DNA from: a virus
Virus record (IMG/VR): IMGVR_UViG_3300026484_000053
Location: 62,001 to 126,000 of that record
Reading direction: 5' to 3' (one strand)
Length of the DNA: 64,000 nt
Shown: in pieces, positions 1 to 64,000 of the stretch
Position numbering within the stretch: the stretch's first letter is position 1
How the letters are laid out: the number at the start of each line of letters is the position of its first letter
Made by a program: the position numbers and the translations under genes
Notes under the pieces: generated by a model
What the model saw: only the letters and a program-made list of their open reading frames with translations
Told to the model about the DNA's origin: nothing
Databases searched by the model: none

Positions 1-1
1 A

Positions 2-445
2 GAACTAGCACGTCATAGAATGGCAAGTCCTAGTGTAAAATCTACAAGATATACTTTAAAAGAACTTAAGACAGAGGAACCGTTTATTACTAACAGAGGT
101 GTATATGATGGTGTTTATAAAGAAGGAGATTATAACTTTGAAAGAGCAGAAAAATATCTTGTTTTTACTGCAGACACTTATGTTGACATGGCAAGTATCG
201 ATGCGCTTGAAAAGTTAAGAACTATTATCTTTCATGGTATAACTAATGACAGAGCAAAGTTTTGTATGCCTGAAGCGTATAGAACGTCTTTAGCTTTCAC
301 TATTAATGCTAGGTCTTTAAGAAATTTCTTAAGTTTAAGAACTAGTAAAGCAGCACTTTGGGAGATAAGAGAATTAGCTCAAACTATGTTTAATGTACTA
401 CCTGAAGAGCATAAGTATTTGTTTGAAGACTGTGTTGAAGTGTAG
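2..445 (+). CDS. thyX: Flavin-dependent thymidylate synthase ThyX, C-terminal part (5' end outside window)
   Basis: The frame is open from base 2, so the ATG at 20 is internal and the true start lies upstream. The visible part begins with RHR, then seven residues, then Ser, then RY, which is the ThyX signature RHRx7S. The C-terminus, with SLRNFLSLRTS followed by WEIRELAQTM, matches the end of ThyX enzymes. ThyX makes dTMP from dUMP using methylenetetrahydrofolate and FAD/NADPH, so the phage supplies thymidylate for its own replication. A strong inverted repeat follows the stop codon. The family assignment is firm; the missing N-terminus cannot be judged. Confidence 0.9.
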   Translation, partial: ELARHRMASPSVKSTRYTLKELKTEEPFITNRGVYDGVYKEGDYNFERAEKYLVFTADTYVDMASIDALEKLRTIIFHGITNDRAKFCMPEAYRTSLAFTINARSLRNFLSLRTSKAALWEIRELAQTMFNVLPEEHKYLFEDCVEV

Positions 446-451
446 AAAGAA

Positions 452-492
452 GGTGATGAATACGCGACTCTTATTACAGCGTATTCATCACC
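452..492. terminator. Perfect 14-bp inverted repeat after thyX
   Basis: GGTGATGAATACGC (452-465) pairs perfectly with GCGTATTCATCACC (479-492) across a 13-nt loop. It lies 7 nt after the thyX stop and before the next promoter, as a terminator would. It is not a classic intrinsic terminator on the plus strand because no T-run follows. It could act as an RNA 3'-end stabiliser or a minus-strand terminator. Confidence 0.5.
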
Positions 493-515
493 AGAAATAA
501 CGATTAATCCAAAAC

Positions 516-548
516 TTTAATACACTTTTAATACTAATATGTTATAAT
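516..548 (+). promoter_or_regulatory. Bipartite promoter, TTTAAT box plus extended -10
   Basis: TTTAAT occurs at 516-521 and again at 527-532. The second copy is 10 nt before TATAAT (543-548), which is preceded by TG to make the extended -10 TGTTATAAT. The same arrangement recurs before other non-structural genes near 10640, 12939, 13758, 35245, 59883 and 63416. It drives the gene at 589. Confidence 0.7.
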
Positions 549-588
549 ATACTATCAATTAAATACATAAACATATAAAGGTTATATT

Positions 589-948
589 ATGACAAACGAA
601 CAAAAAATAGCACTTGGATTAGTTAAAAAATTAGATGAAGCTGTAGATGTTGTACATACTACGTCTTACATTAATAAACGCGTATCTAAACATATAGACT
701 TAGATTTTTCGCAAACGAACGTGTCAAAAGAAATCGTTAATTACGCTTTTGAGCTAGTTAAAAGCTACGATTTATACACAGGAGCTATTGATGACGGTGC
801 TCAATGTAGAGACGCTAATAGACGAAATAAAATAACATTAAAAGAATTAAAGAATATAGGTGTAAAAACTATTATTTGGAAAGATTATACTCCTATAATG
901 AGTACACGTATTTTTGATAAGATACTTAACTTAGATGAGATATCTTAA
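589..948 (+). CDS. Hypothetical protein, 119 aa
   Basis: No family recognised. It starts with ATG after an AAAGG ribosome site and directly follows the bipartite promoter at 516-548, so it is probably expressed early or mid infection. The protein is mixed-charge and probably soluble, with a lysine-rich stretch near residues 80-90 and no membrane segment. Its position among small genes next to thyX suggests an accessory early function. Confidence 0.7.
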   Translation: MTNEQKIALGLVKKLDEAVDVVHTTSYINKRVSKHIDLDFSQTNVSKEIVNYAFELVKSYDLYTGAIDDGAQCRDANRRNKITLKELKNIGVKTIIWKDYTPIMSTRIFDKILNLDEIS

Positions 949-989
949 GTGCGCAGAAATACTAGACTTGATAGGAAAGGAATAAATAT

Positions 990-1241
990 ATGCTAGTCAA
1001 ACCAATAAATTCAACAGTACAAGAAATAATGCCAGGAGTATTAAGTGTTAATCTTACAAAGCAGGAGATAACTAAATTAAAAGTATATCTAAGAGAAGAT
1101 ATACAGCATACTTTATTTAGCGCTATACCAGAAATATATAAGACTGTACACAGTAACTTTCACAAGTGTCATCAAATATTAGTTTTACCGTACAATGAGA
1201 ACGGTACAGAAAAATTAATCATACAACGTGTAAAAGCGTAA
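990..1241 (+). CDS. Hypothetical protein, 83 aa, ending in an octanucleotide repeat
   Basis: ATG follows GGAAAGG. No family recognised. The stop codon TAA at 1239 is created at the junction of two copies of an 8-bp repeat. An open frame continues downstream in another phase (1250-1474), so this gene may once have been longer. It could equally be complete as it stands. Confidence 0.6.
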   Translation: MLVKPINSTVQEIMPGVLSVNLTKQEITKLKVYLREDIQHTLFSAIPEIYKTVHSNFHKCHQILVLPYNENGTEKLIIQRVKA

Positions 1242-1261
1242 AAGCGTAAAAGTGTAAAACA
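1230..1261 (+). repeat. Tandem octanucleotide GTAAAAGC, four copies
   Basis: Two exact copies of GTAAAAGC are followed by GTAAAAGT and GTAAAACA. The array spans the stop codon of the preceding gene and the region where coding potential changes frame. A unit of 8 is not a multiple of three, so copy-number changes shift frame. Confidence 0.85.
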
Positions 1262-1474
1262 ATAAAGGAATGGGCATGGGATAACTATAATCTTAATATA
1301 ATAGATGGTATTTCTAGTCGTGGAATATATGTTAGCATTATAGAAGAAGACTTTGCAAATCTTCAATCATTTACAAATAAATCAAGAGTAGAACCAAGAG
1401 CTGAAACAATATTTGAAGCTTGTCAATGGATATTAGACAACAAAGGAAACAAAGGAAAAAAACATGGATTATAA
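1250..1474 (+). pseudogene. Open frame without a start codon, possible detached gene end
   Basis: This frame encodes a protein-like sequence (KEWAWDNYNLNIIDGISSRG, later FEACQWILDNKGNKG) up to a TAA at 1472, overlapping the start of the next gene. There is no ATG, GTG or TTG with a ribosome site at its beginning. It may be the severed end of the gene at 990 or an independent decayed gene. Removing one 8-bp repeat unit would align the phases but would not remove the intervening TAA, so the origin is unresolved. Confidence 0.45.
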
Positions 1475-1868
1475 CAATGTAAGCAATGTAAGCAAGGTAA
1501 CTAAGGTAAGTAAGGTAAGCAAAATACGTAGCGTATTTAATGCAAGTAATATAAGTGCTGTTATACTAAGGGAAGATATACGTATGAACGCCAATCGAGT
1601 GTTCCGTATAACAGCTGATACTATGAAGCTACCATCTAAACACTATGATTGTAGATTTGTTATGAATATGCACTTTTTAGACGAGATTGAAAAGAGTCTT
1701 ATAAAAGACGGTCATACATTCTCGTGGATAAAAGAACAGAGCACGTTTGTAGGTATATATGTATATCCGATGATTAAATCAGAGTACGACAAGTTAAAGT
1801 ATGTACAAGATTGCATGACTCTTGAAGAGTATTCTAAAGATAGAACAGAGCTTCATTTAAAAAAGTAA
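1464..1868 (+). CDS. Hypothetical protein, 134 aa, with N-terminal VSK repeats
   Basis: No family recognised. Residues 5-20 are an imperfect three-residue repeat (VSN, VSK, VTK, VSK, VSK) encoded by about five copies of a 9-bp unit. The rest is a soluble mixed-charge protein ending in TELHLKK. The start codon overlaps the end of the upstream open frame. The gene ends in an 18-bp tandem repeat shared with the convergent small terminase gene. Confidence 0.6.
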   Translation: MDYNNVSNVSKVTKVSKVSKIRSVFNASNISAVILREDIRMNANRVFRITADTMKLPSKHYDCRFVMNMHFLDEIEKSLIKDGHTFSWIKEQSTFVGIYVYPMIKSEYDKLKYVQDCMTLEEYSKDRTELHLKK

Positions 1869-1901
1869 GCCTTACTTGGCCTCTAAGCCTTACTTGGCCT
1901 G
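1866..1901. repeat. 18-bp tandem repeat at convergent gene ends
   Basis: TAAGCCTTACTTGGCCTC (1866-1883) is followed at once by the same unit with a final G (1884-1901). Each copy carries TAA on the plus strand and TTA (a minus-strand TAA), so the duplication covers the stop codons of both convergent genes. Confidence 0.85.
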
Positions 1902-2465
1902 TAATTGCTTAAGTAGATCCTGAGGACTGCCTATAAAGACGTTATTAGTTACGTTGTTAGGCTGATCTGTCTTTATATCAGTAGTATTAAGCATTTTTAC
2001 GTCTTTTTGTACTCTAGTAAATTGAGTATATACAGATGTCATAGCTTTAGACGTGTCGTTTATACCCTTAATAAGAGAGCTAAATGATTCTATCATCTCT
2101 GCTGCTGAACCTTCTTCAGATTCAAGCAGCAGGTCTTGCTCGTACTTATCTAATACATTACTTGCACTTTTAATACTTCTTCTAAGCAACCTTCTCATTA
2201 ACTCAAAATCTTCCATCATAAGATCAGATTTAGCAATTGCTGTAATTACAGTATCATCTGATTCTACGTCTATAATTTCTGATTCTACATCGTGCGTGTC
2301 GTGCGTGTCGTGCTTTTCTATACTATGTTTATCTAAAGTGTCTTGCTTAGCCTTTTCCATAGACTGTTGCATATTACCTGCTTCAATCTCGAATGTGCCA
2401 AGTAGAGCTTTAAATTTGTCTATTTCTACCTTTGGTGTTTGTGTCGTGTGCGTCGTGTGTGGCAT
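1890..2465 (-). CDS. Terminase small subunit (gp16-like), 191 aa
   Basis: The C-terminal motif VFIGSPQDLLKQL resembles the end of T4-type gp16 proteins, and the middle (about residues 85-160) is predicted helical, as in ring-forming small terminases. In the family, gp16 forms rings that bind packaging DNA and regulate gp17. The N-terminus is rich in His, Asp and Thr with HDTHDTHD repeats and looks disordered. ATG overlaps the stop of the frameshift extension upstream (TAATG). It is in the same minus-strand cluster as the large terminase, but four genes downstream of it. Confidence 0.65.
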   Translation of the reverse strand: MPHTTHTTQTPKVEIDKFKALLGTFEIEAGNMQQSMEKAKQDTLDKHSIEKHDTHDTHDVESEIIDVESDDTVITAIAKSDLMMEDFELMRRLLRRSIKSASNVLDKYEQDLLLESEEGSAAEMIESFSSLIKGINDTSKAMTSVYTQFTRVQKDVKMLNTTDIKTDQPNNVTNNVFIGSPQDLLKQLQAK

Positions 2466-2635
2466 TATTTTATCTTTCCTTCTTTTTTAAGTTGTTTAGT
2501 AAGTATTCCCATCTTTACTTCTCTTTCCCATACTAACATATTATCTACTTCAAAATCCGAGTAGTGTCCGAAATACTTAAAGTTATGGTATTCATTATAT
2601 AGAGTTCCTAACGTAGTGCTGAAACTCAAGTCCAC
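2465..2635 (-). CDS. -1 frameshift extension of the gp26-like gene, about 57 codons
   Basis: In the -1 frame after the slip site at 2641-2635 the reading frame stays open: VDLSFSTTLG, then NEYHNFKYFGHYSDF, ending KKEGKIK and a TAA at 2467-2465. There is no ATG at its beginning; a TTG overlapping the upstream stop would be the only conventional start. The arrangement of an upstream frame, a slippery heptamer and a short overlapping downstream frame resembles the tail-assembly chaperone pairs (G/GT type) of many tailed phages. By position it corresponds to what follows gp26 in the T4 order. Confidence 0.6.
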   Translation of the reverse strand: MDLSFSTTLGTLYNEYHNFKYFGHYSDFEVDNMLVWEREVKMGILTKQLKKEGKIK

Positions 2636-3324
2636 AAAAAATTGGGAATTGAACTAAATTCTATGTTATGTTCTTCTCCGCAAAATATGCACTTAAAATC
2701 TCCACTTATATGAAGAGATCCTTTCTGCTCTTTAAACTGATCGTAAAGTTCATCAAATTCTTTGCTTGGAAGTGAATTAATAAACTCGTAACATTCATCA
2801 AACGTAAACGTGTTGTTATATTCTCCATTAAAGTCTACACCTTTTACGCTAAGTATAAATTCTACATATGCTTTTTCTACTTTGGTTTTTGCTTCGTCTA
2901 TACGTTTTGTGCTACGTGGCTTTTGCAGTTCTATTTCGCATTGTTGTGACGTTATTTTTTTCAAAGTACGAGCTTTAAACTTAACTACGTCTGATAATTT
3001 AACGTCAAATTCTAAGTATTGACCGCATTTAGGGTTTTTACATAGTCTTTCTATTTGGAACGTGTCGCCGATAGATATTTTACGTATCTCTATCATTAAC
3101 ATTTTCTTGTCTATATCATCAAGAACTATTTTTTTAGATTGTGGTTTAATACAAGGTTCTATAAGGCATTCGTACAGATCTTGTTCTGTTATCGTCTCAC
3201 CTTCTGGTAAAGACTCTTTTAATATAAGATAATCTTTCTCGTTCTTTGTAGTCCATGGTTTAAAATAAACTACTTGACTTGAAAGTTTTACCTTGTGGTT
3301 GTAAGATTGAGTTTGGTTGAACAT
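2626..3324 (-). CDS. Baseplate hub/assembly protein, gp26-like, 232 aa
   Basis: The pattern of a conserved acidic middle, a CxxxxC pair (near LCKNPKCGQ) and a C-terminal CxxC pair (KCIFCGEEH) followed by NFLW is typical of the T4 gp26-type baseplate family. In T4, gp26 is needed for hub assembly. The Cys pairs could bind zinc. A late box lies 26 nt upstream by predicted +1. The gene ends in a slippery heptamer giving a longer fused product. Family assignment rests on recalled similarity, not an alignment. Confidence 0.65.
   Translation of the reverse strand: MFNQTQSYNHKVKLSSQVVYFKPWTTKNEKDYLILKESLPEGETITEQDLYECLIEPCIKPQSKKIVLDDIDKKMLMIEIRKISIGDTFQIERLCKNPKCGQYLEFDVKLSDVVKFKARTLKKITSQQCEIELQKPRSTKRIDEAKTKVEKAYVEFILSVKGVDFNGEYNNTFTFDECYEFINSLPSKEFDELYDQFKEQKGSLHISGDFKCIFCGEEHNIEFSSIPNFLWT
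2635..2641 (-). promoter_or_regulatory. Putative -1 programmed frameshift site U UUU UUG
   Basis: The zero-frame codons AAT TTT TTG create the X XXY YYZ heptamer T TTT TTG on the minus strand, three codons before the zero-frame stop TGA (2628-2626). Slipping back one base puts ribosomes directly into the open downstream frame. The heptamer is a known efficient class. No stimulatory structure was modelled. Confidence 0.6.
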
Positions 3325-3355
3325 TAAGTTCCTTTCTGTTAGGTTTATATAAACA

Positions 3356-3363
3356 TATTTATA
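3356..3363 (-). promoter_or_regulatory. Late promoter box TATAAATA
   Basis: Exact T4-type late box on the minus strand, inside the end of the preceding gene. Predicted +1 near 3350 leaves about 26 nt before the ATG at 3324. Confidence 0.7.
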
Positions 3364-4003
3364 TGAAATAAGACACTGAACCTGTCGTAAATCCGTGTTT
3401 TATCACGTTTTCATTTGTACTGAGCGTGTTCATCATCGTAGTGTATTGCATCGTTTTTTTTTTCAAAAACGACTTTTTCCTACTTGCCATACCTCTGTAG
3501 TCGTATAAAAGTCCTAACATGATCCTTATTCTCGATGATTGAGTACTTTGATCTTCTAATTCTTTACCTGTAATACTTTTGTAAAGAGACTTAACGTCCA
3601 GCTTTAAAGAATTTACCCAATACGCTACGCTTATAGCCTGGTTGTTTAGTTCTTGTCTTTGTAACATATATGGTACAAATTCTTTTCTTAAATCTTCTGT
3701 ACTAAAAGATGATACATTTTTATAAGACATGATGAGCATTTGCCCTTTTTCATCATCTTCTGCTTCGTACTGTAGTAAGTGTAAAAGTTCATGTATAAGA
3801 CTGGCTTTAGAACTGTATGCTACGGTGTATGGTCTTTGCGCGTGTCCACCCTGTTCTATTTTAATAAGTTTTATCTTTTTAATTAGATGGTCTACATTAA
3901 AAGCTTCACAGAATGCGTTTAACTCAGAAAGTTCGAAGTCGTTAGTACTTATTTTTACGTATTCTCTGAAGTGCTTTATGCGCATTATGTGCTTTATGCG
4001 CAT
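3359..4003 (-). CDS. HELLH-motif protein, putative zinc metallopeptidase, 214 aa
   Basis: Residues 71-75 are HELLH within SLIHELLHLLQYE, the HExxH zinc-binding motif of zincins, set in a hydrophobic helix as expected. A possible third ligand is not obvious. Upstream SD AAAGG precedes the first of two ATGs created by an 18-bp tandem duplication (MRIKHI then MRIKHF). It sits between the gp26-like gene and the terminase, so it is co-expressed with morphogenesis genes. It may process virion or prohead proteins, but no substrate is evident; a non-catalytic use of the fold is possible. Confidence 0.5.
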   Translation of the reverse strand: MRIKHIMRIKHFREYVKISTNDFELSELNAFCEAFNVDHLIKKIKLIKIEQGGHAQRPYTVAYSSKASLIHELLHLLQYEAEDDEKGQMLIMSYKNVSSFSTEDLRKEFVPYMLQRQELNNQAISVAYWVNSLKLDVKSLYKSITGKELEDQSTQSSRIRIMLGLLYDYRGMASRKKSFLKKKTMQYTTMMNTLSTNENVIKHGFTTGSVSYFI

Positions 4004-4006
4004 TAT
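3971..4006 (-). repeat. 18-bp tandem duplication carrying the start codon
   Basis: The 18-bp unit GTGCTTTATGCGCATTAT is present twice back to back. On the minus strand each copy contains an in-frame ATG, so the gene has two start codons, but only the first (4003) is well spaced from the SD. Confidence 0.85.
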
Positions 4007-4022
4007 GTGCCTTTATAGACGT

Positions 4023-4427
4023 TTATATTTTAACTATAATAGACGAGTGACTAAGTTCTACGTCTGTAACTCCAGCACTTTTAAGATCTTCGAATGCTTG
4101 TTCAGCAAACTTAGATTTAAAAAGTTCGATTTCTATTTGTTCTTTACCTGGATGTACTTTCTTTATCTTAAATCCTGCGTCTCTAAGATATTGTTCTACT
4201 TGCTTAGCATCTTTAGCGCTTTCTTCTATGTTGGGTTTACTCATTTTTTGAAGTAATTTCTGCGCTACTGTTTTACCACCAAGTGCTTTAACTATTTTCT
4301 TGAATTCTTTTTCTAACGCAGCGTCTTGAGCAATATACTCGTCAGCGTCTTTAGAACCTGTTCTACCTTTAGAGCCAACTGGGCTCTCGTTTAATGAGAA
4401 GTCTAGTACTAATTTTTCAAATGTCAT
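4023..4427 (-). CDS. Hypothetical virion-cluster protein, 134 aa
   Basis: No family recognised. The protein is lysine- and glutamate-rich and alpha-beta in appearance, with a C-terminal half (from about residue 75, GFKIKKVHPGKEQIEIELF) that alternates strands and a helix. An exact late box lies just upstream (predicted leader 14 nt), so it is expressed late with the gp26-like and terminase genes. A stretch rich in Gly and Ser near residue 20 suggests a flexible N-terminus. Confidence 0.65.
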   Translation of the reverse strand: MTFEKLVLDFSLNESPVGSKGRTGSKDADEYIAQDAALEKEFKKIVKALGGKTVAQKLLQKMSKPNIEESAKDAKQVEQYLRDAGFKIKKVHPGKEQIEIELFKSKFAEQAFEDLKSAGVTDVELSHSSIIVKI

Positions 4428-4446
4428 GTTTATTCCTTTTTATTTT

Positions 4447-4454
4447 TATTTATA
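4447..4454 (-). promoter_or_regulatory. Late promoter box TATAAATA
   Basis: Exact late box on the minus strand; predicted +1 near 4441, 14 nt before the ATG at 4427. It lies between the terminase stop and the next gene. Confidence 0.75.
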
Positions 4455-4470
4455 ACAACTTATACTTAAT

Positions 4471-4530
4471 GCTACGTTTAATACTGCGTTTAATGCTGCG
4501 TTTAATACTGCGTTTAATACTACGTTTAAT
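4471..4530. repeat. 12-bp tandem repeat (GCGTTTAATACT type), five copies
   Basis: Five imperfect 12-bp units based on ACTGCGTTTAAT run up to and across the stop codon of the terminase gene, so the last unit supplies its stop. Confidence 0.85.
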
Positions 4531-6748
4531 ACACATCTTCCATATCTCTTCTCCAGCCTGCACTGTCGAAGGGTTCTTCTGAAGCATGTTCTATATCTGA
4601 ACTAAATCCCATGTTCATAATCTTACACATTTCTAATTCTTCTTGTTTTTGCTCTTGCGCTCTTTGCTCTAAAAGATCTATAAATCCCTTAAAGTCATCA
4701 AAGTTTTTTATATCAAGCATAGGTGCAAATAACAGTGCTGTAGCCATAACCATGTCATCTTTATAACCGTCTTCAGCACTGTAACTTCCGTTTTTCTTTT
4801 CTATAAAATTAAATAATTGCTCTATAGTAACATGATCTTTAAGAATAAGCATATCTTCTTCAATAAATTTCTTTAAAAGACTAAGTATCTGTCTTTTAGT
4901 TTTTGTAGTAGTTCTAAAACCTAATAAGTTAGCACTTGCTTTTTTCTTTTTCTTTTCACGGAATATCTCACCTTCGTACTCATAGTTGTAATTCAGTGTA
5001 TCAAGTACGCCTATACCAATGTTATTCTCTCCTACTATAAGGGCTTTATTATAATAATTACCAAGATCAAATAATCTACCTGGCATTACCATATAAGACT
5101 CTGATATGTTGGCTGCTGCTACTTCCTTAAAAGGTATTGACGTCACGTCAAATACATGGACCCCTGCATCATCTTGGCCATCAATTTTAGGATCGAATGT
5201 AAGAATATAATGCTTACCTGATTCAGGTTCTTCAAATATTCTTAGTCCTTTAAATATTTTATCTTGTATTATTTCTTCTTCTGGTAATGCATTAAGACAT
5301 TTTAAAGCTTCGGCTCCTATTAAAGTAGCTGAAGAACCGACGAAAGCATTTTTAAAATTCTGTGCGAAATGTATTTCTCCATTTTTAGCTACTTGCTCTT
5401 GTTGAAATTGTTCAGGAGATTTTTTCGAACCGTCTTTATTCCATCTTGGTACATCTTTCCAAGATGCTTCAGCTATTCTGTATCCGTTTACTCCTTCTCT
5501 TGCTCCCTTAACAATTTGATAGAAATGATTTAATCCATTAGCTGTACTACTAAATATAATTTGTGAATCTTTAAACGATGCCATAGCTGGAGTAACAGAA
5601 TCCAACATATCATGAAATAGATTAGCTTTAATAAAAGATGCCTCGTCTATATATGCATATCTAAGAGAGTAACCCCTGAATGCGTCGCTATTTGAAGCAC
5701 TAATAAGTATTCTATTGTTATTAGTAAGTTCTATGGATTGCTTATTCCAAGATTTAACCCCAGGTTGCATCCAGATTGGTAAGTTCATGTAAATATCTCG
5801 TATTTTAGTTAATACTTCTTGAGCTAGCGATACTTTATTTGCTGCTACACCTATATTAATATCTTCTTTTATAAGAGCAATCCATAGCAAATAACAAGCG
5901 ATAGTAACTGTTTTACCGCTGTTATGACTAAGTATTCCATCACTATAAAACAACTCGTCTAAAGAGTCTAAAGATATATCATACATGTTTTCAAATACAC
6001 CTGTATGTTCTACACTTATTACTTTTGAATACCCTTCAGTAGTGATTAACTCCTGATTTAAAGAATTTTCTAAATGAACTTCTTCGTTACTAGAGTTAAT
6101 CACTACATGTTTAGGAGATCCAGATAAAGTCATACCATTTTCTAAAGTTATGTTTAGTACTTCGTATTTATGCGTTACGTAAACGTAATTTATATTAGAA
6201 CTTTCAGATGTACTTAAATCTTTATTAGTGCTTATGTTTTTACAGTTTAAAGTCCTAGAACTTATAAACGTGTCGTGATTTTCGATTTTAAATTCATTAG
6301 TTGCACTGTCGTATAATTCTTTAATAGTTATTTCTTCGTTGTTAACTTTTAACTTTGTATTTCCTGCAACGCACTGTCTAGGAAAAAATACTACAATGTC
6401 TTCTCCAGTAACTAACTGCTCTTCTAGATTTAGTTGATATTCTCTAGGTTCTGGTCTTGTTATTCCTTCTTTAGTAAGAATTCTGCAATAATTCCTTCTG
6501 AAATAGAAATAATCTTCATAAGCTGATTTAATTTCTATTTGCTGCATTTCAGACATAGGTATTTTAACATCTGCGCCTCTTAATCCATTTATTCCTGAAA
6601 AACTTATCTTCTGGCCAAACGCGTCTAAATAAAAACCGTTTTCATCTTTTTGCGTATCAATTGCTTCTAATAATTGATCTTTTGTTTTGTTGTCTAGTTC
6701 ATTACCGTTATTATCTTTAGCTAGAACGTCATATAATCCTTTTGACAT
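4526..6748 (-). CDS. Terminase large subunit (gp17-like) interrupted by a mini-intein
   Basis: The packaging motor ATPase-nuclease. The precursor is 740 aa; removing residues 126-276 leaves 589 aa, close to T4 gp17. Splicing restores the P-loop FFPRQ-SGKT. Walker B is YAYIDE, motif C is FSSTANG. The C-terminal nuclease has the acidic triad context TFDPK, VGEN and DGYKDDMVM. Before splicing the ATPase site is split, so splicing is needed for activity. Ribosome site GAAAGG precedes ATG. The 3' end lies in a 12-bp tandem repeat. The endolysin gene is upstream in the same cluster. Confidence 0.95.
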   Translation of the reverse strand: MSKGLYDVLAKDNNGNELDNKTKDQLLEAIDTQKDENGFYLDAFGQKISFSGINGLRGADVKIPMSEMQQIEIKSAYEDYFYFRRNYCRILTKEGITRPEPREYQLNLEEQLVTGEDIVVFFPRQCVAGNTKLKVNNEEITIKELYDSATNEFKIENHDTFISSRTLNCKNISTNKDLSTSESSNINYVYVTHKYEVLNITLENGMTLSGSPKHVVINSSNEEVHLENSLNQELITTEGYSKVISVEHTGVFENMYDISLDSLDELFYSDGILSHNSGKTVTIACYLLWIALIKEDINIGVAANKVSLAQEVLTKIRDIYMNLPIWMQPGVKSWNKQSIELTNNNRILISASNSDAFRGYSLRYAYIDEASFIKANLFHDMLDSVTPAMASFKDSQIIFSSTANGLNHFYQIVKGAREGVNGYRIAEASWKDVPRWNKDGSKKSPEQFQQEQVAKNGEIHFAQNFKNAFVGSSATLIGAEALKCLNALPEEEIIQDKIFKGLRIFEEPESGKHYILTFDPKIDGQDDAGVHVFDVTSIPFKEVAAANISESYMVMPGRLFDLGNYYNKALIVGENNIGIGVLDTLNYNYEYEGEIFREKKKKKASANLLGFRTTTKTKRQILSLLKKFIEEDMLILKDHVTIEQLFNFIEKKNGSYSAEDGYKDDMVMATALLFAPMLDIKNFDDFKGFIDLLEQRAQEQKQEELEMCKIMNMGFSSDIEHASEEPFDSAGWRRDMEDVY
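5921..6373 (-). other. Mini-intein in the terminase P-loop, 151 residues
   Basis: Block A begins CVAGNTKL (Cys1). Block B is LSGSPKHVV with His at intein position 89. Block F/G ends MYDISLDSLDELFYSDGILS then HN, followed by Ser as the +1 extein residue. There is no LAGLIDADG or HNH block between B and F, so it is a mini-intein that cannot home by itself. The insertion falls between RQ and SGKT of the Walker A motif. Confidence 0.92.
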
Positions 6749-6774
6749 TACTTTCCTTTCAATTAAAGTATATC

Positions 6775-6782
6775 TATTTATT
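6775..6782 (-). promoter_or_regulatory. Near-consensus late box AATAAATA before the terminase gene
   Basis: One mismatch from TATAAATA on the minus strand; predicted +1 near 6769 would leave about 21 nt before the ATG at 6748. The placement is right, but the sequence is not exact, so this is tentative. Confidence 0.35.
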
Positions 6783-6861
6783 ATGCAATGCTAACATTTA
6801 TGTAATGCTAGTATTTAATATTCTTTTAACGTTAATATGTTATTAAGACACTCTGTATTCT

Positions 6862-7305
6862 CTAAATAAGCTCAAAATGCGGTAAGTCATGGAAAGTTTG
6901 ATCTGCATATGTTTGATCTCCATCCCAATCTAATCCAAATCTTATTTTGTGGGTTATTTTACCTTCAGAGTATAGTCTTTGCGCTATACTAGATACTTTA
7001 CCCATCATAAAATAAAATCTTCTGCTATCGAGTTCAGTACCAGAAAAGGCATTAGTGCCTTTAACATATGGCATAATATCAACAGCCATAGACACTCCGT
7101 TTATACCTTGGTGTTTAGATCTTTGCGTAACGCCGTCTAATTTGCTGCGTCCTTCTTCGAATAGTTCTATTTGTTCTTTTATAGTTCTTATTCCGCAAAT
7201 AACTGAGAAATCGTAATATTTAATAAGTTCTTCAAGTATTAACTGAATATCTTTATGACATGTGTCTAACTTACTTTTTGAAGATTCTGAAAATGAATAA
7301 GCCAT
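6862..7305 (-). CDS. Endolysin, M15-family peptidoglycan peptidase, 147 aa
   Basis: The motif SKHQGINGVSMAVDIMP (H65, D76) and the final DLPHFELI (His near residue 144) match the zinc-binding H, D, H of L-alanyl-D-glutamate/VanY-type peptidases. No signal peptide is seen, so export would need a holin, which was not identified here. The start MAYSF at 7305 is chosen because the longer in-frame extension would run back through the tandem repeats of the upstream gene; it lies 4 nt after that gene's stop with AAAGAG upstream. Length fits single-domain phage M15 endolysins. Confidence 0.88.
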   Translation of the reverse strand: MAYSFSESSKSKLDTCHKDIQLILEELIKYYDFSVICGIRTIKEQIELFEEGRSKLDGVTQRSKHQGINGVSMAVDIMPYVKGTNAFSGTELDSRRFYFMMGKVSSIAQRLYSEGKITHKIRFGLDWDGDQTYADQTFHDLPHFELI

Positions 7306-7309
7306 ACTA

Positions 7310-7798
7310 TTACTCTTTAGGCTCTGAAGAGTCTTCGACGTCTTTTGTTTTGTCTGTAACGTCAGTAACGTCAGTAACGTCTTGACCATTATTATTAGAT
7401 TTTGCATCACTTTTTGCATCACTTTTTGCATCACTTTTTGCATTGTCTTTTTTACCTTTCGCTTTCATATCTTTCTGCTTTTGGTTGTCTTTAGCTATTC
7501 CTTCGTCGTCTAGTTCTGGCTCAGGATCTGCTTCTGCGTCTATTTCTTCTGCTGAAGCTTCGTATTCTACAGCTGTTGCAGCGTTAGACACGAAATCTTG
7601 TATATTCATAGTAAGTTCGTCTAAAGAAGATTGAAAATTTATCACCTCTTTTCTCAAAGGATTCTCTTCTCTCATAATTGCCACTACTGGCAAGAAACTT
7701 ACAGCTACAAGATTAGCCTGTATTTCTCTTAACTGTGATAATGCCTCGAATCTCATATCTTCATTTAATGGTCTGAAGTGTTCGTTTAATAATTTCAT
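7310..7798 (-). CDS. Acidic protein with low-complexity repeats, 162 aa
   Basis: No family recognised. Residues 1-75 look helical. The rest is disordered and highly charged, with an SDAK repeat (12-bp units) and a VTD repeat (9-bp units) near residues 115-145. It is the first gene after the bidirectional late promoter at 7828-7841 (leader about 30 nt) and precedes the endolysin. A prohead core or scaffold-like role is possible because the charge and disorder resemble small core proteins, but this is inference. Confidence 0.6.
   Translation of the reverse strand: MKLLNEHFRPLNEDMRFEALSQLREIQANLVAVSFLPVVAIMREENPLRKEVINFQSSLDELTMNIQDFVSNAATAVEYEASAEEIDAEADPEPELDDEGIAKDNQKQKDMKAKGKKDNAKSDAKSDAKSDAKSNNNGQDVTDVTDVTDKTKDVEDSSEPKE
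7390..7440 (-). repeat. In-frame 12-bp tandem repeat encoding SDAK
   Basis: GCATCACTTTTT units repeat about four times, giving SDAK copies in frame. A neighbouring 9-bp array (GTAACGTCA units, about 7355-7383) gives VTD copies. Confidence 0.8.
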
Positions 7799-7827
7799 TT
7801 GGTTGCCTTTTGCTGCATAACGCAGTT

Positions 7828-7841
7828 TATAAATATTTATA
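7828..7841. promoter_or_regulatory. Bidirectional palindromic late promoter
   Basis: TATAAATATTTATA is a perfect 14-bp palindrome containing TATAAATA on both strands (plus 7828-7835, minus 7834-7841). It sits in the 88-bp gap between the divergent genes ending at 7798 and starting at 7887, with predicted leaders of about 30 and 46 nt. Both genes have AAAGG-type ribosome sites. Confidence 0.8.
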
Positions 7842-7886
7842 CAGCTTGATACGAATTTATGCGTGCAGGTTTGCTAAAGGAATATT

Positions 7887-8402
7887 ATGAAACAACTAAG
7901 AATTTTAAAATCATCTGAAATACCGATTATAAGAGAAGAGCTACTAAAAGAGCAGCATATGAAATGTAAGATATGTAATAAAGATTGGTCTGCAGATGCT
8001 GGATTTAGTCTAGATCATCAGCACGGTAACAAATCTGAAAAATTTGGAGAAGACGGATACGCATTAGTAAGAGGAATACTTTGCAGAGCATGTAATGTGG
8101 AAGAAGGTAAAATATGGAATTCTATGAAAAGATTTGGATTTGGTACGTCAGTTGACTCCAGGATTGAATGGTTAGAGTCATTAATATGTTATTATAAGTC
8201 AGACAAACCAAAGATAAGTGGCGAATTACTTATACACCCAAATGAAGTTCCTAAAGAACCTATAATAGGTAAAAGAGAATTTAATAAGCTTAATAAATAT
8301 TTTAAAATAAAGTATCCTAATAGAAAAGAGCTGCAATACCCAAAAAGTAAGAAGTGGAATAATATACTTAAAGAACTAAAAATAGAAATGGAGCAAAAAT
8401 GA
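7887..8402 (+). CDS. Recombination endonuclease VII (gp49-like), 171 aa
   Basis: Zinc site Cys27/Cys30 and Cys66/Cys69 (KCKIC and LCRAC), the catalytic DHQH at 43-46, and VRGILCRACN followed by EEG are the endonuclease VII signature. RIEWLESLICYYKSD matches the dimerisation helix region of T4 gp49. It cuts Holliday junctions and branched DNA before and during packaging. Its stop overlaps the portal start (ATGA), so the two are translationally coupled, which fits a packaging role. Confidence 0.9.
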   Translation: MKQLRILKSSEIPIIREELLKEQHMKCKICNKDWSADAGFSLDHQHGNKSEKFGEDGYALVRGILCRACNVEEGKIWNSMKRFGFGTSVDSRIEWLESLICYYKSDKPKISGELLIHPNEVPKEPIIGKREFNKLNKYFKIKYPNRKELQYPKSKKWNNILKELKIEMEQK

Positions 8403-9910
8403 TAGAAAAAGAACAAACATTATGGGAGTCTTTAAAGGCTAGATTTATGAAAGATCCTGAACTACCAGATTACGAATCAGAACCAGAAGAGGACGATATT
8501 GATATAGTTTTAAATTCTATAGTTCCTACAGGATTTAAAGATGACGGTCTTCATGGTCAAGGATTTGGTTTAGAATCTAAGAAAGAATTAGCTGTAAGGA
8601 AACAAGCCCAAGTAATTAGAGCTTATAGGAATCTTCTTAATATAGCAGAAGTAAATGACGCTTTAAAGGAAATAGTTAATGAAGCCGTTTTTAATCCTCA
8701 AGGTAAAGATCATATTAAAATAGATTTTGACAGCGAAATTATAGATAGTCTTAAAGATATTATACAAGACGAACTTGATAATATAGATGCTATGATGAAT
8801 CTTAAGAAAAACATGTACAGCGTATTTAAAAAATATTACGTAGACGGACAGCTTAATTTCCACTTATCGTACGCTAAAGGTGCTAAAGGTGCAAAAGGTG
8901 CGAGTGGAATTAAAGATATTAAAATAATTAGTCCTATTAATTTTATTTACAACAAGACTAAAAAACAATTTGAATATGTTAAAGAGTCTGATGGGAGTAC
9001 AGTTGAAAATACAGCTGGGTTTGATATAGAAGAAATAGTTAGAATAGATAGTGGCGAATACTCTAACGACATTATACTTGGAAATTTACATCCTGCTATT
9101 AAACCTGCAAGTATGCTTACTACACTTGAAAATATGCTTGTTCCTACTAGATATAACAGAAGTAAATCTAGAAGATTATTTAACGTAGACGTGGGTGGAC
9201 TTAATCCTGCTAAAGCGCAAGAAGCAATGAATAAGATAGAAAGAGAGTTTAAAACAAGTAAGTATTACGACGTTAAGAAAGGAACTATTAGTACTGAAAC
9301 TAATATGAGTTCTTTAACTGAAGATTATTGGTTACCTAATAGAGATGGTGGAAAAGGTACTACTGTTGAAATGATGGATGAGTCTTTTAGTGAAGACAAC
9401 CTTAATGACTTACAGTACGTTAAAAGAAAACTATATCTTAGTATGAATGTACCTATAGGTAGATTAGCTGGTATAGATTCTGCTGGTGAAGCAGAATTTA
9501 GTACAAGCGATGATACTATATCTAGAGAAGAACTTGCTTTCTTCAGCCATATTAGCAGATCAAGAATACAATTCCTAGACGGTTTTTACGAAATAATTAA
9601 GAGACAACTTATTAGTAAAGGAAAATGCACTGAAGAAGAATGGGTTAAGATAAGAAAGCAGTTCACGCTTAAATTCACTAATGAAAATACTTTCTTTGAA
9701 AAGATGGAAAGAGACAAATTAAGTGAGAATTTAGGTATTATAGACGACTTAGATGAAAAACTTGGTAAATTCTTTAGTTATGAAATGGTATTTAAAGACG
9801 TTCTGAAAATGGATGAAGAACAAATAAAAGAATTATCTGAACAAATTGCTAAAGAGAAAAAGGATCCTTTATATGCAGCGTTTTATAACTCATCTGAAGA
9901 AGAATGGTAG
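8399..9910 (+). CDS. Portal protein (gp20-like), 503 aa
   Basis: Length and motifs (early AYRNLLNIAEVNDALKEIVN, later VKRKLYLSMNVPIGRL) fit T4-type gp20, the dodecameric portal through which DNA enters and to which the neck attaches. An AKG repeat from three 9-bp units (about residues 158-166) is inserted in a variable region. ATG overlaps the endonuclease VII stop. gp14 follows 6 nt downstream. Confidence 0.9.
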   Translation: MIEKEQTLWESLKARFMKDPELPDYESEPEEDDIDIVLNSIVPTGFKDDGLHGQGFGLESKKELAVRKQAQVIRAYRNLLNIAEVNDALKEIVNEAVFNPQGKDHIKIDFDSEIIDSLKDIIQDELDNIDAMMNLKKNMYSVFKKYYVDGQLNFHLSYAKGAKGAKGASGIKDIKIISPINFIYNKTKKQFEYVKESDGSTVENTAGFDIEEIVRIDSGEYSNDIILGNLHPAIKPASMLTTLENMLVPTRYNRSKSRRLFNVDVGGLNPAKAQEAMNKIEREFKTSKYYDVKKGTISTETNMSSLTEDYWLPNRDGGKGTTVEMMDESFSEDNLNDLQYVKRKLYLSMNVPIGRLAGIDSAGEAEFSTSDDTISREELAFFSHISRSRIQFLDGFYEIIKRQLISKGKCTEEEWVKIRKQFTLKFTNENTFFEKMERDKLSENLGIIDDLDEKLGKFFSYEMVFKDVLKMDEEQIKELSEQIAKEKKDPLYAAFYNSSEEEW

Positions 9911-9916
9911 AAAATT

Positions 9917-10639
9917 ATGAACTTCAATCAAGGTAACACTAATAATAACGAGTATATGTTATTTAGATCCCAAACTGAGGAGCTAATAAACTTATATGGT
10001 GTACCAGTTACGTATATAAACGTAGTTAAGGAGAATCAAGATAAAGTATTTGGAGAGCATTCTCATATCAAAACTACTGACACTCACGAGTTATATATGC
10101 TTCCTGAAGATCCGCAAGGTTGGGAAGGCGACGGTGGACTTTTTAGTTCATTCGGATTAGAAAACTTAGATAGCGTCACGTTGTTTGTTTCAAGAAATGA
10201 TATGGAGAAAATCCATCCAGCTTTGACTGATAACGAATCGGGTGAATTACAGGTTAATGATATACCTAATGGTAGCTTATGCGTGTTTGAAAGTGACAGA
10301 ATTATGGAAGTGACTTCTTTCAAACTGCATGCAGAAGGTGCGAATAACATATATACTTCTAAATTAGGTAAAAACGTTTATAAACTTGTTATGACTACTT
10401 ATATGCCAAATGGAGATAACGTGTCTTCAGTTGATGATGTACAGGAGGACTATGAAAGTTTTGGAGATCTTGATAAAATATTCGGTAAAATAGCTGAAGA
10501 CAAAGTTGAGCAAGAGCATATTGCAGAAGAGAGAATTATGGAAGATGAAGTGGTTTATCCTGCTCCTGTTAGGAAAAAACCAATAAGAGCTAAAGTAAAT
10601 GAAATAAGTACATTAGGTGTATTTGGAGATTTAGACTAG
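9917..10639 (+). CDS. Neck protein (gp14-like), 240 aa
   Basis: Residues 13-60 (EYMLFRSQTEELINLYGVPV then VFGE) and the FSSFGLENLDSVTLFV block follow the T4 gp14 pattern. In T4, gp14 forms part of the neck joining head and tail. The last third is acidic and probably extended. It directly follows the portal gene, consistent with head-neck assembly. gp13 lies on the other strand at 20787-21503. Confidence 0.75.
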   Translation: MNFNQGNTNNNEYMLFRSQTEELINLYGVPVTYINVVKENQDKVFGEHSHIKTTDTHELYMLPEDPQGWEGDGGLFSSFGLENLDSVTLFVSRNDMEKIHPALTDNESGELQVNDIPNGSLCVFESDRIMEVTSFKLHAEGANNIYTSKLGKNVYKLVMTTYMPNGDNVSSVDDVQEDYESFGDLDKIFGKIAEDKVEQEHIAEERIMEDEVVYPAPVRKKPIRAKVNEISTLGVFGDLD

Positions 10640-10661
10640 TTTAGACATATAATGTTATAAT
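10640..10661 (+). promoter_or_regulatory. Bipartite promoter, TTTAGA box plus extended -10
   Basis: TTTAGA at 10640-10645 is 10 nt before TATAAT (10656-10661), preceded by TG. The box differs at two bases from the common TTTAAT. It begins at the gp14 stop and reads toward the structured leader and the polymerase-like gene. Confidence 0.55.
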
Positions 10662-10742
10662 AGCATAGATTTAAAATATAACCTTACGCTTCTACGCTTC
10701 TACGCGCTATATTTTAGTCACATTTTGGCCGCTTTTAGTTAG

Positions 10743-10750
10743 TATAAATA
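10743..10750 (+). promoter_or_regulatory. Late promoter box TATAAATA
   Basis: Exact late box. Predicted +1 near 10756 gives a 129-nt leader before the ATG at 10885, far longer than the 14-31 nt at most late genes, and this leader contains the hairpins at 10802-10859. Confidence 0.65.
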
Positions 10751-10801
10751 ACATTATAACTGACGTACTTTAAAGTATTAACAAACATTATGATTAGAGA
10801 T

Positions 10802-10859
10802 TTTAATTATTGGTAGCTCTCGCAGGTCCTACCAATAATTAAAGTGACCTGCGGTCACT
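10802..10859 (+). ncRNA. Structured leader: 15-bp hairpin with possible pseudoknot and competing hairpin
   Basis: TTTAATTATTGGTAG (10802-10816) pairs perfectly with CTACCAATAATTAAA (10829-10843). Its 12-nt loop ends in GCAGGTC (10822-10828), which is complementary to GACCTGC (10846-10852) just after the stem, giving an H-type pseudoknot. The same downstream bases can instead form a second hairpin, AGTGACC (10843-10849) with GGTCACT (10853-10859). The two states exclude each other. It lies 13 nt before the AGGAG ribosome site of the gene at 10885, so translational control is plausible; a DNA recombination or origin element is an alternative. Confidence 0.65.
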
Positions 10860-10884
10860 CTCTTATCAATTAATAGGAGATAAA

Positions 10885-12861
10885 ATGAAAGCAAAATTAC
10901 AAGCTCAGTCAAATCTAAATTTTGACAATATAAGCTCATTATTATTATCTTCTATAAAAACTAACAAATTCAATCAAGCTAACAAATTCAAACAATCTAA
11001 ATATAAATCTAAATTAAAGAAAAAGAAGCATATTAATGCTATATACCCTAGTTTAAGCGTTCTTAAAATGCATAAAGAATACATATCAAGCCTAGATAAC
11101 GCACCGCAATCTAGAAGTATAGATATACTTATTGACGTTATAATCGATTTTACTAAAATGCACAGAACTAATCATATGCTAAGTAAGACTAACGGTCATC
11201 TGCTTTTAAGTTCTGAATTCATGAAAAAGTCAATTAGGCATTTCAACACCAGAAGCAACCTTACAGGTACTTTAAGAATAATCACTGGTTTTTATAACAG
11301 AACAAGAAAAGGTAACAATAAAGACAGACTTGGTGCAAGTACTTATACTAAAATAGAGCAAGAAGACACTACTTATGGGTGTGATAAAAATGTACATGAA
11401 GCAGTTAAAGAATATCTACTAAGTACTGATCCTAAAGCAGATGACCATTACGAGCAAATATCTAAACCTAAGGAAAAATCTAATAAAGACAGTAAGAATT
11501 TCCTTAAGGCAATATCAACTCCTGTAAAAGCCCTTAAGCAATGCGAACAATGCGAACAATCTAACCATTATGAGCAAGGTAGTAAAACGACGCAATCTAT
11601 AAAGCAATACAGATTTGACTATAAAGATATACAAGATGAGCTAAATGTTAATAGCTTAGCTAACAGACTAAAAGAAAAAGAACGATTAAATGAGTATATG
11701 AAAGAACAAGTACGTAACGACACGTATAAGCATGCATACCAAAAATACATTTATAAGAAAAATATTGCTGAAAATAACGAGATAATACGTTATTGTAAAG
11801 ACTTCTTTGCTAAACTAACTCTTAAAGGTAATATTCGAAGCACTCAGTATTATACAATAGACATAAAAGAAAGTACAAGTATGAGAAATGGTAGAGTATA
11901 TTCTTACTTTACGTCTTTACCATCTAAAGTAAGAGACTTTATATTTAATGGAATATCACTTGACGGTAAAAACATGGCATTCGCTACGTTATATAACAAG
12001 TACGCTAAAGAAGGACTTGATCTACCATATATGAAAGACTATGTACAGAACAGAGAAAAGCACATCAGACTATTATGCGACTTTGCATATATTGAAGCAA
12101 ACGTCCTAAACGGCTATGAAATGATAGAAGATACAGATTGTAGCGGCTATACTAAGCTTATAATATATGATTACGCTGGAGAAGTAAAAAAGCATAGAAT
12201 GACAAATCTGTATAAAAAAATGAAGAAAGAAGCTAAAATGTTATACTTAAGTGCTCTATTCGGATCTAATCTTAATGAACACTTCACTGACGACAGTACA
12301 TTAAAAATGTTAAGAAGAACGGCTACAGGTGTAAATTATGATAATCCTGCGCATCATTTTATTAAAAACCTTAAATCTGATCTTCTTAAGTGCTGCGCCT
12401 TTAGTAATGTAAAAGTTAAAGATCTGGCTAATGAATTTATGAAGATAGAGACAAGTATGATGAATGAAATACAAAATACGCTTAAGTCAGACATTAAAAA
12501 TACTATAAGAATACATGATGAAGTTATTATACCTTTTATACCTAGTAAAGGTAAAGATACTATAAGAATAAGTTCTATTAATAAAATAGAACAGATATCT
12601 GATCTATATAACGTAAAGATATCTAATGTAGATGATTTATACGATTATGCTTATTATCATAATAGTTGCACTACTTGTAGTACTTGTAGTACCCAATCAA
12701 CACCAGCAGAGATTAGTATAATCGAAAATAATAAAGTACATAGTATCATTAGTAATACAAAGCTATATGATAATGCTACGTATAAGAACTTTAGTTTCTT
12801 TGTTAGAGCTAATAAGCTAAATTACAAAGATAAAGTACCAATTTCGAGCTGCAATAGTTAA
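10885..12861 (+). CDS. Putative polymerase-like or replication protein, 658 aa
   Basis: No named family. Residues about 330-365 (GRVYSYFTSLPSKVRDFIF, then LDGKNMAFATL) resemble the region around motif A in proteins with a family A polymerase-like palm, and residues 541-548 (IRIHDEVI) resemble motif C, usually HDE or HDG. A helical stretch with FGSNLNEHF (about residue 465) could be motif B. The N-terminal 120 residues are basic. Two short Cys repeats occur (CEQ CEQ, CST CST) from 9-bp tandem units. ATG follows AGGAG after the structured leader. A role in replication is inference; the fold needs structural prediction. Confidence 0.45.
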   Translation: MKAKLQAQSNLNFDNISSLLLSSIKTNKFNQANKFKQSKYKSKLKKKKHINAIYPSLSVLKMHKEYISSLDNAPQSRSIDILIDVIIDFTKMHRTNHMLSKTNGHLLLSSEFMKKSIRHFNTRSNLTGTLRIITGFYNRTRKGNNKDRLGASTYTKIEQEDTTYGCDKNVHEAVKEYLLSTDPKADDHYEQISKPKEKSNKDSKNFLKAISTPVKALKQCEQCEQSNHYEQGSKTTQSIKQYRFDYKDIQDELNVNSLANRLKEKERLNEYMKEQVRNDTYKHAYQKYIYKKNIAENNEIIRYCKDFFAKLTLKGNIRSTQYYTIDIKESTSMRNGRVYSYFTSLPSKVRDFIFNGISLDGKNMAFATLYNKYAKEGLDLPYMKDYVQNREKHIRLLCDFAYIEANVLNGYEMIEDTDCSGYTKLIIYDYAGEVKKHRMTNLYKKMKKEAKMLYLSALFGSNLNEHFTDDSTLKMLRRTATGVNYDNPAHHFIKNLKSDLLKCCAFSNVKVKDLANEFMKIETSMMNEIQNTLKSDIKNTIRIHDEVIIPFIPSKGKDTIRISSINKIEQISDLYNVKISNVDDLYDYAYYHNSCTTCSTCSTQSTPAEISIIENNKVHSIISNTKLYDNATYKNFSFFVRANKLNYKDKVPISSCNS

Positions 12862-12918
12862 ATCCTGCCTATAGTGGCGTCTGCTTTACGTCAAGTCCTT
12901 TAACGTGACTTCAACTAC

Positions 12919-12974
12919 TTCAACTACTTTAATACAACTTTAATCTATCTTATGTTATAATATACTTATAAAAA
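12919..12974 (+). repeat. Direct repeat containing a promoter, copy 1
   Basis: About 55 bp, beginning TTCAACTACTTTAATACAAC and ending in the bases after the -10, recurs 819 bp downstream at 13738-13792. The two copies flank the FISUMP gene and the degraded frame. Confidence 0.85.
12939..12961 (+). promoter_or_regulatory. Bipartite promoter for the FISUMP gene
   Basis: TTTAAT (12939-12944), 11-nt spacer, TATAAT (12956-12961) with TG before it. A second TTTAAT is at 12928. The gene starts at 12991 after AAAGGA. Confidence 0.75.
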
Positions 12975-12990
12975 TTATAAAGGATAATGA

Positions 12991-13410
12991 ATGAAATTTA
13001 AAACAATAAAATCGCCTACAACAGGCAAAATATGGATGGACAGAAACATCGGTGCCAAGAGAAGAGCCAAAGCAATTGACGATAAAAAGTCATATGGTAA
13101 GATATTAACTTGGGACGAAGCAGTAGATGTATGTAAAAAATACCCAGGCTTTAGATTACCTACGATAAAAGAGCTTAAATCCGAGAATATACAAAACAGT
13201 AATGACGCATTTAATAAACTTAAACTACCTTCTGCTGGTGACGGTTTTGCGTACAGTCAAGGTTCTTGGGGTACTCTGTGGTCGAGTTCTATCGAAAGCA
13301 AGCGCTCTTTCGCATTGGGCTTCCATTCAAAGTCTACGAGCAAGTACAAATACAATCGCGAATTTGAATTTTCAGTAAGATTAATAATGAAAAGAAGGCC
13401 AAATAAATGA
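12991..13410 (+). CDS. FISUMP/DUF1566-type protein, 139 aa
   Basis: GKIWMDRNIGA near the N-terminus and FRLPTIKEL in the middle, with LWSSS and VRLIMKR at the end, are the recurring motifs of the FISUMP/DUF1566 family, predicted to have a C-type lectin-like fold. Members are often surface or accessory proteins; no enzyme activity is implied. There is no signal peptide. Its stop overlaps the next start (ATGA). The gene lies in an 819-bp unit between direct repeats and looks like an acquired cassette. Confidence 0.7.
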   Translation: MKFKTIKSPTTGKIWMDRNIGAKRRAKAIDDKKSYGKILTWDEAVDVCKKYPGFRLPTIKELKSENIQNSNDAFNKLKLPSAGDGFAYSQGSWGTLWSSSIESKRSFALGFHSKSTSKYKYNREFEFSVRLIMKRRPNK

Positions 13411-13751
13411 AAGCAAGTAACGAAGAAATGAGAGACCAATAAGCAAGAGTCAGCTGTGACGGTTGTCCATTTTTCGATGCTATAGATAGATGCACTATAA
13501 TAAATTATAACGAAGAGATTTTCGCAGATACTGAACATAAATGTGGAGCTTACGCATGTATTGCAAATGAAGGTAATTAGGAACTTCATAAACCTGAGAT
13601 GGAGAAGCATAATTGCAAATTCCAAGTTGGTGATACAATCAGATTCAAGGGATTTTCAGGTAAATACAAGATCATCGACATTGATCACGAAAAAAGAAAA
13701 TACATCCCGGAAATTCAGACACATCATTTAATGCGACTTCAACTACTTTAA
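13407..13751 (+). pseudogene. Small Cys-rich gene with two in-frame stop codons
   Basis: From the ATG at 13407 (overlapping the FISUMP stop) one frame runs 115 codons with only two interruptions, TAA at 13440 and TAG at 13578. The middle segment contains CDGCPFF and KCGAYAC, the last contains KFQVGDTIRFKGFSGKYKII, all protein-like. The end reads into the promoter repeat. Most simply it is a decaying gene; stop readthrough is an alternative. Confidence 0.55.
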
Positions 13752-13792
13752 TACAACTTTAATCTATCTTATGTTATAATATACTTATAAAA
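13738..13792 (+). repeat. Direct repeat containing a promoter, copy 2
   Basis: Matches 12919-12974 base for base through the -10 region, with one extra A in the A-run that follows. Recombination between the copies would delete 819 bp and leave one promoter. Confidence 0.85.
13758..13780 (+). promoter_or_regulatory. Bipartite promoter before the primase-helicase genes
   Basis: TTTAAT (13758-13763), 11-nt spacer, TATAAT (13775-13780) with TG before it. It drives 13810 and the overlapping gene at 14010. Confidence 0.75.
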
Positions 13793-13809
13793 AATTATAA
13801 AGGTTTATT

Positions 13810-14010
13810 ATGAAACTTCAAACTTCTATTAATGGTACGTTAAAAGAGTATCTTCATCTTTTAATAGGTAAAAAATTCAAGAGTGCTTCAGGTAACATTT
13901 ACGAAATTAATGTTCTACCTTTCGCTTTTTATGCTATATCTTTTAATGATAACGTATTATTTACGTCTAACAGAGCAGATGTTATAAATGATTGGCTGTA
14001 CAGAAACTAA
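13810..14010 (+). CDS. Hypothetical protein, 66 aa
   Basis: No family recognised. It is a small protein with alternating hydrophobic strands, no Cys and no clear membrane segment. ATG follows AAAGG. The stop overlaps the start of the primase-helicase (TAATG), indicating translational coupling with a replication gene. Confidence 0.65.
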   Translation: MKLQTSINGTLKEYLHLLIGKKFKSASGNIYEINVLPFAFYAISFNDNVLFTSNRADVINDWLYRN

Positions 14011-16700
14011 TGTATTTAACAATTTTTAACGCTATTAAAAGCACTAACAAAGCAAATAAAAAGCCTATATCTCAATATGATGACGAGTCATTTATTTTTT
14101 ATAATGTTTATTGCGCATCCTTAAGACAGTGTTTTAAGGTTCTATCTAACGAATACATCCTTAGCCAAACCATAAATATTGACGAACCTTTAAAACTGAC
14201 TAGAAGTGTAAAGGTTTTAAAAGAATTTAAAAGTGACAATTTAGAAATACTACCATTAGATTTAGATTACATTTATACGCAAGAGATGTGTTTAAAAGTT
14301 ATACAGTTTTTTAAAGATATGAACTTTAAATGTATATTAGGTAAAAGTAGAGGATTTAATAACAAAGATAAATTTACTCTTAAAGGATTTATCGTACTAG
14401 ACATTAAAAATGACAGAGCAGTAATATCAGGATTGCTAAATTACATCCAAACTTTAATGAATGAATATGGATTAGAAGGAGTTGAGTTAGACTGTGCTAT
14501 TAAAACAATAAATTCAGTGCAAAGCCCAGTCTTAAATAATGATGTTTTATATATTAATGAGTCAAGTAAAGCAAGAGTATTAAATAACACAGACTTTAAT
14601 ATTATAGAAGTGCAGTCTTATAACGATACGGTAGTTGATTTATCTAGCTTAAATACTAAAGAATCAGCATTAGACACTTGTTTAGAAATATTTGCACAAA
14701 AAGGATTTACAGCCGTATCGCAAAGAGAAGATACTAGCATTAATTTTAGTCATCCAAGTGAGAAGAAGTCTAAAGGTGGTTTCTTCTTCTTTAAAGAATC
14801 ACCAACTATAATGCACCATCCTAATAGTGCAAGGACTATTAATATAGCTCAAGAATTTAAACGTACCGCTATTGGTAAAGCATATTTTATTGAACGTGGA
14901 AAACTTATACAGAAGAATATGTTAGAAAAACCTGATTATGGTATATTCGTAAATGAAAGATACCTTAACGTAGAGCCTAAAATTAAAGAAATACAGGATT
15001 TTGTTCATAAAGATACAGAAGTTTTAAAGATAAAATCAGCTATGGGTACAGCTAAAACGAATATCATATCAGCAGTTATTAAAGAAGCTCAAATTAAAAA
15101 AGAAAAGTTAAGAGTTATTTTAGTGTCTAATAGAGTAAGTGTAGCAAGAGATTTTGCTGATAAGTATGAAGAATATAATATGTCATATTATAAAGAAGTC
15201 CAAAACAGTAAAACAGAGCCTTTTAATCTTATAGTACAGTTTGATAGCCTTTATAAATTTAAAGTGCATGAATATGATATTGTCATTTTTGACGAGTTTA
15301 TAAGTCTTTTATTGCATCATCAAAGTCCGTTAGGTACGAATGGTAATTTAAACGCTGCAAAATTCAGAGTTTTATTAAATAAGAAAATTCTATGTTGCGA
15401 TGCTTTTCTTACTGGATACGAAGACGTTTTCTTTAAAGACAGAAAAATAGTACAGTTTGCTAACAAATATCGTGACGATGTTAAACTTATAGAGTATAAA
15501 GATAAAGGTAGATTTTGTAAAGATATAATAAACAATTCACTTTCACTTAAAGAAGGCGAACATATTAGCGCATCTTTTACTTCTTTAAATATGCTGAAAG
15601 TTGTACAACAGGAGTTACTTTCAAAAGATATAAGGGTAATCAGTCTTACAGGAGAGACACCAGATACTACTAGAGAATTAATTTATAAAAGATTTAAAGA
15701 AGACAGCCACAACGCATTTCAGGTTATACTTTATACTCCTACACTTACAGTAGGAGTAAGTAATGTTAATAACGTATTACAGCACTACCATTATGACTCT
15801 AGTATGAGTTGTGACGTTATTAGTTCATTACAAATGATTAAAAGATCTAGAACAGCTAAAGAGATACGATTTTATTTAGAAGATAAAAAGGCAATTAACG
15901 AAACGTCGGCTGCTAAACTAAATGAGATAGCTAAAAACAATATTGTAGAGTTCTACAATAACAGTGATAAAACTCTTCTAGTAAAATTAAATGAAGATAC
16001 AGGAGAGGTTGAACTTACTAAATTAGCTTACTATCTTAACAATATTAATGCTTTTAGTAATCTATTAAGCAACGATCATGCTAATGCTTTTAAAGTTCTG
16101 CTGAAATACCAATTTAATGGCGGCTACGATTCTGCTGAAATTAATGAAGAAATTTATGAATTCGACTATAAATCAAAAATAAAAGAGATTAAAACTAAAG
16201 AAAAAGAAAACGCTGCTAATTTATTGGAAGAATATTCTTATTTTAATTATACTGAGCAAGATGTTAACGACGCTAAGTTTAGTACTATAGAACTTAAAGA
16301 CGAAGAAAAAGTTATGCTGATGAAAGATAATATCCAAAAGCTATTTAAGCACCAAATACCAAAACATATTTTAAATGAACTTGTTAAGATAGATCAAAAA
16401 GATAATATAGTTAGAAAGATTAAAAACTACCATTTGTTTAGTGGCGACAAAGATTATTTAATGTATAAGCTTAGTTTTACAGTAAGTAATAATCTTCATG
16501 TTAGTAAGCGATTCGTTAAAAATATTAAGATAGCTTGTGAAGTGAAAGAGTTAAAAGACGCTTACTCTAACAACGATATAAAACGTATAGAAAGTAACAT
16601 ACAAGGTTTTGGAGAATTTATAAAAGAAATAGGTTATGTTAAACAAAGAAACAAGTACAGATTAGATAAAAGAATACTAACATATCTAAAGTATCTATAG
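14010..16700 (+). CDS. Primase-helicase-like replication protein, paralogue 1, 896 aa
   Basis: The central part resembles the superfamily 2 helicases of the herpes origin-binding-protein type: IKSAMGTAKT (residues 342-350), VSNRVSVARDFA, VQFDSLYKF, VIFDEF (D428, E429), then SASFTSL and TVGVSNVNNV, with QMIKRSRTA as the motif VI region. The Walker A has Ala where Gly normally precedes Lys. The N-terminus has PLDLD (about residue 85) and later LDCAIKTINSVQSP, which may be an archaeo-eukaryotic primase domain. Likely a replication initiator or helicase. The start is ATG 14010, coupled to the preceding stop. A paralogue follows. Confidence 0.7.
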   Translation: MYLTIFNAIKSTNKANKKPISQYDDESFIFYNVYCASLRQCFKVLSNEYILSQTINIDEPLKLTRSVKVLKEFKSDNLEILPLDLDYIYTQEMCLKVIQFFKDMNFKCILGKSRGFNNKDKFTLKGFIVLDIKNDRAVISGLLNYIQTLMNEYGLEGVELDCAIKTINSVQSPVLNNDVLYINESSKARVLNNTDFNIIEVQSYNDTVVDLSSLNTKESALDTCLEIFAQKGFTAVSQREDTSINFSHPSEKKSKGGFFFFKESPTIMHHPNSARTINIAQEFKRTAIGKAYFIERGKLIQKNMLEKPDYGIFVNERYLNVEPKIKEIQDFVHKDTEVLKIKSAMGTAKTNIISAVIKEAQIKKEKLRVILVSNRVSVARDFADKYEEYNMSYYKEVQNSKTEPFNLIVQFDSLYKFKVHEYDIVIFDEFISLLLHHQSPLGTNGNLNAAKFRVLLNKKILCCDAFLTGYEDVFFKDRKIVQFANKYRDDVKLIEYKDKGRFCKDIINNSLSLKEGEHISASFTSLNMLKVVQQELLSKDIRVISLTGETPDTTRELIYKRFKEDSHNAFQVILYTPTLTVGVSNVNNVLQHYHYDSSMSCDVISSLQMIKRSRTAKEIRFYLEDKKAINETSAAKLNEIAKNNIVEFYNNSDKTLLVKLNEDTGEVELTKLAYYLNNINAFSNLLSNDHANAFKVLLKYQFNGGYDSAEINEEIYEFDYKSKIKEIKTKEKENAANLLEEYSYFNYTEQDVNDAKFSTIELKDEEKVMLMKDNIQKLFKHQIPKHILNELVKIDQKDNIVRKIKNYHLFSGDKDYLMYKLSFTVSNNLHVSKRFVKNIKIACEVKELKDAYSNNDIKRIESNIQGFGEFIKEIGYVKQRNKYRLDKRILTYLKYL

Positions 16701-16737
16701 GGTCTATATCGTCTCTTATCTTCGTTTAAGCTTTTAT

Positions 16738-16745
16738 TATAAATA
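16738..16745 (+). promoter_or_regulatory. Late box TATAAATA before paralogue 2
   Basis: Exact late box; predicted +1 near 16751 leaves 31 nt before ATG 16782. If used, paralogue 2 could be expressed late while paralogue 1 uses the bipartite promoter. Confidence 0.6.
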
Positions 16746-16781
16746 TTTTTATAACATCACATAACACTATAAAGGCATATA

Positions 16782-19403
16782 ATGCATGAACATAAAACTA
16801 AAATAACTTTATTTGACGGTCAAGGAGATACTAAAATTCCTTTTTCTACAAGAGAAGATGGATCTTTTATTTTTGCCACTCTAGAATTAAGTTACACTGA
16901 AATAGTAAAAGTTAAGCAAGATTCTTATTCCCTAGCTTATTCATATAATATACAAGAACCAATATTAACTCACAGAGCAAAATTATCAAACGTAGCGCCT
17001 ATAAATGATGGAGATATTGTAGATTCAATTACGTTTAATATTAAAGTCGAAGATATTAATATAGAAGACGCTATAAATGTACTTAGAAACACACAATATG
17101 ATATGATAGCACTAAAATCAAAGCAAGGATTAACTTGCATATTAAAAGTACAAATGGAACTAAAATATATTTACTACAGCATGATGGAACTTCAAAAATT
17201 ATTAGGTTCTCAATGTAGCATTAAAGTACCTAACATTTACGACATCGAGAAACCGTTTGAAAACCTTGAGGTACTTTACGAAAGAAACACTAATAAAGCT
17301 TTACATAATATAATGATAGAGAAAGAACTTGAAAACACATCTTCTATGACATTTATAGAGATATGTTTATCAGAATTTGAAAATATGGGATACGAACAAA
17401 CTAGCATAAAATCACTTAAAGGTAAACCAGGAGTGTTCTTATTTACTAAAGACCAGGATAAATTTCATTTTAACGAAGAATATCCCATTAAAATGCAAGG
17501 TATTTACGGTGCAAAATCTGAGTCAATATTTTATCTTATAAACAAAACAAAGCAAGGTAAAGAGTGGCTTCAAAACAGAAATAAAAAAGAACAGATAAAC
17601 GCTTTAGAAAATAAAAAATCTAAGAAAAGCAAAAATAATATCATAATAAACGAGAGATATCTTAAGGCTGAAGATTTAAAAGCAGTTACAAATAAATTCA
17701 TTCAAACTAAGGACTGCGTTTTAAAGATAAAATCAGCTATGGGTACAGCAAAAAGTGACGTTATTTATGATATTATAAAGCAAGCACATGAAGATGGCAT
17801 GAAGATTATAGTTGTTTCAAACAGAATATCAGTAGCGAAAGATTTTGCAGAAAAGTACAATATGGATATCTATCAAAATATGTACAACAGTTCTAATTCG
17901 ATAGTAGTACAGTTTGATAGTTTACACCGTTATAATCCAGCTGATTATGACTTAGTAGTATTTGATGAGTTTATGAGCTTATTGCTGCACCATAGAACTT
18001 CTTTAGGTACAAACAGTAACATTAACGCTATTAAATTTAAAATCCTACTCCAAAAAAGAGTAATACTTGCTGATGCCTTTCTTACTGGATACGAAGACGA
18101 GTTTATAAAAGATCGTAAAATTATACAGATAGAAAATACTTATAGAGATTGTACTGATCTTTTTAACTACTCTAATAAAGAGCACTTTATACAAACTTTA
18201 ATAGACGAGTCTCAAAAGTTAAAAGATGAAGAGCATATAAGTGCGTCGTTTACTTCATTAGCAGCATTAAAATTGGTATACTACTCTCTTAAAAAGAAAG
18301 GTGTAAAGGTAGTTAAACTAACAAGTGAAACGTCTGAAGATACAAGGCAGTTAATTTATAAAAGATTTAAGGAGCAAACGCATATTGCATTTCAGGTTAT
18401 ACTTTATACTCCTACACTTACAGTAGGAGTAAGTAATGTTAATAACGTCACTAAACATTTTCATTATGACTCTAGTATGAGTTGCGACGTTATTAGTTCA
18501 TTACAGATGATTAAAAGATCTAGAACAGCTAAAGAGATACATTTCTTTTTGCAGAATAGACAACTTCATAAAGACATCGATCTTGAAAGTATAAACAGAA
18601 GAGCTGAGCATAATGCTGTAAAATACTACGCTAATAAAGATAAAGCATTACTTTTAGATGTAGATTATGAAACAGGTGAGATGAAGCTTACACCTTTAGC
18701 GCATTATATTAACAAGATAGAAGTGTTTAACAATATCCTTATGAACAATCACAAGAATGCATTTTTAGTACTTCTATCTTACCAGTTTAATTCAGCACCT
18801 ATAGAAGTTAAAGGTAAAGTATCTTGGAAAATGAGAGATCTTACTAGACAAATAAAAGAAAAAGAATTACAAGACGCTTTAAGTGTTTTCGATAAATTTA
18901 AAGACGTTAAATTAAGTGATAAAGAAGTTAAAAGACTAAGATTTAAAACGTCAGAGTTATCAGATGAAGAAAAAGTAGCACAAATAAAACATGATATTCA
19001 ATCTATGTATAGCAAAGAAATTCCTCAAAAATCGCTAGACGAATTAACGCGTTTAGAAATAGAACAGAACTTTAAGTTTACTGATAAAGTTAAATTAAAT
19101 AAGATATTTCAAAACGAAGACGACAGTTATGCAAAATACGAATTATCTGAAGCTATAAGTAATAATATAGGAATGTTGCAAGATAATAATAAAGAGACAA
19201 TAAACTTTTTAAAATATCTTATTATTAACGATAACGCAGCATTAAAAGGATCTTATACTTTAGATGACATAAAAAGAATTGATTTCGAAAGAGGTAAAGG
19301 TTCTAAACTTGCTAATTTCTTAAAAAGCTTAGGATATACGTACAGCGCTGGTAAATGGGAAGTAGACCTAAGAGTTCTTGGTTATATTAAGTACCTTGAT
19401 TAA
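16782..19403 (+). CDS. Primase-helicase-like replication protein, paralogue 2, 873 aa
   Basis: Tandem paralogue of the preceding gene with the same helicase motifs: IKSAMGTAKS (about residue 320), VSNRISVAKDFA, VVFDEF, SASFTSL, TVGVSNVNNV and QMIKRSRTA. The variant Walker A (Ala before Lys) is shared. The N-terminal region does not keep the DLD motif of paralogue 1 and has diverged, so a primase activity may have been lost. Two stretches of the helicase core are nearly identical at nucleotide level to paralogue 1, including 62 perfect bases (18387-18448). A late box lies upstream. Confidence 0.68.
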   Translation: MHEHKTKITLFDGQGDTKIPFSTREDGSFIFATLELSYTEIVKVKQDSYSLAYSYNIQEPILTHRAKLSNVAPINDGDIVDSITFNIKVEDINIEDAINVLRNTQYDMIALKSKQGLTCILKVQMELKYIYYSMMELQKLLGSQCSIKVPNIYDIEKPFENLEVLYERNTNKALHNIMIEKELENTSSMTFIEICLSEFENMGYEQTSIKSLKGKPGVFLFTKDQDKFHFNEEYPIKMQGIYGAKSESIFYLINKTKQGKEWLQNRNKKEQINALENKKSKKSKNNIIINERYLKAEDLKAVTNKFIQTKDCVLKIKSAMGTAKSDVIYDIIKQAHEDGMKIIVVSNRISVAKDFAEKYNMDIYQNMYNSSNSIVVQFDSLHRYNPADYDLVVFDEFMSLLLHHRTSLGTNSNINAIKFKILLQKRVILADAFLTGYEDEFIKDRKIIQIENTYRDCTDLFNYSNKEHFIQTLIDESQKLKDEEHISASFTSLAALKLVYYSLKKKGVKVVKLTSETSEDTRQLIYKRFKEQTHIAFQVILYTPTLTVGVSNVNNVTKHFHYDSSMSCDVISSLQMIKRSRTAKEIHFFLQNRQLHKDIDLESINRRAEHNAVKYYANKDKALLLDVDYETGEMKLTPLAHYINKIEVFNNILMNNHKNAFLVLLSYQFNSAPIEVKGKVSWKMRDLTRQIKEKELQDALSVFDKFKDVKLSDKEVKRLRFKTSELSDEEKVAQIKHDIQSMYSKEIPQKSLDELTRLEIEQNFKFTDKVKLNKIFQNEDDSYAKYELSEAISNNIGMLQDNNKETINFLKYLIINDNAALKGSYTLDDIKRIDFERGKGSKLANFLKSLGYTYSAGKWEVDLRVLGYIKYLD

Positions 19404-19414
19404 GTACCTTGATT
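19389..19414 (+). repeat. 13-bp tandem repeat at gene end
   Basis: TAAGTACCTTGAT is present twice in a row, at the stop codon of paralogue 2 and immediately before the late box. Confidence 0.8.
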
Positions 19415-19421
19415 ATAAATA
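19414..19421 (+). promoter_or_regulatory. Late promoter box TATAAATA
   Basis: Exact late box; predicted +1 near 19427, 17 nt before ATG 19444, with AGGAAAG as ribosome site. Confidence 0.78.
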
Positions 19422-19443
19422 ATTATAAAATAGGAAAGTAAAA

Positions 19444-19911
19444 ATGAGAAACTTAAGAAACTTCAGTACTACTAGTAACTACCAATTTGGTACGTCTTTA
19501 TTCGGTACAGAGACAACATACGCTATACAATCTGTTAACTTACCAGGTATATCATTTACTCATCCTGAAGTTTCTTCTGGTTCAGTACTTGGCCATATAC
19601 AAGGCGATACAGCACAGTACAATGAACTTGAGTTAAATTTTATTATAGACGAAAACCTGGAAGTATGGAAAGAGATTATTAATGGAATGATTAAGATGAG
19701 AAATACAGAAGGTCTTGGTCAGCAAGTGAATTGCAATTCATTTCTTAAAATATTAGATTCTAATAATAAGGAAATTCTTCACTTAGACTTCACAAACACA
19801 TTAATAAGCGTTATTAGCGACGTAGAATATTCTAGTACAGAAGAAGATGAAATAATAACTCTTCCTGTTACTATAACTTATGACTACTACAATATCAAGA
19901 ACACTAAGTAA
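19444..19911 (+). CDS. Tail tube-fold structural protein, 155 aa
   Basis: The layout (N-terminal YQFGTSLF, then IQSVNLPGISF, later ELELNFIIDENLEVWKEIING and a final LPVTITYDYYNI) matches the pattern of T4 gp19-type tube-fold proteins, where a PG-containing strand is followed by a long helix and a closing strand. The main tube protein is at 22302, so this may be a baseplate or tail-end tube adaptor. It has its own late promoter and precedes another virion protein. Confidence 0.5.
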   Translation: MRNLRNFSTTSNYQFGTSLFGTETTYAIQSVNLPGISFTHPEVSSGSVLGHIQGDTAQYNELELNFIIDENLEVWKEIINGMIKMRNTEGLGQQVNCNSFLKILDSNNKEILHLDFTNTLISVISDVEYSSTEEDEIITLPVTITYDYYNIKNTK

Positions 19912-19916
19912 CTTTA

Positions 19917-20543
19917 ATGCTTAGAAGACAACTACCACTACAACCAGACGGTTCAGTAAATAGATTCGACCTGCCAGAAGATTATACTGGTGGTGACGTT
20001 ACGATATTTGTTAATGGACAATTATTAGCTACAAGAGATATAGAAGATCACGTATACGGATTTGAAGTTAAACTAGATGACGAAGATAATGTTTATTTCC
20101 TAGAATTCTACACTGTACTTGAAGATGAAGAGCATCTATACGTTCTTTATGATGGTGAAGGTGACGGAAATTTCGCTGGAGAAGGTACAATCAGTGTTGA
20201 AGCAAATGTATGGCAACTTATAGCTCTTCCATTAGAAAACCAAGTATGGCTTGATGGTAAGATGCAGAAAAGTGATGAGCAAAGTACTATTAAGAATTGC
20301 GTCGTAGATCAACTAGAAGATGTATACGATAGACCAGCTGAAGAATTATTTAAAGTGGCTAATTGTGCTATAGGTGATGAGGGTGGACAATTAAGAAATT
20401 ATATACCTGGATTTACTAAAGATACTTCTGTACATAATTTCCCATTAGTATATATTGACGATAACGGTGATACAACTAGTAAGGAAATAGTAGGTTTTTG
20501 GATTAGATCCTTAGAAGAGTTTATTATAACTTGGAAAGTGTAA
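19917..20543 (+). CDS. Putative virion protein, 208 aa
   Basis: No family recognised. The protein is acidic and rich in predicted beta strands, opening LPLQPDGSVNRFDLPEDYTG, a pattern common in fibre-attached or baseplate-decorating proteins, and VTIFVNGQLL is Ig-like in style. It follows the tube-like gene by 6 nt and shares its late promoter. A structural role is inferred from context and composition. Confidence 0.55.
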   Translation: MLRRQLPLQPDGSVNRFDLPEDYTGGDVTIFVNGQLLATRDIEDHVYGFEVKLDDEDNVYFLEFYTVLEDEEHLYVLYDGEGDGNFAGEGTISVEANVWQLIALPLENQVWLDGKMQKSDEQSTIKNCVVDQLEDVYDRPAEELFKVANCAIGDEGGQLRNYIPGFTKDTSVHNFPLVYIDDNGDTTSKEIVGFWIRSLEEFIITWKV

Positions 20544-20555
20544 CGCACTAGTACG

Positions 20556-20774
20556 TTATAACTTAACGTATATAACTACAAAATTATCCGTACTCCAATC
20601 AACACCTGAATCATCTATTATGGATATACTGTTATCCGTTATATCTAACTCATCTTGCATTAATGCAATCATTCCATTTAGTACTACGTCAACTTGTTCA
20701 GACGTGTCGATGTTTTCTTTAACAGTAATTGTCTTATTATCTTGATCTATACTTGGATTTTTATCTATTATCAT
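20556..20774 (-). CDS. Small hypothetical protein, 72 aa
   Basis: No family recognised. It is an acidic protein with the pattern DDSGVDWSTDNFVVIYVKL at its end. It is the last gene of the minus-strand neck/tail cluster, 13 nt downstream of gp13, so likely a minor virion or assembly protein. AGGTAG lies upstream of ATG. Confidence 0.55.
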   Translation of the reverse strand: MIIDKNPSIDQDNKTITVKENIDTSEQVDVVLNGMIALMQDELDITDNSISIIDDSGVDWSTDNFVVIYVKL

Positions 20775-20786
20775 AACTACCTACAA

Positions 20787-21503
20787 CTACTTAACGTGTA
20801 TACCAAAAGGTTCTACGTTATTTTCTAATTCTTCATCAGTCTTCTCGATTATTGCTTCACCTTTAGCTTGCATATCACCGTAAGATATTTCTGATCCAGA
20901 TACAAGACTAGTACTATACTTACCAGTAACAGTAGCCCATTTAAAGAAAGCCTCTCCGATTGCTCTTTGTTTTATCCATACATTGTTATATATTAGATCT
21001 TCTTCTTGAGGCTCGTACTCTTTCGCTACTTCTAAAAGGATAGCACTATGTGTAGGTGTTTCTAACATAGTAAGTATTTTACTATTTGAGTTGAAGTCGT
21101 AATTAAGTTTCTTGTTAAATGTACTTTTAATGTTACTAAATTTAGCTAGCGTAGAACTCATACCTGCCATGTCAAAACTAGATGTAGTATCAAACATTAT
21201 TGATTTAGTATCAAGTACCATACCTTGAGGTATCTGCGCAAATAAAGAGCTTATAGCACTTGAACTTATACCAGTTATTTCCATTATATTATCTGGAAGT
21301 TTGTAAGTATATACGTTATTTTCTAACGTAACTATATGAGATCCTATAATTCTTCCATCGTAATGCCATTCTGAATACCTTTGTATTGTATCGTCTATGC
21401 AATCTGATAATTGCTCTTCTGTAAGTTCTACTCTTAGTGTAGGTGCACCTAAAGATCTTTTAATATACTCTATAAGCTTTTCTTTTGTGTTTATTCTAGC
21501 CAT
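20787..21503 (-). CDS. Neck protein (gp13-like), 238 aa
   Basis: The N-terminus (IEYIKRSLGAPTLRVELTEE, then CIDDTIQRYSEWHYDG) closely follows T4 gp13, where LRRLGAP, VELT and a CI...LYGEYHFDG pattern occur. In T4, gp13 and gp14 complete the head neck. It overlaps the start region of gp15 by 8 nt. The middle (about 75-120) has a variable Ser/Met-rich loop. Confidence 0.85.
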   Translation of the reverse strand: MARINTKEKLIEYIKRSLGAPTLRVELTEEQLSDCIDDTIQRYSEWHYDGRIIGSHIVTLENNVYTYKLPDNIMEITGISSSAISSLFAQIPQGMVLDTKSIMFDTTSSFDMAGMSSTLAKFSNIKSTFNKKLNYDFNSNSKILTMLETPTHSAILLEVAKEYEPQEEDLIYNNVWIKQRAIGEAFFKWATVTGKYSTSLVSGSEISYGDMQAKGEAIIEKTDEELENNVEPFGIHVK

Positions 21504-22260
21504 CTATATCTCCATTAGTTATTGTTGTACCGTTTTCATTAGCTTTTATAACACTCTCAAGTTCATTACCTGGAGTATCTAACGTCTCATCAAGTCCGTA
21601 ATCAGCACCTGTATTTGTACTATTTAACTTTATCTCAACTTCTTTAATTATAGATGAACTTCTAGTAGGTGGATATAAGTTACCTTGTAATGTAACTTCT
21701 ATACTTGCTGTTATTATTCTTACTTGAGCATCATCAAGATCTTCAGGTATTTCGATATCAGGATCTGATATCTTTACAATAACTGTAGTAGGTTCAAGAA
21801 GTTCATCTATTTCATTAATCTTTAATACTACACTTGGGTTAAATGAAGTAACTATTTGTTCTATTATTATAAGGCAATCTGTAAGTGATTTTGTAGCAAT
21901 ATTTAAACTGAAAGTAAAATCATAAGCACTAGCGTTATAATAAAAATCTACAAGTTCGTTAGATTTGTTATTTTTAACTACTCTAGATAATTTATTAGTA
22001 TTTCTTTCAGGAGCTTTACTCATAGACTCTAAACTAAGAGACATTCTAGGCATAATATTTGCTCTAACATTACCACTAAGAAGTGACTTCATATCGTTTT
22101 CTGAAATAGTATAGTTGTTTTCTCTAGTTCCGAATTTAATAGGCACCACGAGATCTTTAATTCTGTCGCCGTTCTCATATCTAGGAACAGAGATGTCGTT
22201 AAAAAGATCTAGAAGAGCTACTGTATAATTCTTAATACTTGAATGATAGTAGTATTCCAT
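21496..22260 (-). CDS. Tail sheath stabiliser/terminator (gp15-like), 254 aa
   Basis: The start YYYHSSIKNYTVALLDLFND followed by VPIKFGTREN and later NIMPRMSLSLES follow T4 gp15 (FYNSSFRRY, LMGDLFSNI, VPITYASKE). In T4, gp15 caps the tail tube and sheath and contacts the neck. The order tube - gp15 - gp13 on this strand fits tail-neck joining. Confidence 0.82.
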   Translation of the reverse strand: MEYYYHSSIKNYTVALLDLFNDISVPRYENGDRIKDLVVPIKFGTRENNYTISENDMKSLLSGNVRANIMPRMSLSLESMSKAPERNTNKLSRVVKNNKSNELVDFYYNASAYDFTFSLNIATKSLTDCLIIIEQIVTSFNPSVVLKINEIDELLEPTTVIVKISDPDIEIPEDLDDAQVRIITASIEVTLQGNLYPPTRSSSIIKEVEIKLNSTNTGADYGLDETLDTPGNELESVIKANENGTTITNGDIDG

Positions 22261-22301
22261 GTATTTTCCTTACATTTGTATAACGACTAAAGTCGTTATA
22301 T

Positions 22302-22814
22302 CTATGATTTTACCCAATGAGAATATGCAAAAGTTACCTCTTGTTCAGTGATTTCATCAACGCTTGATGTGTCTAATGCTACTTCTGCAAGTTCAGTAGG
22401 GAATGCATTTTTGAAAGTATATACTTCAATTACTTCATTAGATGAAGTATCTAAAGGTTTAATTTCTAAGAATGACATATAGTCGTCATTCTGAGTAACA
22501 CTTCTTTCTCCAGTTTGTACTGAATCAATAATGTCCATCCAATCGATAATTACAGATCTAATATTTAAATTAGGTGTATTCCAGAAAGTCATGCTGTAAG
22601 TACCCTCAAATTGTGCTTCTCCAGCTAATGTCATTTTATGACCTTGGCTATGTACTTCTACTGATCCAATTGTTTTACTTGGTAGTGAAGCCACTTTACA
22701 AAGTGCTGATATAACATTACCATCAAGAGATGCTCCTTTAGGTGCAAATGATGCAACAAATTTATTTCCTCTATAACCTAAACCTAGGTTCTGTTTTAAT
22801 ACGTCTAAACTCAT
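22302..22814 (-). CDS. Tail tube protein (gp19-like), 170 aa
   Basis: The features of gp19 are present: FVASFAPKGA, a CKVASLPSKTIGSVEV strand, AGEAQFEGTYSMTFWN, then a long helix with VIIDWMDIIDSV, and a final strand ending TFAYSHWVKS. This is the best candidate for the major tube subunit because of its length and strong late box 17 nt upstream by predicted +1. Confidence 0.82.
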   Translation of the reverse strand: MSLDVLKQNLGLGYRGNKFVASFAPKGASLDGNVISALCKVASLPSKTIGSVEVHSQGHKMTLAGEAQFEGTYSMTFWNTPNLNIRSVIIDWMDIIDSVQTGERSVTQNDDYMSFLEIKPLDTSSNEVIEVYTFKNAFPTELAEVALDTSSVDEITEQEVTFAYSHWVKS

Positions 22815-22836
22815 AGTTTAACTCCTGTTTTAGTTG

Positions 22837-22844
22837 TATTTATA
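22837..22844 (-). promoter_or_regulatory. Late promoter box TATAAATA
   Basis: Exact late box on the minus strand, overlapping the end of the gp4-like gene; predicted +1 near 22831, 17 nt before the tube ATG. Confidence 0.78.
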
Positions 22845-23307
22845 TACCTAACTCTTTTTCAGTAATTATAATAAAAGTAGCACCCATTGAAATTGCAAAT
22901 AATTTAGCTGCTTCCCATTTAGCTTGGTTTATAACGTATGTTTGTAAGGATTTTTGATAATTAAGATTAGATTTAGGAGTATCTTTTTTAGGCTTTTTAG
23001 GTGGATTACATTCTGTGCTTGGCTTTACTTCTACAAGAAATATCCTACCGTCTTCCATCTGTATAGTATAATCGATATAATACCTGTGCTTTTTACCGTC
23101 AACAGGACTTATATACGGTACAATCGTTCCTTCTGAATTTGCTTTTACTATATACGGATTATGAGAGCAAAATACGCAAAATTTATGTTCCCAAGAAGAC
23201 CTATATTTTATACCTGGTTCTTTCATATCAAAAGCCTCTGTTATAATCCACTTATCTTTTGCACTTTCAGGTGGAATATATATTCCTTGCTTGTATTTTC
23301 TGCCCAT
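22840..23307 (-). CDS. Head completion nuclease (gp4-like), 155 aa
   Basis: YRSSWEHKFCVFCSHNPYIV, then IVPYISPVDGKKHRYYIDY and FLVEVKPSTECNPP, and QAKWEAAKLFAISMGATFIIITE match T4 gp4 (also called gp50), which has a TnsA/PD-(D/E)XK-like fold with the ExK motif. It acts in completing the packaged head before the neck and tail join. ATG overlaps the preceding stop (TAATG). Confidence 0.88.
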   Translation of the reverse strand: MGRKYKQGIYIPPESAKDKWIITEAFDMKEPGIKYRSSWEHKFCVFCSHNPYIVKANSEGTIVPYISPVDGKKHRYYIDYTIQMEDGRIFLVEVKPSTECNPPKKPKKDTPKSNLNYQKSLQTYVINQAKWEAAKLFAISMGATFIIITEKELGI

Positions 23308-23654
23308 TATTCTATCTCTATTGTCGCTTTGTCATATTTGAATAGCTGTTCTATTTCTTCTACTTCAGGTACGTCTTTATTAAGAGATTCGTTCCTTTTT
23401 AAAATTGTTTCTGATTCGTCTTTTATGAAAGACTGTATAGCACTATTTTTACTGATGCTTAGTTTATTAAATACAAGAGTTTTATCACTTAAGTGCGTAT
23501 CGTTTATTTCTCCAGCTATAATAAAATAATCTGAATAACATTGCACATATAAATCGTCACTATACAATTCGTCTTTCTTAAATATTTTAGATTTACCTTG
23601 CAATCTAAGAGTTATACCTTCATTATAAGCGTCTTTTAATTTGAACTTTTTCAT
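23307..23654 (-). CDS. Hypothetical protein, 115 aa, upstream of gp4
   Basis: No family recognised. It is Lys/Glu rich with SKIFKKDELYSDDLYVQCYSD in the middle and an acidic C-terminus. It is first in the minus-strand cluster after the four-box late promoter and is coupled to gp4 by a TAATG overlap. An assembly or structural role is inferred from position. Confidence 0.6.
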   Translation of the reverse strand: MKKFKLKDAYNEGITLRLQGKSKIFKKDELYSDDLYVQCYSDYFIIAGEINDTHLSDKTLVFNKLSISKNSAIQSFIKDESETILKRNESLNKDVPEVEEIEQLFKYDKATIEIE

Positions 23655-23694
23655 TACTAACCTTTATATGCTATTAATAGCATTTATCTGTAAA

Positions 23695-23716
23695 TATTTA
23701 TAAATATTTATAAATA
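23695..23716. promoter_or_regulatory. Four overlapping late boxes, two per strand
   Basis: TATAAATA occurs at 23699-23706 and 23709-23716 on the plus strand and its complement at 23695-23702 and 23705-23712. The array is built from 10-bp steps and lies between the divergent genes at 23654 and 23753. The predicted +1 from the downstream plus box gives a 31-nt leader. Confidence 0.8.
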
Positions 23717-23752
23717 CAACTAAATACGTTAAACGTATCTAAAGGAAATAAA

Positions 23753-24631
23753 ATGAAAGTAAACGAAACTGAAGGCATAGATGTAATTAATCAAGCCGAA
23801 CTATTAGGTAAGTTAGACAAGATAGTTCAGAAAAAATCGATAGCATATAGATGTAGTGATATGCAACCTCTTCAAGGTGGTAATGGAGTTATCTCTGGTA
23901 TAACTTATGACGCTGTACAAGACAAATTAAAAGTATTAAGTACTAATATTGAAGCTAGTACTGAAAGAATTAGAGCAGCACTTACTTCAGAAAGTACTGA
24001 AGACCTGAAAGCTATCTATGGAGAAGATATTATAGATGTTTTAGCATATTACTTAGCAGACGAACTTGTATACAGAATTGATACTAGATATCTTCAAATG
24101 ATAAAAACGAGAGCTAAAGCTTCTAAAAATCTTGTATTTAGTTCAGATTATGCGTTAGAACTAAATACAGTAATTAAAACTATTGTTATGAGAGTAAGCA
24201 AGTCTTTAAATGATCTTGCATTTAGTGATAGAAGAGCAAGTGGAGCGTTCTGTGTAGTTAATTCAGATGTTGCTGCGTTACTTGGATTCGATGCTCAAGG
24301 TGGTATTGATGGCGACTGTTCTTACCTTGGAGAATTAAGTGGAATTTCATTTTTTATTGACTTCACTAACGATAATTCTGGTACTGATGCTTGCGTATGT
24401 GGTATTAAAGGAAATGGAATTAACAGAGGAAGTACTGTTATAAGTCATTATAGAGAAGATTGGGTTAGCACTGTGGATCATACTAATGGATCTAACATTG
24501 AATTTCTTGTTGATAGAACAGCAATGAGTATTAATCCATTAGATAACGAGTTTTGGTTAGAAGGTGACGGAGAAAGCGCTTTCTTAGTAAAATTCGATGT
24601 TGATTTAACTGATGTGCATGCAGCTGTATAA
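23753..24631 (+). CDS. Second capsid-fold protein, possibly a gp24-like vertex protein, 292 aa
   Basis: The C-terminal half follows the same order of elements as the major capsid protein at 58450: SGAFCVVNSDVAALLG, a LSGISFFIDF strand, then a GIKGN turn and a closing FLVKFDVDL strand, matching VLLVSSNVVTVLEA, NGMTVVEDIF, VIYKGSN and ARRFSVVF. It lacks the N-terminal region of gp23-type proteins. T4 has gp24 as a vertex paralogue of gp23; the same job is likely here. It has its own late promoter cluster. Confidence 0.55.
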   Translation: MKVNETEGIDVINQAELLGKLDKIVQKKSIAYRCSDMQPLQGGNGVISGITYDAVQDKLKVLSTNIEASTERIRAALTSESTEDLKAIYGEDIIDVLAYYLADELVYRIDTRYLQMIKTRAKASKNLVFSSDYALELNTVIKTIVMRVSKSLNDLAFSDRRASGAFCVVNSDVAALLGFDAQGGIDGDCSYLGELSGISFFIDFTNDNSGTDACVCGIKGNGINRGSTVISHYREDWVSTVDHTNGSNIEFLVDRTAMSINPLDNEFWLEGDGESAFLVKFDVDLTDVHAAV

Positions 24632-24652
24632 CGCTGTGCACATTATGCGCAT

Positions 24653-24660
24653 TATAAATA
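24653..24660 (+). promoter_or_regulatory. Late promoter box TATAAATA
   Basis: Exact late box; predicted +1 near 24666, 15 nt before ATG 24681, with AGAGGAG as ribosome site. Confidence 0.78.
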
Positions 24661-24680
24661 AAATAAAAAGAGGAGTTTAG

Positions 24681-27146
24681 ATGGCTGGTATTATAACAGA
24701 AAACGAAAATCTAGAATTTCATGCTAAAGGTGCTAATTCTAAAGTAGTTTTTAAAGAAAATGATGTTGAAATAAACGTAGCTAAAATAGAAGATGTACAA
24801 GCTGTTAAGACAGAACTTACATCTTACGTTTATAGCCAAGCTGCTAGTAACGTTATAGATATTAAAGGTGTTAGTACTTCTAACGTAGTTAAGACTAAGA
24901 ACCATGCTGTAGTTACTTATACTGGGAATGGCGACACGCAAACAATTGAAACTGGTATATCAAGTGTTGACTTTACTCAACCAAATAATGGAAGTGGCTT
25001 TTATAATAAAAGAGTTGCTGGAGGCTTTGCAGTTATTGCTGATGATGCTGTAGATTTGATAGATAGTACTAACGATACGAGTTCAGTGGATAACTGGACT
25101 GCTGTAAATGATGCTAATTTAAGTGTAAGTAATGGAGTGTTAAGTGTTAACGCTGATGATACTGATTATCCATACGCAAAAAGAACATTCACGCTAAATA
25201 AAGGTAGTTATGCTATAAGTTGCACTGCTGAAGGTACTGCACCAAAGTTAAAAGTAATGACAGATGACGATATAACAAGCATTACACCTTTAATTAGTGG
25301 TTCTATGTTATATATAATAAATGTGCCTAATGATGATACTAATTATGTAATTAGACTCGAATGCGGTACATCTGACGATGATGCTACAGCTACATTTAGT
25401 AACCTATCGATATTACCCGTAGCTGGTAATGGAAGTGGTAGTTGTGTTGCTAATACTAGTAATGTTCATTTTAAGAGTAGGAGTAGTGAAGGAAATAATC
25501 AAATATATGATGGGCTAAGAGGAGTTCATCGTAGAGTATTCTCAAACTTAACTAATGTTGAGTTCCACGATGACACAGACGATTTATCAGAATTTACTTT
25601 AAATGGTGTAGTTATAGAAGGTGCTCAAGTTGGTCAAAATGAATTAGACGAAACATATGTACTATACCAAACACTGTTCACTCATATCAAGTGGGGAATG
25701 ACTTCACATAATAAATTCTATGTAGAAGCATACAATCCTGTTACTAAAGAAGGTACGATACTTTATAGTGGTTCAGCTAGTGCTGGTCATCAAGTTCCTC
25801 ATAGTGCTGGGGTTGAGTTGGGTTATACTGTTGTTAAGAACCTAGTAAGTGCTTCACAATGGCGAGTCAGCATCAAAGGTATAGCAGAAAATGGAAAGAA
25901 GATGCTCTTGAATACGGATAGTGCTAAGGTCTCTACTGGGTACTATTCAAATATAACAAGCACAAGTATTAATGGAGTTCAAACAAGCGATAACTACATG
26001 TTATATTACAAGTGTAAATCAGAAACATGGACAATAGGTACTTATATTGGTACAGGTAGTACCGGTAATAAGATTATTACTACTGATGTTAATGGTAAAG
26101 AAGTTAAGTTAAGAGATGTTGTTATTAAGAGGATTGATGATGTTGGTGATTGGGGAGTCTATAATAGTGAAACCTTAGTTAGGTTAGAGCTTAACACACC
26201 AGACAAAGAGGCAACTGATGGATATAGAGCTATACTGTTAGATTATGGTTTTGTTTTAAACACTTCAGCTGCAATAGTTAACGCACTAAACGGGCAATAC
26301 CTATATATGGGATATATCGACACAAATGCTACAACAACGCCTGATGATTCATATTATATGAAACCAACTCATAGTACAGACCCATTAGCGATAAGTACAA
26401 CTACTTTAAATAGTGACGTTTCTATAAGCGTATCTAAAGACGCTCTTGGTTACAAAAATGTTCTTAAGAATTTCAATCAAGTAATAGACGCATCTCAATT
26501 AGAAGATGGTAAGTACTACGTAGGTATTAAAGAAGACGGTACTAATATGTTCGTTAAAAACAAACCGATGTACAGAGATTATGAAGCTCAATTTGCTCAA
26601 GACAGCAGATATGTTCTTAAAGAAGGTAAATGGTACCTTGCAGAGACTGCTGAGTTACTTATTAATGGTACATTTAAAGATGGTACTACTAATGGATGGA
26701 GTGCTGTTAATGCTGAAATAAGTGTTGAAAATGGTATGTTAAAAGTAGATGATAGTGCTGACTCTGGTAGTTGGAGTAGTGCTAGGACTAATATTTTATT
26801 AGAAATCGGTAAAAGGTATTCTATTTCTATAGGTAATTTTTCTTCAAACGCCACTGACGTTACTAATAAAGTACATATTAGTATTTACAGTGGGTACAAT
26901 TGTGGATTAATGGCTACGGGGGATGTATACTATCACCATAACGGAACATCTTACGCAGAGTTCGTAGCCACTGCCAGCGAAAACACACTCTCTGTCGGAA
27001 TTCACCATGAGGATATTGCATACTTCGACAATATAAGCATATACAAAACACAACCAACATTAGGAACAACACCTGAAGCTATTACATGGTTATCTAAACC
27101 AGTTCAAGTTGCTAACGGAATAATACAAGACTTACCAAGTTCATAA
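24681..27146 (+). CDS. Tail fibre/receptor-binding protein 1, 821 aa
   Basis: A modular adhesin. The N-terminus is a short attachment region, then a repeated module with VVTYTGNGDTQ and HIKWGMTSHNKFYVEAYNPV (about residues 330-360), shared almost word for word with the fibres at 28664 and 39773. Near the end, FDNISIYKTQPTLGTTPEAI is also shared. Beta-rich composition with many Asp/Ser/Thr fits a trimeric fibre. It is followed directly by a C1q-like protein and a DUF4376 protein, the same order as at 28664. Confidence 0.8.
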   Translation: MAGIITENENLEFHAKGANSKVVFKENDVEINVAKIEDVQAVKTELTSYVYSQAASNVIDIKGVSTSNVVKTKNHAVVTYTGNGDTQTIETGISSVDFTQPNNGSGFYNKRVAGGFAVIADDAVDLIDSTNDTSSVDNWTAVNDANLSVSNGVLSVNADDTDYPYAKRTFTLNKGSYAISCTAEGTAPKLKVMTDDDITSITPLISGSMLYIINVPNDDTNYVIRLECGTSDDDATATFSNLSILPVAGNGSGSCVANTSNVHFKSRSSEGNNQIYDGLRGVHRRVFSNLTNVEFHDDTDDLSEFTLNGVVIEGAQVGQNELDETYVLYQTLFTHIKWGMTSHNKFYVEAYNPVTKEGTILYSGSASAGHQVPHSAGVELGYTVVKNLVSASQWRVSIKGIAENGKKMLLNTDSAKVSTGYYSNITSTSINGVQTSDNYMLYYKCKSETWTIGTYIGTGSTGNKIITTDVNGKEVKLRDVVIKRIDDVGDWGVYNSETLVRLELNTPDKEATDGYRAILLDYGFVLNTSAAIVNALNGQYLYMGYIDTNATTTPDDSYYMKPTHSTDPLAISTTTLNSDVSISVSKDALGYKNVLKNFNQVIDASQLEDGKYYVGIKEDGTNMFVKNKPMYRDYEAQFAQDSRYVLKEGKWYLAETAELLINGTFKDGTTNGWSAVNAEISVENGMLKVDDSADSGSWSSARTNILLEIGKRYSISIGNFSSNATDVTNKVHISIYSGYNCGLMATGDVYYHHNGTSYAEFVATASENTLSVGIHHEDIAYFDNISIYKTQPTLGTTPEAITWLSKPVQVANGIIQDLPSS

Positions 27147-27155
27147 GGAGAAATA

Positions 27156-27659
27156 ATGATACGTAAAGAAAGAGAAGAAATCCTTGAGAATGTTCAAGGC
27201 GGTACAGAGTTTACAGGAGCCATTGTAGCTCCTGAGATGGAATGCGACACAATGATAATGAAAGATAGACCTATGTTCTTTGCTGGTAGAAATGCTGGAC
27301 ATATAGATACAGATATTATTATAGACTTTAACGATGTTCAAATAGATACACATAATGCTTACAAAGGTGGTATTTGGGTTTGTCCTAAGGACGGGGTTTA
27401 TAGTATTGAATTATTATTTTCAGTAATACTGCAAGAAGGGGTTATAGAAATACAAATACGTTATCCTCGTTCAAGACATTTATTGCAATTAAATGATGAT
27501 ACCTCTAATGGAATAAGATGTATATCATACGCTAAAACCATTAAATTTAAAGAAGGCGATACTTGGTATGTTAAATCAAATAACACAGATGATAATGAGT
27601 ACATTTATGGTAGTAGCTCGAATTATACAAACCTATCAATAAGCTACCTAGGAGCATAA
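27156..27659 (+). CDS. C1q-like fibre tip protein 1, 167 aa
   Basis: THNAYKGGIWVCPKDGVYSI, with later TNLSISYLGA, is a jelly-roll pattern of C1q/TNF-like domains (GxYxI strand, closing YLG). The equivalent domain is fused to the C-terminus of the fibre at 39773-42667, so here it is presumably a separate tip protein that assembles with the fibre at 24681. GGAG precedes ATG. Close paralogue of 30943-31464. Confidence 0.6.
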   Translation: MIRKEREEILENVQGGTEFTGAIVAPEMECDTMIMKDRPMFFAGRNAGHIDTDIIIDFNDVQIDTHNAYKGGIWVCPKDGVYSIELLFSVILQEGVIEIQIRYPRSRHLLQLNDDTSNGIRCISYAKTIKFKEGDTWYVKSNNTDDNEYIYGSSSNYTNLSISYLGA

Positions 27660-27660
27660 A

Positions 27661-28110
27661 ATGATAATACAAAACAAAGACAATAAAATAACAATAATTT
27701 CTGAAACAGCTACAGAGTTACTTCCCATACACAAAGAACTAGGTTACGAACTTATGCCTAAACCTGATTTCGATGTAAGAACTAAGTTACATTTAGTTGA
27801 TGGCGTTCTTAAAGAAGATACTCAAGAAGTTCAAAGATTAGATCAAGCCGCTACGCACAAAGAACAAAAAGCTCAAAAACTTAAAGCTCTTAAAGAACTT
27901 ACAGTTACTACAGAAGCAGGTAATACATTTGATGCTGACGACCAGTCAAGAGCCAACATGAATGAAGCTATTACGGCAGCTGCAGTACTTGGATTAACAG
28001 AAAGTCCTTGGAAACTACATGATAACTCAGTAGTAACTATAAGCGTAGATGAGATTAAAGAGGCACTTGCACTAGGAATAGTAGAAAAGGGTGCTATCGT
28101 ACTAGGTTAA
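27661..28110 (+). CDS. Tail fibre assembly-like protein with DUF4376 domain, 149 aa
   Basis: The N-terminus (IIQNKDNKITIISET) is shared with the paralogue at 31466. The C-terminal part, from about residue 75 (LKELTVTTEAGNTFDADDQS then NMNEAITAAAVLG), is the DUF4376 pattern found next to phage tail fibres, probably a fibre chaperone or cap. It follows the C1q-like gene by 1 nt. Confidence 0.65.
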   Translation: MIIQNKDNKITIISETATELLPIHKELGYELMPKPDFDVRTKLHLVDGVLKEDTQEVQRLDQAATHKEQKAQKLKALKELTVTTEAGNTFDADDQSRANMNEAITAAAVLGLTESPWKLHDNSVVTISVDEIKEALALGIVEKGAIVLG

Positions 28111-28114
28111 AGTT

Positions 28115-28624
28115 ATGCACGAACTAGAGTCTAACGAGTATATTGTTAGAGTACCTGTAAAGGTACTCATGTATAAGGGTACTTCTAAAGACAATCCTAA
28201 GAGTACTATAACGGACAAATCAATTTCTTGGTGGACTAACTCAATGTACAGCCATTGCGAGATTGTAGTTAACCGTACTCATATTACAGTAGCACCTGAA
28301 ACTGGTATAGTAATAGACGACGCAATACCAGAAGATAAAACGCCCAAAGTGTGGGATATTATCGAACTATCGTATGAGGTTACGCAAAAACAATACCTGG
28401 ATTGTATGCAGTTCATTCATTCTCTTGAAGACGCAGAATACGATTGGAAAGGAATACTACTATGCCAGTTCTTGAAGATAGGTCTTGATAGAACTGACAA
28501 GTGGTACTGTTCTGAACTTGTAAGCAAGATATTACAGATACTCGGAGAAGAGAAAATGTATTATATAGAACCTCATAGAATTAATCCAGGTGACGTGTCA
28601 GAAATACTTACTGGTATGAGATAA
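28115..28624 (+). CDS. Papain-like (YiiX/NlpC-P60 superfamily) hydrolase, 169 aa
   Basis: SHCEIV (His47) and WYCSELVSKIL (Cys132) occur in the permuted order, His before Cys, typical of YiiX-type enzymes in the NlpC/P60 superfamily. Such proteins cleave amide bonds in peptidoglycan or lipids. There is no signal peptide. The location between fibre modules suggests a virion-associated or fibre-linked hydrolase rather than the main endolysin, which is at 6862. The substrate cannot be inferred. Confidence 0.65.
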   Translation: MHELESNEYIVRVPVKVLMYKGTSKDNPKSTITDKSISWWTNSMYSHCEIVVNRTHITVAPETGIVIDDAIPEDKTPKVWDIIELSYEVTQKQYLDCMQFIHSLEDAEYDWKGILLCQFLKIGLDRTDKWYCSELVSKILQILGEEKMYYIEPHRINPGDVSEILTGMR

Positions 28625-28633
28625 CACGCTCAG

Positions 28634-28641
28634 TATAAATA
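28634..28641 (+). promoter_or_regulatory. Late promoter box TATAAATA
   Basis: Exact late box; predicted +1 near 28647, 17 nt before ATG 28664. Confidence 0.78.
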
Positions 28642-28663
28642 AAATCAAAACATAGGAGATTAC

Positions 28664-30943
28664 ATGGGAATTAAGATTAAAAGTCCTAATGGAGCACTAA
28701 TATTAGAAGCTCAAGATGGTGCAGATAACGCCACGGTAGTATTGCCGAGAGAACCCATAGCAACAGAAAGTCATGTTCAGACTAAGGTAACAGACGCTAC
28801 AACTATTTTAGACAGTAAAATCAATAATACACCAAGACAAATAGTTAGTAACGTACTGGTGAATAGTAATAGTGTAACTATAGATAATATAATAGTTACT
28901 AAAAATCACGCTGTGATTACTTATACGGGTATTGATGGCGATATATCAGTTCCAGTTGGTATTAATGCAGAATGGTTTACAGATTCAACTAATAGTTCAG
29001 ATTATTACTTAGATGGAGAAGAAGTAAAGCTACAGTCAGATGATAGTGTTATAGCTAGTGGAAGTTGTGTATTAAATTTAGTAAAAGTGAAAATCAAAAA
29101 GAGAAGTGGTGGAGATTTTGATGATGATAATTCTGCTAACTTTGTGTTTGATGGACTAAGACTTAAAACGGATGTTATTAAAACAGGCCAAACAGACGCA
29201 AGAGCAACAGTAGCGGGTATTGATTTTTCTGGTAGCAATATCATAATAAAAGGGAATGATGCTAATACTAATGAAATAGATAGTGAATATGTAATGGGTG
29301 TTACTTTATATACACATATCAAATGGGGAATGACTAGTCATAATAAATTCTATGTAGAAGCATACAATCCTGTTACTAAAGAGGGTATGATACTTTATAG
29401 TGGTTCAGGTAGTGCTGGGCATGAGATTAAACATAGTATGGGTGTTGAGTTGGATTATTTCGGTTATAAAAACTTAACATCTGCCATAGAATGGAGAGTT
29501 GGTACAAGATACAATGGTGGTACTAATAAGTATCTAGTGTTAAACACTGATGCTTCTATAGCTACTAATAGCGGACAGAATGAAAGCACAAACAACAGTA
29601 TTATATTCGGAACTTCTACTTCTTGTAATGCTTCAACTGATACCTACATAGCATACTACAAATGTAAATCAGAAACATTTACAATAGGTACTTATATTGG
29701 TACGGGAGCTAGTGGTAATAAGATTGTTACTACTGATGTAAATGGTAAAGAAGTTAAGTTACGAGATGTTGTTATTAAGAGGATTGATGATGTTGGTGAT
29801 TGGGTAGTACTTGATAGTGCAAGAAACGACGCTGATTTAACATTGAATGGGTCTGGAGCAGAAGAATCAAGACATAAGCTAAATTATACTACAGGTTATA
29901 TTGTAATTGATGACACTTCCACTTATGGTGGTGGTATTAACAAGCTAAACGCTCAATACCTATATATGGGGTACATAGACACAAATGCTACAATAACACC
30001 TGACGATAGTTATTACAATAAACCAGTAGATAGTTCAGATGTAGATGCAACAGACACAACTACAACAACAGCAGATTATACAGTTGATACCATTGTAAAG
30101 GATAGTACAAGTGGTAAGATGTATAAAGCTATCGTTGATATAACGAGTGGGGATTTACTGACTAATACAGACAAGTTTAAAGCACTAAGTACATTATCGA
30201 TAACAGATGGTACATTTATAACAACTAATGGTATTGATGGTCAAGGCTATATTCATTCAACTGAAAAGTTTACTGGAACTATTGATTTTAGTGGCGTTAG
30301 TGATGGACTTAAATGGGTAGGTAAAAGAGGTACTAACTTTGTATTTGAAGATAAGAAGCCTATGAATGGTTTATATACAAAAACAAGTGCTGATGATAAT
30401 AGATTAGTTAATATTGATGGTAAATTATATGATACTGTTGGTGGTGAACTGGTTGTAGGTGGTAACTTTGATACACAAGCTGATGTTGATTTAATAAACA
30501 GTACTACTGGTACAGTATCATTATCAAGTGGAAAACTAAGGGTAACACAAGATGGCTCAATTGGTGAAGCTTATACTCAATATATAGACACGATAATAGG
30601 AGAAGAATATATAATCTCTTGTAATGACATAGGAGGTACTGCTAATGGGTATTTTTTCCCTGTAAAATCAGATGATAGTTATTATCTATCGCTGGGCTAT
30701 AACACTACAGGAAACTTAAGTGGAACATTTATAGCGTCTGAAACAACTGCACGTGTTAAGTTTAGAGTTATTGATGGTACTGATGACTATGCAGAGTTCG
30801 ACAATATAAGTGTATATAAAATAAAACCAACACTAGGAACACTACAAGAACCAACAGCGTTCCTAAAGTATCCAGTTATGGTCGCAAGTGAAACACCTAT
30901 GCATATAGTAAAACCAATGACAAATAGAACAAGGAGAGTATAA
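28664..30943 (+). CDS. Tail fibre/receptor-binding protein 2, 759 aa
   Basis: Same modular plan as the fibre at 24681: an N-terminal attachment region (MGIKIKSPNGALILEAQDG), the HIKWGMTSHNKFYVEAYNPV block (about residue 216), TFITTNGIDGQGYIHSTEKF shared with the fibre at 39773, and a final FDNISVYKIKPTLGT. The N-terminus differs from fibre 1, so the two may occupy different positions or be alternatives. Followed by a C1q-like protein (TAATG overlap) and a DUF4376 protein. Confidence 0.8.
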   Translation: MGIKIKSPNGALILEAQDGADNATVVLPREPIATESHVQTKVTDATTILDSKINNTPRQIVSNVLVNSNSVTIDNIIVTKNHAVITYTGIDGDISVPVGINAEWFTDSTNSSDYYLDGEEVKLQSDDSVIASGSCVLNLVKVKIKKRSGGDFDDDNSANFVFDGLRLKTDVIKTGQTDARATVAGIDFSGSNIIIKGNDANTNEIDSEYVMGVTLYTHIKWGMTSHNKFYVEAYNPVTKEGMILYSGSGSAGHEIKHSMGVELDYFGYKNLTSAIEWRVGTRYNGGTNKYLVLNTDASIATNSGQNESTNNSIIFGTSTSCNASTDTYIAYYKCKSETFTIGTYIGTGASGNKIVTTDVNGKEVKLRDVVIKRIDDVGDWVVLDSARNDADLTLNGSGAEESRHKLNYTTGYIVIDDTSTYGGGINKLNAQYLYMGYIDTNATITPDDSYYNKPVDSSDVDATDTTTTTADYTVDTIVKDSTSGKMYKAIVDITSGDLLTNTDKFKALSTLSITDGTFITTNGIDGQGYIHSTEKFTGTIDFSGVSDGLKWVGKRGTNFVFEDKKPMNGLYTKTSADDNRLVNIDGKLYDTVGGELVVGGNFDTQADVDLINSTTGTVSLSSGKLRVTQDGSIGEAYTQYIDTIIGEEYIISCNDIGGTANGYFFPVKSDDSYYLSLGYNTTGNLSGTFIASETTARVKFRVIDGTDDYAEFDNISVYKIKPTLGTLQEPTAFLKYPVMVASETPMHIVKPMTNRTRRV

Positions 30944-31464
30944 TGAGTGATTATAAAGATTGGACAGATAGAGAGTTACCATCAAGTGTGATGGATACTC
31001 TGGAGGTAGATGATTTAGCAGTTAATTATGAGATTGTATGTGCTGACTTGAAGATGACTGATAGACCTATGTTCTTTGCTGGTAGGACTGCTGGTAATAT
31101 AGATACAGATATTATTATAGACTTTAACGATGTACAAGTAGATACACATAACGCTTATAGTGGTGGTGCTTGGGTTTGTCCTAAGGATGGTGTTTATAGT
31201 ATAATATCTAATATTTTTATGTATATATCTTCTTCAGATTATAGTACTTTTGCAATAATGTATATAAACAATGACATAGTGCAAATAACTTATCAAAGAG
31301 ATACTGATGTTAGTGGAGATAGGCACTCAGTAATAGTATCGAGTAGAGAACTTAAAAAAAATGACTTAGTTTTTATAAAATCATACGCAGTTAATGGAGA
31401 TGAATATATAAGCGGTACAGACTCTGCTAGAACAAACCTATCAATAAGCTACCTAGGAGCATAA
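30943..31464 (+). CDS. C1q-like fibre tip protein 2, 173 aa
   Basis: Paralogue of 27156-27659, sharing DRPMFFAGR, the DTDIIIDFNDVQ strand, WVCPKDGVYSI and LSISYLGA. The N-terminal linker and the middle strands differ, which is where receptor specificity would be expected. Start overlaps the fibre 2 stop. Confidence 0.6.
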   Translation: MSDYKDWTDRELPSSVMDTLEVDDLAVNYEIVCADLKMTDRPMFFAGRTAGNIDTDIIIDFNDVQVDTHNAYSGGAWVCPKDGVYSIISNIFMYISSSDYSTFAIMYINNDIVQITYQRDTDVSGDRHSVIVSSRELKKNDLVFIKSYAVNGDEYISGTDSARTNLSISYLGA

Positions 31465-31465
31465 A

Positions 31466-31912
31466 ATGATAATACAAAACAAAGACAATAAAATAACAAT
31501 CGTATCAATGGCAGATAAACTACTGCCGATACACGAAACACTAGGGTATGAACTTATGGCTAAACCTGATTTCGATGTGCAAGGACAAAAATTACATTTA
31601 GTAGATGGTATTTTAGCAATAGATACAGAACTTACAAATGAGTTAGCTACTAAACAGCTTATTAAAGAAATGGAGAAGTCTGTACAAGGACTGATTGATT
31701 CAACAGCTAAAGGATTAGGTTATGATAACATGAACTCAACAGCTAAGTATTTACGTCCTAATAGTCCGTTCTACGATGAGTGTATTGCGCTAGGCGACTG
31801 GACAGATGCAGTATGGGCCAAAGTATACGAAGTACAGGCTGATGTTGACTCAGGTGCCGAATCACCTACTATAGAAGAATTACTTGAATTAATGCCTGTT
31901 TACGGTGCGTAA
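31466..31912 (+). CDS. Fibre assembly-like protein, 148 aa
   Basis: The first third (IIQNKDNKITI, LPIHETLGYELMAKPDFDV) is paralogous to 27661-28110, but the C-terminus diverges after about residue 60, has no DUF4376 pattern and contains LGYDNMNSTAKY with DWTDAVWAKVYEVQ, a pattern seen in other short phage fibre-cap proteins. The 5' end lies in a 69-bp exact repeat of the other locus, so the C-terminus was probably exchanged. Confidence 0.6.
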   Translation: MIIQNKDNKITIVSMADKLLPIHETLGYELMAKPDFDVQGQKLHLVDGILAIDTELTNELATKQLIKEMEKSVQGLIDSTAKGLGYDNMNSTAKYLRPNSPFYDECIALGDWTDAVWAKVYEVQADVDSGAESPTIEELLELMPVYGA

Positions 31913-31918
31913 TTAAAC

Positions 31919-32101
31919 TTGAACGCCTTAACTAACATATACCAGAAGGACCTATACGAAATTATAGGTCCTAAAGACAGAGGTAATGCAGATATAGTAG
32001 TAAAGCAACGAGTAGAAGTTAAATCTTACAAGTCTCCTCAGTATCTGGGGTTTATGCGAATACCAAAGTTCTTCATAAAGAACAAGATGCATAACTTTTA
32101 A
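31919..32101 (+). CDS. Possible small protein, 60 aa, TTG start
   Basis: No family recognised. The start is a TTG 4 nt after the previous stop codon with no clear ribosome site, so expression would depend on coupling. The sequence (YQKDLYEIIGPKDRGNADIV) looks protein-like and ends IKNKMHNF. It may be the remnant of a larger gene or a real small late gene. Confidence 0.4.
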   Translation: MNALTNIYQKDLYEIIGPKDRGNADIVVKQRVEVKSYKSPQYLGFMRIPKFFIKNKMHNF

Positions 32102-32142
32102 ATACAAGGTACTGAATACAAGGTACTGAATACAAGGTACTG
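32101..32142 (+). repeat. 14-bp tandem repeat, three exact copies
   Basis: AATACAAGGTACTG is repeated three times in a row, between the small frame and the near-consensus late box GATAAATA at 32150-32157. Confidence 0.9.
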
Positions 32143-32180
32143 AATTAAAGATAAATAAACCAAAATATTAGGATGATAAT

Positions 32181-32630
32181 ATGAACACAACTTTCCAAGA
32201 ATTAGTACAAAACTTTAAAATAAAGTCTCCACTTGTGTCAGAAGAACAAGAAGCATGGACTAGAGAAGATCTGCATGATATTATAGATTTCTTATACGAA
32301 GAAGACTTTGAAGATGCAGTAGAAGCTCTTATTGACTTTATAGACGACGAAGACTTAGAAGATCTTGAAGACGAACTAGACAAAGACGTTACTGAGAAAA
32401 TGTCAGCTTCATCTAAACGTGACGCTGCAAAAGGTAGACGTAAAGCTTCTTTTAAGAACAAAATGAGAAAGAAGAAAAAATGCCTACAAAAACACGGAGA
32501 TACTATCAAGAAATCAAACGGTAGAAAAACATGTAACGTTAAAGGTAAGCTTGTAAAAGGTATGTCTAGACAAGACAGAAAGTCTATGAGAAAAACTAGA
32601 CGCAAGAATAAAAACAAAATTACTTCGTAG
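32181..32630 (+). CDS. Bipolar acidic/basic protein, 149 aa
   Basis: No family recognised. Residues 20-70 are strongly acidic (EEDFEDAVEALIDFIDDEDL), residues 75-149 strongly basic with KKKK and repeated Arg/Lys pairs and CxxxxxxC-like spacing. Such charge split suits a DNA- or scaffold-binding virion protein, possibly packaged with DNA. It lies in the late gene block with a variant late box before it. Confidence 0.55.
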   Translation: MNTTFQELVQNFKIKSPLVSEEQEAWTREDLHDIIDFLYEEDFEDAVEALIDFIDDEDLEDLEDELDKDVTEKMSASSKRDAAKGRRKASFKNKMRKKKKCLQKHGDTIKKSNGRKTCNVKGKLVKGMSRQDRKSMRKTRRKNKNKITS

Positions 32631-32644
32631 AATAGTAGAGCATT

Positions 32645-32962
32645 ATGTTTAAAAAAATAGTACAATCTATATCTGAGTCACTTCAAAGTGACGGTTCTAT
32701 AGCAGATCTGCACTTACAAAAGTCTCATAGTAATAATTTATTAGAACTTAGTATGGATCTTAAGAGATCAGTAACGTTTGTTAAGTCTTTAGATTCTATT
32801 AAAGCTGAATACGAAGAATCTCAGTATGACGAGATAGAAAAACGATACGCTAAAATAGAGCAATCTTATACCAAAGACTTTCATAAGATACATAAAGATT
32901 TTGAAAAAGACATAAACTTATTATTACAGAAAATGGGTAAAGATATTAAAAAGGCATTCTAG
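32645..32962 (+). CDS. Predicted helical protein, 105 aa
   Basis: No family recognised. Residues 35-105 are predicted to be a continuous charged helix (heptad-like spacing in KRSVTFVKSLDSIKAEYEES and onward), so a coiled coil is likely. It sits between the bipolar protein and a large structural gene, all late. The start codon follows AGAGC with weak ribosome site. Confidence 0.55.
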   Translation: MFKKIVQSISESLQSDGSIADLHLQKSHSNNLLELSMDLKRSVTFVKSLDSIKAEYEESQYDEIEKRYAKIEQSYTKDFHKIHKDFEKDINLLLQKMGKDIKKAF

Positions 32963-34402
32963 ATGAATATTACAGTAGCAGGAGATGTTTACTTAGAAGA
33001 CGATACGTTAGTAGATTGTAAAATCGAAGTATTTGTTAAAACAACTTTAACAGGTTGGAGTGACATCAGAGATACAGAAGACACTTCTTACAATATAAAC
33101 TTAGGAGATCCTGATATTTCAGGTCAGGACAATGTACTTAAGATAACTAACTCCAGCACTGAATCTGTTCTTTTAGCTGCGTACTACCAAGGTTCTCGCA
33201 CAGACAACGACAATATACCAGATCAATTTTGCTATTATTTCTTTAACCTTGATGGTTCAGATCTTTATTTAAATGACTTATATCTTAAACCTTTACAGGC
33301 TATAGATTGTTCTTTATGGAATATTCCTGATACTCTTAATGTAAATGATGTACTTGTAGCAAAAAACGGTGCGACTAATGAAGAGTCTTATGTTAAAGAT
33401 GGTAAAACTTACTGGCACAAAAAATATTACGGATCTGAACTCGTTTATAACTTCGTCGGTACGTCTTTAACTGAATACAGGTTCTGGTACGACGACGAAG
33501 ATGAAGACGAGTACAGTACTACTAATGTGCACGTTCTTACTAGAAGTGGAGATATACATGTAGACATTCGTACTACTGATTATCTTGGAAGAACTAGAGA
33601 ATGTCATGACTCGCTAGAGATATATCACACAGCTTTTGCTTGCTTTAATAACAATAATCCTACTAAGAACCAAGAACTCGTAGTTACGTCATGTGCTGGA
33701 AGTACAACTGACTTCTCTGTAGACTATGTTATAGACGGAGAGTATTACAATACAGAAGATGTACAGATATTTGAATTAACAAAACACGACATAAAAGCTA
33801 CTCAGTACGTACACTTCTTTAATGGTTACGAAGATATAACTCTTGAATTAAGTAAAATAATCCAGATGACTAACATACCTCCTGAAATGGATCTTGTAGT
33901 TACAGAACCTTTAAACGACACGTTGCTTTATAAATTCGAGCATAACGGTACAGATGAAGATGGAACTATACAGCATACTCAATATGACATTTATAAGAAT
34001 GTTAAGTCCAGTGATGGAGAAGATAACTGGACTCTGTTCTACAGTACAGGTAAAACGCAACCGCAAGACTTCGAATATGATTTTAGTGCCGACATTGCAG
34101 AAATGCGTGTCGTTGTACAAGTATGGGATGATTCAGCTGCACAAGTACAACAAGAATATGAATTTACTGTAGAATGTCCAAGTAAAGGTGTTAGTTTTGA
34201 AAACGTAGACTGGACTAAAAAGATACGAACTATAGATTGGACGCCTAGAGTGATTAAAACACCTTGGTTAGAAAAACGTGTACCAATAGACTTTACAATA
34301 AAAATAACTAAAGTACCTTGGAATATTACAAAGCATCGTTTAGATTGGTCTATTCTAATAAATAAATTAAAGTTTACTCTTCGTAGAAGAGATATATTAT
34401 AG
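32963..34402 (+). CDS. Virion structural protein with Ig-like character, 479 aa
   Basis: No family recognised. It is beta-rich with repeated Asp/Thr/Tyr and internal GYEDITLELSKIIQ and VVVQVWDDSAAQVQQEYEF that look like Ig-like or fibronectin-like domains. The C-terminus has three copies of a W-x-I pattern (VDWTKKIRTIDW, TPRVIKTPW, IDFTIKITKVPW), a short repeat. Its stop abuts the next gene (TAG then ATG). Probably a fibre or baseplate-attached protein. Confidence 0.6.
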   Translation: MNITVAGDVYLEDDTLVDCKIEVFVKTTLTGWSDIRDTEDTSYNINLGDPDISGQDNVLKITNSSTESVLLAAYYQGSRTDNDNIPDQFCYYFFNLDGSDLYLNDLYLKPLQAIDCSLWNIPDTLNVNDVLVAKNGATNEESYVKDGKTYWHKKYYGSELVYNFVGTSLTEYRFWYDDEDEDEYSTTNVHVLTRSGDIHVDIRTTDYLGRTRECHDSLEIYHTAFACFNNNNPTKNQELVVTSCAGSTTDFSVDYVIDGEYYNTEDVQIFELTKHDIKATQYVHFFNGYEDITLELSKIIQMTNIPPEMDLVVTEPLNDTLLYKFEHNGTDEDGTIQHTQYDIYKNVKSSDGEDNWTLFYSTGKTQPQDFEYDFSADIAEMRVVVQVWDDSAAQVQQEYEFTVECPSKGVSFENVDWTKKIRTIDWTPRVIKTPWLEKRVPIDFTIKITKVPWNITKHRLDWSILINKLKFTLRRRDIL

Positions 34403-34408
34403 GAGCTA

Positions 34409-35032
34409 ATGATGGCAGAAATACAAACAGTAGAAGTTACAATAGGCGACAGCTCAGACTTATGGGAATTTTCAAGTAAGGACATACCAGTTCTTGATAT
34501 TAACTGGACAGGATCATGGACTATAGCAGAATCTATTGGCGAAACGCCAGTACTGCAAGGTAACTTAACTAAGAACATTGACATTTTTAATGAAGACTCA
34601 CTAATTAATGAACCGTTAAGAAATTCTTACAAGCTATTCGAGCCAGATGATGAAACAGTGACGTTTAATGATAACGTTCAAGATGGTAGTACAGTTACTG
34701 TTAGTGGTACAGTTACTAAAGACGGTGCAGCAGTGCCATCAAAGTACATTTACATTATTGTTAAAGGTCTATTCGTACCTCATTCAAGAACTATAAGAAC
34801 ACAGTGTGACGTTAATGGTGAATTTTCTGTTCAGCTAAACCTAGACATTACTCTTAAAACTCCTGCAGACTCTTTCTTTATTTTTCAATTAATGCCTACT
34901 GACAGCGAAACGTTACTTGAAAAGACTTATTATCTTACATGCGAAGTTAAACAAGACGACGCAGGTACTATTAAATTTAGAAAAGAGCTGCTTCAACTTA
35001 AACTAAAAATGATTAAGCAAGGTGTGATTTAA
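34409..35032 (+). CDS. Virion structural protein, beta-rich, 207 aa
   Basis: No family recognised. It has a central TVTFNDNVQDGSTVTVSGTV and VNGEFSVQLNLD, typical of a carboxypeptidase regulatory- or Ig-like sandwich, sharing style with the preceding gene. Two ATGs (34409 and 34412) follow AGGAG; the second has better spacing. It is the last gene of the plus-strand late block before the next promoter. Confidence 0.6.
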   Translation: MMAEIQTVEVTIGDSSDLWEFSSKDIPVLDINWTGSWTIAESIGETPVLQGNLTKNIDIFNEDSLINEPLRNSYKLFEPDDETVTFNDNVQDGSTVTVSGTVTKDGAAVPSKYIYIIVKGLFVPHSRTIRTQCDVNGEFSVQLNLDITLKTPADSFFIFQLMPTDSETLLEKTYYLTCEVKQDDAGTIKFRKELLQLKLKMIKQGVI

Positions 35033-35244
35033 CGTTACGCTGCTTAATCAGGCTTATTTAAGATTATAAACTATATAAGCAACACTTATCTTTCAATCCT
35101 CATCTAATGTAATACATTGTTAGTACGATCTAAAATTAACAAATCCAAGTATTAACCTGTAGACCTGACTAACTGTAAAATGCTCATACAGAGAGCATGT
35201 ATATAGATATAAGCAATCTTCATTTTGAAGCAATTTAATACCTG
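35033..35244. other. Gap after the late structural block
   Basis: About 260 bp without an ORF longer than about 60 codons. It holds one 6-bp hairpin (ATGCTC at 35180 with GAGCAT at 35193) followed by T/A-rich bases, and no tRNA cloverleaf was found. It probably carries the end of the structural operon and the lead-in to the promoter at 35245. Confidence 0.4.
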
Positions 35245-35266
35245 TTTAACAATATTATGATATAAT
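35245..35266 (+). promoter_or_regulatory. Bipartite promoter before the nucleotidyltransferase cassette
   Basis: TTTAAC (35245-35250), 10-nt spacer, TATAAT (35261-35266) with TG before it (TGATATAAT). It drives the three-gene cassette beginning at 35296. Confidence 0.65.
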
Positions 35267-35295
35267 AAGACTATAAACAGTATAAAGGATTATTT

Positions 35296-36306
35296 ATGGG
35301 TGGAAATACCAAATGTATAAAAGACGGTGTAGAATATATGCCTAGTAAGTTAAAAGTAAATAAAAACGCTTTAAAAGAGATATCTCAAATACTTAAAGAA
35401 CTTAATATAGAAGAATACTATTCAGGTAGTACGTCACTATTTTTTAATAATTATGATGATATAATAAAGCACAAGCAATATATGGGTGACGTAGACGTTA
35501 TGGTTGACAAGGAAAAAGTTAAATATTACATTAAAGTTATAAGATCTCATCATAAGTACAAATGCGACAATATAAACATTCAAAAACCAGGTAACACTTT
35601 AATAGCTTTATTTAAGTTAGATAGTAGTCCTGAAGATGAGTTAACCCAATTCGATTTTGAGCTACTCGATTTTAAAGATAATAAGCCAACAGAATGGTCT
35701 ATGTTTAGCCACTCTAGTCATATAGAAGATGCAACAATTGTAAAAGCAGTATTTCATAAACACCTTCTAAGAGCTCTTGTTGGTATGAGCCACATTAAAA
35801 AGGCAGTAGTCTTTACACCTAGTAGTACTAAAGAAAATCCAAAATTAAAATCTAAGCAACCACCATACATAAGACTATATAATTTTGGTGTAGATTCTGG
35901 TGTTGGTCAAGCGTATGAGAAAATTAATGATGTAATGTACAGAGAGTTAAGAAAGAATAAAGGTGGAATTAAAGGTGAAGTACAGTATAATAAAGATTTA
36001 GATTATTGTGCAAAGATCGCTTTAGATAAAAACGCTACAAAATGTGATATCATGTCATTAGAAAGAATAATAAAATATGTTCAGCAAAACGAAATATGTA
36101 AAGTACATAAACAGCTCGTATTTTATAGATTTTATGAGATTGTATTTGGTATAGGTTGTCAGGCTCAGCCTATAGAAGACAATGCAGAAGATGATATTGC
36201 AGCAAAATTAAAAGCATATCATTACGTTAGAAAAGCGTGGCAATTAGACGTAGACGAATGCTTAGAAGACACTGTTGAAAAGTATCTAGAAAGAGTATGG
36301 AACTAA
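35296..36306 (+). CDS. Polymerase beta-fold nucleotidyltransferase-like protein, 336 aa
   Basis: Residues 42-67 have the signature of the superfamily: YSGSTSLFF (G44, S45) followed by MGDVDVMVD (D65, D67), that is GS-x(n)-DxD. A third acidic residue may be in FDFELLDF (about 115). The rest is helical. Such proteins transfer nucleotides to RNA, DNA or proteins; the acceptor is unknown. It is the first gene of a cassette with a nuclease and a ligase, so a nucleic acid repair or modification role is likely. AAAGG precedes ATG. Confidence 0.65.
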   Translation: MGGNTKCIKDGVEYMPSKLKVNKNALKEISQILKELNIEEYYSGSTSLFFNNYDDIIKHKQYMGDVDVMVDKEKVKYYIKVIRSHHKYKCDNINIQKPGNTLIALFKLDSSPEDELTQFDFELLDFKDNKPTEWSMFSHSSHIEDATIVKAVFHKHLLRALVGMSHIKKAVVFTPSSTKENPKLKSKQPPYIRLYNFGVDSGVGQAYEKINDVMYRELRKNKGGIKGEVQYNKDLDYCAKIALDKNATKCDIMSLERIIKYVQQNEICKVHKQLVFYRFYEIVFGIGCQAQPIEDNAEDDIAAKLKAYHYVRKAWQLDVDECLEDTVEKYLERVWN

Positions 36307-36325
36307 CGTATGGAACTAACGTATG
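36295..36325 (+). repeat. 13-bp tandem repeat across a stop/start junction
   Basis: AACTAACGTATGG is present twice plus a partial copy. It carries the TAA stop of the preceding gene and an ATG in each copy; the second ATG (36323) begins the next gene. Confidence 0.85.
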
Positions 36326-37327
36326 AAAAATAAACTAATTAGCAGTATTAAAGAAAGTAATTTATCAGATTCTGAACTAGCGTATATTTACAATCAAGTT
36401 ATGTACGTACATGTAGAATCATCTGTAAACTTGTTATTTCAACAATGCTCTGCACACGCAGAGTCTGAAAAAGTTATAAGAGAGTACATTAAGAATTCTG
36501 CTCAGCCTTATAAAGATAAAATACGAGTTATACAATATATCACTACGCATCGTATTGACAAAAACAACTTTTTACAGAATGGCGTAGCGCAAAAACTAAG
36601 TGATTTTTACAGAATGAATTATGCCTGGATTTACAACGTACCGTTCTTTAAAGAATTTGTTAAGTGGCTATCAGAGCTTAAGCTAAATCCACAAGGCCAA
36701 GGTGCTACTGGAGTAGGACGTGGCGAACATTTACTTATTATACTTTGCAAGAATGGTGAATTTGCTACTAAAGGTGACGTTCTTATAGGTAACGATCAGG
36801 TAGAAGTTAAGAATGGCGGCGAAATATACAAAGCACCAAAACAATATCGTGAAATAGAACAAATTATAGAGTTAGAGCTTGGAGTTAAGAACGTGACTAA
36901 TCTAGGTAGATTAGTAAAATGTTTTAATAATTTAGACAGAGACAGACAGTACATCTTAGACATGTACAGTGGCATTTACAAGCATATGTTTAGTGACGTA
37001 CCAGAAGTATATGATAAGATAGATGATATTTTTAACGCTACATTAGATAAAGACGGCAGGTGCTCTAAAGAAGATATACTATTAGCTTTTAAGAGATTAA
37101 ATTTCTCATTATACCAGGAAGAATACGGATTCGATTATTGCGTTTTCTTTAACTTCAAAGACGGAGACGAGATGATCAGTGCAGTACAACATGAAAGCCA
37201 AATCTGTAAAGAAAATGGTTATAAAATAGATGGATTGAACTTTAAAAATGGATATAAAGGCAGTGCTCTAACAATTAAATTAGACGTATCTAGGTCTAGA
37301 AAGGATTATTTAAATGGCAAAAGATAG
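36323..37327 (+). CDS. PD-(D/E)XK nuclease-like protein, 334 aa
   Basis: Residues 132-163 contain the pattern GRGEHLLIILC (E135), GDVLIG (D152) and VEVKNGGE (E161, K163), the classical E-x(n)-D-x(9)-ExK active site of restriction-endonuclease-fold nucleases. Similar proteins occur in T4-like phages beside nucleic acid enzymes. The N-terminal 125 residues are helical. It overlaps the ligase gene by 14 nt, so all three genes are probably co-translated. Confidence 0.6.
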   Translation: MKNKLISSIKESNLSDSELAYIYNQVMYVHVESSVNLLFQQCSAHAESEKVIREYIKNSAQPYKDKIRVIQYITTHRIDKNNFLQNGVAQKLSDFYRMNYAWIYNVPFFKEFVKWLSELKLNPQGQGATGVGRGEHLLIILCKNGEFATKGDVLIGNDQVEVKNGGEIYKAPKQYREIEQIIELELGVKNVTNLGRLVKCFNNLDRDRQYILDMYSGIYKHMFSDVPEVYDKIDDIFNATLDKDGRCSKEDILLAFKRLNFSLYQEEYGFDYCVFFNFKDGDEMISAVQHESQICKENGYKIDGLNFKNGYKGSALTIKLDVSRSRKDYLNGKR

Positions 37328-38603
37328 ATTGGATGTAAGTATTAAAAACGTAGAAAAACTTACTAAAAAACACTCTAAAGAATTAAATGAATATATCTCT
37401 AGTAAAGGTATAATAAAGATAGAAGAGAAAATAGATGGTATTAAAATTAACATTATTAAAGCGCATAACACAGGTGATTTAAAACGTGACTTAAAAGTTT
37501 ACTATAAAAACGATTTACTTATATGGGATGAATTTAATTACCTTTCAGACAGTGATATTAAAATGTTTAGTACAGGTAATGCTCAATTTAAATTCTGTTT
37601 AGATGAAGTGTTACGATTTAATAAAGAAGAAATAAAAAAATTAGAAATTAATACAGAGCTATTCTTTGAATACGTTATGCGTAAGAGTACTTTAAGCCAT
37701 ACTTACACAGAATTATTTAATCTTATTTTTATAAAGGCTACAACTGAACAAGATATGAGTTATTTTAAACAAAGATATCCCATCTACGTAGTGAATAATA
37801 ATTATAAAGCACAGTCGCTTGATTTTATGATAAAAAGTTTAAAACAAGATCTTAAAGAATATAGTTCTGTTTATGGTGGAATCAAAGGTACTGCTGAAGG
37901 TTTTGTTATCAAAACCGATATAGGATTATTTAAATTACAGAAAGAATCTCAAAACGACCAAGAAGAAAGAACTAAAATAAAGAACAAGCACCGTATGGAA
38001 CCTTATGCAGAAGAATTATACTGGTCTCAAGTAAGATCAAGTGCTTTATACTTTATGGAAAATAATAGTCACGTTTTAGCATTACCGTATCATAGTAAAA
38101 AGAATAAGGTACAAGTATTAGATGATATAATGGGTAATGTAAAATTTATAACGCACAAGAGACTGCCAGGAAATAACGGTGCGCTATTCATAGGCAAGTT
38201 TAGAGTACTTACAGTACAACATCTTAAAATAATTAAAGAAGCATATAAGGAATACGATACGTTAACTATATGCGTAGTTACTAGTAAAGACACTAAAAGT
38301 ACTAAAGAATTCAGACTTAGCGTGCTTAATGAAGTATTAAAAAAGAATAATATAAAAGCTAACGTGATTAAACATGGAAGTGGAAATATATTTGGTATAA
38401 TGAATAAAAGTGCTTGCAATATTAATGTTATTGTAGCAGGTACAGATAGAGTAGAAGCTTATAGAGAAACTCTTAAAAATAATCCTGACTTAAGTGTATG
38501 CGAAATAAAAAGAACAGATGAAGATTGTAGCGCTACTAAAGCATTTAAAGATATGAGTCTTGTACCTGAAGAGATCAGGTACAGATATTGCGAGTTCGTC
38601 TAA
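37314..38603 (+). CDS. Nucleic acid ligase-like domain fused to a cytidylyltransferase-like domain, 429 aa
   Basis: N-terminal domain: EEKIDGIK (K39, motif I KxDG), FFEYVM (about 113, motif III), EGFVIK and FKLQK (about 201 and 211, motifs IV and V), matching ATP-dependent DNA/RNA ligases. C-terminal domain: LFIGKFRVLTVQHLKII (about 285) is a degenerate GxFxPxHxGH motif, VIVAGTDR follows and SATKAF (about 410) stands in for the ISSTxxR motif of nicotinamide mononucleotide adenylyltransferases. A ligase joined to a nucleotidyltransferase could couple strand sealing to cofactor or end chemistry. Its last bases overlap the convergent gene. Confidence 0.7.
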   Translation: MAKDRLDVSIKNVEKLTKKHSKELNEYISSKGIIKIEEKIDGIKINIIKAHNTGDLKRDLKVYYKNDLLIWDEFNYLSDSDIKMFSTGNAQFKFCLDEVLRFNKEEIKKLEINTELFFEYVMRKSTLSHTYTELFNLIFIKATTEQDMSYFKQRYPIYVVNNNYKAQSLDFMIKSLKQDLKEYSSVYGGIKGTAEGFVIKTDIGLFKLQKESQNDQEERTKIKNKHRMEPYAEELYWSQVRSSALYFMENNSHVLALPYHSKKNKVQVLDDIMGNVKFITHKRLPGNNGALFIGKFRVLTVQHLKIIKEAYKEYDTLTICVVTSKDTKSTKEFRLSVLNEVLKKNNIKANVIKHGSGNIFGIMNKSACNINVIVAGTDRVEAYRETLKNNPDLSVCEIKRTDEDCSATKAFKDMSLVPEEIRYRYCEFV

Positions 38604-39322
38604 AAGTTCATAATGAATCTGTGCTTATACGCTACGCCAGTCTTACTAGCACTAGTCTTGTATTGCTCCCAACCGAACAGTACGTGGCCTTTCTTAGTTT
38701 TCCATTGTGGAAACTCCTTAACCCATACTATACTTTCATCATTAGTATCTTTAGCATATGCAAAGTTGTATGCAGTATTTCTTAGTAACCACAAGAACGT
38801 ACTCCATCCACTTATTGAGTAATCAGCTAAATCACCTTGGTCGAATACTCTACCGTATGCATTAGTCTCTTCTAACTTAGCTAAGTCTCTCTTGAATGCT
38901 TCTCTAACACCTGGTATTTTCAGTGTCCATTGTTCTTTCTCACCTTTTAGTACAGCTCCATTGAACCATGCACTCCAAGTTTCTTGAGTTGAATCATCAT
39001 CGAACCAACCCCATACGAAGAATGCTACATAGTATGTGGCTTTATTTACTGTACGTTTGTGGAAGTAACCTTGAGGTACTGACTTACTTGGATCGAACAG
39101 GTGATGCACTGGCTTAGTAAGTAGTATTTTAGTACCATCTTCTGATAGCTTTGGATTTCTCTGATTGAATCTCTTCACGAATCTATTGTTATCAAACCAA
39201 TAATTATATACTCTATTTCTAGCCCACTTTCTGAACGGTGATAGCAAATAGAACATCGGAATACCTATTAATTTACTTATTATGTCCCATAGAACTAACA
39301 CTGTGTAGTATACGTATTTCAT
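38600..39322 (-). CDS. Membrane-associated hypothetical protein, 240 aa
   Basis: The first 35 residues (MKYVYYTVLVLWDIISKLIG then IPMFYLLSPF) form a probable membrane segment. The C-terminal half is Trp-rich with FLWLLRNTAYNF, which resembles a recurrent phage protein family (DUF7338-like by memory). The start is ATG 39322 with AAGGGAG upstream and a 4-nt overlap with the preceding stop (ATGA); a longer start at 39343 is less well supported. It ends the minus-strand fibre cluster. A role in lysis or entry is possible but unsupported. Confidence 0.5.
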   Translation of the reverse strand: MKYVYYTVLVLWDIISKLIGIPMFYLLSPFRKWARNRVYNYWFDNNRFVKRFNQRNPKLSEDGTKILLTKPVHHLFDPSKSVPQGYFHKRTVNKATYYVAFFVWGWFDDDSTQETWSAWFNGAVLKGEKEQWTLKIPGVREAFKRDLAKLEETNAYGRVFDQGDLADYSISGWSTFLWLLRNTAYNFAYAKDTNDESIVWVKEFPQWKTKKGHVLFGWEQYKTSASKTGVAYKHRFIMNF

Positions 39323-39771
39323 GATGGTCTCCCTTCTACCCATAATCTACTCTGCTCAGCACCACTTAATGCTAATATAGCTTGTAGATCTAACTTAGTT
39401 AACTGTTCTACTGAATTATCGCTAGTTACCCAGTTTACCGTAGTCTCATCATCAGGTAGTGCATTAATTGCTCTACTCATTCGATCCTGGCTTTTCTCAT
39501 TACCTTGGAACGACGAACCGTTGAACTCTACTACTATATTATCTACTGCTGTAGCTCGTTCAATTTTCCATTCTTTAAGCCGTTCACCTAATTCACTAGC
39601 ATTTATTTTATCCATATCTGGTGTAGTATAATCTGTGTAGTATGCGTAGTAGTTACCTTCAGCATCTACTGCTATATCTTCAACTTGTTCATATCCATTG
39701 TCTATATGGAACTGTAATAGTTCCCCATTACCTAGGGTAGCTAGTACCCCATCTGTTATTTTAGCTATCAT
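39319..39771 (-). CDS. Fibre assembly-like protein with DUF4376 domain, 150 aa
   Basis: VEFNGSSFQGNEKSQDRMSR and INALPDDETTVNWVTSDNS are the DUF4376 pattern also seen at 27661. It lies 1 nt after the fibre at 39773 and precedes the membrane protein. Likely chaperone or cap of fibre 3. Confidence 0.65.
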   Translation of the reverse strand: MIAKITDGVLATLGNGELLQFHIDNGYEQVEDIAVDAEGNYYAYYTDYTTPDMDKINASELGERLKEWKIERATAVDNIVVEFNGSSFQGNEKSQDRMSRAINALPDDETTVNWVTSDNSVEQLTKLDLQAILALSGAEQSRLWVEGRPS

Positions 39772-39772
39772 C

Positions 39773-42667
39773 TTATTTACCTCCTATGTATGTTATGTTC
39801 AGTGCAGTACCACCATCGCTAATATTTCCGTGTAGTAAGTAATTATCAGAGTCAGCTAAAATAAGATTTACGTGAATAATGTCACCTTTCTTTAATTCAA
39901 GTGTTGTCGTTGTTGTAATTACCGGGTACTTAGCACCATCTTCAGCTTTATCTCTTGAAAAGCCTCCCATACTTTTAATAGACGAGCCGTTTAAGTAAAC
40001 AAGAGTACTAGTCCTACCTACGGTAGTACTTTTATGTCCAAATCTAAAGCGTACTGTTATTATGTAAGTACCGTCTTTTGCGCAAAGCCATAAACCGTTA
40101 GACAACGCATTATGAGTATCTATTGTTGTATCCCAGTTAACTATAGCAGGAGCAGTTAAGTTAGTAGTGCTACGTGCGTTAAGTATAGGTCTATCGATAA
40201 TTTTAACATCGCTAGCTTCAACGTCATTAACTACAATCGTATCAGCTTCCATAGTACCAATAACAGTATCAGCCAAGCTTCTATTATAATCAATATCAAC
40301 TGGTGTTTCACTTGCAACCATAACTGGATGCTTTAAGAACGCTGTTGGTTCTTGTAGTGTTCCTAGTGTTGGTTGTGTTTTGTAGACACTTATGTTGTCG
40401 AAGTATGCTGTGTCGTCATCTCCCGTACCATTCATTTTTAGGATTAACGCTTCCGTTTCATTTTGAGCAACAAATCTTAAATATCCGCTTTCAGATAGAT
40501 TATATCCTGAGATATTTAGTAAAGGATTAACTCCACCCATTGAAGCCTTAACTGTGTATTCTGCACCTATTTCTAGTGTTATATCCTGACTAGCAAAAGG
40601 ATAATCAGTATCATTAGCATTAACAGATAATTGGCCGTTAGACAAACTTAAATTAGCATCATTATTTGCAGTCCACCCGTCAATATCATCGGTAAAACTA
40701 TCTTCAAATATAGCGCCGCCAATAGTATCATATGATTTACCATCAATATTAACTAATCTATTATCATCAGCACTTGTTTTTGTATATAAACCATTCATAG
40801 GCTTCTTATCTTCAAATCTCCAAGTACCATCTGATTTTCTACCAACCCATTTAAGTCCATCACTAACGCCACTAAAATCAATAGTTCCAGTAAACTTTTC
40901 AGTTGAATGCACATACCCTTGACCATCAATACCATTAGTTGTTATAAATGTACCATTTACAATGTTTAGATTCGTGTCGTCAGTTGGTAAATTAAAGTAA
41001 GTATCGTCAGGCGTTGTTGTAGCATTTGTGTCTATGTATCCCATATATAGGTATTGCCCGTTTAGTGCGTTAGTTTGCTCAGATGTGGCAGATACTTCAA
41101 AATACCCATAAGGAAATTGGGATATAATTGCACTGTCAATTTCTGCTGCGGCTGCTAAATTCAAACTATACCCTTCTCCTTGCCTGGCACTGTCAAATAC
41201 TTTCCAATCACCAACATCATCAATCCTCTTAATAACAACATCTCTTAACTTAACCTCTTTACCATTAACATCTTTAGTAACAATCTTATTACCAGCACTA
41301 CCTGTACCAATATAAGTACCTATTGTAAATGTTTCTGATTTACATTTGTAATACATCATTATCACCGAATCTGCTATATTTTCTGCACCTGACTGTGGTA
41401 CAGCTATGCTTGTCTCAGATACAGTGTACCTTTTGTTTGCTGGGTTAAGTAGTTTGTTGTCCACATTAGCTTCTAGATAGCCATATTCTCTGTAACTTGC
41501 GAGCCAAGACCTATCGTCATTTAAACTTTTACTCACCCAGTAACCCAACTCAACCCCAGCACTATGACTAATCTGATGTCCAGCAATACCACTTCCAAGA
41601 TACATTATCATACCTTCTTTAGTAACAGGATTGTATGCTTCTACATAGAATTTATTATGTGAAGTCATTCCCCATTTGATATGAGTATATAGTGTTTGGT
41701 ATAGTACATATGTTTCTGCGTCTGCATTTACACTTGTGTCATTATCGTAAACAACCGTAACACCAGAAGCAGTAAACTCGCTTACTTTGTCAGGGTTTGA
41801 ATTTTCAGCAGCAATTGTGTCTGTAAAGATTCTTTTATCTATCCCTCTCAGTCCATCGATAACTCCATTAGAGTTATCTGCACTTTGAATCTTGTAACGA
41901 ACCTTACTAGTATTAGCAACACAGCTACCACTTCCATTACCAGCTACGGGCAATATCGATAGGTTACTAAATGTAGCTGTAGCATCGTCTTCAGGACTAT
42001 ACATTGAACAATATACATCAATACCAGCGTCTTCTGTTAAGGTAAACACTCCGCCTATAGTCCCATTAATGTAAGAAGAATTTACTATTATTCCCTCCGA
42101 ACCTGTACCTTCTAAGTTGGCATACATCATAGGAGATGTGCCTGCAGCCTCCACACTAAGGAAGTATGACCCAGCCGATAGCTGTATAGTTTCTATAGCG
42201 TATGGATAATCAGAATCATCAGCGTTAACACTCAAGACACCTCCGTTTACACTTAAGTTAGCATCATTTACAGCAGTCCAGTTACTAACATCACTTGTGT
42301 CATTACTAGAGTCTATCAAATCAACAGCATCATCAGCAATAACTGCAAATCCACTACCTACTCTTTTATTATAAAAGCCACTTCCATTATTTGGTTGAGT
42401 AAAGTCAACTGAACTAATTCCAGTAGCTATCTCCTGAGTATCTCCATTACCAGTATAAGTAACTACAGCATGGTTCTTAGTCTTTGAAAATCCGTCTATA
42501 CTCGAAGAGCTAGAATTCATAAGAACGTTAGTAACACTCATATTAGGAATCTTACCCTCAACCTTTTGTAATTCAGTTTGAGTAGCAACATCAAAATTAA
42601 GATTTCCAGTACTTACTACGTTATTTTGTACTTTATCTATACCAGTACTTCCCGTTATTTTAGTCAT
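39773..42667 (-). CDS. Tail fibre/receptor-binding protein 3 with fused C1q-like tip, 964 aa
   Basis: N-terminus differs from the other fibres; from about residue 50 (GFSKTKNHAVVTYTGNGDTQ) it shares long blocks with the fibre at 24681 and, later, TFITTNGIDGQGYVHSTEKF with the fibre at 28664. The HIKWGMTSHNKFYVEAYNPV block is conserved (about residue 335). The C-terminal 130 residues (IDTHNALSNGLWLCAKDGTYII and LNITYIGGK) are the C1q-like domain that is a separate gene at the other two loci. It is in the minus-strand baseplate operon. Confidence 0.8.
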   Translation of the reverse strand: MTKITGSTGIDKVQNNVVSTGNLNFDVATQTELQKVEGKIPNMSVTNVLMNSSSSSIDGFSKTKNHAVVTYTGNGDTQEIATGISSVDFTQPNNGSGFYNKRVGSGFAVIADDAVDLIDSSNDTSDVSNWTAVNDANLSVNGGVLSVNADDSDYPYAIETIQLSAGSYFLSVEAAGTSPMMYANLEGTGSEGIIVNSSYINGTIGGVFTLTEDAGIDVYCSMYSPEDDATATFSNLSILPVAGNGSGSCVANTSKVRYKIQSADNSNGVIDGLRGIDKRIFTDTIAAENSNPDKVSEFTASGVTVVYDNDTSVNADAETYVLYQTLYTHIKWGMTSHNKFYVEAYNPVTKEGMIMYLGSGIAGHQISHSAGVELGYWVSKSLNDDRSWLASYREYGYLEANVDNKLLNPANKRYTVSETSIAVPQSGAENIADSVIMMYYKCKSETFTIGTYIGTGSAGNKIVTKDVNGKEVKLRDVVIKRIDDVGDWKVFDSARQGEGYSLNLAAAAEIDSAIISQFPYGYFEVSATSEQTNALNGQYLYMGYIDTNATTTPDDTYFNLPTDDTNLNIVNGTFITTNGIDGQGYVHSTEKFTGTIDFSGVSDGLKWVGRKSDGTWRFEDKKPMNGLYTKTSADDNRLVNIDGKSYDTIGGAIFEDSFTDDIDGWTANNDANLSLSNGQLSVNANDTDYPFASQDITLEIGAEYTVKASMGGVNPLLNISGYNLSESGYLRFVAQNETEALILKMNGTGDDDTAYFDNISVYKTQPTLGTLQEPTAFLKHPVMVASETPVDIDYNRSLADTVIGTMEADTIVVNDVEASDVKIIDRPILNARSTTNLTAPAIVNWDTTIDTHNALSNGLWLCAKDGTYIITVRFRFGHKSTTVGRTSTLVYLNGSSIKSMGGFSRDKAEDGAKYPVITTTTTLELKKGDIIHVNLILADSDNYLLHGNISDGGTALNITYIGGK

Positions 42668-42682
42668 TTAAACTCCTTTATT

Positions 42683-43300
42683 TTAAACTATAACCCAGTT
42701 ACTTCCATCAGGAATTGTAACAGTTACGCCATCGTTAATTGTAATATCTCCAGCACTTACAGCATTACTACCTGGTGGTATTTCAACATCTGTATCTACA
42801 ATATTTGTATGAATTAACATACCTGGAGCCGAACTTCCACCACCTGAACCTGAACTTACAATAACAAGTTCAGTAGCACTTATAGCTATACCTACTTGGG
42901 GTGCAAACTCATCAAGTCCAATCCCACCTGGAACATCGTCACTAAGGTAATACGGACTACCAACTGTAAAATCAGCTCCTTGCACTTCAACTCTTCCTGC
43001 TGGAATTAAGAAATGCTCAGAGTTTATTACTTTATACATTCCAATAGTTTTGTTTCTTAGTTTGTCTTTACCTACAGTTAATCCGTAAGTTCCGTCTGGG
43101 TTAACATACAGAAAGTCATTCTCTTGTACATCGCCAGGAAGTTTAGATTGGTCTATTTTCATAGATACAGCAGGTATACCAGAAGCGTCTTGTAACGTTC
43201 CAGCATCAATCATTTGTACTATTTCTTTTAGAGCTCTGTTAAAATTAACTGCGTCAGGTGCTTCACCGTTTTGCAGCCAATTAATACTATCTACTAACAT
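42683..43300 (-). CDS. Fibre or baseplate-associated structural protein, 205 aa
   Basis: No named family. It has a Ser/Gly linker (VSSGSGGGSSAPG, about 150-163) and a C-terminal DITINDGVTVTIPDGSNWVI, a common closing motif of phage fibre proteins. N-terminal MLVDSINWLQNGEAPDAVNF resembles fibre or appendage attachment proteins. It lies between gene 43344 and fibre 3, so it may connect fibre and baseplate. A variant late box GATAAATA (43322-43329, minus strand) precedes it. Confidence 0.6.
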   Translation of the reverse strand: MLVDSINWLQNGEAPDAVNFNRALKEIVQMIDAGTLQDASGIPAVSMKIDQSKLPGDVQENDFLYVNPDGTYGLTVGKDKLRNKTIGMYKVINSEHFLIPAGRVEVQGADFTVGSPYYLSDDVPGGIGLDEFAPQVGIAISATELVIVSSGSGGGSSAPGMLIHTNIVDTDVEIPPGSNAVSAGDITINDGVTVTIPDGSNWVIV

Positions 43301-43343
43301 TATACTCTCCTATTTTAATTTTATTTATCATATATTTGTATGT

Positions 43344-44009
43344 CTAAACAGAAATAGACCATTTAATAACTAATTTTGATGACTGGTCTTTAACTCTTGA
43401 ACTCATCGTTTTCATACTAAATATTCTAGGTCCAGCGTATAATGCAGCTTCTGTATAAGCAATAGTACTTGCACCGTCGTTACCATTAGACGCAACTTCA
43501 GGTACTTCTACTGTATATGTTACTTTTCTACCAAGCATAGATATTTGAACAGGTATTTTAGCATTTTCAGCATCGTTTTCTGTACCATCTTGATTTTCTT
43601 TATTTCCAATAGCACTCAAATTAAGCGTACCGTTATTCCACTGAACAGGATCTCCATTAACGTCTACTGGATTATGAACATCCCAAGATATAGTATAAAA
43701 GAAACTTCCATCAGCTTCACTATAAAGGCTTGTTTTACTTGGTATAAAGCCATTACTACCTGGTTGAGTAGGACTAAGAATATCTCCACTTACTGTATTA
43801 TGACCTCTAGTACCTATTTTTAGTTTACTAATTACCACACCTGTGGTAAAACCAGCAATGATTTCTGCCATGTCTTCTCTGGCACTATCCATAATCATAT
43901 TATCTTCTTCGTAAGAGTCTATTAGAACTCCGTCTTTATATACGTCAGCTTTAAAGTGCCCTTTAAGCGCTCTTCCTGCGTGATCTTCGAATTGTTTTGA
44001 ACTTTTCAC
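43344..44009 (-). CDS. Baseplate/fibre attachment structural protein, 221 aa, GTG start
   Basis: No named family. The pattern NMIMDSAREDMAEIIAG followed by LKIGTRGHNT recurs in proteins at the base of tail fibres. GTG start preceded by AGGAG, and a late box 16 nt upstream by predicted +1. It is downstream of gp7, where T4 has gp8 and gp9, but no similarity to those was seen. Confidence 0.55.
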   Translation of the reverse strand: MKSSKQFEDHAGRALKGHFKADVYKDGVLIDSYEEDNMIMDSAREDMAEIIAGFTTGVVISKLKIGTRGHNTVSGDILSPTQPGSNGFIPSKTSLYSEADGSFFYTISWDVHNPVDVNGDPVQWNNGTLNLSAIGNKENQDGTENDAENAKIPVQISMLGRKVTYTVEVPEVASNGNDGASTIAYTEAALYAGPRIFSMKTMSSRVKDQSSKLVIKWSISV

Positions 44010-44030
44010 TTAGATCTCCTATTTTAGATT

Positions 44031-44038
44031 TATTTATA
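44031..44038 (-). promoter_or_regulatory. Late promoter box TATAAATA
   Basis: Exact late box on the minus strand; predicted +1 near 44025, 16 nt before the GTG at 44009. Confidence 0.78.
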
Positions 44039-44060
44039 ACGAATCGTTACACAGCAGTGC

Positions 44061-44100
44061 TTTATACTGCTTTATACTGCTTTATACTGCTTTATACTGC
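44061..44100. repeat. 10-bp tandem repeat, four exact copies
   Basis: TTTATACTGC is repeated four times with a partial fifth copy, in the gap between gp7-like and the next gene. A unit of 10 would shift frame, consistent with its non-coding place. Confidence 0.9.
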
Positions 44101-44111
44101 TCTATACAACA

Positions 44112-46019
44112 TTATGCTAGTTTACTAACACCATTATCATTTAGTTTTACACCGTCTTCATAAACGTCAATATACATTAAATCTTCACCAGCGCTTGAAT
44201 TCATTGCATCTCCATAATTAGTAATTTGATACTTTATACCTGTAAGTTCTACCCATATCTTATCTGTACCACTAAGAATGCCACATAAATTGCTCATGTA
44301 ATCTTCTTTATTAATATTCGTACTAAATCCAATAGGCGGCACGTCTATAACCTCTCCAGTTTCGTATACAGTAAAAGTAGTGTCTCCAATACTATAAAGA
44401 GCTCTAACTACTTCTGCTCCGAATGGATCAAAATTATAACTATCCACAAAAGAATACTCTTCCATAGCTATTCCATCACTGTATAATATATTATCTTGGT
44501 TATTCGCTATTTCTTGAGCAGTAAATGTCTCGTTATATCGTTGCGTTCTAGCATCGAAATCTTTTCCTATATGGAACGATGCGTCTGTATCTCCAATAAC
44601 TTGATATTTGTTATACGCGTCTCTGTCTGGATCGAACGATGGCTCTCCGATAAACCATCCATTACTTACTGTAGTTAATTCTCTCTGAAAATAATCTATG
44701 CTTTCATCTTCAATATCAGTAGTTTCTTCGTCGCTTATAACTATTGTTTCTAATACTTGCACGTTGTATTGTAAAGTATCTGTACTTGGAAGTGTTTTTA
44801 TAAGTCTACCATTATATGCTCTAGATCTTTCTAGTATCTCTTCAGACGTTATTGTTCTTCTTTCATAATATTTCTTGTCGTTGTTATCAAGAGGTATATC
44901 TCCACCAAGATCTATTTCTATCGAGCTATAATACCATTCTTCAGACGAATCTCCAAATATTTGAAACATCACAAGTAAGTTTCTATCATCATTAAGACTA
45001 TACTGTCTGTATTTTATATAATCAGTACTTCCGTTAGTGTTTAAACTTGTTTCATCAATAACACCATCATTAACGTCACTTAATTTAACATTAGATACTT
45101 CTATATTAGTAAAGTCATAAAATCTAACCTTATTTTCATAATCTTTAACTATTTGAACTAATGTAGGCTCTTCCTGATATTGAACTAATATGCTGACATT
45201 CTTAGATCCTTTTACATCATATTCTTCGTATTTTATAGCTTCTCCACCGTCTAGTAAGTCTATTACAGTTTTAGCTCCATTCTCTACGTTATATGATGTA
45301 TGAGTAAGAACATCTACCTTCTTTGTAATTTCAACACTATAGAAATCTTCGAATATAGCCGTAACAAGTTTGTAAAATAAGTAATCAAATCCTAGTGGGT
45401 GAGCTAATGGTTTAACTGCCTCGTCAAATACTTCCTTATAGATACTACTTTCTACTCTATAAGAAAACGGTTCGTTAGGATCTAGTTCAGTACCTTCAAG
45501 TACGTTAAGGAAATCACCCTCAGAAACATCCTGAAGTTGTGCCTTGTTTACAAGGTCGAATATATAATAGAACGCTGCTGCAGTACCTTTCTTTTGTTTG
45601 TAATCTTTATTAGAGTTAATATAAGAACTATCAAGCACTTCCTGTAACTTGTTATCCATAACAATATCGTTAACAGGTAAATCAAGTATCTCGTATATCT
45701 TTTTAAACTTATTAAATACAACTTCAGATGATTGAACATTATCAAATGTTCTAACTATCTCTTGTAAGTACATATCAAGTACTTCTTTTTTAGCGTCTCT
45801 ATATCTTACATCATTAGTTTCTTCATATTTGTAATTTAAGAAGTCTAAATCTCTAACTTCGTTAGGATAAGCACTAAGATATGAAGAGTCTTTCATATAA
45901 TCCATATAAATTTCAAGTAAAGAGTTTACCTTCTCGTTTTCTCTTATACTGTCAGGAACTAACTTCATGAACAGATCTGATATTTCTTGCGGTGATAATT
46001 TTATTTCTGAATTTGTCAT
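44112..46019 (-). CDS. Baseplate wedge protein (gp7-like), 635 aa
   Basis: It follows gp6 in the same operon, as gp7 does in T4. The N-terminal 200 residues are helical (PQEISDLFMKLVPDSIREN) with the pattern of the domain that binds gp6/gp53, and LAHPLGFDYLFYK is close to the conserved AHPAG/AHPLG motif of gpI-type baseplate proteins. It is shorter than T4 gp7 (1032 aa). No late box directly upstream, so it is read from upstream genes. Confidence 0.65.
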   Translation of the reverse strand: MTNSEIKLSPQEISDLFMKLVPDSIRENEKVNSLLEIYMDYMKDSSYLSAYPNEVRDLDFLNYKYEETNDVRYRDAKKEVLDMYLQEIVRTFDNVQSSEVVFNKFKKIYEILDLPVNDIVMDNKLQEVLDSSYINSNKDYKQKKGTAAAFYYIFDLVNKAQLQDVSEGDFLNVLEGTELDPNEPFSYRVESSIYKEVFDEAVKPLAHPLGFDYLFYKLVTAIFEDFYSVEITKKVDVLTHTSYNVENGAKTVIDLLDGGEAIKYEEYDVKGSKNVSILVQYQEEPTLVQIVKDYENKVRFYDFTNIEVSNVKLSDVNDGVIDETSLNTNGSTDYIKYRQYSLNDDRNLLVMFQIFGDSSEEWYYSSIEIDLGGDIPLDNNDKKYYERRTITSEEILERSRAYNGRLIKTLPSTDTLQYNVQVLETIVISDEETTDIEDESIDYFQRELTTVSNGWFIGEPSFDPDRDAYNKYQVIGDTDASFHIGKDFDARTQRYNETFTAQEIANNQDNILYSDGIAMEEYSFVDSYNFDPFGAEVVRALYSIGDTTFTVYETGEVIDVPPIGFSTNINKEDYMSNLCGILSGTDKIWVELTGIKYQITNYGDAMNSSAGEDLMYIDVYEDGVKLNDNGVSKLA

Positions 46020-46028
46020 CTTATTTCC

Positions 46029-49000
46029 TTATATTTGATCTGTAAATACAACTGACTTTAGTCTCGCAAACGAAGTTCGTTTTAAGTTAATGTTATCATT
46101 TTTAGCGTTTATATTAAGTATTCTAGTAGTTTCTAACATGTTAGTAGGTATAGGCTGTATACCAGTATCGTTAGCGTAACTTTTAAACACTGGCTTGTCT
46201 ATACCAGTACCGTCTTGTATATATTCTTTAACTTCTTTAAAGTTGTCTTGCGTAGAAGTATATATTTTAAAAGAAACAATTGCCTCATTAACGTATATAA
46301 TATAATCACCTATTTTTACAGTGTCTTCATACGCAGGTAATTGAACTAACTCTCCGTCTTGCATACCTTGCGCATCGTCTCTAATAAAAGTATACATTAC
46401 GGGTATTTTAATAATAACTGAGTTAGAATCGACTACACTAGTTTGATTACCAACGTAATTAAATCCTATCTTATTATCAAAGTCTAAAAATATCTTATCT
46501 CCATTTGTAAAACAGTCATTAGCACTTAGATTGTAAACTAATTCTTGTCTAAAATCACCTACTTGCTCAATTTCACCTTTTTCATTGTAAATTAGAGGAG
46601 TGAATAAACTTTCAGTTGGAAGACCAAAGAATATCTCGTAATCAAGTACTCCATTTGGTAATCCGTTAGTGTGTATAACATTAAAATTATCTTTGTTAAA
46701 CGACGCATTAACTGTAACTGACATATCAAATCCAACTGTATCTCTAACTTCTTTATCAATGTATTTTATCATAGTAGAGTTAAAGAAAGTACTATCGAAT
46801 ACCTCTATAGAACCGTTAAAATATTCTTTAATTACGTTAAACACCTTAATGTTAGACTCTGTTATCGTTTCACCTCTATTTCTATTAAGTAAGTTCAGCT
46901 TAATAGAATAATCAATATAAACTGGATTTTTATGTTTAAGCTGTATAGTAATAACTTTATATCCGTTAAGAATATTAAACAGACTATTCTTCTCGTCGCC
47001 ACTTATTTGCGATTCTGGTAAGTAAAAATATTCTCTTTCATTAGAGTTGTTTAAAGTAAATTCATTAGCATTTTTAACACTAAATCCAGTTTTTCTTGAG
47101 TTAGGAGTTATACTAAAGAAAACATGACCAAGTTCTTTTTGCGGTACTTGCTCTTCTCCACCCCATATTTGCGCCTTTTCAACGAATGATTGTTTATTAC
47201 AAATAGTAACATAATCATTCTTAGTAACTGCTCTATTAGCTGTATTGTTAAATAACGGCGCAAATTCTCTAATTTCTTCATCACCTTCTTCGTCAGCTCC
47301 AATAACATTAGTTACTACATTAATACCATCACTGAACTGTACAGCTTCAAAACTATCAAATTCTGGAGTTATAAGTGACTCGGTATTACCTAAAGCACCA
47401 GAAGATCGTAATATATTAAATCTAAAATACATGTTTGACTCATATTTAGTTCCACTTCCTGCGTATCTAGAATATACTTTTAAGTATTCTGGAAAGTCTA
47501 AATCTTGAAGAACTACATACGTGGCGTCTTCACCTTGGGATTTTTCAGCTATAAGGAAATCTCTTTTAGTCCATAACTTATTTTCTTCAATATCTCCGTT
47601 TGGTAATGTTCTAGTAACAAACATCTCAACTCCGTTATCTTCAACGTCTTTAGAGTCTATAAGTATAAACTGATCTTTTAGTATTTTAGGTGAAGATGCT
47701 TTATTGTACTTAGGAAATTCAACGTCGCCGTCTTGAAAATCTGTGTACTTACTTACTGTACCTTCTTGAACTATTAATTCAATAGTTTTCTTTTCTTGTA
47801 CGTCCTTTATTAATGAGAATACAGTGTTTTTATCGAAAGCGCTATAAGTAACTTCTCCGTCTACTATAGTTGTAGTACACTTAGATATTCTATTAGTTTT
47901 AGTACTAGAGAAGATAACGTCCATTTCAACACCGTCTACATCATTGATAGTACTAGAATCAGTTATATCGAATAATAGTACACCTGTTTCAGCGTCGAAG
48001 TTAATACATGTAAATCCATCAAACGTATCGCTGTGCTTGATATCGTCACTAAAGAATTTATGTATAAGCGTACCGTCTGCATTTTTATCGCTTTTATAAG
48101 TAACTCTTACTTGAGTATCGTTATCAAGAGCTAAACTAGTGCAGTCTATACCTCTTTCATCTCCTGCCAATTCACCGTCTACAGGAGCTACTATAGAGTT
48201 AATATCTGCTTGAACATAATTAGTACCGTCATAAACTTCGAATAACTGCACGTTTTTAATCCTACCTTGAACAACTACTTTATTGTCCTGAACTAGAAGT
48301 TCTTCTGTAGAAGTATCGCATACAGGAAATTCAAGACCTTCAGTCGGTTCGATCTGAATTTTAAACTCGGTACCATCATTATCTATTTTAGTAGCATTAA
48401 CTATACCATTTAATACATAATTGCCACTTATATCGAAATCAGAGCTTTTTGTGTATAAAGAAGTTTGTACAGTTCCACCTTTAACTACTTCACCGTCTAT
48501 AGTTTTAACAAGGAATTTTTGGTTATCTATTTCATCTATCTTTCTTAGAACTTGCAATAACGCACCGTCTTCTGTTCTTAAATAATCTTCTACATTACAA
48601 GATTGGAATTCATTAGTACCATTAAGAGAGTTGTTATATTCGTTATTCAGCATCTCAACATTTATAAACGAACCATAATCTCCCTGCAAGTCTTCGCCAA
48701 GATAAACATAATCCTTACCTTCACTTTTAAACTTACTATATTTTGATATTATTACATTACCTTCATCTTTAGACTTAAGTCTAATTTTATACTGGTAAGA
48801 TACTTTTCTTTTAGGATTATAAGACAATTCGAACGCATGTTTTCTAATGTTAGTACTATCTTTAGCTTGCGTTATAAACGATTCGTTTAGACCATGAGTA
48901 ACATTTATATTATTCATGGCTGCGTTATAAGCTAGCATGTTTATCATTTGCGATATATTAGATCCTTCGTATTGCGCATCGTCAAGACCATATACTTCTT

Positions 49001-49061
49001 GAGCTTGTAATCTAAGCTCAGCCTTTATTTCCTCTACTTTATAAGGTATAATGTTTATCAT
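46029..49061 (-). CDS. Baseplate wedge protein (gp6-like), 1010 aa
   Basis: The N-terminus (IPYKVEEIKAELRLQAQEVY and SNISQMINMLAYNAAMNNINV) matches gp6, the inner wedge protein that forms the baseplate's iris ring. Later RYAGSGTKYESNMYFRF and VTKNDYVTICNKQSFVEKA are typical gp6/J domains. It is longer than T4 gp6 (660 aa) because of extra beta-rich insertions around residues 250-450. gp25 is next upstream. Confidence 0.85.
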   Translation of the reverse strand: MINIIPYKVEEIKAELRLQAQEVYGLDDAQYEGSNISQMINMLAYNAAMNNINVTHGLNESFITQAKDSTNIRKHAFELSYNPKRKVSYQYKIRLKSKDEGNVIISKYSKFKSEGKDYVYLGEDLQGDYGSFINVEMLNNEYNNSLNGTNEFQSCNVEDYLRTEDGALLQVLRKIDEIDNQKFLVKTIDGEVVKGGTVQTSLYTKSSDFDISGNYVLNGIVNATKIDNDGTEFKIQIEPTEGLEFPVCDTSTEELLVQDNKVVVQGRIKNVQLFEVYDGTNYVQADINSIVAPVDGELAGDERGIDCTSLALDNDTQVRVTYKSDKNADGTLIHKFFSDDIKHSDTFDGFTCINFDAETGVLLFDITDSSTINDVDGVEMDVIFSSTKTNRISKCTTTIVDGEVTYSAFDKNTVFSLIKDVQEKKTIELIVQEGTVSKYTDFQDGDVEFPKYNKASSPKILKDQFILIDSKDVEDNGVEMFVTRTLPNGDIEENKLWTKRDFLIAEKSQGEDATYVVLQDLDFPEYLKVYSRYAGSGTKYESNMYFRFNILRSSGALGNTESLITPEFDSFEAVQFSDGINVVTNVIGADEEGDEEIREFAPLFNNTANRAVTKNDYVTICNKQSFVEKAQIWGGEEQVPQKELGHVFFSITPNSRKTGFSVKNANEFTLNNSNEREYFYLPESQISGDEKNSLFNILNGYKVITIQLKHKNPVYIDYSIKLNLLNRNRGETITESNIKVFNVIKEYFNGSIEVFDSTFFNSTMIKYIDKEVRDTVGFDMSVTVNASFNKDNFNVIHTNGLPNGVLDYEIFFGLPTESLFTPLIYNEKGEIEQVGDFRQELVYNLSANDCFTNGDKIFLDFDNKIGFNYVGNQTSVVDSNSVIIKIPVMYTFIRDDAQGMQDGELVQLPAYEDTVKIGDYIIYVNEAIVSFKIYTSTQDNFKEVKEYIQDGTGIDKPVFKSYANDTGIQPIPTNMLETTRILNINAKNDNINLKRTSFARLKSVVFTDQI

Positions 49062-49085
49062 TTATTTCTCCGTTTGGATTTTCTG

Positions 49086-49445
49086 TTATTGGAATACTAT
49101 GTTTGTTGTATGTACGTCGTCGAATTCTTTAATGTTGTAATCTATCTTAATGCTTACTCTATTATAATCTGAATCTTCAGTAGCAACTATTTGTTCTATT
49201 TGGATTCTTTTCTCGTACTTTTTAAGTTGTTCTCTAATTTCTTCTTCTATAAGTGTTAATATAAGTGGATTTATAGTTTCAAACAAAAATCTACGTAAGT
49301 TACAACCAAAATCAGGTTCACCAGGTACTGTACCTCTTTCTGTCATAACTATGTTTCGTATAGCATTATCTACGGCACTATAGTTAGTATTATTAGGTAC
49401 TAAAGCACCTTTAGACTCTATTCTAGAACTTACATCAATATACAT
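49086..49445 (-). CDS. Baseplate wedge protein (gp25-like), 119 aa
   Basis: VDNAIRNIVMTERGTVPGEP and FGCNLRRFLFE are hallmarks of the gp25/W family, which has a lysozyme-like fold without activity and nucleates sheath polymerisation. Length is close to T4 gp25 (132 aa). Exact late box 15 nt upstream by predicted +1. Confidence 0.93.
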   Translation of the reverse strand: MYIDVSSRIESKGALVPNNTNYSAVDNAIRNIVMTERGTVPGEPDFGCNLRRFLFETINPLILTLIEEEIREQLKKYEKRIQIEQIVATEDSDYNRVSIKIDYNIKEFDDVHTTNIVFQ

Positions 49446-49465
49446 AGATACTCCTCATTTGTTAA

Positions 49466-49473
49466 TATTTATA
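49466..49473 (-). promoter_or_regulatory. Late promoter box TATAAATA
   Basis: Exact late box on the minus strand; predicted +1 near 49460, 15 nt before the gp25 ATG. Confidence 0.78.
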
Positions 49474-49486
49474 ATAAAGTATACGT

Positions 49487-50386
49487 CTAGAACAGGTCTG
49501 ATACGAAAGGAGTTTTCTTACTATAAGAAGATGTACTAAATTGATCGATGCTAAAACCAGATTTAGTACACATTTTAGCATTTAATTCTGTTTGCGCTTC
49601 TTCTTTAACTTTAGTGTATTGTCTATGCTTATTTTGTTGTTTAAATAGTTTTACTTTTTCTTGTGGTGTGTACTTTCTATCTTTTTTACCTTCTATTAGC
49701 TGTAAATCAAGTTTACCATTTGAAGGATTAATAGGTAGTACATAACCATTAATGCTATTACCGTCTTTATATATTACAGGATCTATATCTTCCACACTAT
49801 TCTTACCTTCTGTACAGTTCTCATTAATACATTCTCGCATTTTCTTTATAGATTGTATAAGAGCAAATAAGTTAGTCATCTCTAAGAAATTATTAAAAAT
49901 ATCTATTGCTACGTATAATGCTCTTTCAAATGCATTACCTACCATTGACATAACATCCAGTAGTTCGTTGTTAACGTCACGTTGTAGTCCACTAAGATAA
50001 GCTAACGATGGATTAGCATAATCCCATACTGCATTTTTAGTTAACCAGCTTGGTGATGGAGCACTTGGACTTAAAAAAGATAAATCCATATTCAGTACAT
50101 CTTCTAGACATTCTCTCTGTTTAGTGTCTTTTTCTGTACTTTTACTACCTTCGCCGCCTACATCTACGTTAGAGTCTATAATTTTATCAGTCATATCATC
50201 TAGTTTGTCAACAGCGTCTTGCACGTTACCGTATAATCTATTAGCAGTCATAATAGTTGATTTTACTTGACTAACAGCGTTGTTATATCTTTCAATAGCA
50301 CCCTTACACTTAACTCCTTTATCAAAGTTATCGTAATGCAGCGTGCTTGGCGTGTTTTTTGTAAAGTTATTTATGTTATAAACCAT
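49487..50386 (-). CDS. Baseplate-operon protein, 299 aa
   Basis: No family recognised. A helical N-terminal half (residues 30-75, RYNNAVSQVKSTIMTANRLY) and a middle hydrophobic stretch (ERALYVAIDIFNNFLEMTNL) precede a Lys-rich C-terminus with several Cys (RECIN, NCTEG). Position between gp5 and gp25 suggests a hub or hub-assembly protein. The 14-nt spacing to gp5 indicates co-transcription. Confidence 0.6.
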   Translation of the reverse strand: MVYNINNFTKNTPSTLHYDNFDKGVKCKGAIERYNNAVSQVKSTIMTANRLYGNVQDAVDKLDDMTDKIIDSNVDVGGEGSKSTEKDTKQRECLEDVLNMDLSFLSPSAPSPSWLTKNAVWDYANPSLAYLSGLQRDVNNELLDVMSMVGNAFERALYVAIDIFNNFLEMTNLFALIQSIKKMRECINENCTEGKNSVEDIDPVIYKDGNSINGYVLPINPSNGKLDLQLIEGKKDRKYTPQEKVKLFKQQNKHRQYTKVKEEAQTELNAKMCTKSGFSIDQFSTSSYSKKTPFVSDLF

Positions 50387-50400
50387 TTAATTCTCCATGT

Positions 50401-51387
50401 CTAATTTAGATTAATAACAGAACCTTTAACTGTTATTGCACCAGACGCTTTAACATCCATAGATGCAGCACTTTCTATAGTCATTGCTGCTCCACTCTTT
50501 TGCGTAATCTTAGCTGCACTTTCAACGTTTAAGTTTCCAGTAATAGTACTTGTTGATTTACCATCTATTATAGTAGTTCTGTCGCCGCCTACAGCTATAT
50601 CTTCATTTTTAACTACTTTAGTTTCTGCGTTTTCATGTACAGTAAGGTATCTGTTCTTTTGAACTACTTCCATGCTATCGCCATCTGTAATTTCATATCT
50701 GTCTTTTATACTTTTCATAACAAACGTACCGTCTGGTAATAGTTCAACAAAACTTCCACTATTGTGGTGAATGTGTATTCTTTCATTACCTTCAGTATCG
50801 TCTACTTCTATAATATGTCCAGATTTAGTTTCTATTACAGTACAGTCTGGGTATGACGTGCTCTCGTTTAATGTTTCTGGTTGATCCCATACAACTCCTG
50901 TAGAAGTACTAATACCTTTAGTTTCTTGAGCTTTTTTCTTACCTAATAATGTGTCGCTAAATTTTTCATTTCTAGCTAATCTATTAATGTCACTTTCTTC
51001 TAATCTATCATCTAATGGATACACGCCATCTGGATCTGTAAATGCACCATTGTCTTTAACTACACTTTTACCAGCTATAGATCCTATAATTACAGGCTTG
51101 TTCCAATCATCATTTTCTAAAAACAGCCATACATACGTACCGTTTACTGGTATAGAACTTATACCTACTCCTGAACTAAATCCAAACATAGTAGATTGCA
51201 TTAATTCTGCCCACGGAAGCATTTCTTTTGTTACTGACTCATCGTCTGGATGAATACCAAAGATACGTACCTTTACTCTTCCAAGCATTTCTGTATCGTT
51301 ATTGTCTTCTATAACTCCCCTATAAAACATAGATGAATTCTGAAGATCCTTTAAGTTGTTCAGTTTGTCGGTTTGACTGTTTTGCAT
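50401..51387 (-). CDS. Baseplate hub/spike protein (gp5-like, without lysozyme domain), 328 aa
   Basis: N-terminal OB-fold (FYRGVIEDNNDTEMLGRVKV, RIFGIHP, LPWAEL) as in gp5, followed after about residue 190 by a short linker and a beta-helix with repeated GDRTT, KVVKNEDIAVGG and STSTITGN that forms the needle. The T4 gp5 lysozyme domain between them is missing, so local cell-wall digestion must come from another protein or not occur. The gp27-like protein is 1 nt upstream. Confidence 0.82.
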   Translation of the reverse strand: MQNSQTDKLNNLKDLQNSSMFYRGVIEDNNDTEMLGRVKVRIFGIHPDDESVTKEMLPWAELMQSTMFGFSSGVGISSIPVNGTYVWLFLENDDWNKPVIIGSIAGKSVVKDNGAFTDPDGVYPLDDRLEESDINRLARNEKFSDTLLGKKKAQETKGISTSTGVVWDQPETLNESTSYPDCTVIETKSGHIIEVDDTEGNERIHIHHNSGSFVELLPDGTFVMKSIKDRYEITDGDSMEVVQKNRYLTVHENAETKVVKNEDIAVGGDRTTIIDGKSTSTITGNLNVESAAKITQKSGAAMTIESAASMDVKASGAITVKGSVINLN

Positions 51388-51388
51388 A

Positions 51389-52483
51389 TTAAGCCTTTCC
51401 TAATTTTATTCTAGATACTATTATCTTTTGCATGAAGTCGTCACCAAGATGCTTGTCTGTTATTTTAGTTATTATCCAGTCACCATTAATGTTTTTCTCG
51501 TCATCATCTTTACTTGTACTATTTATCTGTATTTCAACAGTGTCGCCTATATTAGTGTCTAATGTACCAGGTACTACCATTTGTAACTCATAGTTATTAT
51601 AAAGCACTTTATAAAACTGATTTTTAATAGTACTGTCTTTAACATAAAATGTTTTAACGAAATGTTTCTTATCAGATTTAGTCTCATTAAAAACATCTCC
51701 AAGACTCATCCCTTCCGTGTAGTCTTCAGATTTAAAGTCATCATATATTTTTCGTTTGTCTAGAACGTCATAACTTACATGAGAGCTATCAGGTAATAAA
51801 GCGTTAACTTTCATACCGTCTGATTGCTTAACTATAAACTCGTGTATCTTATAAACGTAATCTGGATTATCCGGTGAGTGCTTATATACTACATTACTTG
51901 GTTCTTGTATTAAAGATGTAAATTCTTTTAATTTATAAGCATCCCTAGTCTGGAAAAACAGCATATTACTTGTATTCTTCATATAGGTTATAACGTGACT
52001 AAATGGTCTATCCAGCGGTATTATAAAATTATCATATTTTTGTTCTGGAGTATCGAAATCTTGTTCGAATTCTTCAAAATTTTCGCATGATTCTAACACT
52101 TCTTTCATAGTACATTGTTCGAATCCTTTTATCTTGTAAGTATTCATGTTCTTTACTGTAAAAGTATCTAAGAATTCTAATATAACTAGTTTTTCACCGT
52201 TATTAGCATCACTAAAGTTTACGTTTGTAACACTAAATGTCTGTTTAAACTCTTTATCGTTGCAATCTTTAAATGCTAACTCAAGTTTACTATCAGTTAT
52301 AATAGACTTCTTTTCACTCATTCCAGTAACGTCTCTAAAAGACATATTACCTGACGTATAAGTTTTGTTAATGTCGAAATATATCTCCATGTCTATTATT
52401 TGTTCATTCAATATTTTAAGACCCTCTAGATATACTTCCTTATTTTTAAGTTGTATATCTTTGTTTCCTTGAGCAAACGCCAT
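51389..52483 (-). CDS. Baseplate hub protein (gp27-like), 364 aa
   Basis: The order (gp53, this gene, gp5) and length match gp27 (391 aa in T4), which forms the torus above the spike. Features such as NKTYTSGNMSFRDVTGMSEK and the C-terminal NGDWIITKITDKHLGDDF fit the two tube-like barrel domains of the family. It is coupled to gp53 by one-nt overlap and to gp5 by a 1-nt gap. Confidence 0.7.
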   Translation of the reverse strand: MAFAQGNKDIQLKNKEVYLEGLKILNEQIIDMEIYFDINKTYTSGNMSFRDVTGMSEKKSIITDSKLELAFKDCNDKEFKQTFSVTNVNFSDANNGEKLVILEFLDTFTVKNMNTYKIKGFEQCTMKEVLESCENFEEFEQDFDTPEQKYDNFIIPLDRPFSHVITYMKNTSNMLFFQTRDAYKLKEFTSLIQEPSNVVYKHSPDNPDYVYKIHEFIVKQSDGMKVNALLPDSSHVSYDVLDKRKIYDDFKSEDYTEGMSLGDVFNETKSDKKHFVKTFYVKDSTIKNQFYKVLYNNYELQMVVPGTLDTNIGDTVEIQINSTSKDDDEKNINGDWIITKITDKHLGDDFMQKIIVSRIKLGKA

Positions 52484-53004
52484 TACATATCCTTCGCTGC
52501 GTATTTAGTCTCGTCTATCGCCTTCCTAATGTATTCTGGCTTAACTAAGTTAATTATACGGAATTTTTCATTATTACTTTGTATAACGTCTTCAATTTCA
52601 GTTCTCTTAGCGCTTTTCTCTTCAAGCGGTGTATACACGTCAGTGTAATTATCTTTCCATTTTTCGTATCTAGCATCAGTCTTTAGTAGAACTTCATCAA
52701 ATGCCTTTGGTAATTCATTTATAGATCTTATACTGTTAAATAACATAATAAAATCCCACATAGCAGTGTTATCATAATAATCTTGTGCTATTGACTCTAT
52801 TAATTGCCCATCATCGACTCTATACTTTTCAATGTATTTTTCTTTATAATACTCTTGAGGCACTTTAAGATACTTTAATTTAGTAATATCCTGTACTTTA
52901 TATCCACCAAAATCAACAAGCCCAAAATCTAAAATTGAGTTTTGCATGTATAACTTCTTATGATTTTCCGTATTTGTTTCTATTATGTCTGCTATTATTC
53001 GCAT
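52483..53004 (-). CDS. Baseplate wedge protein (gp53-like), 173 aa
   Basis: RRIIAD-like start is MRIIADIIE, then LVDFGGYKVQDITKLKYLKV and QDYYDNTAMWDFIMLFNSI, the pattern of gp53, which links wedges and includes a LysM-like region. The ATG at 53004 is chosen over a TTG at 53013 because AAAGGA is correctly spaced to it and it overlaps the upstream stop. Confidence 0.85.
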   Translation of the reverse strand: MRIIADIIETNTENHKKLYMQNSILDFGLVDFGGYKVQDITKLKYLKVPQEYYKEKYIEKYRVDDGQLIESIAQDYYDNTAMWDFIMLFNSIRSINELPKAFDEVLLKTDARYEKWKDNYTDVYTPLEEKSAKRTEIEDVIQSNNEKFRIINLVKPEYIRKAIDETKYAAKDM

Positions 53005-53678
53005 TATTTCCAATCCTTTCTAGTCTTAACGCCGTATTCAGCGAACGACATGTTAATTTGCATCATTTTAGACGAACCGTCGTGGAAAGTACTAGGATAA
53101 CCTTGAGCAAAGTGCTCTACAGCAAAACTAGTTAACGCCATAGCATCGAACTTCATGTTCTTTTGAAGAACGTCGTTGCTGAACTTTATCTGAAAGAAAT
53201 ACGGACTTTTTAGCATAGCTCCACCAGCTACTCTTTCAGGTGCAGACCATAACTTAAAGTTCTTAATTATGTCTTGTACCATATCAGATTCTGCCTTACT
53301 TTGAGGTATAAACGTAAAACTACAGCTCCACTCTCTAAGACCAGTACCGTTATATACTTGCGTTAATTTAGGATCTGTTATAGTACCAAAGCTTGTAGCA
53401 CCTTTCTGAATAGCTTTACCTATTTTAGTACTTGAAGCAGCTTCCATAACGTCAGATAATATAGAACCGTCTTGGTTAAAATTGTGATTTATAGTCTCTC
53501 CTAAAGAGTTAGGCATTGGTAGAGTAATACCTCCAATAACAGTACTATTTGATTCAGACGCATCAGATAAACTAAGTAAGTCTTTAGTACCTGGTTTTAG
53601 TTCTTTAGCTATAAACGACACGTATGGAATATCGTCTCCAAATAGTTCTAGTGGGTAGTGAAATGATTGTCTTGACAT
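53004..53678 (-). CDS. Baseplate tail tube cap-like protein (gp48-like), 224 aa
   Basis: MSRQSFHYPLELFGDDIPYV followed by ITLPMPNSLGETINHNF and the C-terminal REWSCSFTFIPQSKAESDMV, FFQIKF are the features of gp48/gp54-type tube initiators, which have the tube fold plus extensions. Length is shorter than T4 gp48 (364 aa). The tape measure gene is next upstream. Confidence 0.65.
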   Translation of the reverse strand: MSRQSFHYPLELFGDDIPYVSFIAKELKPGTKDLLSLSDASESNSTVIGGITLPMPNSLGETINHNFNQDGSILSDVMEAASSTKIGKAIQKGATSFGTITDPKLTQVYNGTGLREWSCSFTFIPQSKAESDMVQDIIKNFKLWSAPERVAGGAMLKSPYFFQIKFSNDVLQKNMKFDAMALTSFAVEHFAQGYPSTFHDGSSKMMQINMSFAEYGVKTRKDWK

Positions 53679-53687
53679 TTAATCTCC

Positions 53688-55694
53688 TTATCTGCCGTCT
53701 ATAGCAAGTGTAAGCAATAACGAGTCGTTATCGCCAAAGTTATTTAAACCTACTTGTGGTTGTTTTTGTTCTTGTTGGTTTGAATTAATTATTATCGGTT
53801 GCTCTTTCTGTTCTTTCTTCTCTTGTACTTTTGGAACTTGGACACTAGGTGATATACTTTTAAGTTGTTCAATTCCTTTAGGCATAATAGCTTTAGAAGT
53901 AATCTTCTGAGAAGCTTCTTCATTAGTATTTATAGATGGCGCGCTATTATGCTTTTTAATCTTTACTTTAAGAGATTTTAACCTCTTCATTGTATTATCA
54001 TCCCAATCGTCATCTTGTATTAACTGATCGATTATTTGGCTTGGTAACTGTTCTATACTATCCCAATCTTTTATAATCGAATTTCCCAATAAGTTTTGTT
54101 CAAGTATACCTTTCTCTTCTAACGTATCCAAGTTATCTGAGCTGTCAGATCCTAAATTAGTACCTTGCTTAGCGTTAAAACTTGTTAGCGCTTTAGCATT
54201 ATATATACTTTCTTTATTCTGAGCGTCTGTTTTCTTACCAAAAACAAAATCACTTATGTTTTGGCTAACTTTAGATAAACCAGTTTTAGGTGCGTATTCC
54301 TCGCTTATAACTGAGTTTGTTAAACTAGTGTAATTTTCGTTACCTAACGATGCGCTAAGTGAGTTAAGATACTTTGTTTTTGTAGCGTTATCCCAATCAT
54401 TACCTTTAACTCTTTTTAATTCTTCTTCAAGGTAATCTTTAACGTTATCAGTACTTATAAGTTCAGGTGCTGAACTTTCAAGAGATTTAATTTCACCTTG
54501 TAAGTCTTCAGCTCTGTCAGGATCAGTTTCAACACTAAGTTGTTGTTTCATGTTTGGTAACAGTGCGTTGTTAATATAGTCGTACATTACGAAAGGAGAT
54601 TCTTTCTGATCATCTGGTATTTTATCGAATGGTTTTGCAAACATCTCATTAAGCTTTTCTCCTACCTTATCACCAAGCACATAACCAGCACTAGCTCCAA
54701 CAGCAGTACCTACAAGTCTAGCACCTGGTATTGGTAGTGGCGCTGCCATCATAAAGCCTATTTTAGCGCCACTAATTGCACCAGCTAGTCCACCACCAGT
54801 CTCAGCTATTACTTCTTTTCTATCGAAGTCATTATTTTTTAACTTATACTCTTTAGATGCATTATATACATCGTAAGCCATTAACGCAGCTCCTGCTAAG
54901 GGCATAGCCCTAGATGCTCCTTTACCAAGTCCTTTCATAAGACCTCTAGCACCTTTCTTAACGCCTTTACCTAAAGACTTGAAGCTAGAACCTTTAGATG
55001 CTTTAGAACTTTTATGATCGTTATTAGAGCCAAACATATCAAATATATTTGAACTTTGTTCTTTGTCTTTAGATATCGACGCGCTATCGTTCATTGAACT
55101 TGCGTCTACAGTACCTAATCCAGACTCTCTGTCTTTAAAGTCTATAGCGGTATCTTGCTCTTTTTTCTTTGGCTTTTTAATTTCTTGTAAAGCATCGTCT
55201 ATATTGTCTAGTTTTTCATTTATTTTCTGTAATTCAACAGAACTATTATGATTTGAACTTACTAATGGAGTACTAGATATACTAGATATACTAGATATAC
55301 TATGCGTATTAGCTTTATATTTGCCTGTCTTGTTATATGCTCTTTTGGTTTTAATATCTTGAACAACTTCTTCAATTTGTTCTGCACTACTTGCGTTTTT
55401 AATGTTTCCAGTGTTAACGACCTTGGATGAAGAGTCTGTATTTTGCACTTGATTGTCTTTATTTTTAGGCTTGGTATTTGGCTTGGTATTTGGCTTGGTA
55501 TTTGGCTTTTCATCTCTATTGTTATTAGAGCTGTTATCTTTAAGCATATACTTGGCACCTTTAAAAGTACTTCCTATAAGGTCTCCTATAGGATTGTCAG
55601 TAGCTAGACTAATTAAGGAGTCTTTCATATTATTTAGACCCTTTCCTGTAAGATCTTTAGTATTTCTAGCTACGTTTCTTGTTTTTTCGAACAT
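53688..55694 (-). CDS. Tape measure protein, 668 aa
   Basis: The position between the tube-like gene at 55710 and gp48, the length (T4 gp29 is 590 aa) and a Gly/Ala-rich hydrophobic zone with repeated GxxxG spacing (about 245-345, GARGLMKGLGKGASRAMPLA and AGAISGAKIG) fit a tape measure. Repeats of PNTK from 12-bp units and ISS from 9-bp units near residues 60-75 and 135-145 could change tail length or are just linkers. Tail length should scale with this protein. Confidence 0.75.
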   Translation of the reverse strand: MFEKTRNVARNTKDLTGKGLNNMKDSLISLATDNPIGDLIGSTFKGAKYMLKDNSSNNNRDEKPNTKPNTKPNTKPKNKDNQVQNTDSSSKVVNTGNIKNASSAEQIEEVVQDIKTKRAYNKTGKYKANTHSISSISSISSTPLVSSNHNSSVELQKINEKLDNIDDALQEIKKPKKKEQDTAIDFKDRESGLGTVDASSMNDSASISKDKEQSSNIFDMFGSNNDHKSSKASKGSSFKSLGKGVKKGARGLMKGLGKGASRAMPLAGAALMAYDVYNASKEYKLKNNDFDRKEVIAETGGGLAGAISGAKIGFMMAAPLPIPGARLVGTAVGASAGYVLGDKVGEKLNEMFAKPFDKIPDDQKESPFVMYDYINNALLPNMKQQLSVETDPDRAEDLQGEIKSLESSAPELISTDNVKDYLEEELKRVKGNDWDNATKTKYLNSLSASLGNENYTSLTNSVISEEYAPKTGLSKVSQNISDFVFGKKTDAQNKESIYNAKALTSFNAKQGTNLGSDSSDNLDTLEEKGILEQNLLGNSIIKDWDSIEQLPSQIIDQLIQDDDWDDNTMKRLKSLKVKIKKHNSAPSINTNEEASQKITSKAIMPKGIEQLKSISPSVQVPKVQEKKEQKEQPIIINSNQQEQKQPQVGLNNFGDNDSLLLTLAIDGR

Positions 55695-55709
55695 ATATAC
55701 TCCTTATAC

Positions 55710-56198
55710 CTAAACTCTACTTCTACCACTTTTAAACGTAACACTAAACTCAGCTATAGTATTTTGCGCTTCGTTATCTAAGTTAAGTCCACTTACGCCA
55801 ATTAGCATACAATTTTCGAATTTAGCTAACAATACTCTGTCTTTATTAAATGAATCTTTTATGTTTATCTCTATGTCTACTCTTTGTTCATCAGCATACC
55901 ATCTTTCCGCGTCTATAAACCATTTGCTAAAGTATCTGTTTAGCTCAGCTGCATTACGGTCTCTAAAATTTAATGTTATTAGATAATTTTCTAATTTACC
56001 TCTAGCAAACATCCATGTTTCAGAAATATATTCTTCAATAGGGCTATCAGCGTAATCTGGCAAAGTTATGTTTTTAAGACAAGTATTTAGAGTTTCGTCT
56101 CCACCTGCTAACGCAGTAAGTTTATCACCTACAAGCGTCATCGATATATCGAATTTGTTCTGTGCTGTCCAATTAGTGTTTCTTATATTATCTATCAT
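55710..56198 (-). CDS. Tail tube-fold protein, baseplate end, 162 aa
   Basis: WTAQNKFDISMTLVG, later NITLPDY, and AEFSVTFKSG at the end follow the tube fold (gp19/gp54 type). The main tube protein is at 22302, so this may be a tube initiator. ATG at 56198 is exactly the predicted +1 of the overlapping late box at 56204-56211, leaving no leader and no ribosome site, so it may be a leaderless message or the real start or promoter differs. Confidence 0.6.
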   Translation of the reverse strand: MIDNIRNTNWTAQNKFDISMTLVGDKLTALAGGDETLNTCLKNITLPDYADSPIEEYISETWMFARGKLENYLITLNFRDRNAAELNRYFSKWFIDAERWYADEQRVDIEINIKDSFNKDRVLLAKFENCMLIGVSGLNLDNEAQNTIAEFSVTFKSGRSRV

Positions 56199-56203
56199 AG
56201 TTG

Positions 56204-56215
56204 TATTTATAAATA
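56204..56215. promoter_or_regulatory. Bidirectional palindromic late promoter
   Basis: TATTTATAAATA is a perfect 12-bp palindrome that carries TATAAATA on the plus strand (56208-56215) and on the minus strand (56204-56211). It separates the tube-like gene at 56198 (minus) and the gene at 56248 (plus), whose predicted leader is 27 nt with AAAGG before ATG. Confidence 0.75.
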
Positions 56216-56247
56216 CATTTAAATAAACTACACGAAAGGCATATCAA

Positions 56248-56682
56248 ATGCAAGACAACAAAGAATTAAACGAGTTAATAGACGACGTTGAAGACAAAAA
56301 GTACATTGAATTTGCTAAAAAAGCAAAGAAATCATTAGAAGACAAAATAAGAAATAATCCAAAAATAACAAAAGCAAAAGCTGAATTAGATAGATTAAAT
56401 TCTCTTAAAGATGCGTTTGTAGCGCTACAAAAAGACAAGAAAGTTACTCCTGAAGAGCCTAAAGAAGAGCCTACTGATATTGAAGAGCCTACTGAGCCTA
56501 AAGAAGAGCCTACTGATATTGAAGAGCCTACTGAGCCTAAAGAAGAGCCTAAAGAAGAGCCTACTGATATTGAAGAGCCTAAAGAAGAGCCTACTGATAT
56601 TGAAGAGCCTAAAGAAGAGCCTACTGATATTGAAGAGCCTAAAGAAGAGCCTACTGAGCCTACTAAAGACGAAGATAAATAA
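56248..56682 (+). CDS. Acidic Pro/Glu/Thr repeat protein, possible prohead core protein, 144 aa
   Basis: Residues 1-70 are helical and Lys/Glu/Asp-rich (EFAKKAKKSLEDKIRNNPK), residues 75-144 are repeats based on EEPKEEPTDI from nearly 30-bp DNA units. It lies just upstream of the prohead protease and scaffold genes, where T4 has the core proteins gp67 and gp68, so a prohead core role is likely. The repeat tail is probably disordered. Confidence 0.5.
   Translation: MQDNKELNELIDDVEDKKYIEFAKKAKKSLEDKIRNNPKITKAKAELDRLNSLKDAFVALQKDKKVTPEEPKEEPTDIEEPTEPKEEPTDIEEPTEPKEEPKEEPTDIEEPKEEPTDIEEPKEEPTDIEEPKEEPTEPTKDEDK
56470..56660 (+). repeat. Coding repeat array, EEP/TDIEEPKEEP units
   Basis: The DNA repeats GAAGAGCCTAAAGAAGAGCC and related units about 30 bp long in frame, giving Glu-Pro-Thr-Asp-Ile repeats. 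Confidence 0.85.
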
Positions 56683-56704
56683 ATCTAAAATACAGAGGTA
56701 TAAT

Positions 56705-57538
56705 ATGAAATTAATTTTAGAAGAAGCTATTGAGTTAGACGGTTCTATAGAAGAAGAACTTAATGAGTCTAGTGGCGCTAAGGAGAGAAACTATTACCTT
56801 AGCGGTATATTTTCTACTCCAGAAGTAAAAAACAGAAACGGTAGAGTTTATTCAAGAGAACTTTGGGAATCATGCGTTGCTGAATACCAGAAAGAAATCT
56901 CTGAGAAAACTATTAATTCTCTTGGAGAATTAGAACATCCACCAAGATCAGAAGTAGATCCTATGCAAGCTGTTATTAGAATAATAGAACTTAAGATGAA
57001 AGATGGTAATGTTTGGGGTAAAGCTAAAATACTTAATAATAACGAACCTGAGACAAATAAATTAAAGGGTTTAGTTAAAGAAGGTATTAAGATTGGTGTT
57101 TCTTCAAGAGGTATTGGTTCAGTATCTAGCACAGGTGTTGTTGAGTCGTTTAAACTAATTTGTTACGATGTTGTAAAAACTCCAAGTGATTATAATGCTA
57201 ATCTATCTGGTGTAACTGAATCTGCTGGATTAATGCTTGAAAATGGTATTCTGAAAGATAAAGAGTTTAAAGTACTTGAAAGTGGCTGTATTGGCGAATG
57301 TTCGTTAGATTCTAAATTAGAAGAATCAGAATCAGGACTTAAAGCTTCAAACCTAGAAGTATTCAAGCAAATATTAGAATCTAAAGGTGCATCTATAATG
57401 TGTGACTTAAGTATATCTGAAAAAGAAGAAGTTCTTAAAGAATTTATTAATATTATTACGTCTACTAATGAAGATACATCACTTAAAGACGAAGAATTAG
57501 GTGTTAAACTGTTAGAGGCGTTATCGGTAGTGAAATAG
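56705..57538 (+). CDS. Prohead core protease (gp21-like), 277 aa
   Basis: RNGRVYSRELWESCVAEYQ, LGELEHPP (His near residue 78), then KIGVSSRGIGSV (Ser near 132) are the signature of T4-type prohead proteases (peptidase family U9/herpes-protease-like fold). It cleaves the scaffold and head proteins, typically after Glu. The ATG at 56705 is chosen over the longer frame beginning at 56480 because that part is the antiphase of the repeat gene and AGAGG precedes this ATG. The scaffold gene follows. Confidence 0.9.
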   Translation: MKLILEEAIELDGSIEEELNESSGAKERNYYLSGIFSTPEVKNRNGRVYSRELWESCVAEYQKEISEKTINSLGELEHPPRSEVDPMQAVIRIIELKMKDGNVWGKAKILNNNEPETNKLKGLVKEGIKIGVSSRGIGSVSSTGVVESFKLICYDVVKTPSDYNANLSGVTESAGLMLENGILKDKEFKVLESGCIGECSLDSKLEESESGLKASNLEVFKQILESKGASIMCDLSISEKEEVLKEFINIITSTNEDTSLKDEELGVKLLEALSVVK

Positions 57539-57586
57539 CTTTAATTAGCGAATTGCGCACGTACATTAACTTGTATTCTAAGCAAG

Positions 57587-57594
57587 TATAAATA
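57587..57594 (+). promoter_or_regulatory. Late box TATAAATA with a long leader to the scaffold gene
   Basis: Exact late box; predicted +1 near 57600 gives a 123-nt leader before ATG 57723, longer than at most late genes and containing the inverted repeat at 57631-57680. Confidence 0.7.
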
Positions 57595-57630
57595 CATTCA
57601 TAAGCTTACGTAAATAACGTATATACTTTA

Positions 57631-57680
57631 GTCGACATAGACTCTGACCGTAAAGTCATTTAAACTATGTTTTTGTCGAC
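57631..57680 (+). promoter_or_regulatory. Inverted repeat in the scaffold gene leader
   Basis: GTCGAC (57631-57636) pairs with GTCGAC (57675-57680), extended by ATAG/CTAT with a bulge, and a smaller GACT/AGTC (57640 and 57654) pairs inside. It could shield or stabilise the message of the abundant scaffold. Confidence 0.5.
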
Positions 57681-57722
57681 AGAAACAATCCGTAAGGAAA
57701 TAAAATTAAAACAGGAGACAAT

Positions 57723-58400
57723 ATGAAAGACTTATTAGAAAGTTTAGAAATGAGTGAAGAAGTTAAAACTTCAATCGCTGAAGCATTTGATAAACAAGTA
57801 CAAGAAAGTTCAGAAGCTAAAATTCAAGAAGCTTTAGAAGTTCAAAAAGAAGAACTAATAAAACTTGGAGAAGCATTTGCTAAAGAACATAAAGAAGAAT
57901 TAAAAGAAACTACAGATCTTTACTTATCAGAATTATCTGAAGAAGTAACTAAAGCGCAAGAACCAATGCTAGAAGCAGAGGTAGCAAAAGCTAAATATTC
58001 TGCATTAGTAGAAGGTATTACTGCAATAGTTGAAGCTGCTGGTATAGATATACTTGCGTTAGAATCTAAAGACTCTGAAAAAGAAGCTTTACAAGAAGCT
58101 GAAATTAAAGAGACTACTGCTAAAGTTGATTCTTTAATTAAAGAAAATGCTGACTTAAGAGCTCAAGTATCTAACTTATCAAAAGCTGGATTACTAAAAG
58201 AACTTCAAGAAGGTATGACTGAAACTCAAAAAGATTCATTTATGAAACTATCTGAAAACGTTGAATTCGTTTTATCTGAAAGTGCTGCATTTGTTGCATC
58301 ATTAACAGAAATTAAAGAATCTCTTAAAACAGTACCAGAAGTTAAAGAAGTTATTGAAGAATCTGCACCTGCAGTATCTAAATATAGCCACATGTGCTAA
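57723..58400 (+). CDS. Prohead scaffold protein (gp22-like), 225 aa
   Basis: Acidic, almost wholly helical (MKDLLESLEMSEEVKTSIAE, then long Glu/Lys/Ala helices with a coiled-coil zone around residues 125-170). Position between the protease and the major capsid gene and the sequence style match T4 gp22, the internal scaffold that is cleaved and lost. AGGAG precedes ATG. A Cys is found only at the very end (HMC). Confidence 0.85.
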   Translation: MKDLLESLEMSEEVKTSIAEAFDKQVQESSEAKIQEALEVQKEELIKLGEAFAKEHKEELKETTDLYLSELSEEVTKAQEPMLEAEVAKAKYSALVEGITAIVEAAGIDILALESKDSEKEALQEAEIKETTAKVDSLIKENADLRAQVSNLSKAGLLKELQEGMTETQKDSFMKLSENVEFVLSESAAFVASLTEIKESLKTVPEVKEVIEESAPAVSKYSHMC

Positions 58401-58418
58401 TCAGTTAATCTGATTAGG

Positions 58419-58426
58419 TATAAATA
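58419..58426 (+). promoter_or_regulatory. Late promoter box TATAAATA
   Basis: Exact late box; predicted +1 near 58432, 18 nt before the major capsid ATG 58450, with CAAGGA upstream of ATG. Confidence 0.8.
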
Positions 58427-58449
58427 CAAATAAAACAAGGAAATACATT

Positions 58450-59778
58450 ATGTTATTAACAGAAAAATACCAAGAATTACTAGAGTCTAAAAACTTTAAA
58501 GCTTTAGAAGATATTCAAAAAGATTCAATGGCTGTTCTTTTAGAGAACCAAGAAAAAGCGCTTTCAGAAGCTACAGTAGACGCAGACGTTGCTGATTTTA
58601 CACAAATCTTTTTACCATTAACAAGAAGAGTTCAACCAGCATTAATTGCTAATACTTTACTAGGTAACCAACCTTTAAATAAACCAACTGGTTTCATTTA
58701 CTCTTTAAGCTTCCATTACACAGGTATGGGTGCAGATGCTAACGATAAAACTGCTGGAAGAATTTCTCCTGTTGCTGGTGGTCAGATCATGACTGTTGTT
58801 TTAGAAGCTGGACAAGTTTTACCAAAAGGTACTATTGTTACTGTTGGCGGTGTTGCTGCTACTGTTATCCATTCTGAAGAAGGTGCTGTTTTAATTGATG
58901 CTAAAATTGGTTCTGCTGGAGCTGATATCAACGACGAAGCTGATTCTACTAAATTAGCTACATGTGTTAACACATTCTCTGACGAATTAGGTTTCAGAAA
59001 AGTACTTAAAGCTTACACTGGTTCTTTACCAACATCTGAAGCTGAATTATTAGGTTACAACATTGCTGAAATTGGATTTACAATTGCACAAGTTGGTGTT
59101 TCTGTTAGATCAAGAAAACTTAAAGCTGCTTACACAATGGAAATGTACCAAGATTTAAAAGCTGTTCATGGTTTAAGCGCTGATAAAATTCTTTTAGAGC
59201 AAATGTCAAATGAAATGAAATTAGAAATTGATAGAGAAGTTATTGATTTTGTTAATCTTAATGCTGAATCTGCTGGAGATTTTAAAATTGGTGGTACTAC
59301 TGCTGATGGTTCAACTAGATTTGAATTAGAAGGTATGGCTCATATCGGAATTAAAATTGCTAACGAAGCTAGAAAAATTGCTAAAAGTACAAGAAGAGGT
59401 AAAGGTAATGTTTTACTTGTATCTTCTAATGTTGTTACTGTTTTAGAAGCTATTAAAGGTTTCAAAGCATTTGATGTTAAATCTGCTGTAACTGCTGGTG
59501 TTAATGCTGTTGGTACATTTAATGGTATGACTGTTGTAGAAGATATTTTCTCTGATGCAGATTACTGTACAGTAATCTATAAAGGTTCTAACACTGATGC
59601 TATCGGTTATTACTCTCCATATGTTACATCTTCACCAATTAGATTAGTAGATCCTTCTAACGGTCAACCTTCAATCTTAATTAATACAAGATATGCACTT
59701 ACTAAAAACCCAATGGGCGGAGAAGTATATGCAAGAAGATTCTCAGTTGTATTCTCAAATGACGCAATCATCGGGTAA
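58450..59778 (+). CDS. Major capsid protein (gp23-like), 442 aa
   Basis: IFLPLTRRVQPALIANTLLG, then EIGFTIAQVGVSVRSRKLKA, YTMEMYQDLKAVHGL and EIDREVIDFVN are near-copies of conserved T4 gp23 blocks. The N-terminal 55-60 residues are acidic and probably removed by gp21 protease. Codon use here is notably T/A-ended and regular, as in highly expressed genes. A terminator hairpin follows. A second capsid-fold gene is at 23753. Confidence 0.95.
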   Translation: MLLTEKYQELLESKNFKALEDIQKDSMAVLLENQEKALSEATVDADVADFTQIFLPLTRRVQPALIANTLLGNQPLNKPTGFIYSLSFHYTGMGADANDKTAGRISPVAGGQIMTVVLEAGQVLPKGTIVTVGGVAATVIHSEEGAVLIDAKIGSAGADINDEADSTKLATCVNTFSDELGFRKVLKAYTGSLPTSEAELLGYNIAEIGFTIAQVGVSVRSRKLKAAYTMEMYQDLKAVHGLSADKILLEQMSNEMKLEIDREVIDFVNLNAESAGDFKIGGTTADGSTRFELEGMAHIGIKIANEARKIAKSTRRGKGNVLLVSSNVVTVLEAIKGFKAFDVKSAVTAGVNAVGTFNGMTVVEDIFSDADYCTVIYKGSNTDAIGYYSPYVTSSPIRLVDPSNGQPSILINTRYALTKNPMGGEVYARRFSVVFSNDAIIG

Positions 59779-59815
59779 AACCTTTGATTGATTTAATTTA
59801 GTCAATATTACGCTG

Positions 59816-59853
59816 ATAGCCAGATCTTAATTGGTCTGGCTATTTTAGTTTAG
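59816..59853 (+). terminator. Intrinsic terminator after the major capsid gene
   Basis: ATAGCCAGATC (59816-59826) pairs with GGTCTGGCTAT (59833-59843), one G-U, followed by TTTAGTTTAG. It lies about 38 nt after the capsid stop. The same core recurs at 60963-60990. Confidence 0.8.
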
Positions 59854-59882
59854 GGTATATTAACAAAAATAATTAATATTCC

Positions 59883-59904
59883 TTTAATGTCTTTATGTTA
59901 TAAT
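59883..59904 (+). promoter_or_regulatory. Bipartite promoter for the AAA ATPase gene
   Basis: TTTAAT (59883-59888), 10-nt spacer, TATAAT (59899-59904) with TG before it. A tandem ACTTATAT repeat (about 59928-59952) lies between it and ATG 59985. Confidence 0.7.
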
Positions 59905-59984
59905 TATATATGATAAACACTTATATACTTATATACTTATACGTAAGTTATAAAATTTATTAAATATTAAACAAACGAGACAAA

Positions 59985-60938
59985 ATGACAAACGCAACAG
60001 TAACAGCAGAATTTAATGGAAAAGAACTTACAATTAATCAAGTCAAAGATGGTAATATATCTTTTAATATAGGCAATACACCTGTTACTAGAAAATTAAA
60101 AGACGGTTCTTTTAAAATATCAGGTAACAAATACAAATACTGCCCAGTAGCTAATACTATAACATCATTTGATGATTCAAATGATTCAAAAATAATGTCA
60201 ACATATACAATGTTAACAACACGTACAAAGCCACTTTTTAATATTAATCAAAGATTTGACTTTTTAGGTAACTTTGTAAATATGGTAATTAAAGATATCA
60301 CAGCATCTTTACTTGTTCACGGAGAAGGTGGTCTTGGTAAAACACACACAATTAAAGAAAAACTTTCAGAAGCTAATTTAGTTGAAGGTGAAGACTATAT
60401 TTTTGTTAAAGGTTATAGTACAGCAAAAGCTCTATATAATACTCTATATGAAAATTCTACTAAACTTATTATCTTTGATGATTGTGATTCAGTTCTTCAA
60501 AACGCTACGTCTTTAAACATTCTTAAAGGTGCTTTAGATAATTACGATAAAAGAATTATTTCTTGGTTAAGTGCGCCTTTATTTGGTTCAGAGATACCTA
60601 ATAGCTTTGAATTTACAGGTAGAATTATCTTTATCAGTAACTTAAGTTCTGCAAAATTAAATCAAGCTGTTAAATCAAGAACGCTTGCAGTTGACTTAAG
60701 CATGAGCACACAAGATAAGTTAGATAGAATGAGAAATATTCTTGAATTTATCGTACCTGAATACTCTATAGAATTAAAGACAAAGGTTCTTGACTTTATA
60801 GATACGAATAGAAATATTTGCGCCGAATTAAATATGAGAACTCTTGAAAAATGTACTAAAACATTTTCATATTACGAGGGAATAGGTTTAGAAGACCAAG
60901 GTTTTGATGCTATTAAATACTTATTAAGTGCTGAATAA
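59985..60938 (+). CDS. AAA+ family ATPase, 317 aa
   Basis: Walker A GEGGLGKT (113-120), Walker B LIIFDDCD (about 155), sensor 1 IIFISN (about 212), and an arginine finger candidate in SRTL (about 227) are present. The rest, including the N-terminal 100 residues, is unrecognised. It has a promoter of the non-structural type although it lies between two late genes (major capsid and sheath), so it is probably a replication or host-takeover factor. It ends before a bidirectional terminator. Confidence 0.8.
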   Translation: MTNATVTAEFNGKELTINQVKDGNISFNIGNTPVTRKLKDGSFKISGNKYKYCPVANTITSFDDSNDSKIMSTYTMLTTRTKPLFNINQRFDFLGNFVNMVIKDITASLLVHGEGGLGKTHTIKEKLSEANLVEGEDYIFVKGYSTAKALYNTLYENSTKLIIFDDCDSVLQNATSLNILKGALDNYDKRIISWLSAPLFGSEIPNSFEFTGRIIFISNLSSAKLNQAVKSRTLAVDLSMSTQDKLDRMRNILEFIVPEYSIELKTKVLDFIDTNRNICAELNMRTLEKCTKTFSYYEGIGLEDQGFDAIKYLLSAE

Positions 60939-60962
60939 CAAAGTAATAAATGTAACGCTAAA

Positions 60963-60990
60963 ATAGCCAGGTCAACTAAGATCTGGCTAT
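60963..60990. terminator. Bidirectional terminator between convergent genes
   Basis: ATAGCCAGGTC (60963-60973) pairs with GATCTGGCTAT (60980-60990), one G-U. On the minus strand it is followed by TTTTAG, so it best ends the sheath transcript; it also follows the AAA ATPase on the plus strand. Same core as 59816-59843. Confidence 0.75.
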
Positions 60991-61018
60991 TATGGTTTGT
61001 GAATTCTGAGAGGAGCTA

Positions 61019-63244
61019 TTAAACTCCTCCTACAACCTCACTAAATTCAGTTCCAGTACCTACAGCTACAAAGCTTAAGTTAATAAATTCTGCAGTTCTA
61101 CTAGGTTTTATAAACAGAGCAGCATTAAACTCGTTATTATCAAGAGACTGAGCAGTGTTATTTGTTTCGTCACATTGTACGTAAAAGTCATAAACACCTC
61201 TTCCAGCTTTAACACCTGCTAAGAATGGAGATACTTCATTAGTAAATCTACTTCTTGTAAACGAATCATTAATTTCGAATACGTAGTTTTGAGCAGCTCT
61301 TTCTACAGATCTCTTTAAGAAGTTAAATAACGATCTTACATTGATTCTTGTAAATGCACTTCCAGCAACACCAGTCATTGTATATTGACCCCATATTACG
61401 TTACCTTTACCAGGGAATGAAGTTACAATGTTAGCTTTCGCTCTAGCAATAAGTTCTCTTTGTCCAGCATTTGGAACAAACGCAAGTTTGTTAATACCTT
61501 TAAGAGCACCTCTTTGAAGACCTGCACTAGCATCCCATACATTACCATTTTCATTAGCTTGAGCTCTTAAACCAGCAGCATGTCCAGCTACAGATACCCA
61601 TCTGTTTTTATCGTTATATTTATCATACATTTCAACATAGTTACCATATAAAGCACAGTAAGAAGTAGCGTTATTGTTCATTTCACCAGTTTGAGCATCT
61701 TCAACGATAGCACTAACAGCTTTAGTACTTGAAATACCAACACAATCTTCGTATCTTGAACCAGCAAAAGCAATAGAATCTTTTCTAGTATCAGCAATAG
61801 CGCAAGCAGCAGTTCTATTAGCTTCAGCAGCAATAATAGAATCTACGATAACTTCTTCTTTATTAGCAAATACTTCGTAAGCGTCAATGTAATCTCCAGC
61901 ATTAATTAAACCTTCACTACCGTTAGATAATTTAATAGGTGATTTACCTACTAATGAAGCAATTCTACTTTCAGGCATTAATACATTAGATGTATTATCT
62001 TTAGCATAAACTATAGTACTATATTTGTTTAATACGTTTTCAATGTAAACACTTTTACCAGCAGCATCTTTAGTACCTTCAATAAGTGATACAATAAATG
62101 TTTCTTTTACTTCACCGTTAACTCTGATAGCAATAGCAATTTCTTTTTTACTTTCAAGTGGTTTCTTAATGAATAATTCATTTAAAGAAATACCTGTGAA
62201 CGCAGTAGCTTCACCTGATGCAAAATCAGCTTCTCTAGCAATAGCAATTTCAGTACCGTTAAAGTAATCTCCACAAGATTTAGCTATAAACTTAATTTTA
62301 GAATCTGTACTTACAGGAATAGATACTTCTCTAGAAGCGTAATCTGTTTCGTTACCGATAAAAATTCTGTTAGGGTATAATTCAGCAGCAGTTTTAAGCA
62401 CTGTACCTTCAGCAGCAGCTTCAACGAATGGATTACAAGCAAAGTCTTTAACAAGAACTTCAGCACCTACGTTAGCAATAGTAGTAAAATCAGTAGCGTC
62501 GTCAAATACTAACTCGTAAGATTCACCAGGTACATTTTCAGTAGTTGTTTCTAAAGTCATAATAGTTGAACTTGAATTTACATTATCCATAGCAACACCA
62601 GCAACAGATGCAGTAATAGTAATAATATTAGAACTAACAGAAATATTAGTAGCGCTTGCATCAACAGCTTCAAGTAAATCACCTAACTCAGTAGCTACTG
62701 TACTAGTAGTGTCTGTGTCATTAGCTGTATAAGAAACGTCTGTACCGCTAACATTTAATGTGTATACGTTAGTATCAGCAACAGAATCAATAGTTAATGT
62801 ATCAACTTGTTTTTGAGCTTCAACAGGAGCTTCAATAGCAGTAATCATATATTGGTCTTCAGCATCAGTTGCGAATCTAACTAAAGATCCAACTTGCATT
62901 TTTGACGGTACGTTTTGCACTTCAACTTTACCTAATTCGTTAACAGCAGTTACAGTGTTAGTTGTACTTGTAAAAGTACCGTTTACATCAACAACTCTAG
63001 AAACTAATATAGTACCTGAATACTTTAAGAAAGAATCAACTTGGAACCAATCATTAAAATTAGAATTAGTAGGGAATCCAAAGTTTTGAGTAAAGATGTC
63101 GTGACTAGTAACAGCTACTGGTTGTCCAACAAATCCTTTAGTAAATTTTCCAGCAAATGCTCCGATTGCTGCTCCAAGTGGTGTAATAACTGTACTTAAA
63201 TCAATTTCTTTTGATCTAACTCCAGCAGAGGCGTAATTTGCCAT
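61019..63244 (-). CDS. Contractile tail sheath protein (gp18-like), 741 aa
   Basis: MANYASAGVRSKEIDLSTVI and TPLGAAIGAFAGKFTKGFVG (the start) and the C-terminal INVRSLFNFLKRSVERAAQN, YVQCDETNN and FIKPSRTAEFINLSFVAV are typical of T4 gp18. An Ig-like insertion around residues 150-260 makes it longer than T4 gp18 (659 aa). Ribosome site AAAGGA lies beside a hairpin. A late box is 116 nt upstream by predicted +1, a long leader. Confidence 0.95.
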   Translation of the reverse strand: MANYASAGVRSKEIDLSTVITPLGAAIGAFAGKFTKGFVGQPVAVTSHDIFTQNFGFPTNSNFNDWFQVDSFLKYSGTILVSRVVDVNGTFTSTTNTVTAVNELGKVEVQNVPSKMQVGSLVRFATDAEDQYMITAIEAPVEAQKQVDTLTIDSVADTNVYTLNVSGTDVSYTANDTDTTSTVATELGDLLEAVDASATNISVSSNIITITASVAGVAMDNVNSSSTIMTLETTTENVPGESYELVFDDATDFTTIANVGAEVLVKDFACNPFVEAAAEGTVLKTAAELYPNRIFIGNETDYASREVSIPVSTDSKIKFIAKSCGDYFNGTEIAIAREADFASGEATAFTGISLNELFIKKPLESKKEIAIAIRVNGEVKETFIVSLIEGTKDAAGKSVYIENVLNKYSTIVYAKDNTSNVLMPESRIASLVGKSPIKLSNGSEGLINAGDYIDAYEVFANKEEVIVDSIIAAEANRTAACAIADTRKDSIAFAGSRYEDCVGISSTKAVSAIVEDAQTGEMNNNATSYCALYGNYVEMYDKYNDKNRWVSVAGHAAGLRAQANENGNVWDASAGLQRGALKGINKLAFVPNAGQRELIARAKANIVTSFPGKGNVIWGQYTMTGVAGSAFTRINVRSLFNFLKRSVERAAQNYVFEINDSFTRSRFTNEVSPFLAGVKAGRGVYDFYVQCDETNNTAQSLDNNEFNAALFIKPSRTAEFINLSFVAVGTGTEFSEVVGGV

Positions 63245-63256
63245 GTGTTTGTCCTT

Positions 63257-63336
63257 TGTCTATTAAATAGACACGCATAAAGTATAGGTAGACAATTTTT
63301 AATACAACTGCGTTAAATTGTAACCTCTATTTAGAG
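63257..63336 (-). promoter_or_regulatory. Hairpins in the sheath mRNA leader
   Basis: TGTCTAT/ATAGACA (63257-63273, loop TAA) sits next to the AAAGGA ribosome site, and CTCTA/TAGAG (63325-63336) is further upstream in the leader. Both are within the 116-nt leader from the late box at 63366. Confidence 0.5.
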
Positions 63337-63365
63337 ATGTATTGTTCTATATTCCTATCTATGTT

Positions 63366-63373
63366 TATTTATA
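63366..63373 (-). promoter_or_regulatory. Late promoter box TATAAATA for the sheath gene
   Basis: Exact late box on the minus strand; predicted +1 near 63360. It is set back to back with the plus-strand bipartite promoter at 63416, in the 224-bp divergent gap. Confidence 0.7.
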
Positions 63374-63415
63374 TAAGACAACGCTACGCAATGTTAGCTA
63401 AGTTGTTAAAAAAGA

Positions 63416-63438
63416 TTTAATACAAGTTGTGTTATAAT
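63416..63438 (+). promoter_or_regulatory. Bipartite promoter before the right-end gene
   Basis: TTTAAT (63416-63421), 11-nt spacer, TATAAT (63433-63438) with TG before it. It drives the gene starting at 63469. Confidence 0.75.
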
Positions 63439-63468
63439 ATACTTATAAATAAATTTAAAAGGTGCATT

Positions 63469-64000
63469 ATGAAAACACTTAGAGAAATACTACATGAGCG
63501 TAGAGAAGAAATAAAAGATTTAAGCGAAGTAGATAGACTAAGAGCATTAGCTGAAGCTCCTGTACATATGCATGGAAATGCTCCATTCGAGGAGGTTAGT
63601 TTTACAAAACTAATGGATGTAAGTAATAAAATTATGGACAACGACTTTAGCTTAATATCTAAAGACTTCATTACAGTAAATGATGGTAAATTATCATTAT
63701 ATAAAGCGAACTATGGAGAATATTTTAGACTTGGTACATATCACAAAGACACAGAAGAAAAAAGTAGATTTGCTGTTATATTTTCATTAGTATTTAAAAA
63801 AGAGAAGTTCAAATCTAACCAAAAACAATTAAAAAACAAAAATACTGTTATTATAGAAACTGTTCATACAGCTAAAGAGTTTAGAGGTAATAAAATTACT
63901 ACTAAAGTATATGAACTTATTATGAAAGAAAATCAAATAATGTCAGATAGCATACAATATGACGGTGCAGTAAACTTATGGAAGAACTTTATAGCAGACA
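63469..64000 (+). CDS. GNAT-like acetyltransferase-fold protein, N-terminal part (3' end outside window)
   Basis: The frame runs open from ATG 63469 (after AAAAGG) to the window end, at least 177 codons. HTAKEFRGNKITTKVYELI and MSDSIQYDGAVNLWKNFI follow the GNAT pattern of an acetyl-CoA binding helix then a final SDxxQxxxxxxLW segment seen in phage N-acetyltransferases. The N-terminal 80 residues are not recognised. It is probably an early/middle gene by its promoter. Substrate unknown. Confidence 0.5.
   Translation, partial: MKTLREILHERREEIKDLSEVDRLRALAEAPVHMHGNAPFEEVSFTKLMDVSNKIMDNDFSLISKDFITVNDGKLSLYKANYGEYFRLGTYHKDTEEKSRFAVIFSLVFKKEKFKSNQKQLKNKNTVIIETVHTAKEFRGNKITTKVYELIMKENQIMSDSIQYDGAVNLWKNFIAD

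What the first reader, a model, noticed from the sequence alone, without database searches (positions are those of the whole stretch)
5921..6373. Endonuclease-free mini-intein splits the P-loop of the packaging terminase
The terminase reads FFPRQ, then a 151-residue insert starting CVAGNTKL and ending SHN, then SGKT. Joining the flanks gives a normal Walker A motif. Intein blocks A, B, F and G are visible, and no homing endonuclease block is present, so it is a self-splicing element that cannot home by itself. Inteins in terminase P-loops are known; a mini-intein at this site could act as a switch delaying packaging until splicing occurs.
Basis: partly seen in the sequence, partly recalled or inferred. 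Interest (0 to 1): 0.7.

Follow-up and report, generated by a model that had tools for sequence, protein, structure and literature searches.

The report
Mini-intein in a phage packaging motor
The DNA-packaging motor gene of this uncultured bacteriophage carries a small protein insert that almost certainly cuts itself out and rejoins the motor around its ATP-binding loop; the same kind of insert at the same spot is already on record in Campylobacter phages, so it is a new example of a known thing.

Summary
Window 5921-6373 (minus strand) encodes a 151-residue insert, in frame, between FFPRQ and SGKT of a T4-type terminase large subunit (TerL). It is a contiguous, endonuclease-free intein. An intein N-terminal profile passes its cutoff, and a confident AlphaFold model (pLDDT 90.5) superposes on solved inteins (Z 19.9, 2.0 A over 145 residues). 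C1, block B H89, block F D132, H150-N151 and Ser+1 are present. Relatives have the same P-loop uninterrupted.
The kind is known. Campylobacter phages CP220 and CPt10 carry a mini-intein at exactly this position; their relative F379 carries nearly the same intein split by an endonuclease-like gene; Ackermannviridae carry one three codons downstream.
New detail: P-loop inteins at the two positions appear to form one lineage. The window's sister TerL (L012, 53% identical C-extein) has a split version at the downstream position. Relatives break the intein at one shared point; the window's copy is unbroken. No homing-endonuclease family passes its cutoff elsewhere in the record.
That unspliced TerL cannot package DNA is a sound inference. 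That splicing is a timed switch has no evidence here. Verdict: new member of a known kind, interest about 0.3.

The parts
6374..6748 (-). TerL N-extein (125 aa, ends FFPRQ)
   Evidence: PHROG terminase match begins at residue 31; aligned to CP220, CC_R7 and phiKT1024 TerL
6374..6382 (-). upstream half of the Walker A loop, PRQ
   Evidence: alignment to intact P-loops
5921..6373 (-). 151-aa mini-intein, C1 to N151
   Evidence: TIGR01445 over cutoff; intein fold, Z 19.9; family alignment
6344..6373 (-). block A, CVAGNTKLKV, with nucleophile C1
   Evidence: sequence, aligned to CP220 CIEANTKINV
6272..6304 (-). loop (about intein residues 24-34) where related P-loop inteins are broken, some with an endonuclease-like gene inserted; unbroken here
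   Evidence: F379, L012, L073, L019, L102 and PhiW-14 break here
6101..6136 (-). block B, GMTLSGSPKHVV, catalytic H89, Ser in place of the usual Thr
   Evidence: H89 conserved in all rows
5966..6022 (-). block F, around MYDISLD with D132
   Evidence: D132 invariant
5921..5944 (-). block G, SDGILSHN (H150, N151)
4526..5920 (-). TerL C-extein, begins SGKTVTIACYLLW (Ser+1, rest of Walker A), ATPase and nuclease domains
   Evidence: Terminase_6N 9e-17; extein tree
5909..5920 (-). downstream half of the Walker A loop, SGKT; the Ser is also the +1 splicing nucleophile

Best explanation
The insert is a contiguous class-1-type mini-intein lying in the Walker A loop of a T4-type phage terminase large subunit. 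The precursor is translated as one 740-residue chain; the Hint domain folds, C1 and Ser+1 carry out the acyl shifts, N151 cyclises with help from H150, and the P-loop PRQ-SGKT is sealed, giving a 589-residue active terminase. The precursor should be unable to hydrolyse ATP and hence unable to package DNA, so splicing is obligatory for the phage. The element carries no endonuclease and is most likely an old resident kept because only a precise deletion would remove it without destroying TerL. It belongs to a lineage of TerL P-loop inteins that occupies two positions three codons apart and occurs contiguous, split, or split with a homing-endonuclease-like gene in the break. Shown: position, anatomy, fold, relatives, intact sites. 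Inferred from known intein chemistry: splicing, dependence of packaging on splicing, and reason for retention.
For: Intein N-terminal profile over cutoff. AlphaFold model pLDDT 90.5 / pTM 0.84 matches inteins and other Hint proteins at the top. C1, H89, D132, H150, N151 conserved across the family, except the terminal His-Asn of L102, and Ser+1. Same insertion point occupied in CP220, CPt10 and F379, with 35% intein and 37% extein identity to CP220. Intact sites in relatives: phiKT1024, CC_R7, L013-L017. Intein tree groups the P-loop TerL inteins of both positions against other-site TerL and NrdA inteins, 93/97. Extein tree shows at least 6 changes of intein presence, and window and L012 are sister TerLs (100/99) with different intein positions. 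No endonuclease family over cutoff in the record.
Against: No splicing assay. Block B Thr is replaced by Ser; this is common in the family (Ser or Ala) and those copies must splice if their phages are viable, but that is indirect. Pfam PF14890 is below its cutoff. The window intein sits on a long branch (1.6-1.8 changes per column), so its exact placement is unsure.
Confidence: 0.93

Rival explanations
1. Regulatory mini-intein: splicing of the TerL precursor is slow or conditional, so packaging is held back until late infection or until a host signal permits splicing.
For: It lies in the P-loop and has no endonuclease, like the RadA and mycobacterial DnaB mini-inteins whose splicing is conditional (PMC5790916, PMC6195587). 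TerL inteins of similar length are also widespread in Ackermannviridae records.
Against: No sequence signature of regulation was found; one non-catalytic Cys (C44) is not evidence. Tested mycobacteriophage TerL inteins splice quickly (PMC5050341). Intact-site relatives manage without it. Retention is explained equally well by the need for precise deletion.
Confidence: 0.1
2. Collaborative homing: the intein is mobilised in trans by a free-standing endonuclease, for example the nearby endonuclease VII gene (7887-8402) or one in an unsequenced part of the genome.
For: F379, L073, L019 and L102 carry endonuclease-like genes inside the split version. LIMEstone1 has a NUMOD3 endonuclease just upstream of its intein-bearing TerL. 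ICP1 shows a similar terminase arrangement with an intron (PMC10448857).
Against: The nearby gene is an ordinary T4 gp49-type resolvase (PHROG 423, 1e-24; Pfam Endonuclease_7) and is absent from the same place in L012. No other endonuclease family over cutoff was found. The window intein is divergent, not recently copied.
Confidence: 0.06
3. Inactivated or non-splicing Hint domain tolerated as an ordinary insertion in TerL.
For: Block B Thr is replaced; the branch is long.
Against: All junction and catalytic residues are intact, the insert splits the ATP-binding loop of an essential enzyme, the reading frame is open, and the fold is predicted with high confidence.
Confidence: 0.02

Closest known systems
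TerL mini-intein of Campylobacter phages CP220 / CPt10; the TerL intein plus endonuclease gene of IBB_35 was reported in PMC3322345
   Same: Same insertion point (PRQ|C...SHN|S), contiguous, 145 aa against 151 aa, no endonuclease domain; same clade in the intein tree
   Different: 35% intein identity; different, uncultured phage. Their close relative F379 carries nearly the same intein broken by an endonuclease-like gene
TerL inteins of Ackermannviridae (Vi01-like; phage Marshall TerL intein reported in PMC3853055) and Delftia phage PhiW-14
   Same: Same lineage by tree (PhiW-14 by alignment only) and by the [KR]KF[IV] motif; intein in the TerL P-loop without endonuclease domain
   Different: Inserted three codons downstream (RQSGK|C...SHN|T); PhiW-14 is split rather than contiguous
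Split inteins AceL-TerL and GOS-TerL (described in PMC11766414)
   Same: TerL inteins; short N-fragment (25-37 aa), as in the broken relatives here
   Different: The window copy is unbroken. Position relative to AceL-TerL could not be compared because its sequence was not in the libraries searched
Mycobacteriophage TerL1-a / TerL1-b inteins (PMC5050341)
   Same: P-loop inteins of phage terminases, two positions one residue apart; TerL inteins shown to splice there, TerL1-b among them
   Different: Different terminase family (Terminase_1) and different inteins; TerL1-b has an active endonuclease

Membership tests
Intein (class 1) | Hint fold | tested here: met
   Model pLDDT 90.5, Z 19.9 to PabCDC21-1 intein, 85 chains Z >= 8
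Intein (class 1) | C1 or S1, block B His, block F Asp, terminal His-Asn, +1 Cys/Ser/Thr | tested here: met
   C1, H89, D132, H150-N151, Ser+1; block B Thr replaced by Ser
Intein (class 1) | In-frame insertion whose removal restores a conserved host protein | tested here: met
   Intact P-loops in relatives
Intein (class 1) | Autocatalytic splicing | not testable with these tools
   Needs expression
Mini-intein | No endonuclease domain | tested here: met
   151 aa; whole length aligned to splicing domains
CP220-type TerL intein allele | Insertion between PRQ and S(G/S)K | tested here: met
   Alignment A1, pattern census
CP220-type TerL intein allele | Common descent with the Campylobacter inteins | tested here: inconclusive
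   Clade support 95/91 and 88/85 but unresolved, 59/88, when a long helicase-intein row is added
Split (fractured) TerL intein | Two separate reading frames | tested here: not met
   Single 740-codon ORF
Conditionally splicing intein | Splicing rate changes with a physiological signal | not testable with these tools
   No assay possible
Self-homing intein | Own homing endonuclease | tested here: not met
   No domain in the insert

The most novel reading that the evidence does not exclude
A single mobile intein lineage in the terminase P-loop has changed its insertion point by exactly three codons (RQ|SGK against RQSGK|T) within one branch of phages, and carries its endonuclease gene at an N-terminal break rather than the conserved internal position described for endonuclease domains within inteins. 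The window's copy is the unbroken, endonuclease-free state at the upstream position; its sister phage L012 holds the split state at the downstream position.
Probability: 0.25. Interest if true: 0.5.

Novelty: new member of a known kind. Interest (0 to 1): 0.3.

Why it matters
It gives a second, distant lineage for a terminase intein position that in the records searched here was otherwise seen only in Campylobacter phages. Together with its relatives it offers one protein site where contiguous, split and endonuclease-bearing states of a related intein can be compared. That bears on how inteins gain and lose endonucleases, how split inteins arise, and how an insertion point can shift. If splicing were ever shown to be slow in the native precursor, it would be a post-translational control of genome packaging; at present that is a guess.

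Tried and rejected
Chance or ordinary insertion: rejected by fold, junction residues and intact-site relatives. Group I intron instead of intein: the insert is an open frame with Hint anatomy and in-frame junctions; no Rfam search was run. Endonuclease VII at 7887-8402 as homing partner: rejected as an ordinary resolvase. Single-protein search of viral contigs found only one distant match; alignment searches were needed. Search of bacterial and archaeal genomes found only distant terminases in metagenome bins. L012 N-fragment tail as an endonuclease remnant: no match. The claim that the upstream position is nested inside the downstream one is not significant (AU p 0.22 for the alternative). 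PhiW-14 was labelled contiguous in the extein tree; one search shows it is split, which does not change the tree.

Full report
Observation. Terminase families match on both sides of the insert. The insert passes the NCBIfam intein N-terminal cutoff narrowly and falls short of Pfam's, so profile evidence alone is modest. The predicted structure settles it: pLDDT 90.5 and pTM 0.84 from a five-sequence alignment, top Foldseek matches all inteins, and VIA-align Z up to 19.9 with 2.0 A over 145 residues. Junction and catalytic residues are C1, S86-P87-K88-H89, D132, H150, N151 and Ser+1. The usual block B threonine is a serine; relatives have serine or alanine there.

Position and relatives. Campylobacter phages CP220 and CPt10 carry a 145-residue intein at exactly this point; CC_R7, a close relative of CP220, has the uninterrupted PRQSSKS, and Vibrio phage phiKT1024 has GRQSGKS. 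In Campylobacter phage F379 the nearly identical intein is broken after about 30 residues, and an endonuclease-like ORF (weak T5orf172 match, below cutoff) lies between the two terminase pieces. The IBB_35 genome paper already reported a TerL interrupted by an intein and an endonuclease gene (PMC3322345). Ackermannviridae and PhiW-14 carry the intein three codons later, RQSGK|C...SHN|T; phage Marshall's TerL intein was reported in PMC3853055. In a pattern census of 155 loci from viral and genome contigs (some loci overlap), 126 had an intact P-loop only; upstream-position inteins were seen only in Campylobacter phage records, and five loci had the downstream position.

Fractured relatives. The closest contig, L012 (C-terminal extein 53% identical), has TerL in two ORFs with a split intein at the downstream position and a second intein near Walker B. 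L073 has TerL in several pieces, with ORFs resembling homing endonucleases in the breaks. L019 and L102 show the same break with endonuclease-like ORFs. PhiW-14's annotated gp17 starts inside its intein; the 43-residue N-fragment precedes two stop codons and is not annotated. In all of these the break falls just before a shared [KR]KF[IV]-like motif, which places it at about residues 24-34 of the window's intein, where the chain is unbroken.

Trees. P-loop TerL inteins of both positions form one side of a branch against TerL inteins at other sites and NrdA inteins (93/97; 83/97 with more long rows, where one P-loop intein of another protein joins them). The window intein groups with the Campylobacter ones at 95/91 and 88/85, but falls into an unresolved fork when a helicase intein is added. 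A tree holding the downstream-position inteins together is not rejected (AU p 0.22), so the direction of the shift is open. The extein tree puts window and L012 together (100/99) and needs at least six changes of intein presence. Identities point to horizontal movement of the split, downstream form: L019 against L012 is 58.6% in the intein and 35.3% in the extein. The window intein is 37% against L012's while the exteins are 53%, which fits an old resident or a separate arrival.

Endonucleases in the same genome. The window lies in a 193.7-kb virus record. Searches with T5orf172, HNH_3, LAGLIDADG_3 and NUMOD3 found nothing, GIY-YIG gave one match under its cutoff, and the endonuclease-like ORFs of relatives have no homologue among the record's ORFs. 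The record may be incomplete.

Mechanism. From established class 1 intein chemistry, the precursor should splice itself to a 589-residue TerL with an intact Walker A loop. This is inferred, not shown. The precursor divides PRQ from SGKT and should not bind ATP productively; the precedent is the P-loop RadA intein, whose presence disrupts ATPase function (cited in PMC6195587). Whether splicing is regulated is unknown. RadA and mycobacterial DnaB P-loop mini-inteins are conditional, while mycobacteriophage TerL inteins spliced quickly in a reporter.

Novelty. This is a new, distant member of a known kind. The most interesting point is comparative: sister terminases carrying what looks like one intein lineage at points three codons apart, in contiguous and split forms. 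Beyer and colleagues state that endonuclease domains within inteins sit at one conserved position and that a large insertion at the symmetry-related N-terminal-half loop would clash with the host protein (PMC6801210). In the relatives here the endonuclease-like gene lies near the intein's N-terminus but mostly as a separate ORF in a broken gene. Whether that is the same loop was not tested.

Noticed in passing
G000:C1:55045-58174 (L094, L001), outside the window: Ribonucleotide reductase NrdA is in two ORFs with the halves of a split intein at the break (CVKGDTS...DDVLNIL* and MIKIERI...NNILIHN|C) and no endonuclease gene in the roughly 220-base gap.
   Followed up: partly
G000:C1:174049-176069 (L098 8049-10069), outside the window: A DnaB/T4 gp41-like helicase is in two ORFs broken at its P-loop (SHGGK|C... 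and ...ILHHN|T), N-fragment about 30 aa, no endonuclease in the gap. With TerL and NrdA this makes three endonuclease-free inteins in one phage.
   Followed up: partly
L073 (IMGVR_UViG_3300026518_000006) 3072-8196: Terminase in at least four pieces with two split inteins, ORFs resembling homing endonucleases in the breaks, and possibly a third, unexplained break (NINFKDEEVVLSEDD...).
   Followed up: partly
L012 3467-5650: Second, contiguous intein in the same TerL at the Walker B region (HILY|C...SHN|CDE).
   Followed up: partly
L102 (LR756500.1), TerL: Intein C-terminus reads SSQ|T instead of SHN|T: Gln in place of Asn and no penultimate His.
   Followed up: no
L006 (Vibrio phage Va1) 5872-9289: TerL in two ORFs at a different site (NFE|C...NHN|CNFLG); the second ORF begins with a nuclease-like (DUF559) region fused to the intein C-part.
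   Followed up: partly
L010 (MW074126.1, Campylobacter phage CJLB-14) 471-640: TerL P-loop followed by a scrambled intein remnant (PRQSSKSNTKINV*, then an intein C-terminus and SSKST again); possibly a mixed-population assembly error.
   Followed up: no
L008 (Delftia phage PhiW-14) 1501-3660: Annotated gp17 is only the C-terminal part; the N-terminal part with a 43-residue intein fragment lies upstream, unannotated.
   Followed up: yes
window 13992-16700 and 16782-19403: Two tandem paralogous proteins of about 900 aa, both with KIKSAMGTAK, helicase-like in appearance.
   Followed up: no
window 24681-27146, 28664-30943, 39773-42667: Three related long proteins sharing THIKWGMTSHNKFYVEAYNPVTKEG, probably tail-fibre or adhesin paralogues.
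   Followed up: no
L165 (CP070705.1, WOR-3 MAG chromosome): A relative of the T4-type terminase is encoded within a 2.3-Mb bacterial MAG chromosome; prophage or mis-assembly.
   Followed up: no

What the first reader, a model, noticed from the sequence alone, without database searches (positions are those of the whole stretch)
35296..38603. Three-gene cassette: nucleotidyltransferase, PD-(D/E)XK nuclease and ligase-cytidylyltransferase fusion
Three genes sharing one bipartite promoter and overlapping or closely spaced encode a GS-DxD nucleotidyltransferase, an ExK nuclease and a KxDG ligase fused to a domain with degenerate GxFxPxHxGH and SATxxx motifs like NMN adenylyltransferases. Cutting, adding nucleotides and sealing in one transcript suggests an end-repair or RNA-repair pathway, or a counter-defence that mends cleaved tRNA or NAD. 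The ligase-transferase fusion is unusual.
Basis: partly seen in the sequence, partly recalled or inferred. Interest (0 to 1): 0.75.

Follow-up and report, generated by a model that had tools for sequence, protein, structure and literature searches.

The report
Phage nucleic-acid end-processing gene cassette
Three neighbouring genes of a T4-like virus of bacteria encode a nucleotide-adding enzyme, a nuclease-like protein and a ligase fused to an adenylyltransferase-like domain, and relatives in many other phages show that these parts travel together and are often built to be carried inside the virus head, so they probably process broken nucleic-acid ends during infection, although this has not been tested.

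Summary
In detail: three same-strand genes (35296-38603) with one promoter, a 16-nt gap and a 14-nt overlap. Gene 1 is a Pol-beta-type nucleotidyltransferase; gene 2 has a PD-(D/E)XK motif set; gene 3 is an Rnl2-like ligase domain plus a PPAT/NMNAT-like (HIGH) domain. Its core is a widespread, undescribed module: of 61 non-redundant loci chosen on gene 1 alone, 50 have a ligase domain and 50 a HIGH domain within 6 kb (47 both). The order is nucleotidyltransferase > ligase > HIGH in most; parts are separate, partly fused, or one polypeptide. The nuclease is a less constant partner.

In 55 non-redundant relatives the nucleotidyltransferase has an N-terminal extension ending in Glu directly before an invariant Gly-Gly-Asn, matching T4 prohead-protease cleavage and suggesting virion packaging. 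In the window it starts Met-Gly-Gly-Asn without a leader, under an early/middle-type promoter shared with replication genes.

Best reading: a nucleic-acid end-processing module (cut/trim, add, seal); substrate and HIGH-domain role unknown. NAD synthesis is weakly supported (degenerate motifs). tRNA mending is possible, but the phage also carries a conventional RNA ligase, kinase-like and RlaP set. No activity or virion content was shown.

The parts
35231..35266 (+). Bipartite early/middle-type promoter (two TTTAA boxes, extended -10 TGnTATAAT)
   Evidence: One of 37 genome sites vs 0.9 in mononucleotide shuffles; others precede DNA ligase, topoisomerase-like, helicase-like and RlaP genes; no TATAAATA late promoter here although late promoters precede neighbouring structural genes
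35296..36306 (+). Pol-beta-superfamily nucleotidyltransferase, N-terminus MGGN (phrog_19290, unknown function)
   Evidence: phrog_19290 E 6e-26; invariant GS, GDxD, D120 in 32 relatives; AF2 pLDDT 88.6, Foldseek top hits DNA polymerase beta, prob 0.98 but E 6e-3
36323..37327 (+). PD-(D/E)XK-like nuclease (motif level)
   Evidence: G-x-G-x-G-E...KGD...EVK shared with L016, L021, Vibrio phages, L109; no significant family-library hit; fold not predicted
37314..38603 (+). Ligase + HIGH (PPAT/NMNAT-like) fusion (phrog_27149, unknown function)
   Evidence: E 1e-67; AF2 pLDDT 85.1, pTM 0.80
37314..38160 (+). Ligase domain: covalent nucleotidyltransferase motifs I (K39xDG), III (E119), IV (E195G), V (K207)
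   Evidence: Foldseek BFVD matches to viral RNA ligases / Rnl2
38172..38600 (+). HIGH-superfamily domain with degenerate (T-V-Q-H) and S-A-T motifs
   Evidence: Pfam CTP_transf_like E 0.003; Foldseek PDB: phosphopantetheine and NMN adenylyltransferases, E 4e-6 to 2e-4, TMt about 0.7
56774..57223 (+). gp21-type prohead protease (context: the enzyme type that would cut the leaders seen in relatives)
   Evidence: PF03420 E 1.8e-33 in the window's genome

Best explanation
The cassette is a nucleic-acid end-processing module of T4-like phages. The PD-(D/E)XK protein cuts or trims an end, the Pol-beta-type enzyme adds one or a few nucleotides to a 3' end, and the Rnl2-like domain adenylylates the 5' phosphate and seals. 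The fused HIGH domain catalyses A(5')pp(5') chemistry on the same 5' phosphate, or reverses stalled App ends. In this phage it is made with the replication genes; in many relatives the same enzymes appear to be head-targeted, cut by the prohead protease to expose an N-terminal Gly-Gly-Asn, and injected. SHOWN by computation: gene layout, catalytic motifs, folds of gene 3 and (weakly) gene 1, association of NTase+ligase+HIGH, promoter class, the Glu|GGN pattern. INFERRED: all catalysis, cooperation, RNA rather than DNA as substrate, packaging and injection, the nuclease's and the HIGH domain's roles.
For: Catalytic residues of the ligase domain (K39, D41, G42, E119, E195, G196, K207) invariant over 24 proteins down to about 20% identity; NTase residues invariant over 32. 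Fold: ligase half matches viral RNA ligases/Rnl2 and polynucleotide kinase-ligase. Association: 47 of 61 non-redundant NTase-selected loci have both ligase and HIGH domains within 6 kb. Fusions link the parts: NTase-ligase-HIGH polypeptides of 1003-1775 aa, ligase+HIGH (phrog_27149, phrog_455), nuclease+ligase (phrog_12709). Xanthomonas phage X1 has four overlapping genes NTase, PD-(D/E)XK-like, ligase, HIGH in the window's order but unfused. Some relatives add a polynucleotide-kinase-like gene (L093, L106; fused to NTase in L057). Replication-class promoter. Glu directly before GGN in 55 of 58 extended NTases, the other three having Met there.
Against: No enzyme was assayed and no relative of any of the three families was found to have a known function. 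The NTase fold match is weak (best E 6e-3, TM about 0.3). The nuclease is not a constant partner and its fold was not predicted. NTase and ligase-HIGH lie about 66 kb apart in Campylobacter phages, so adjacency is not essential. The phage has a conventional RNA ligase, kinase-like and RlaP set elsewhere, so a second RNA-repair set needs a reason. In cyanophages and a KVP40-like phage the ligase/HIGH genes sit beside helicase/recombination genes, which points to DNA as much as RNA. Published CP220 virion bands (11 proteins, PMC2853527) do not include the NTase or ligase.
Confidence: 0.5

Rival explanations
1. The module acts on DNA: it repairs or joins broken phage DNA ends during recombination-dependent replication, an analogue of end joining with its own polymerase, nuclease and ligase.
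For: Promoter shared with DNA ligase, topoisomerase-like and helicase-like genes; in S-PM2, S-CAM9, HTVC008M and EniLVp02 the ligase/HIGH genes follow uvsX/gp41-type replication genes and the EniLVp02 HIGH protein carries a UvsW.1 domain; NTase fold search is led by DNA polymerases beta and mu.
Against: The ligase half matches RNA ligases, with no DNA ligase named among the listed viral hits; the phage has its own DNA ligase; terminal RNA transferases also appear among the weak NTase matches.
Confidence: 0.2
2. It is specifically a counter-defence that mends tRNA cut by host anticodon nucleases.
For: Rnl2-like ligase plus nucleotide-adding enzyme is the logic of known tRNA repair; reviews predict RlaP restores lost nucleotides before ligation (PMC7824862); kinase-like partners in some relatives.
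Against: The NTase is not RlaP by Pfam and a separate RlaP, kinase-like gene and RNA ligase are present; no 3'-phosphatase or kinase in the cassette; only one tRNA gene in the phage; the nuclease and HIGH domain are unexplained.
Confidence: 0.13
3. Small-molecule or protein nucleotidylation: HIGH and NTase domains attach NMPs to a metabolite, cofactor or host protein, the ligase domain being a nucleotide-loading or capping module.
For: HIGH domain is structurally PPAT/NMNAT; Pol-beta-type NTases include enzymes that modify proteins and small molecules (general knowledge); injected enzymes of T4 modify host proteins (general knowledge).
Against: Does not explain an Rnl2-like ligase with intact motifs I, III, IV and V or nuclease and kinase-like partners; HIGH motifs degenerate in the window clade.
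Confidence: 0.12
4. The enzymes are remnants with a structural role in head assembly or DNA packaging.
For: L005-type clusters and L034 lie just after the major head protein gene; head-leader-like N-termini.
Against: Catalytic residues invariant across very divergent proteins; non-late promoter and no leader in the window.
Confidence: 0.05

Closest known systems
T4 RNA ligase 2 (Rnl2) family
   Same: Ligase half has motifs I, III, IV and V and its model matches viral RNA ligases/Rnl2
   Different: No Pfam RNA_ligase call for the window protein; no sequence match in the PDB; fused to a HIGH domain
RlaP (RNA-ligase-associated Pol-beta NTase, PF10127)
   Same: Pol-beta-type NTase associated with an RNA-ligase-like protein
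   Different: Window NTase gives no PF10127 hit at E<=1; the genome has a separate RlaP; invariant N-terminal GGN
Phosphopantetheine / NMN adenylyltransferases (PF01467, CoaD, NadM)
   Same: Fold of the C-terminal half; final His and the Ser-x-Thr motif kept
   Different: First His and Gly of HxGH and the Arg of ISSTxxR missing in the window; Pfam score 18.2 against cut-off 21
Cyanophage 'cytitidyltransferase' and DUF6267 (PF19782; phrog_395, 3041, 455)
   Same: HIGH domain with a KWDG ligase-like neighbour or fusion, in some next to a PD-(D/E)XK-like gene
   Different: No GGN NTase seen next to them in the regions read; DUF6267 was annotated as unknown function and no held paper names it
T4 internal head proteins with capsid-targeting sequence (IPI-III, Alt)
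   Same: Relatives' NTases (and some ligases, kinase-like proteins) begin with a short leader ending in (hydrophobic)-x-E before G/S; T4 leaders are removed by gp21 and internal protein I is injected (PMC3012670, PMC5694885)
   Different: Window proteins lack the NTase and ligase leader; packaging not shown for any relative

Membership tests
Pol-beta-superfamily nucleotidyltransferase | GS, DxD and third carboxylate | tested here: met
   G44 S45, D65/D67, D120 invariant in 32 relatives
Pol-beta-superfamily nucleotidyltransferase | Pol-beta fold | tested here: inconclusive
   Confident model (pLDDT 88.6), top hits Pol beta/mu with prob up to 0.98 but E 6e-3 and TM 0.3
RlaP (PF10127) | Match to the family profile | tested here: not met
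   No PF10127 hit for the window NTase at E<=1; RlaP found elsewhere in the genome
Rnl2-like RNA ligase (PF09414) | Covalent nucleotidyltransferase motifs I, III, IV, V | tested here: met
Rnl2-like RNA ligase (PF09414) | Profile match above cut-off | tested here: not met
   None for the window; L005 relative E 0.0076, 16.8 bits against 27
Rnl2-like RNA ligase (PF09414) | Fold shared with RNA ligases | tested here: met
   BFVD hits to viral RNA ligases/Rnl2, E 5e-9 to 3e-5; several have high global rmsd because the alignment spans two domains
Rnl2-like RNA ligase (PF09414) | Adenylylation and sealing of RNA | not testable with these tools
   needs enzymology
NMNAT/PPAT (HIGH) adenylyltransferase | Fold | tested here: met
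NMNAT/PPAT (HIGH) adenylyltransferase | (H/T)xGH and ISSTxxR motifs | tested here: not met
   TVQH and SATKAF in the window; intact (HxGH, ISGTxMR) in L005-type relatives
PD-(D/E)XK nuclease | E ... D ... (D/E)xK motif set | tested here: met
   Shared by window, L016, L021, Vibrio and L109 proteins
PD-(D/E)XK nuclease | Restriction-endonuclease-like fold | not tested
T4 Pnkp/Rnl tRNA-repair pathway | Polynucleotide kinase/3'-phosphatase partner in the operon | tested here: not met
   None in the cassette; kinase-like gene at G000:160118
T4-type head-targeted internal protein | N-terminal leader ending in (I/L)xE cleavage site | tested here: not met
   Window NTase starts MGGN; pattern present in 55 non-redundant relatives

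The most novel reading that the evidence does not exclude
A previously unrecognised, modular phage system (GGN nucleotidyltransferase + RNA-ligase-like domain + HIGH adenylyltransferase, with a PD-(D/E)XK or kinase-like partner) that many T4-like phages pack into the head. The prohead protease activates it by exposing Gly-Gly-Asn, in some cases by cutting multi-enzyme polyproteins. It would be delivered with the DNA to repair or edit nucleic-acid ends in the first minutes of infection, while other phages, such as this one, make the mature form directly as an early/middle product.
Probability: 0.3. Interest if true: 0.85.

Novelty: new variant of a known kind. Interest (0 to 1): 0.64.

Why it matters
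If right, several large phage families now annotated as unknown function or 'cytitidyltransferase' (phrog_19290, 27149, 455, 12709, 395; DUF6267) form one functional system. The HIGH-domain part alone matched 567 sequenced phage records, mostly cyanophages. The Glu|GGN pattern gives a simple proteomic test for enzymes carried in the head, a class so far exemplified by T4 internal proteins and Alt. It also gives a concrete set of proteins in which to look for RNA or DNA end chemistry that conventional phage repair kits do not cover.

Tried and rejected
Direct tblastn of the nuclease against named phages: no match. Single-sequence scans of IMG/VR with genes 1 and 2: nothing; gene 3 gave one locus, L005, which opened the family. 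First direct alignment of window and Vibrio nucleases by hhalign: no signal; joined only after L016/L021 were found. NTase profile against solved structures: no hit; ligase profiles: no meaningful hit; nuclease profile: chance hits only. hhalign between the two ligase groups: correct motif register but not significant. NTase scan of GTDB genomes: none, patterns were few, so absence is provisional. Generic promoter/terminator scan: no excess over shuffles; the specific class needed a genome-wide look. A loose leader regex for other window proteins is not informative: 118 of 751 unrelated ORFs match. Virion proteomics: the IBB_35 and CP21 tables could not be read (supplement or figure), CP220 bands negative. 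NAD repair demoted because of degenerate motifs.
Full report
WHAT IS THERE. The window is 62001-126000 of a 193.7-kb virus record with T4-like terminase, portal, major head protein, tail sheath and baseplate genes and a gp21-type prohead protease at window 56774-57223. Among the virion genes lie three + strand genes, 35296-36306, 36323-37327 and 37314-38603, with a 16-nt gap and a 14-nt overlap.

DOMAINS. Gene 1 belongs to phrog_19290 and gene 3 to phrog_27149, both of unknown function. Gene 1: GS, GDxD and D120 are invariant in 32 relatives; its AF2 model is confident (pLDDT 88.6) and its best PDB matches are DNA polymerases beta and mu, but weak (E 6e-3, TM about 0.3). Gene 2 has the set G-x-G-x-G-E ... 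KGD ... EVK, shared with L016, L021, Vibrio phages and L109; it has no significant family hit and was not modelled. Gene 3: the N-terminal half has ligase motifs I, III, IV and V invariant in 24 proteins and its model (pLDDT 85, pTM 0.80) matches viral RNA ligases and Rnl2 proteins; the C-terminal half matches phosphopantetheine and NMN adenylyltransferases. In the window clade the HxGH motif has decayed to T-V-Q-H and ISSTxxR to SATKAF; in the L005-type clade both are intact.

RELATIVES. Tblastn found genes 1 and 3 in the same 21 phage records: 15 Campylobacter Firehammervirus-type and 6 Vibrio Va1-like. In Vibrio phages they lie near each other with a PD-(D/E)XK-like gene just after gene 3; in Campylobacter phages they are about 66 kb apart. 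Xanthomonas phage X1 has four overlapping genes in the order NTase, PD-(D/E)XK-like, ligase, HIGH: the window's order, unfused. A profile scan of IMG/VR with gene 1 gave 107 relatives, 80 kept. Local HMM searches on these showed ligase and HIGH domains beside or fused to the NTase: as separate genes, as ligase-HIGH fusions, or as one polypeptide NTase-ligase-HIGH of 1003-1775 aa. Because these loci were chosen on gene 1 alone, the count is a fair test: of 61 non-redundant loci, 50 have a ligase domain and 50 a HIGH domain within 6 kb, 47 both, 8 neither, three of those being Campylobacter. The order NTase > ligase > HIGH is usual; exceptions are L078 and L057 (ligase-HIGH upstream), L079 (HIGH before NTase), L074 (ligase first) and L088 (HIGH first). 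The nuclease of the window type was found at only a few of these loci (L016, L021, L037).

Further afield, cyanophages, Pelagibacter phage HTVC008M and the KVP40-like EniLVp02 carry a KWDG ligase-like protein (DUF6267), a HIGH protein and, in HTVC008M and EniLVp02, a PD-(D/E)XK-like neighbour. phrog_12709 joins nuclease and ligase regions and phrog_455 joins ligase and HIGH regions. HTVC008M, L093, L057 and L037 add a polynucleotide-kinase-like protein. No NTase relative was found in GTDB genomes with the patterns used. No held paper names DUF6267.

THE GGN N-TERMINUS. Of 69 non-redundant NTases, 11 start MGGN and 58 have residues before Gly-Gly-Asn; in 55 of the 58 the residue before it is Glu, and a hydrophobic residue sits two before that in 57. 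The three exceptions have Met there and may simply start at that Met. Typical leaders are MKSFKQYILE|GGN and MILNELFRNPKLALSE|GGN. In L074 a ligase and in L088 a HIGH domain precede (M/R)E|GGN inside one polypeptide. Some ligases and kinase-like proteins also begin with such leaders, e.g. MNFVQYINE|GKEQLDIS. T4 internal head proteins use a capsid-targeting leader removed by gp21, and internal protein I is injected (PMC3012670; PMC5694885). The simplest reading is that these enzymes are packaged and matured in the prohead, but no virion data confirm it: the CP220 gel lists 11 proteins without them and the other tables were not readable here. The window's NTase and ligase start at the position that would be the mature N-terminus, so here no packaging is implied; Met removal before Gly (general knowledge) would expose the same GGN.

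TIMING. Structural genes in the window follow TATAAATA late promoters; the cassette does not. Its promoter belongs to a class with 37 genome sites against 0.9 in shuffles, all on the + strand, which also precede genes recognisable as DNA ligase, a topoisomerase II-like protein, a helicase-like protein and RlaP (the DNA ligase and RlaP are supported by profiles, the other two by reading the sequence). So expression is probably early or middle; timing was not measured.

MECHANISM. I judge a nucleic-acid end-processing role most likely (0.5): trimming, 3' nucleotide addition, 5' adenylylation and sealing. The HIGH domain is the puzzle. Ligase step 2 and NMNAT both make an A(5')pp(5')N linkage, so a HIGH domain fused to a ligase could make or reverse App ends; this is a hypothesis. 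Whether RNA or DNA is the substrate is open: the ligase fold says RNA, the gene neighbours and promoter class say DNA replication. A conventional RNA ligase, RlaP and kinase-like gene elsewhere in the genome make simple duplication of tRNA repair less likely.

VERDICT. Observation confirmed; interpretation partly supported. The module looks real, conserved and undescribed in the papers searched, made of known enzyme kinds in a new combination: a new variant of a known kind, with a more radical packaged-enzyme reading that the evidence allows but does not show.

Noticed in passing
L119:15834-16221 (G000:C1 about 180334-180721) and L119:15628-15703: The phage genome encodes a tmRNA (tag APQEVAAA) and a tRNA-Thr next to it.
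   Followed up: no
G000:C1:160118-160591, 161506-161964 and 34218-34835: Separate polynucleotide-kinase-like (phrog_505), RlaP (PF10127) and RNA-ligase (PF09414) genes: a conventional RNA-repair set distinct from the cassette.
   Followed up: partly
G000:C1, 37 sites incl. window 527, 12939, 13758, 35245, 59883, 63416: A phage-specific promoter class TTTAA-N-TTTAA-N-TGnTATAAT, all on the + strand, distinct from TATAAATA late promoters.
   Followed up: partly
G000:C1 about 6047, 22838, 29212, 193643: A repeated early-gene family (MTNRNREIKTIT...VRELKLKSACKDG...) with near-identical promoters, including one copy cut by the record's end.
   Followed up: no
window 13992-16700 and 16782-19403: Two adjacent large genes both match the same helicase family (phrog_10417), probably a tandem duplication.
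   Followed up: no
window 23753-24631: A short second Gp23-like head protein (292 aa) besides the main one at 58450-59778.
   Followed up: no
L015:8862-9539 and L030:8876-9544: Proteins that look like GNAT acetyltransferases by eye and start with MITFKEYLLGE / MTSFKEYLQE, beside the NTase: possible further head-targeted enzymes.
   Followed up: no
L037:10797-12206: A kinase-like domain fused to a second, different NTase family whose junction reads LNE|GGMAFPG.
   Followed up: no
BFVD A0A6J7WPK9 and A0A6J5S5M9: Two proteins named 'Prohead protease' match part of the ligase-HIGH model; they may be fusions of the protease with one of these domains.
   Followed up: no
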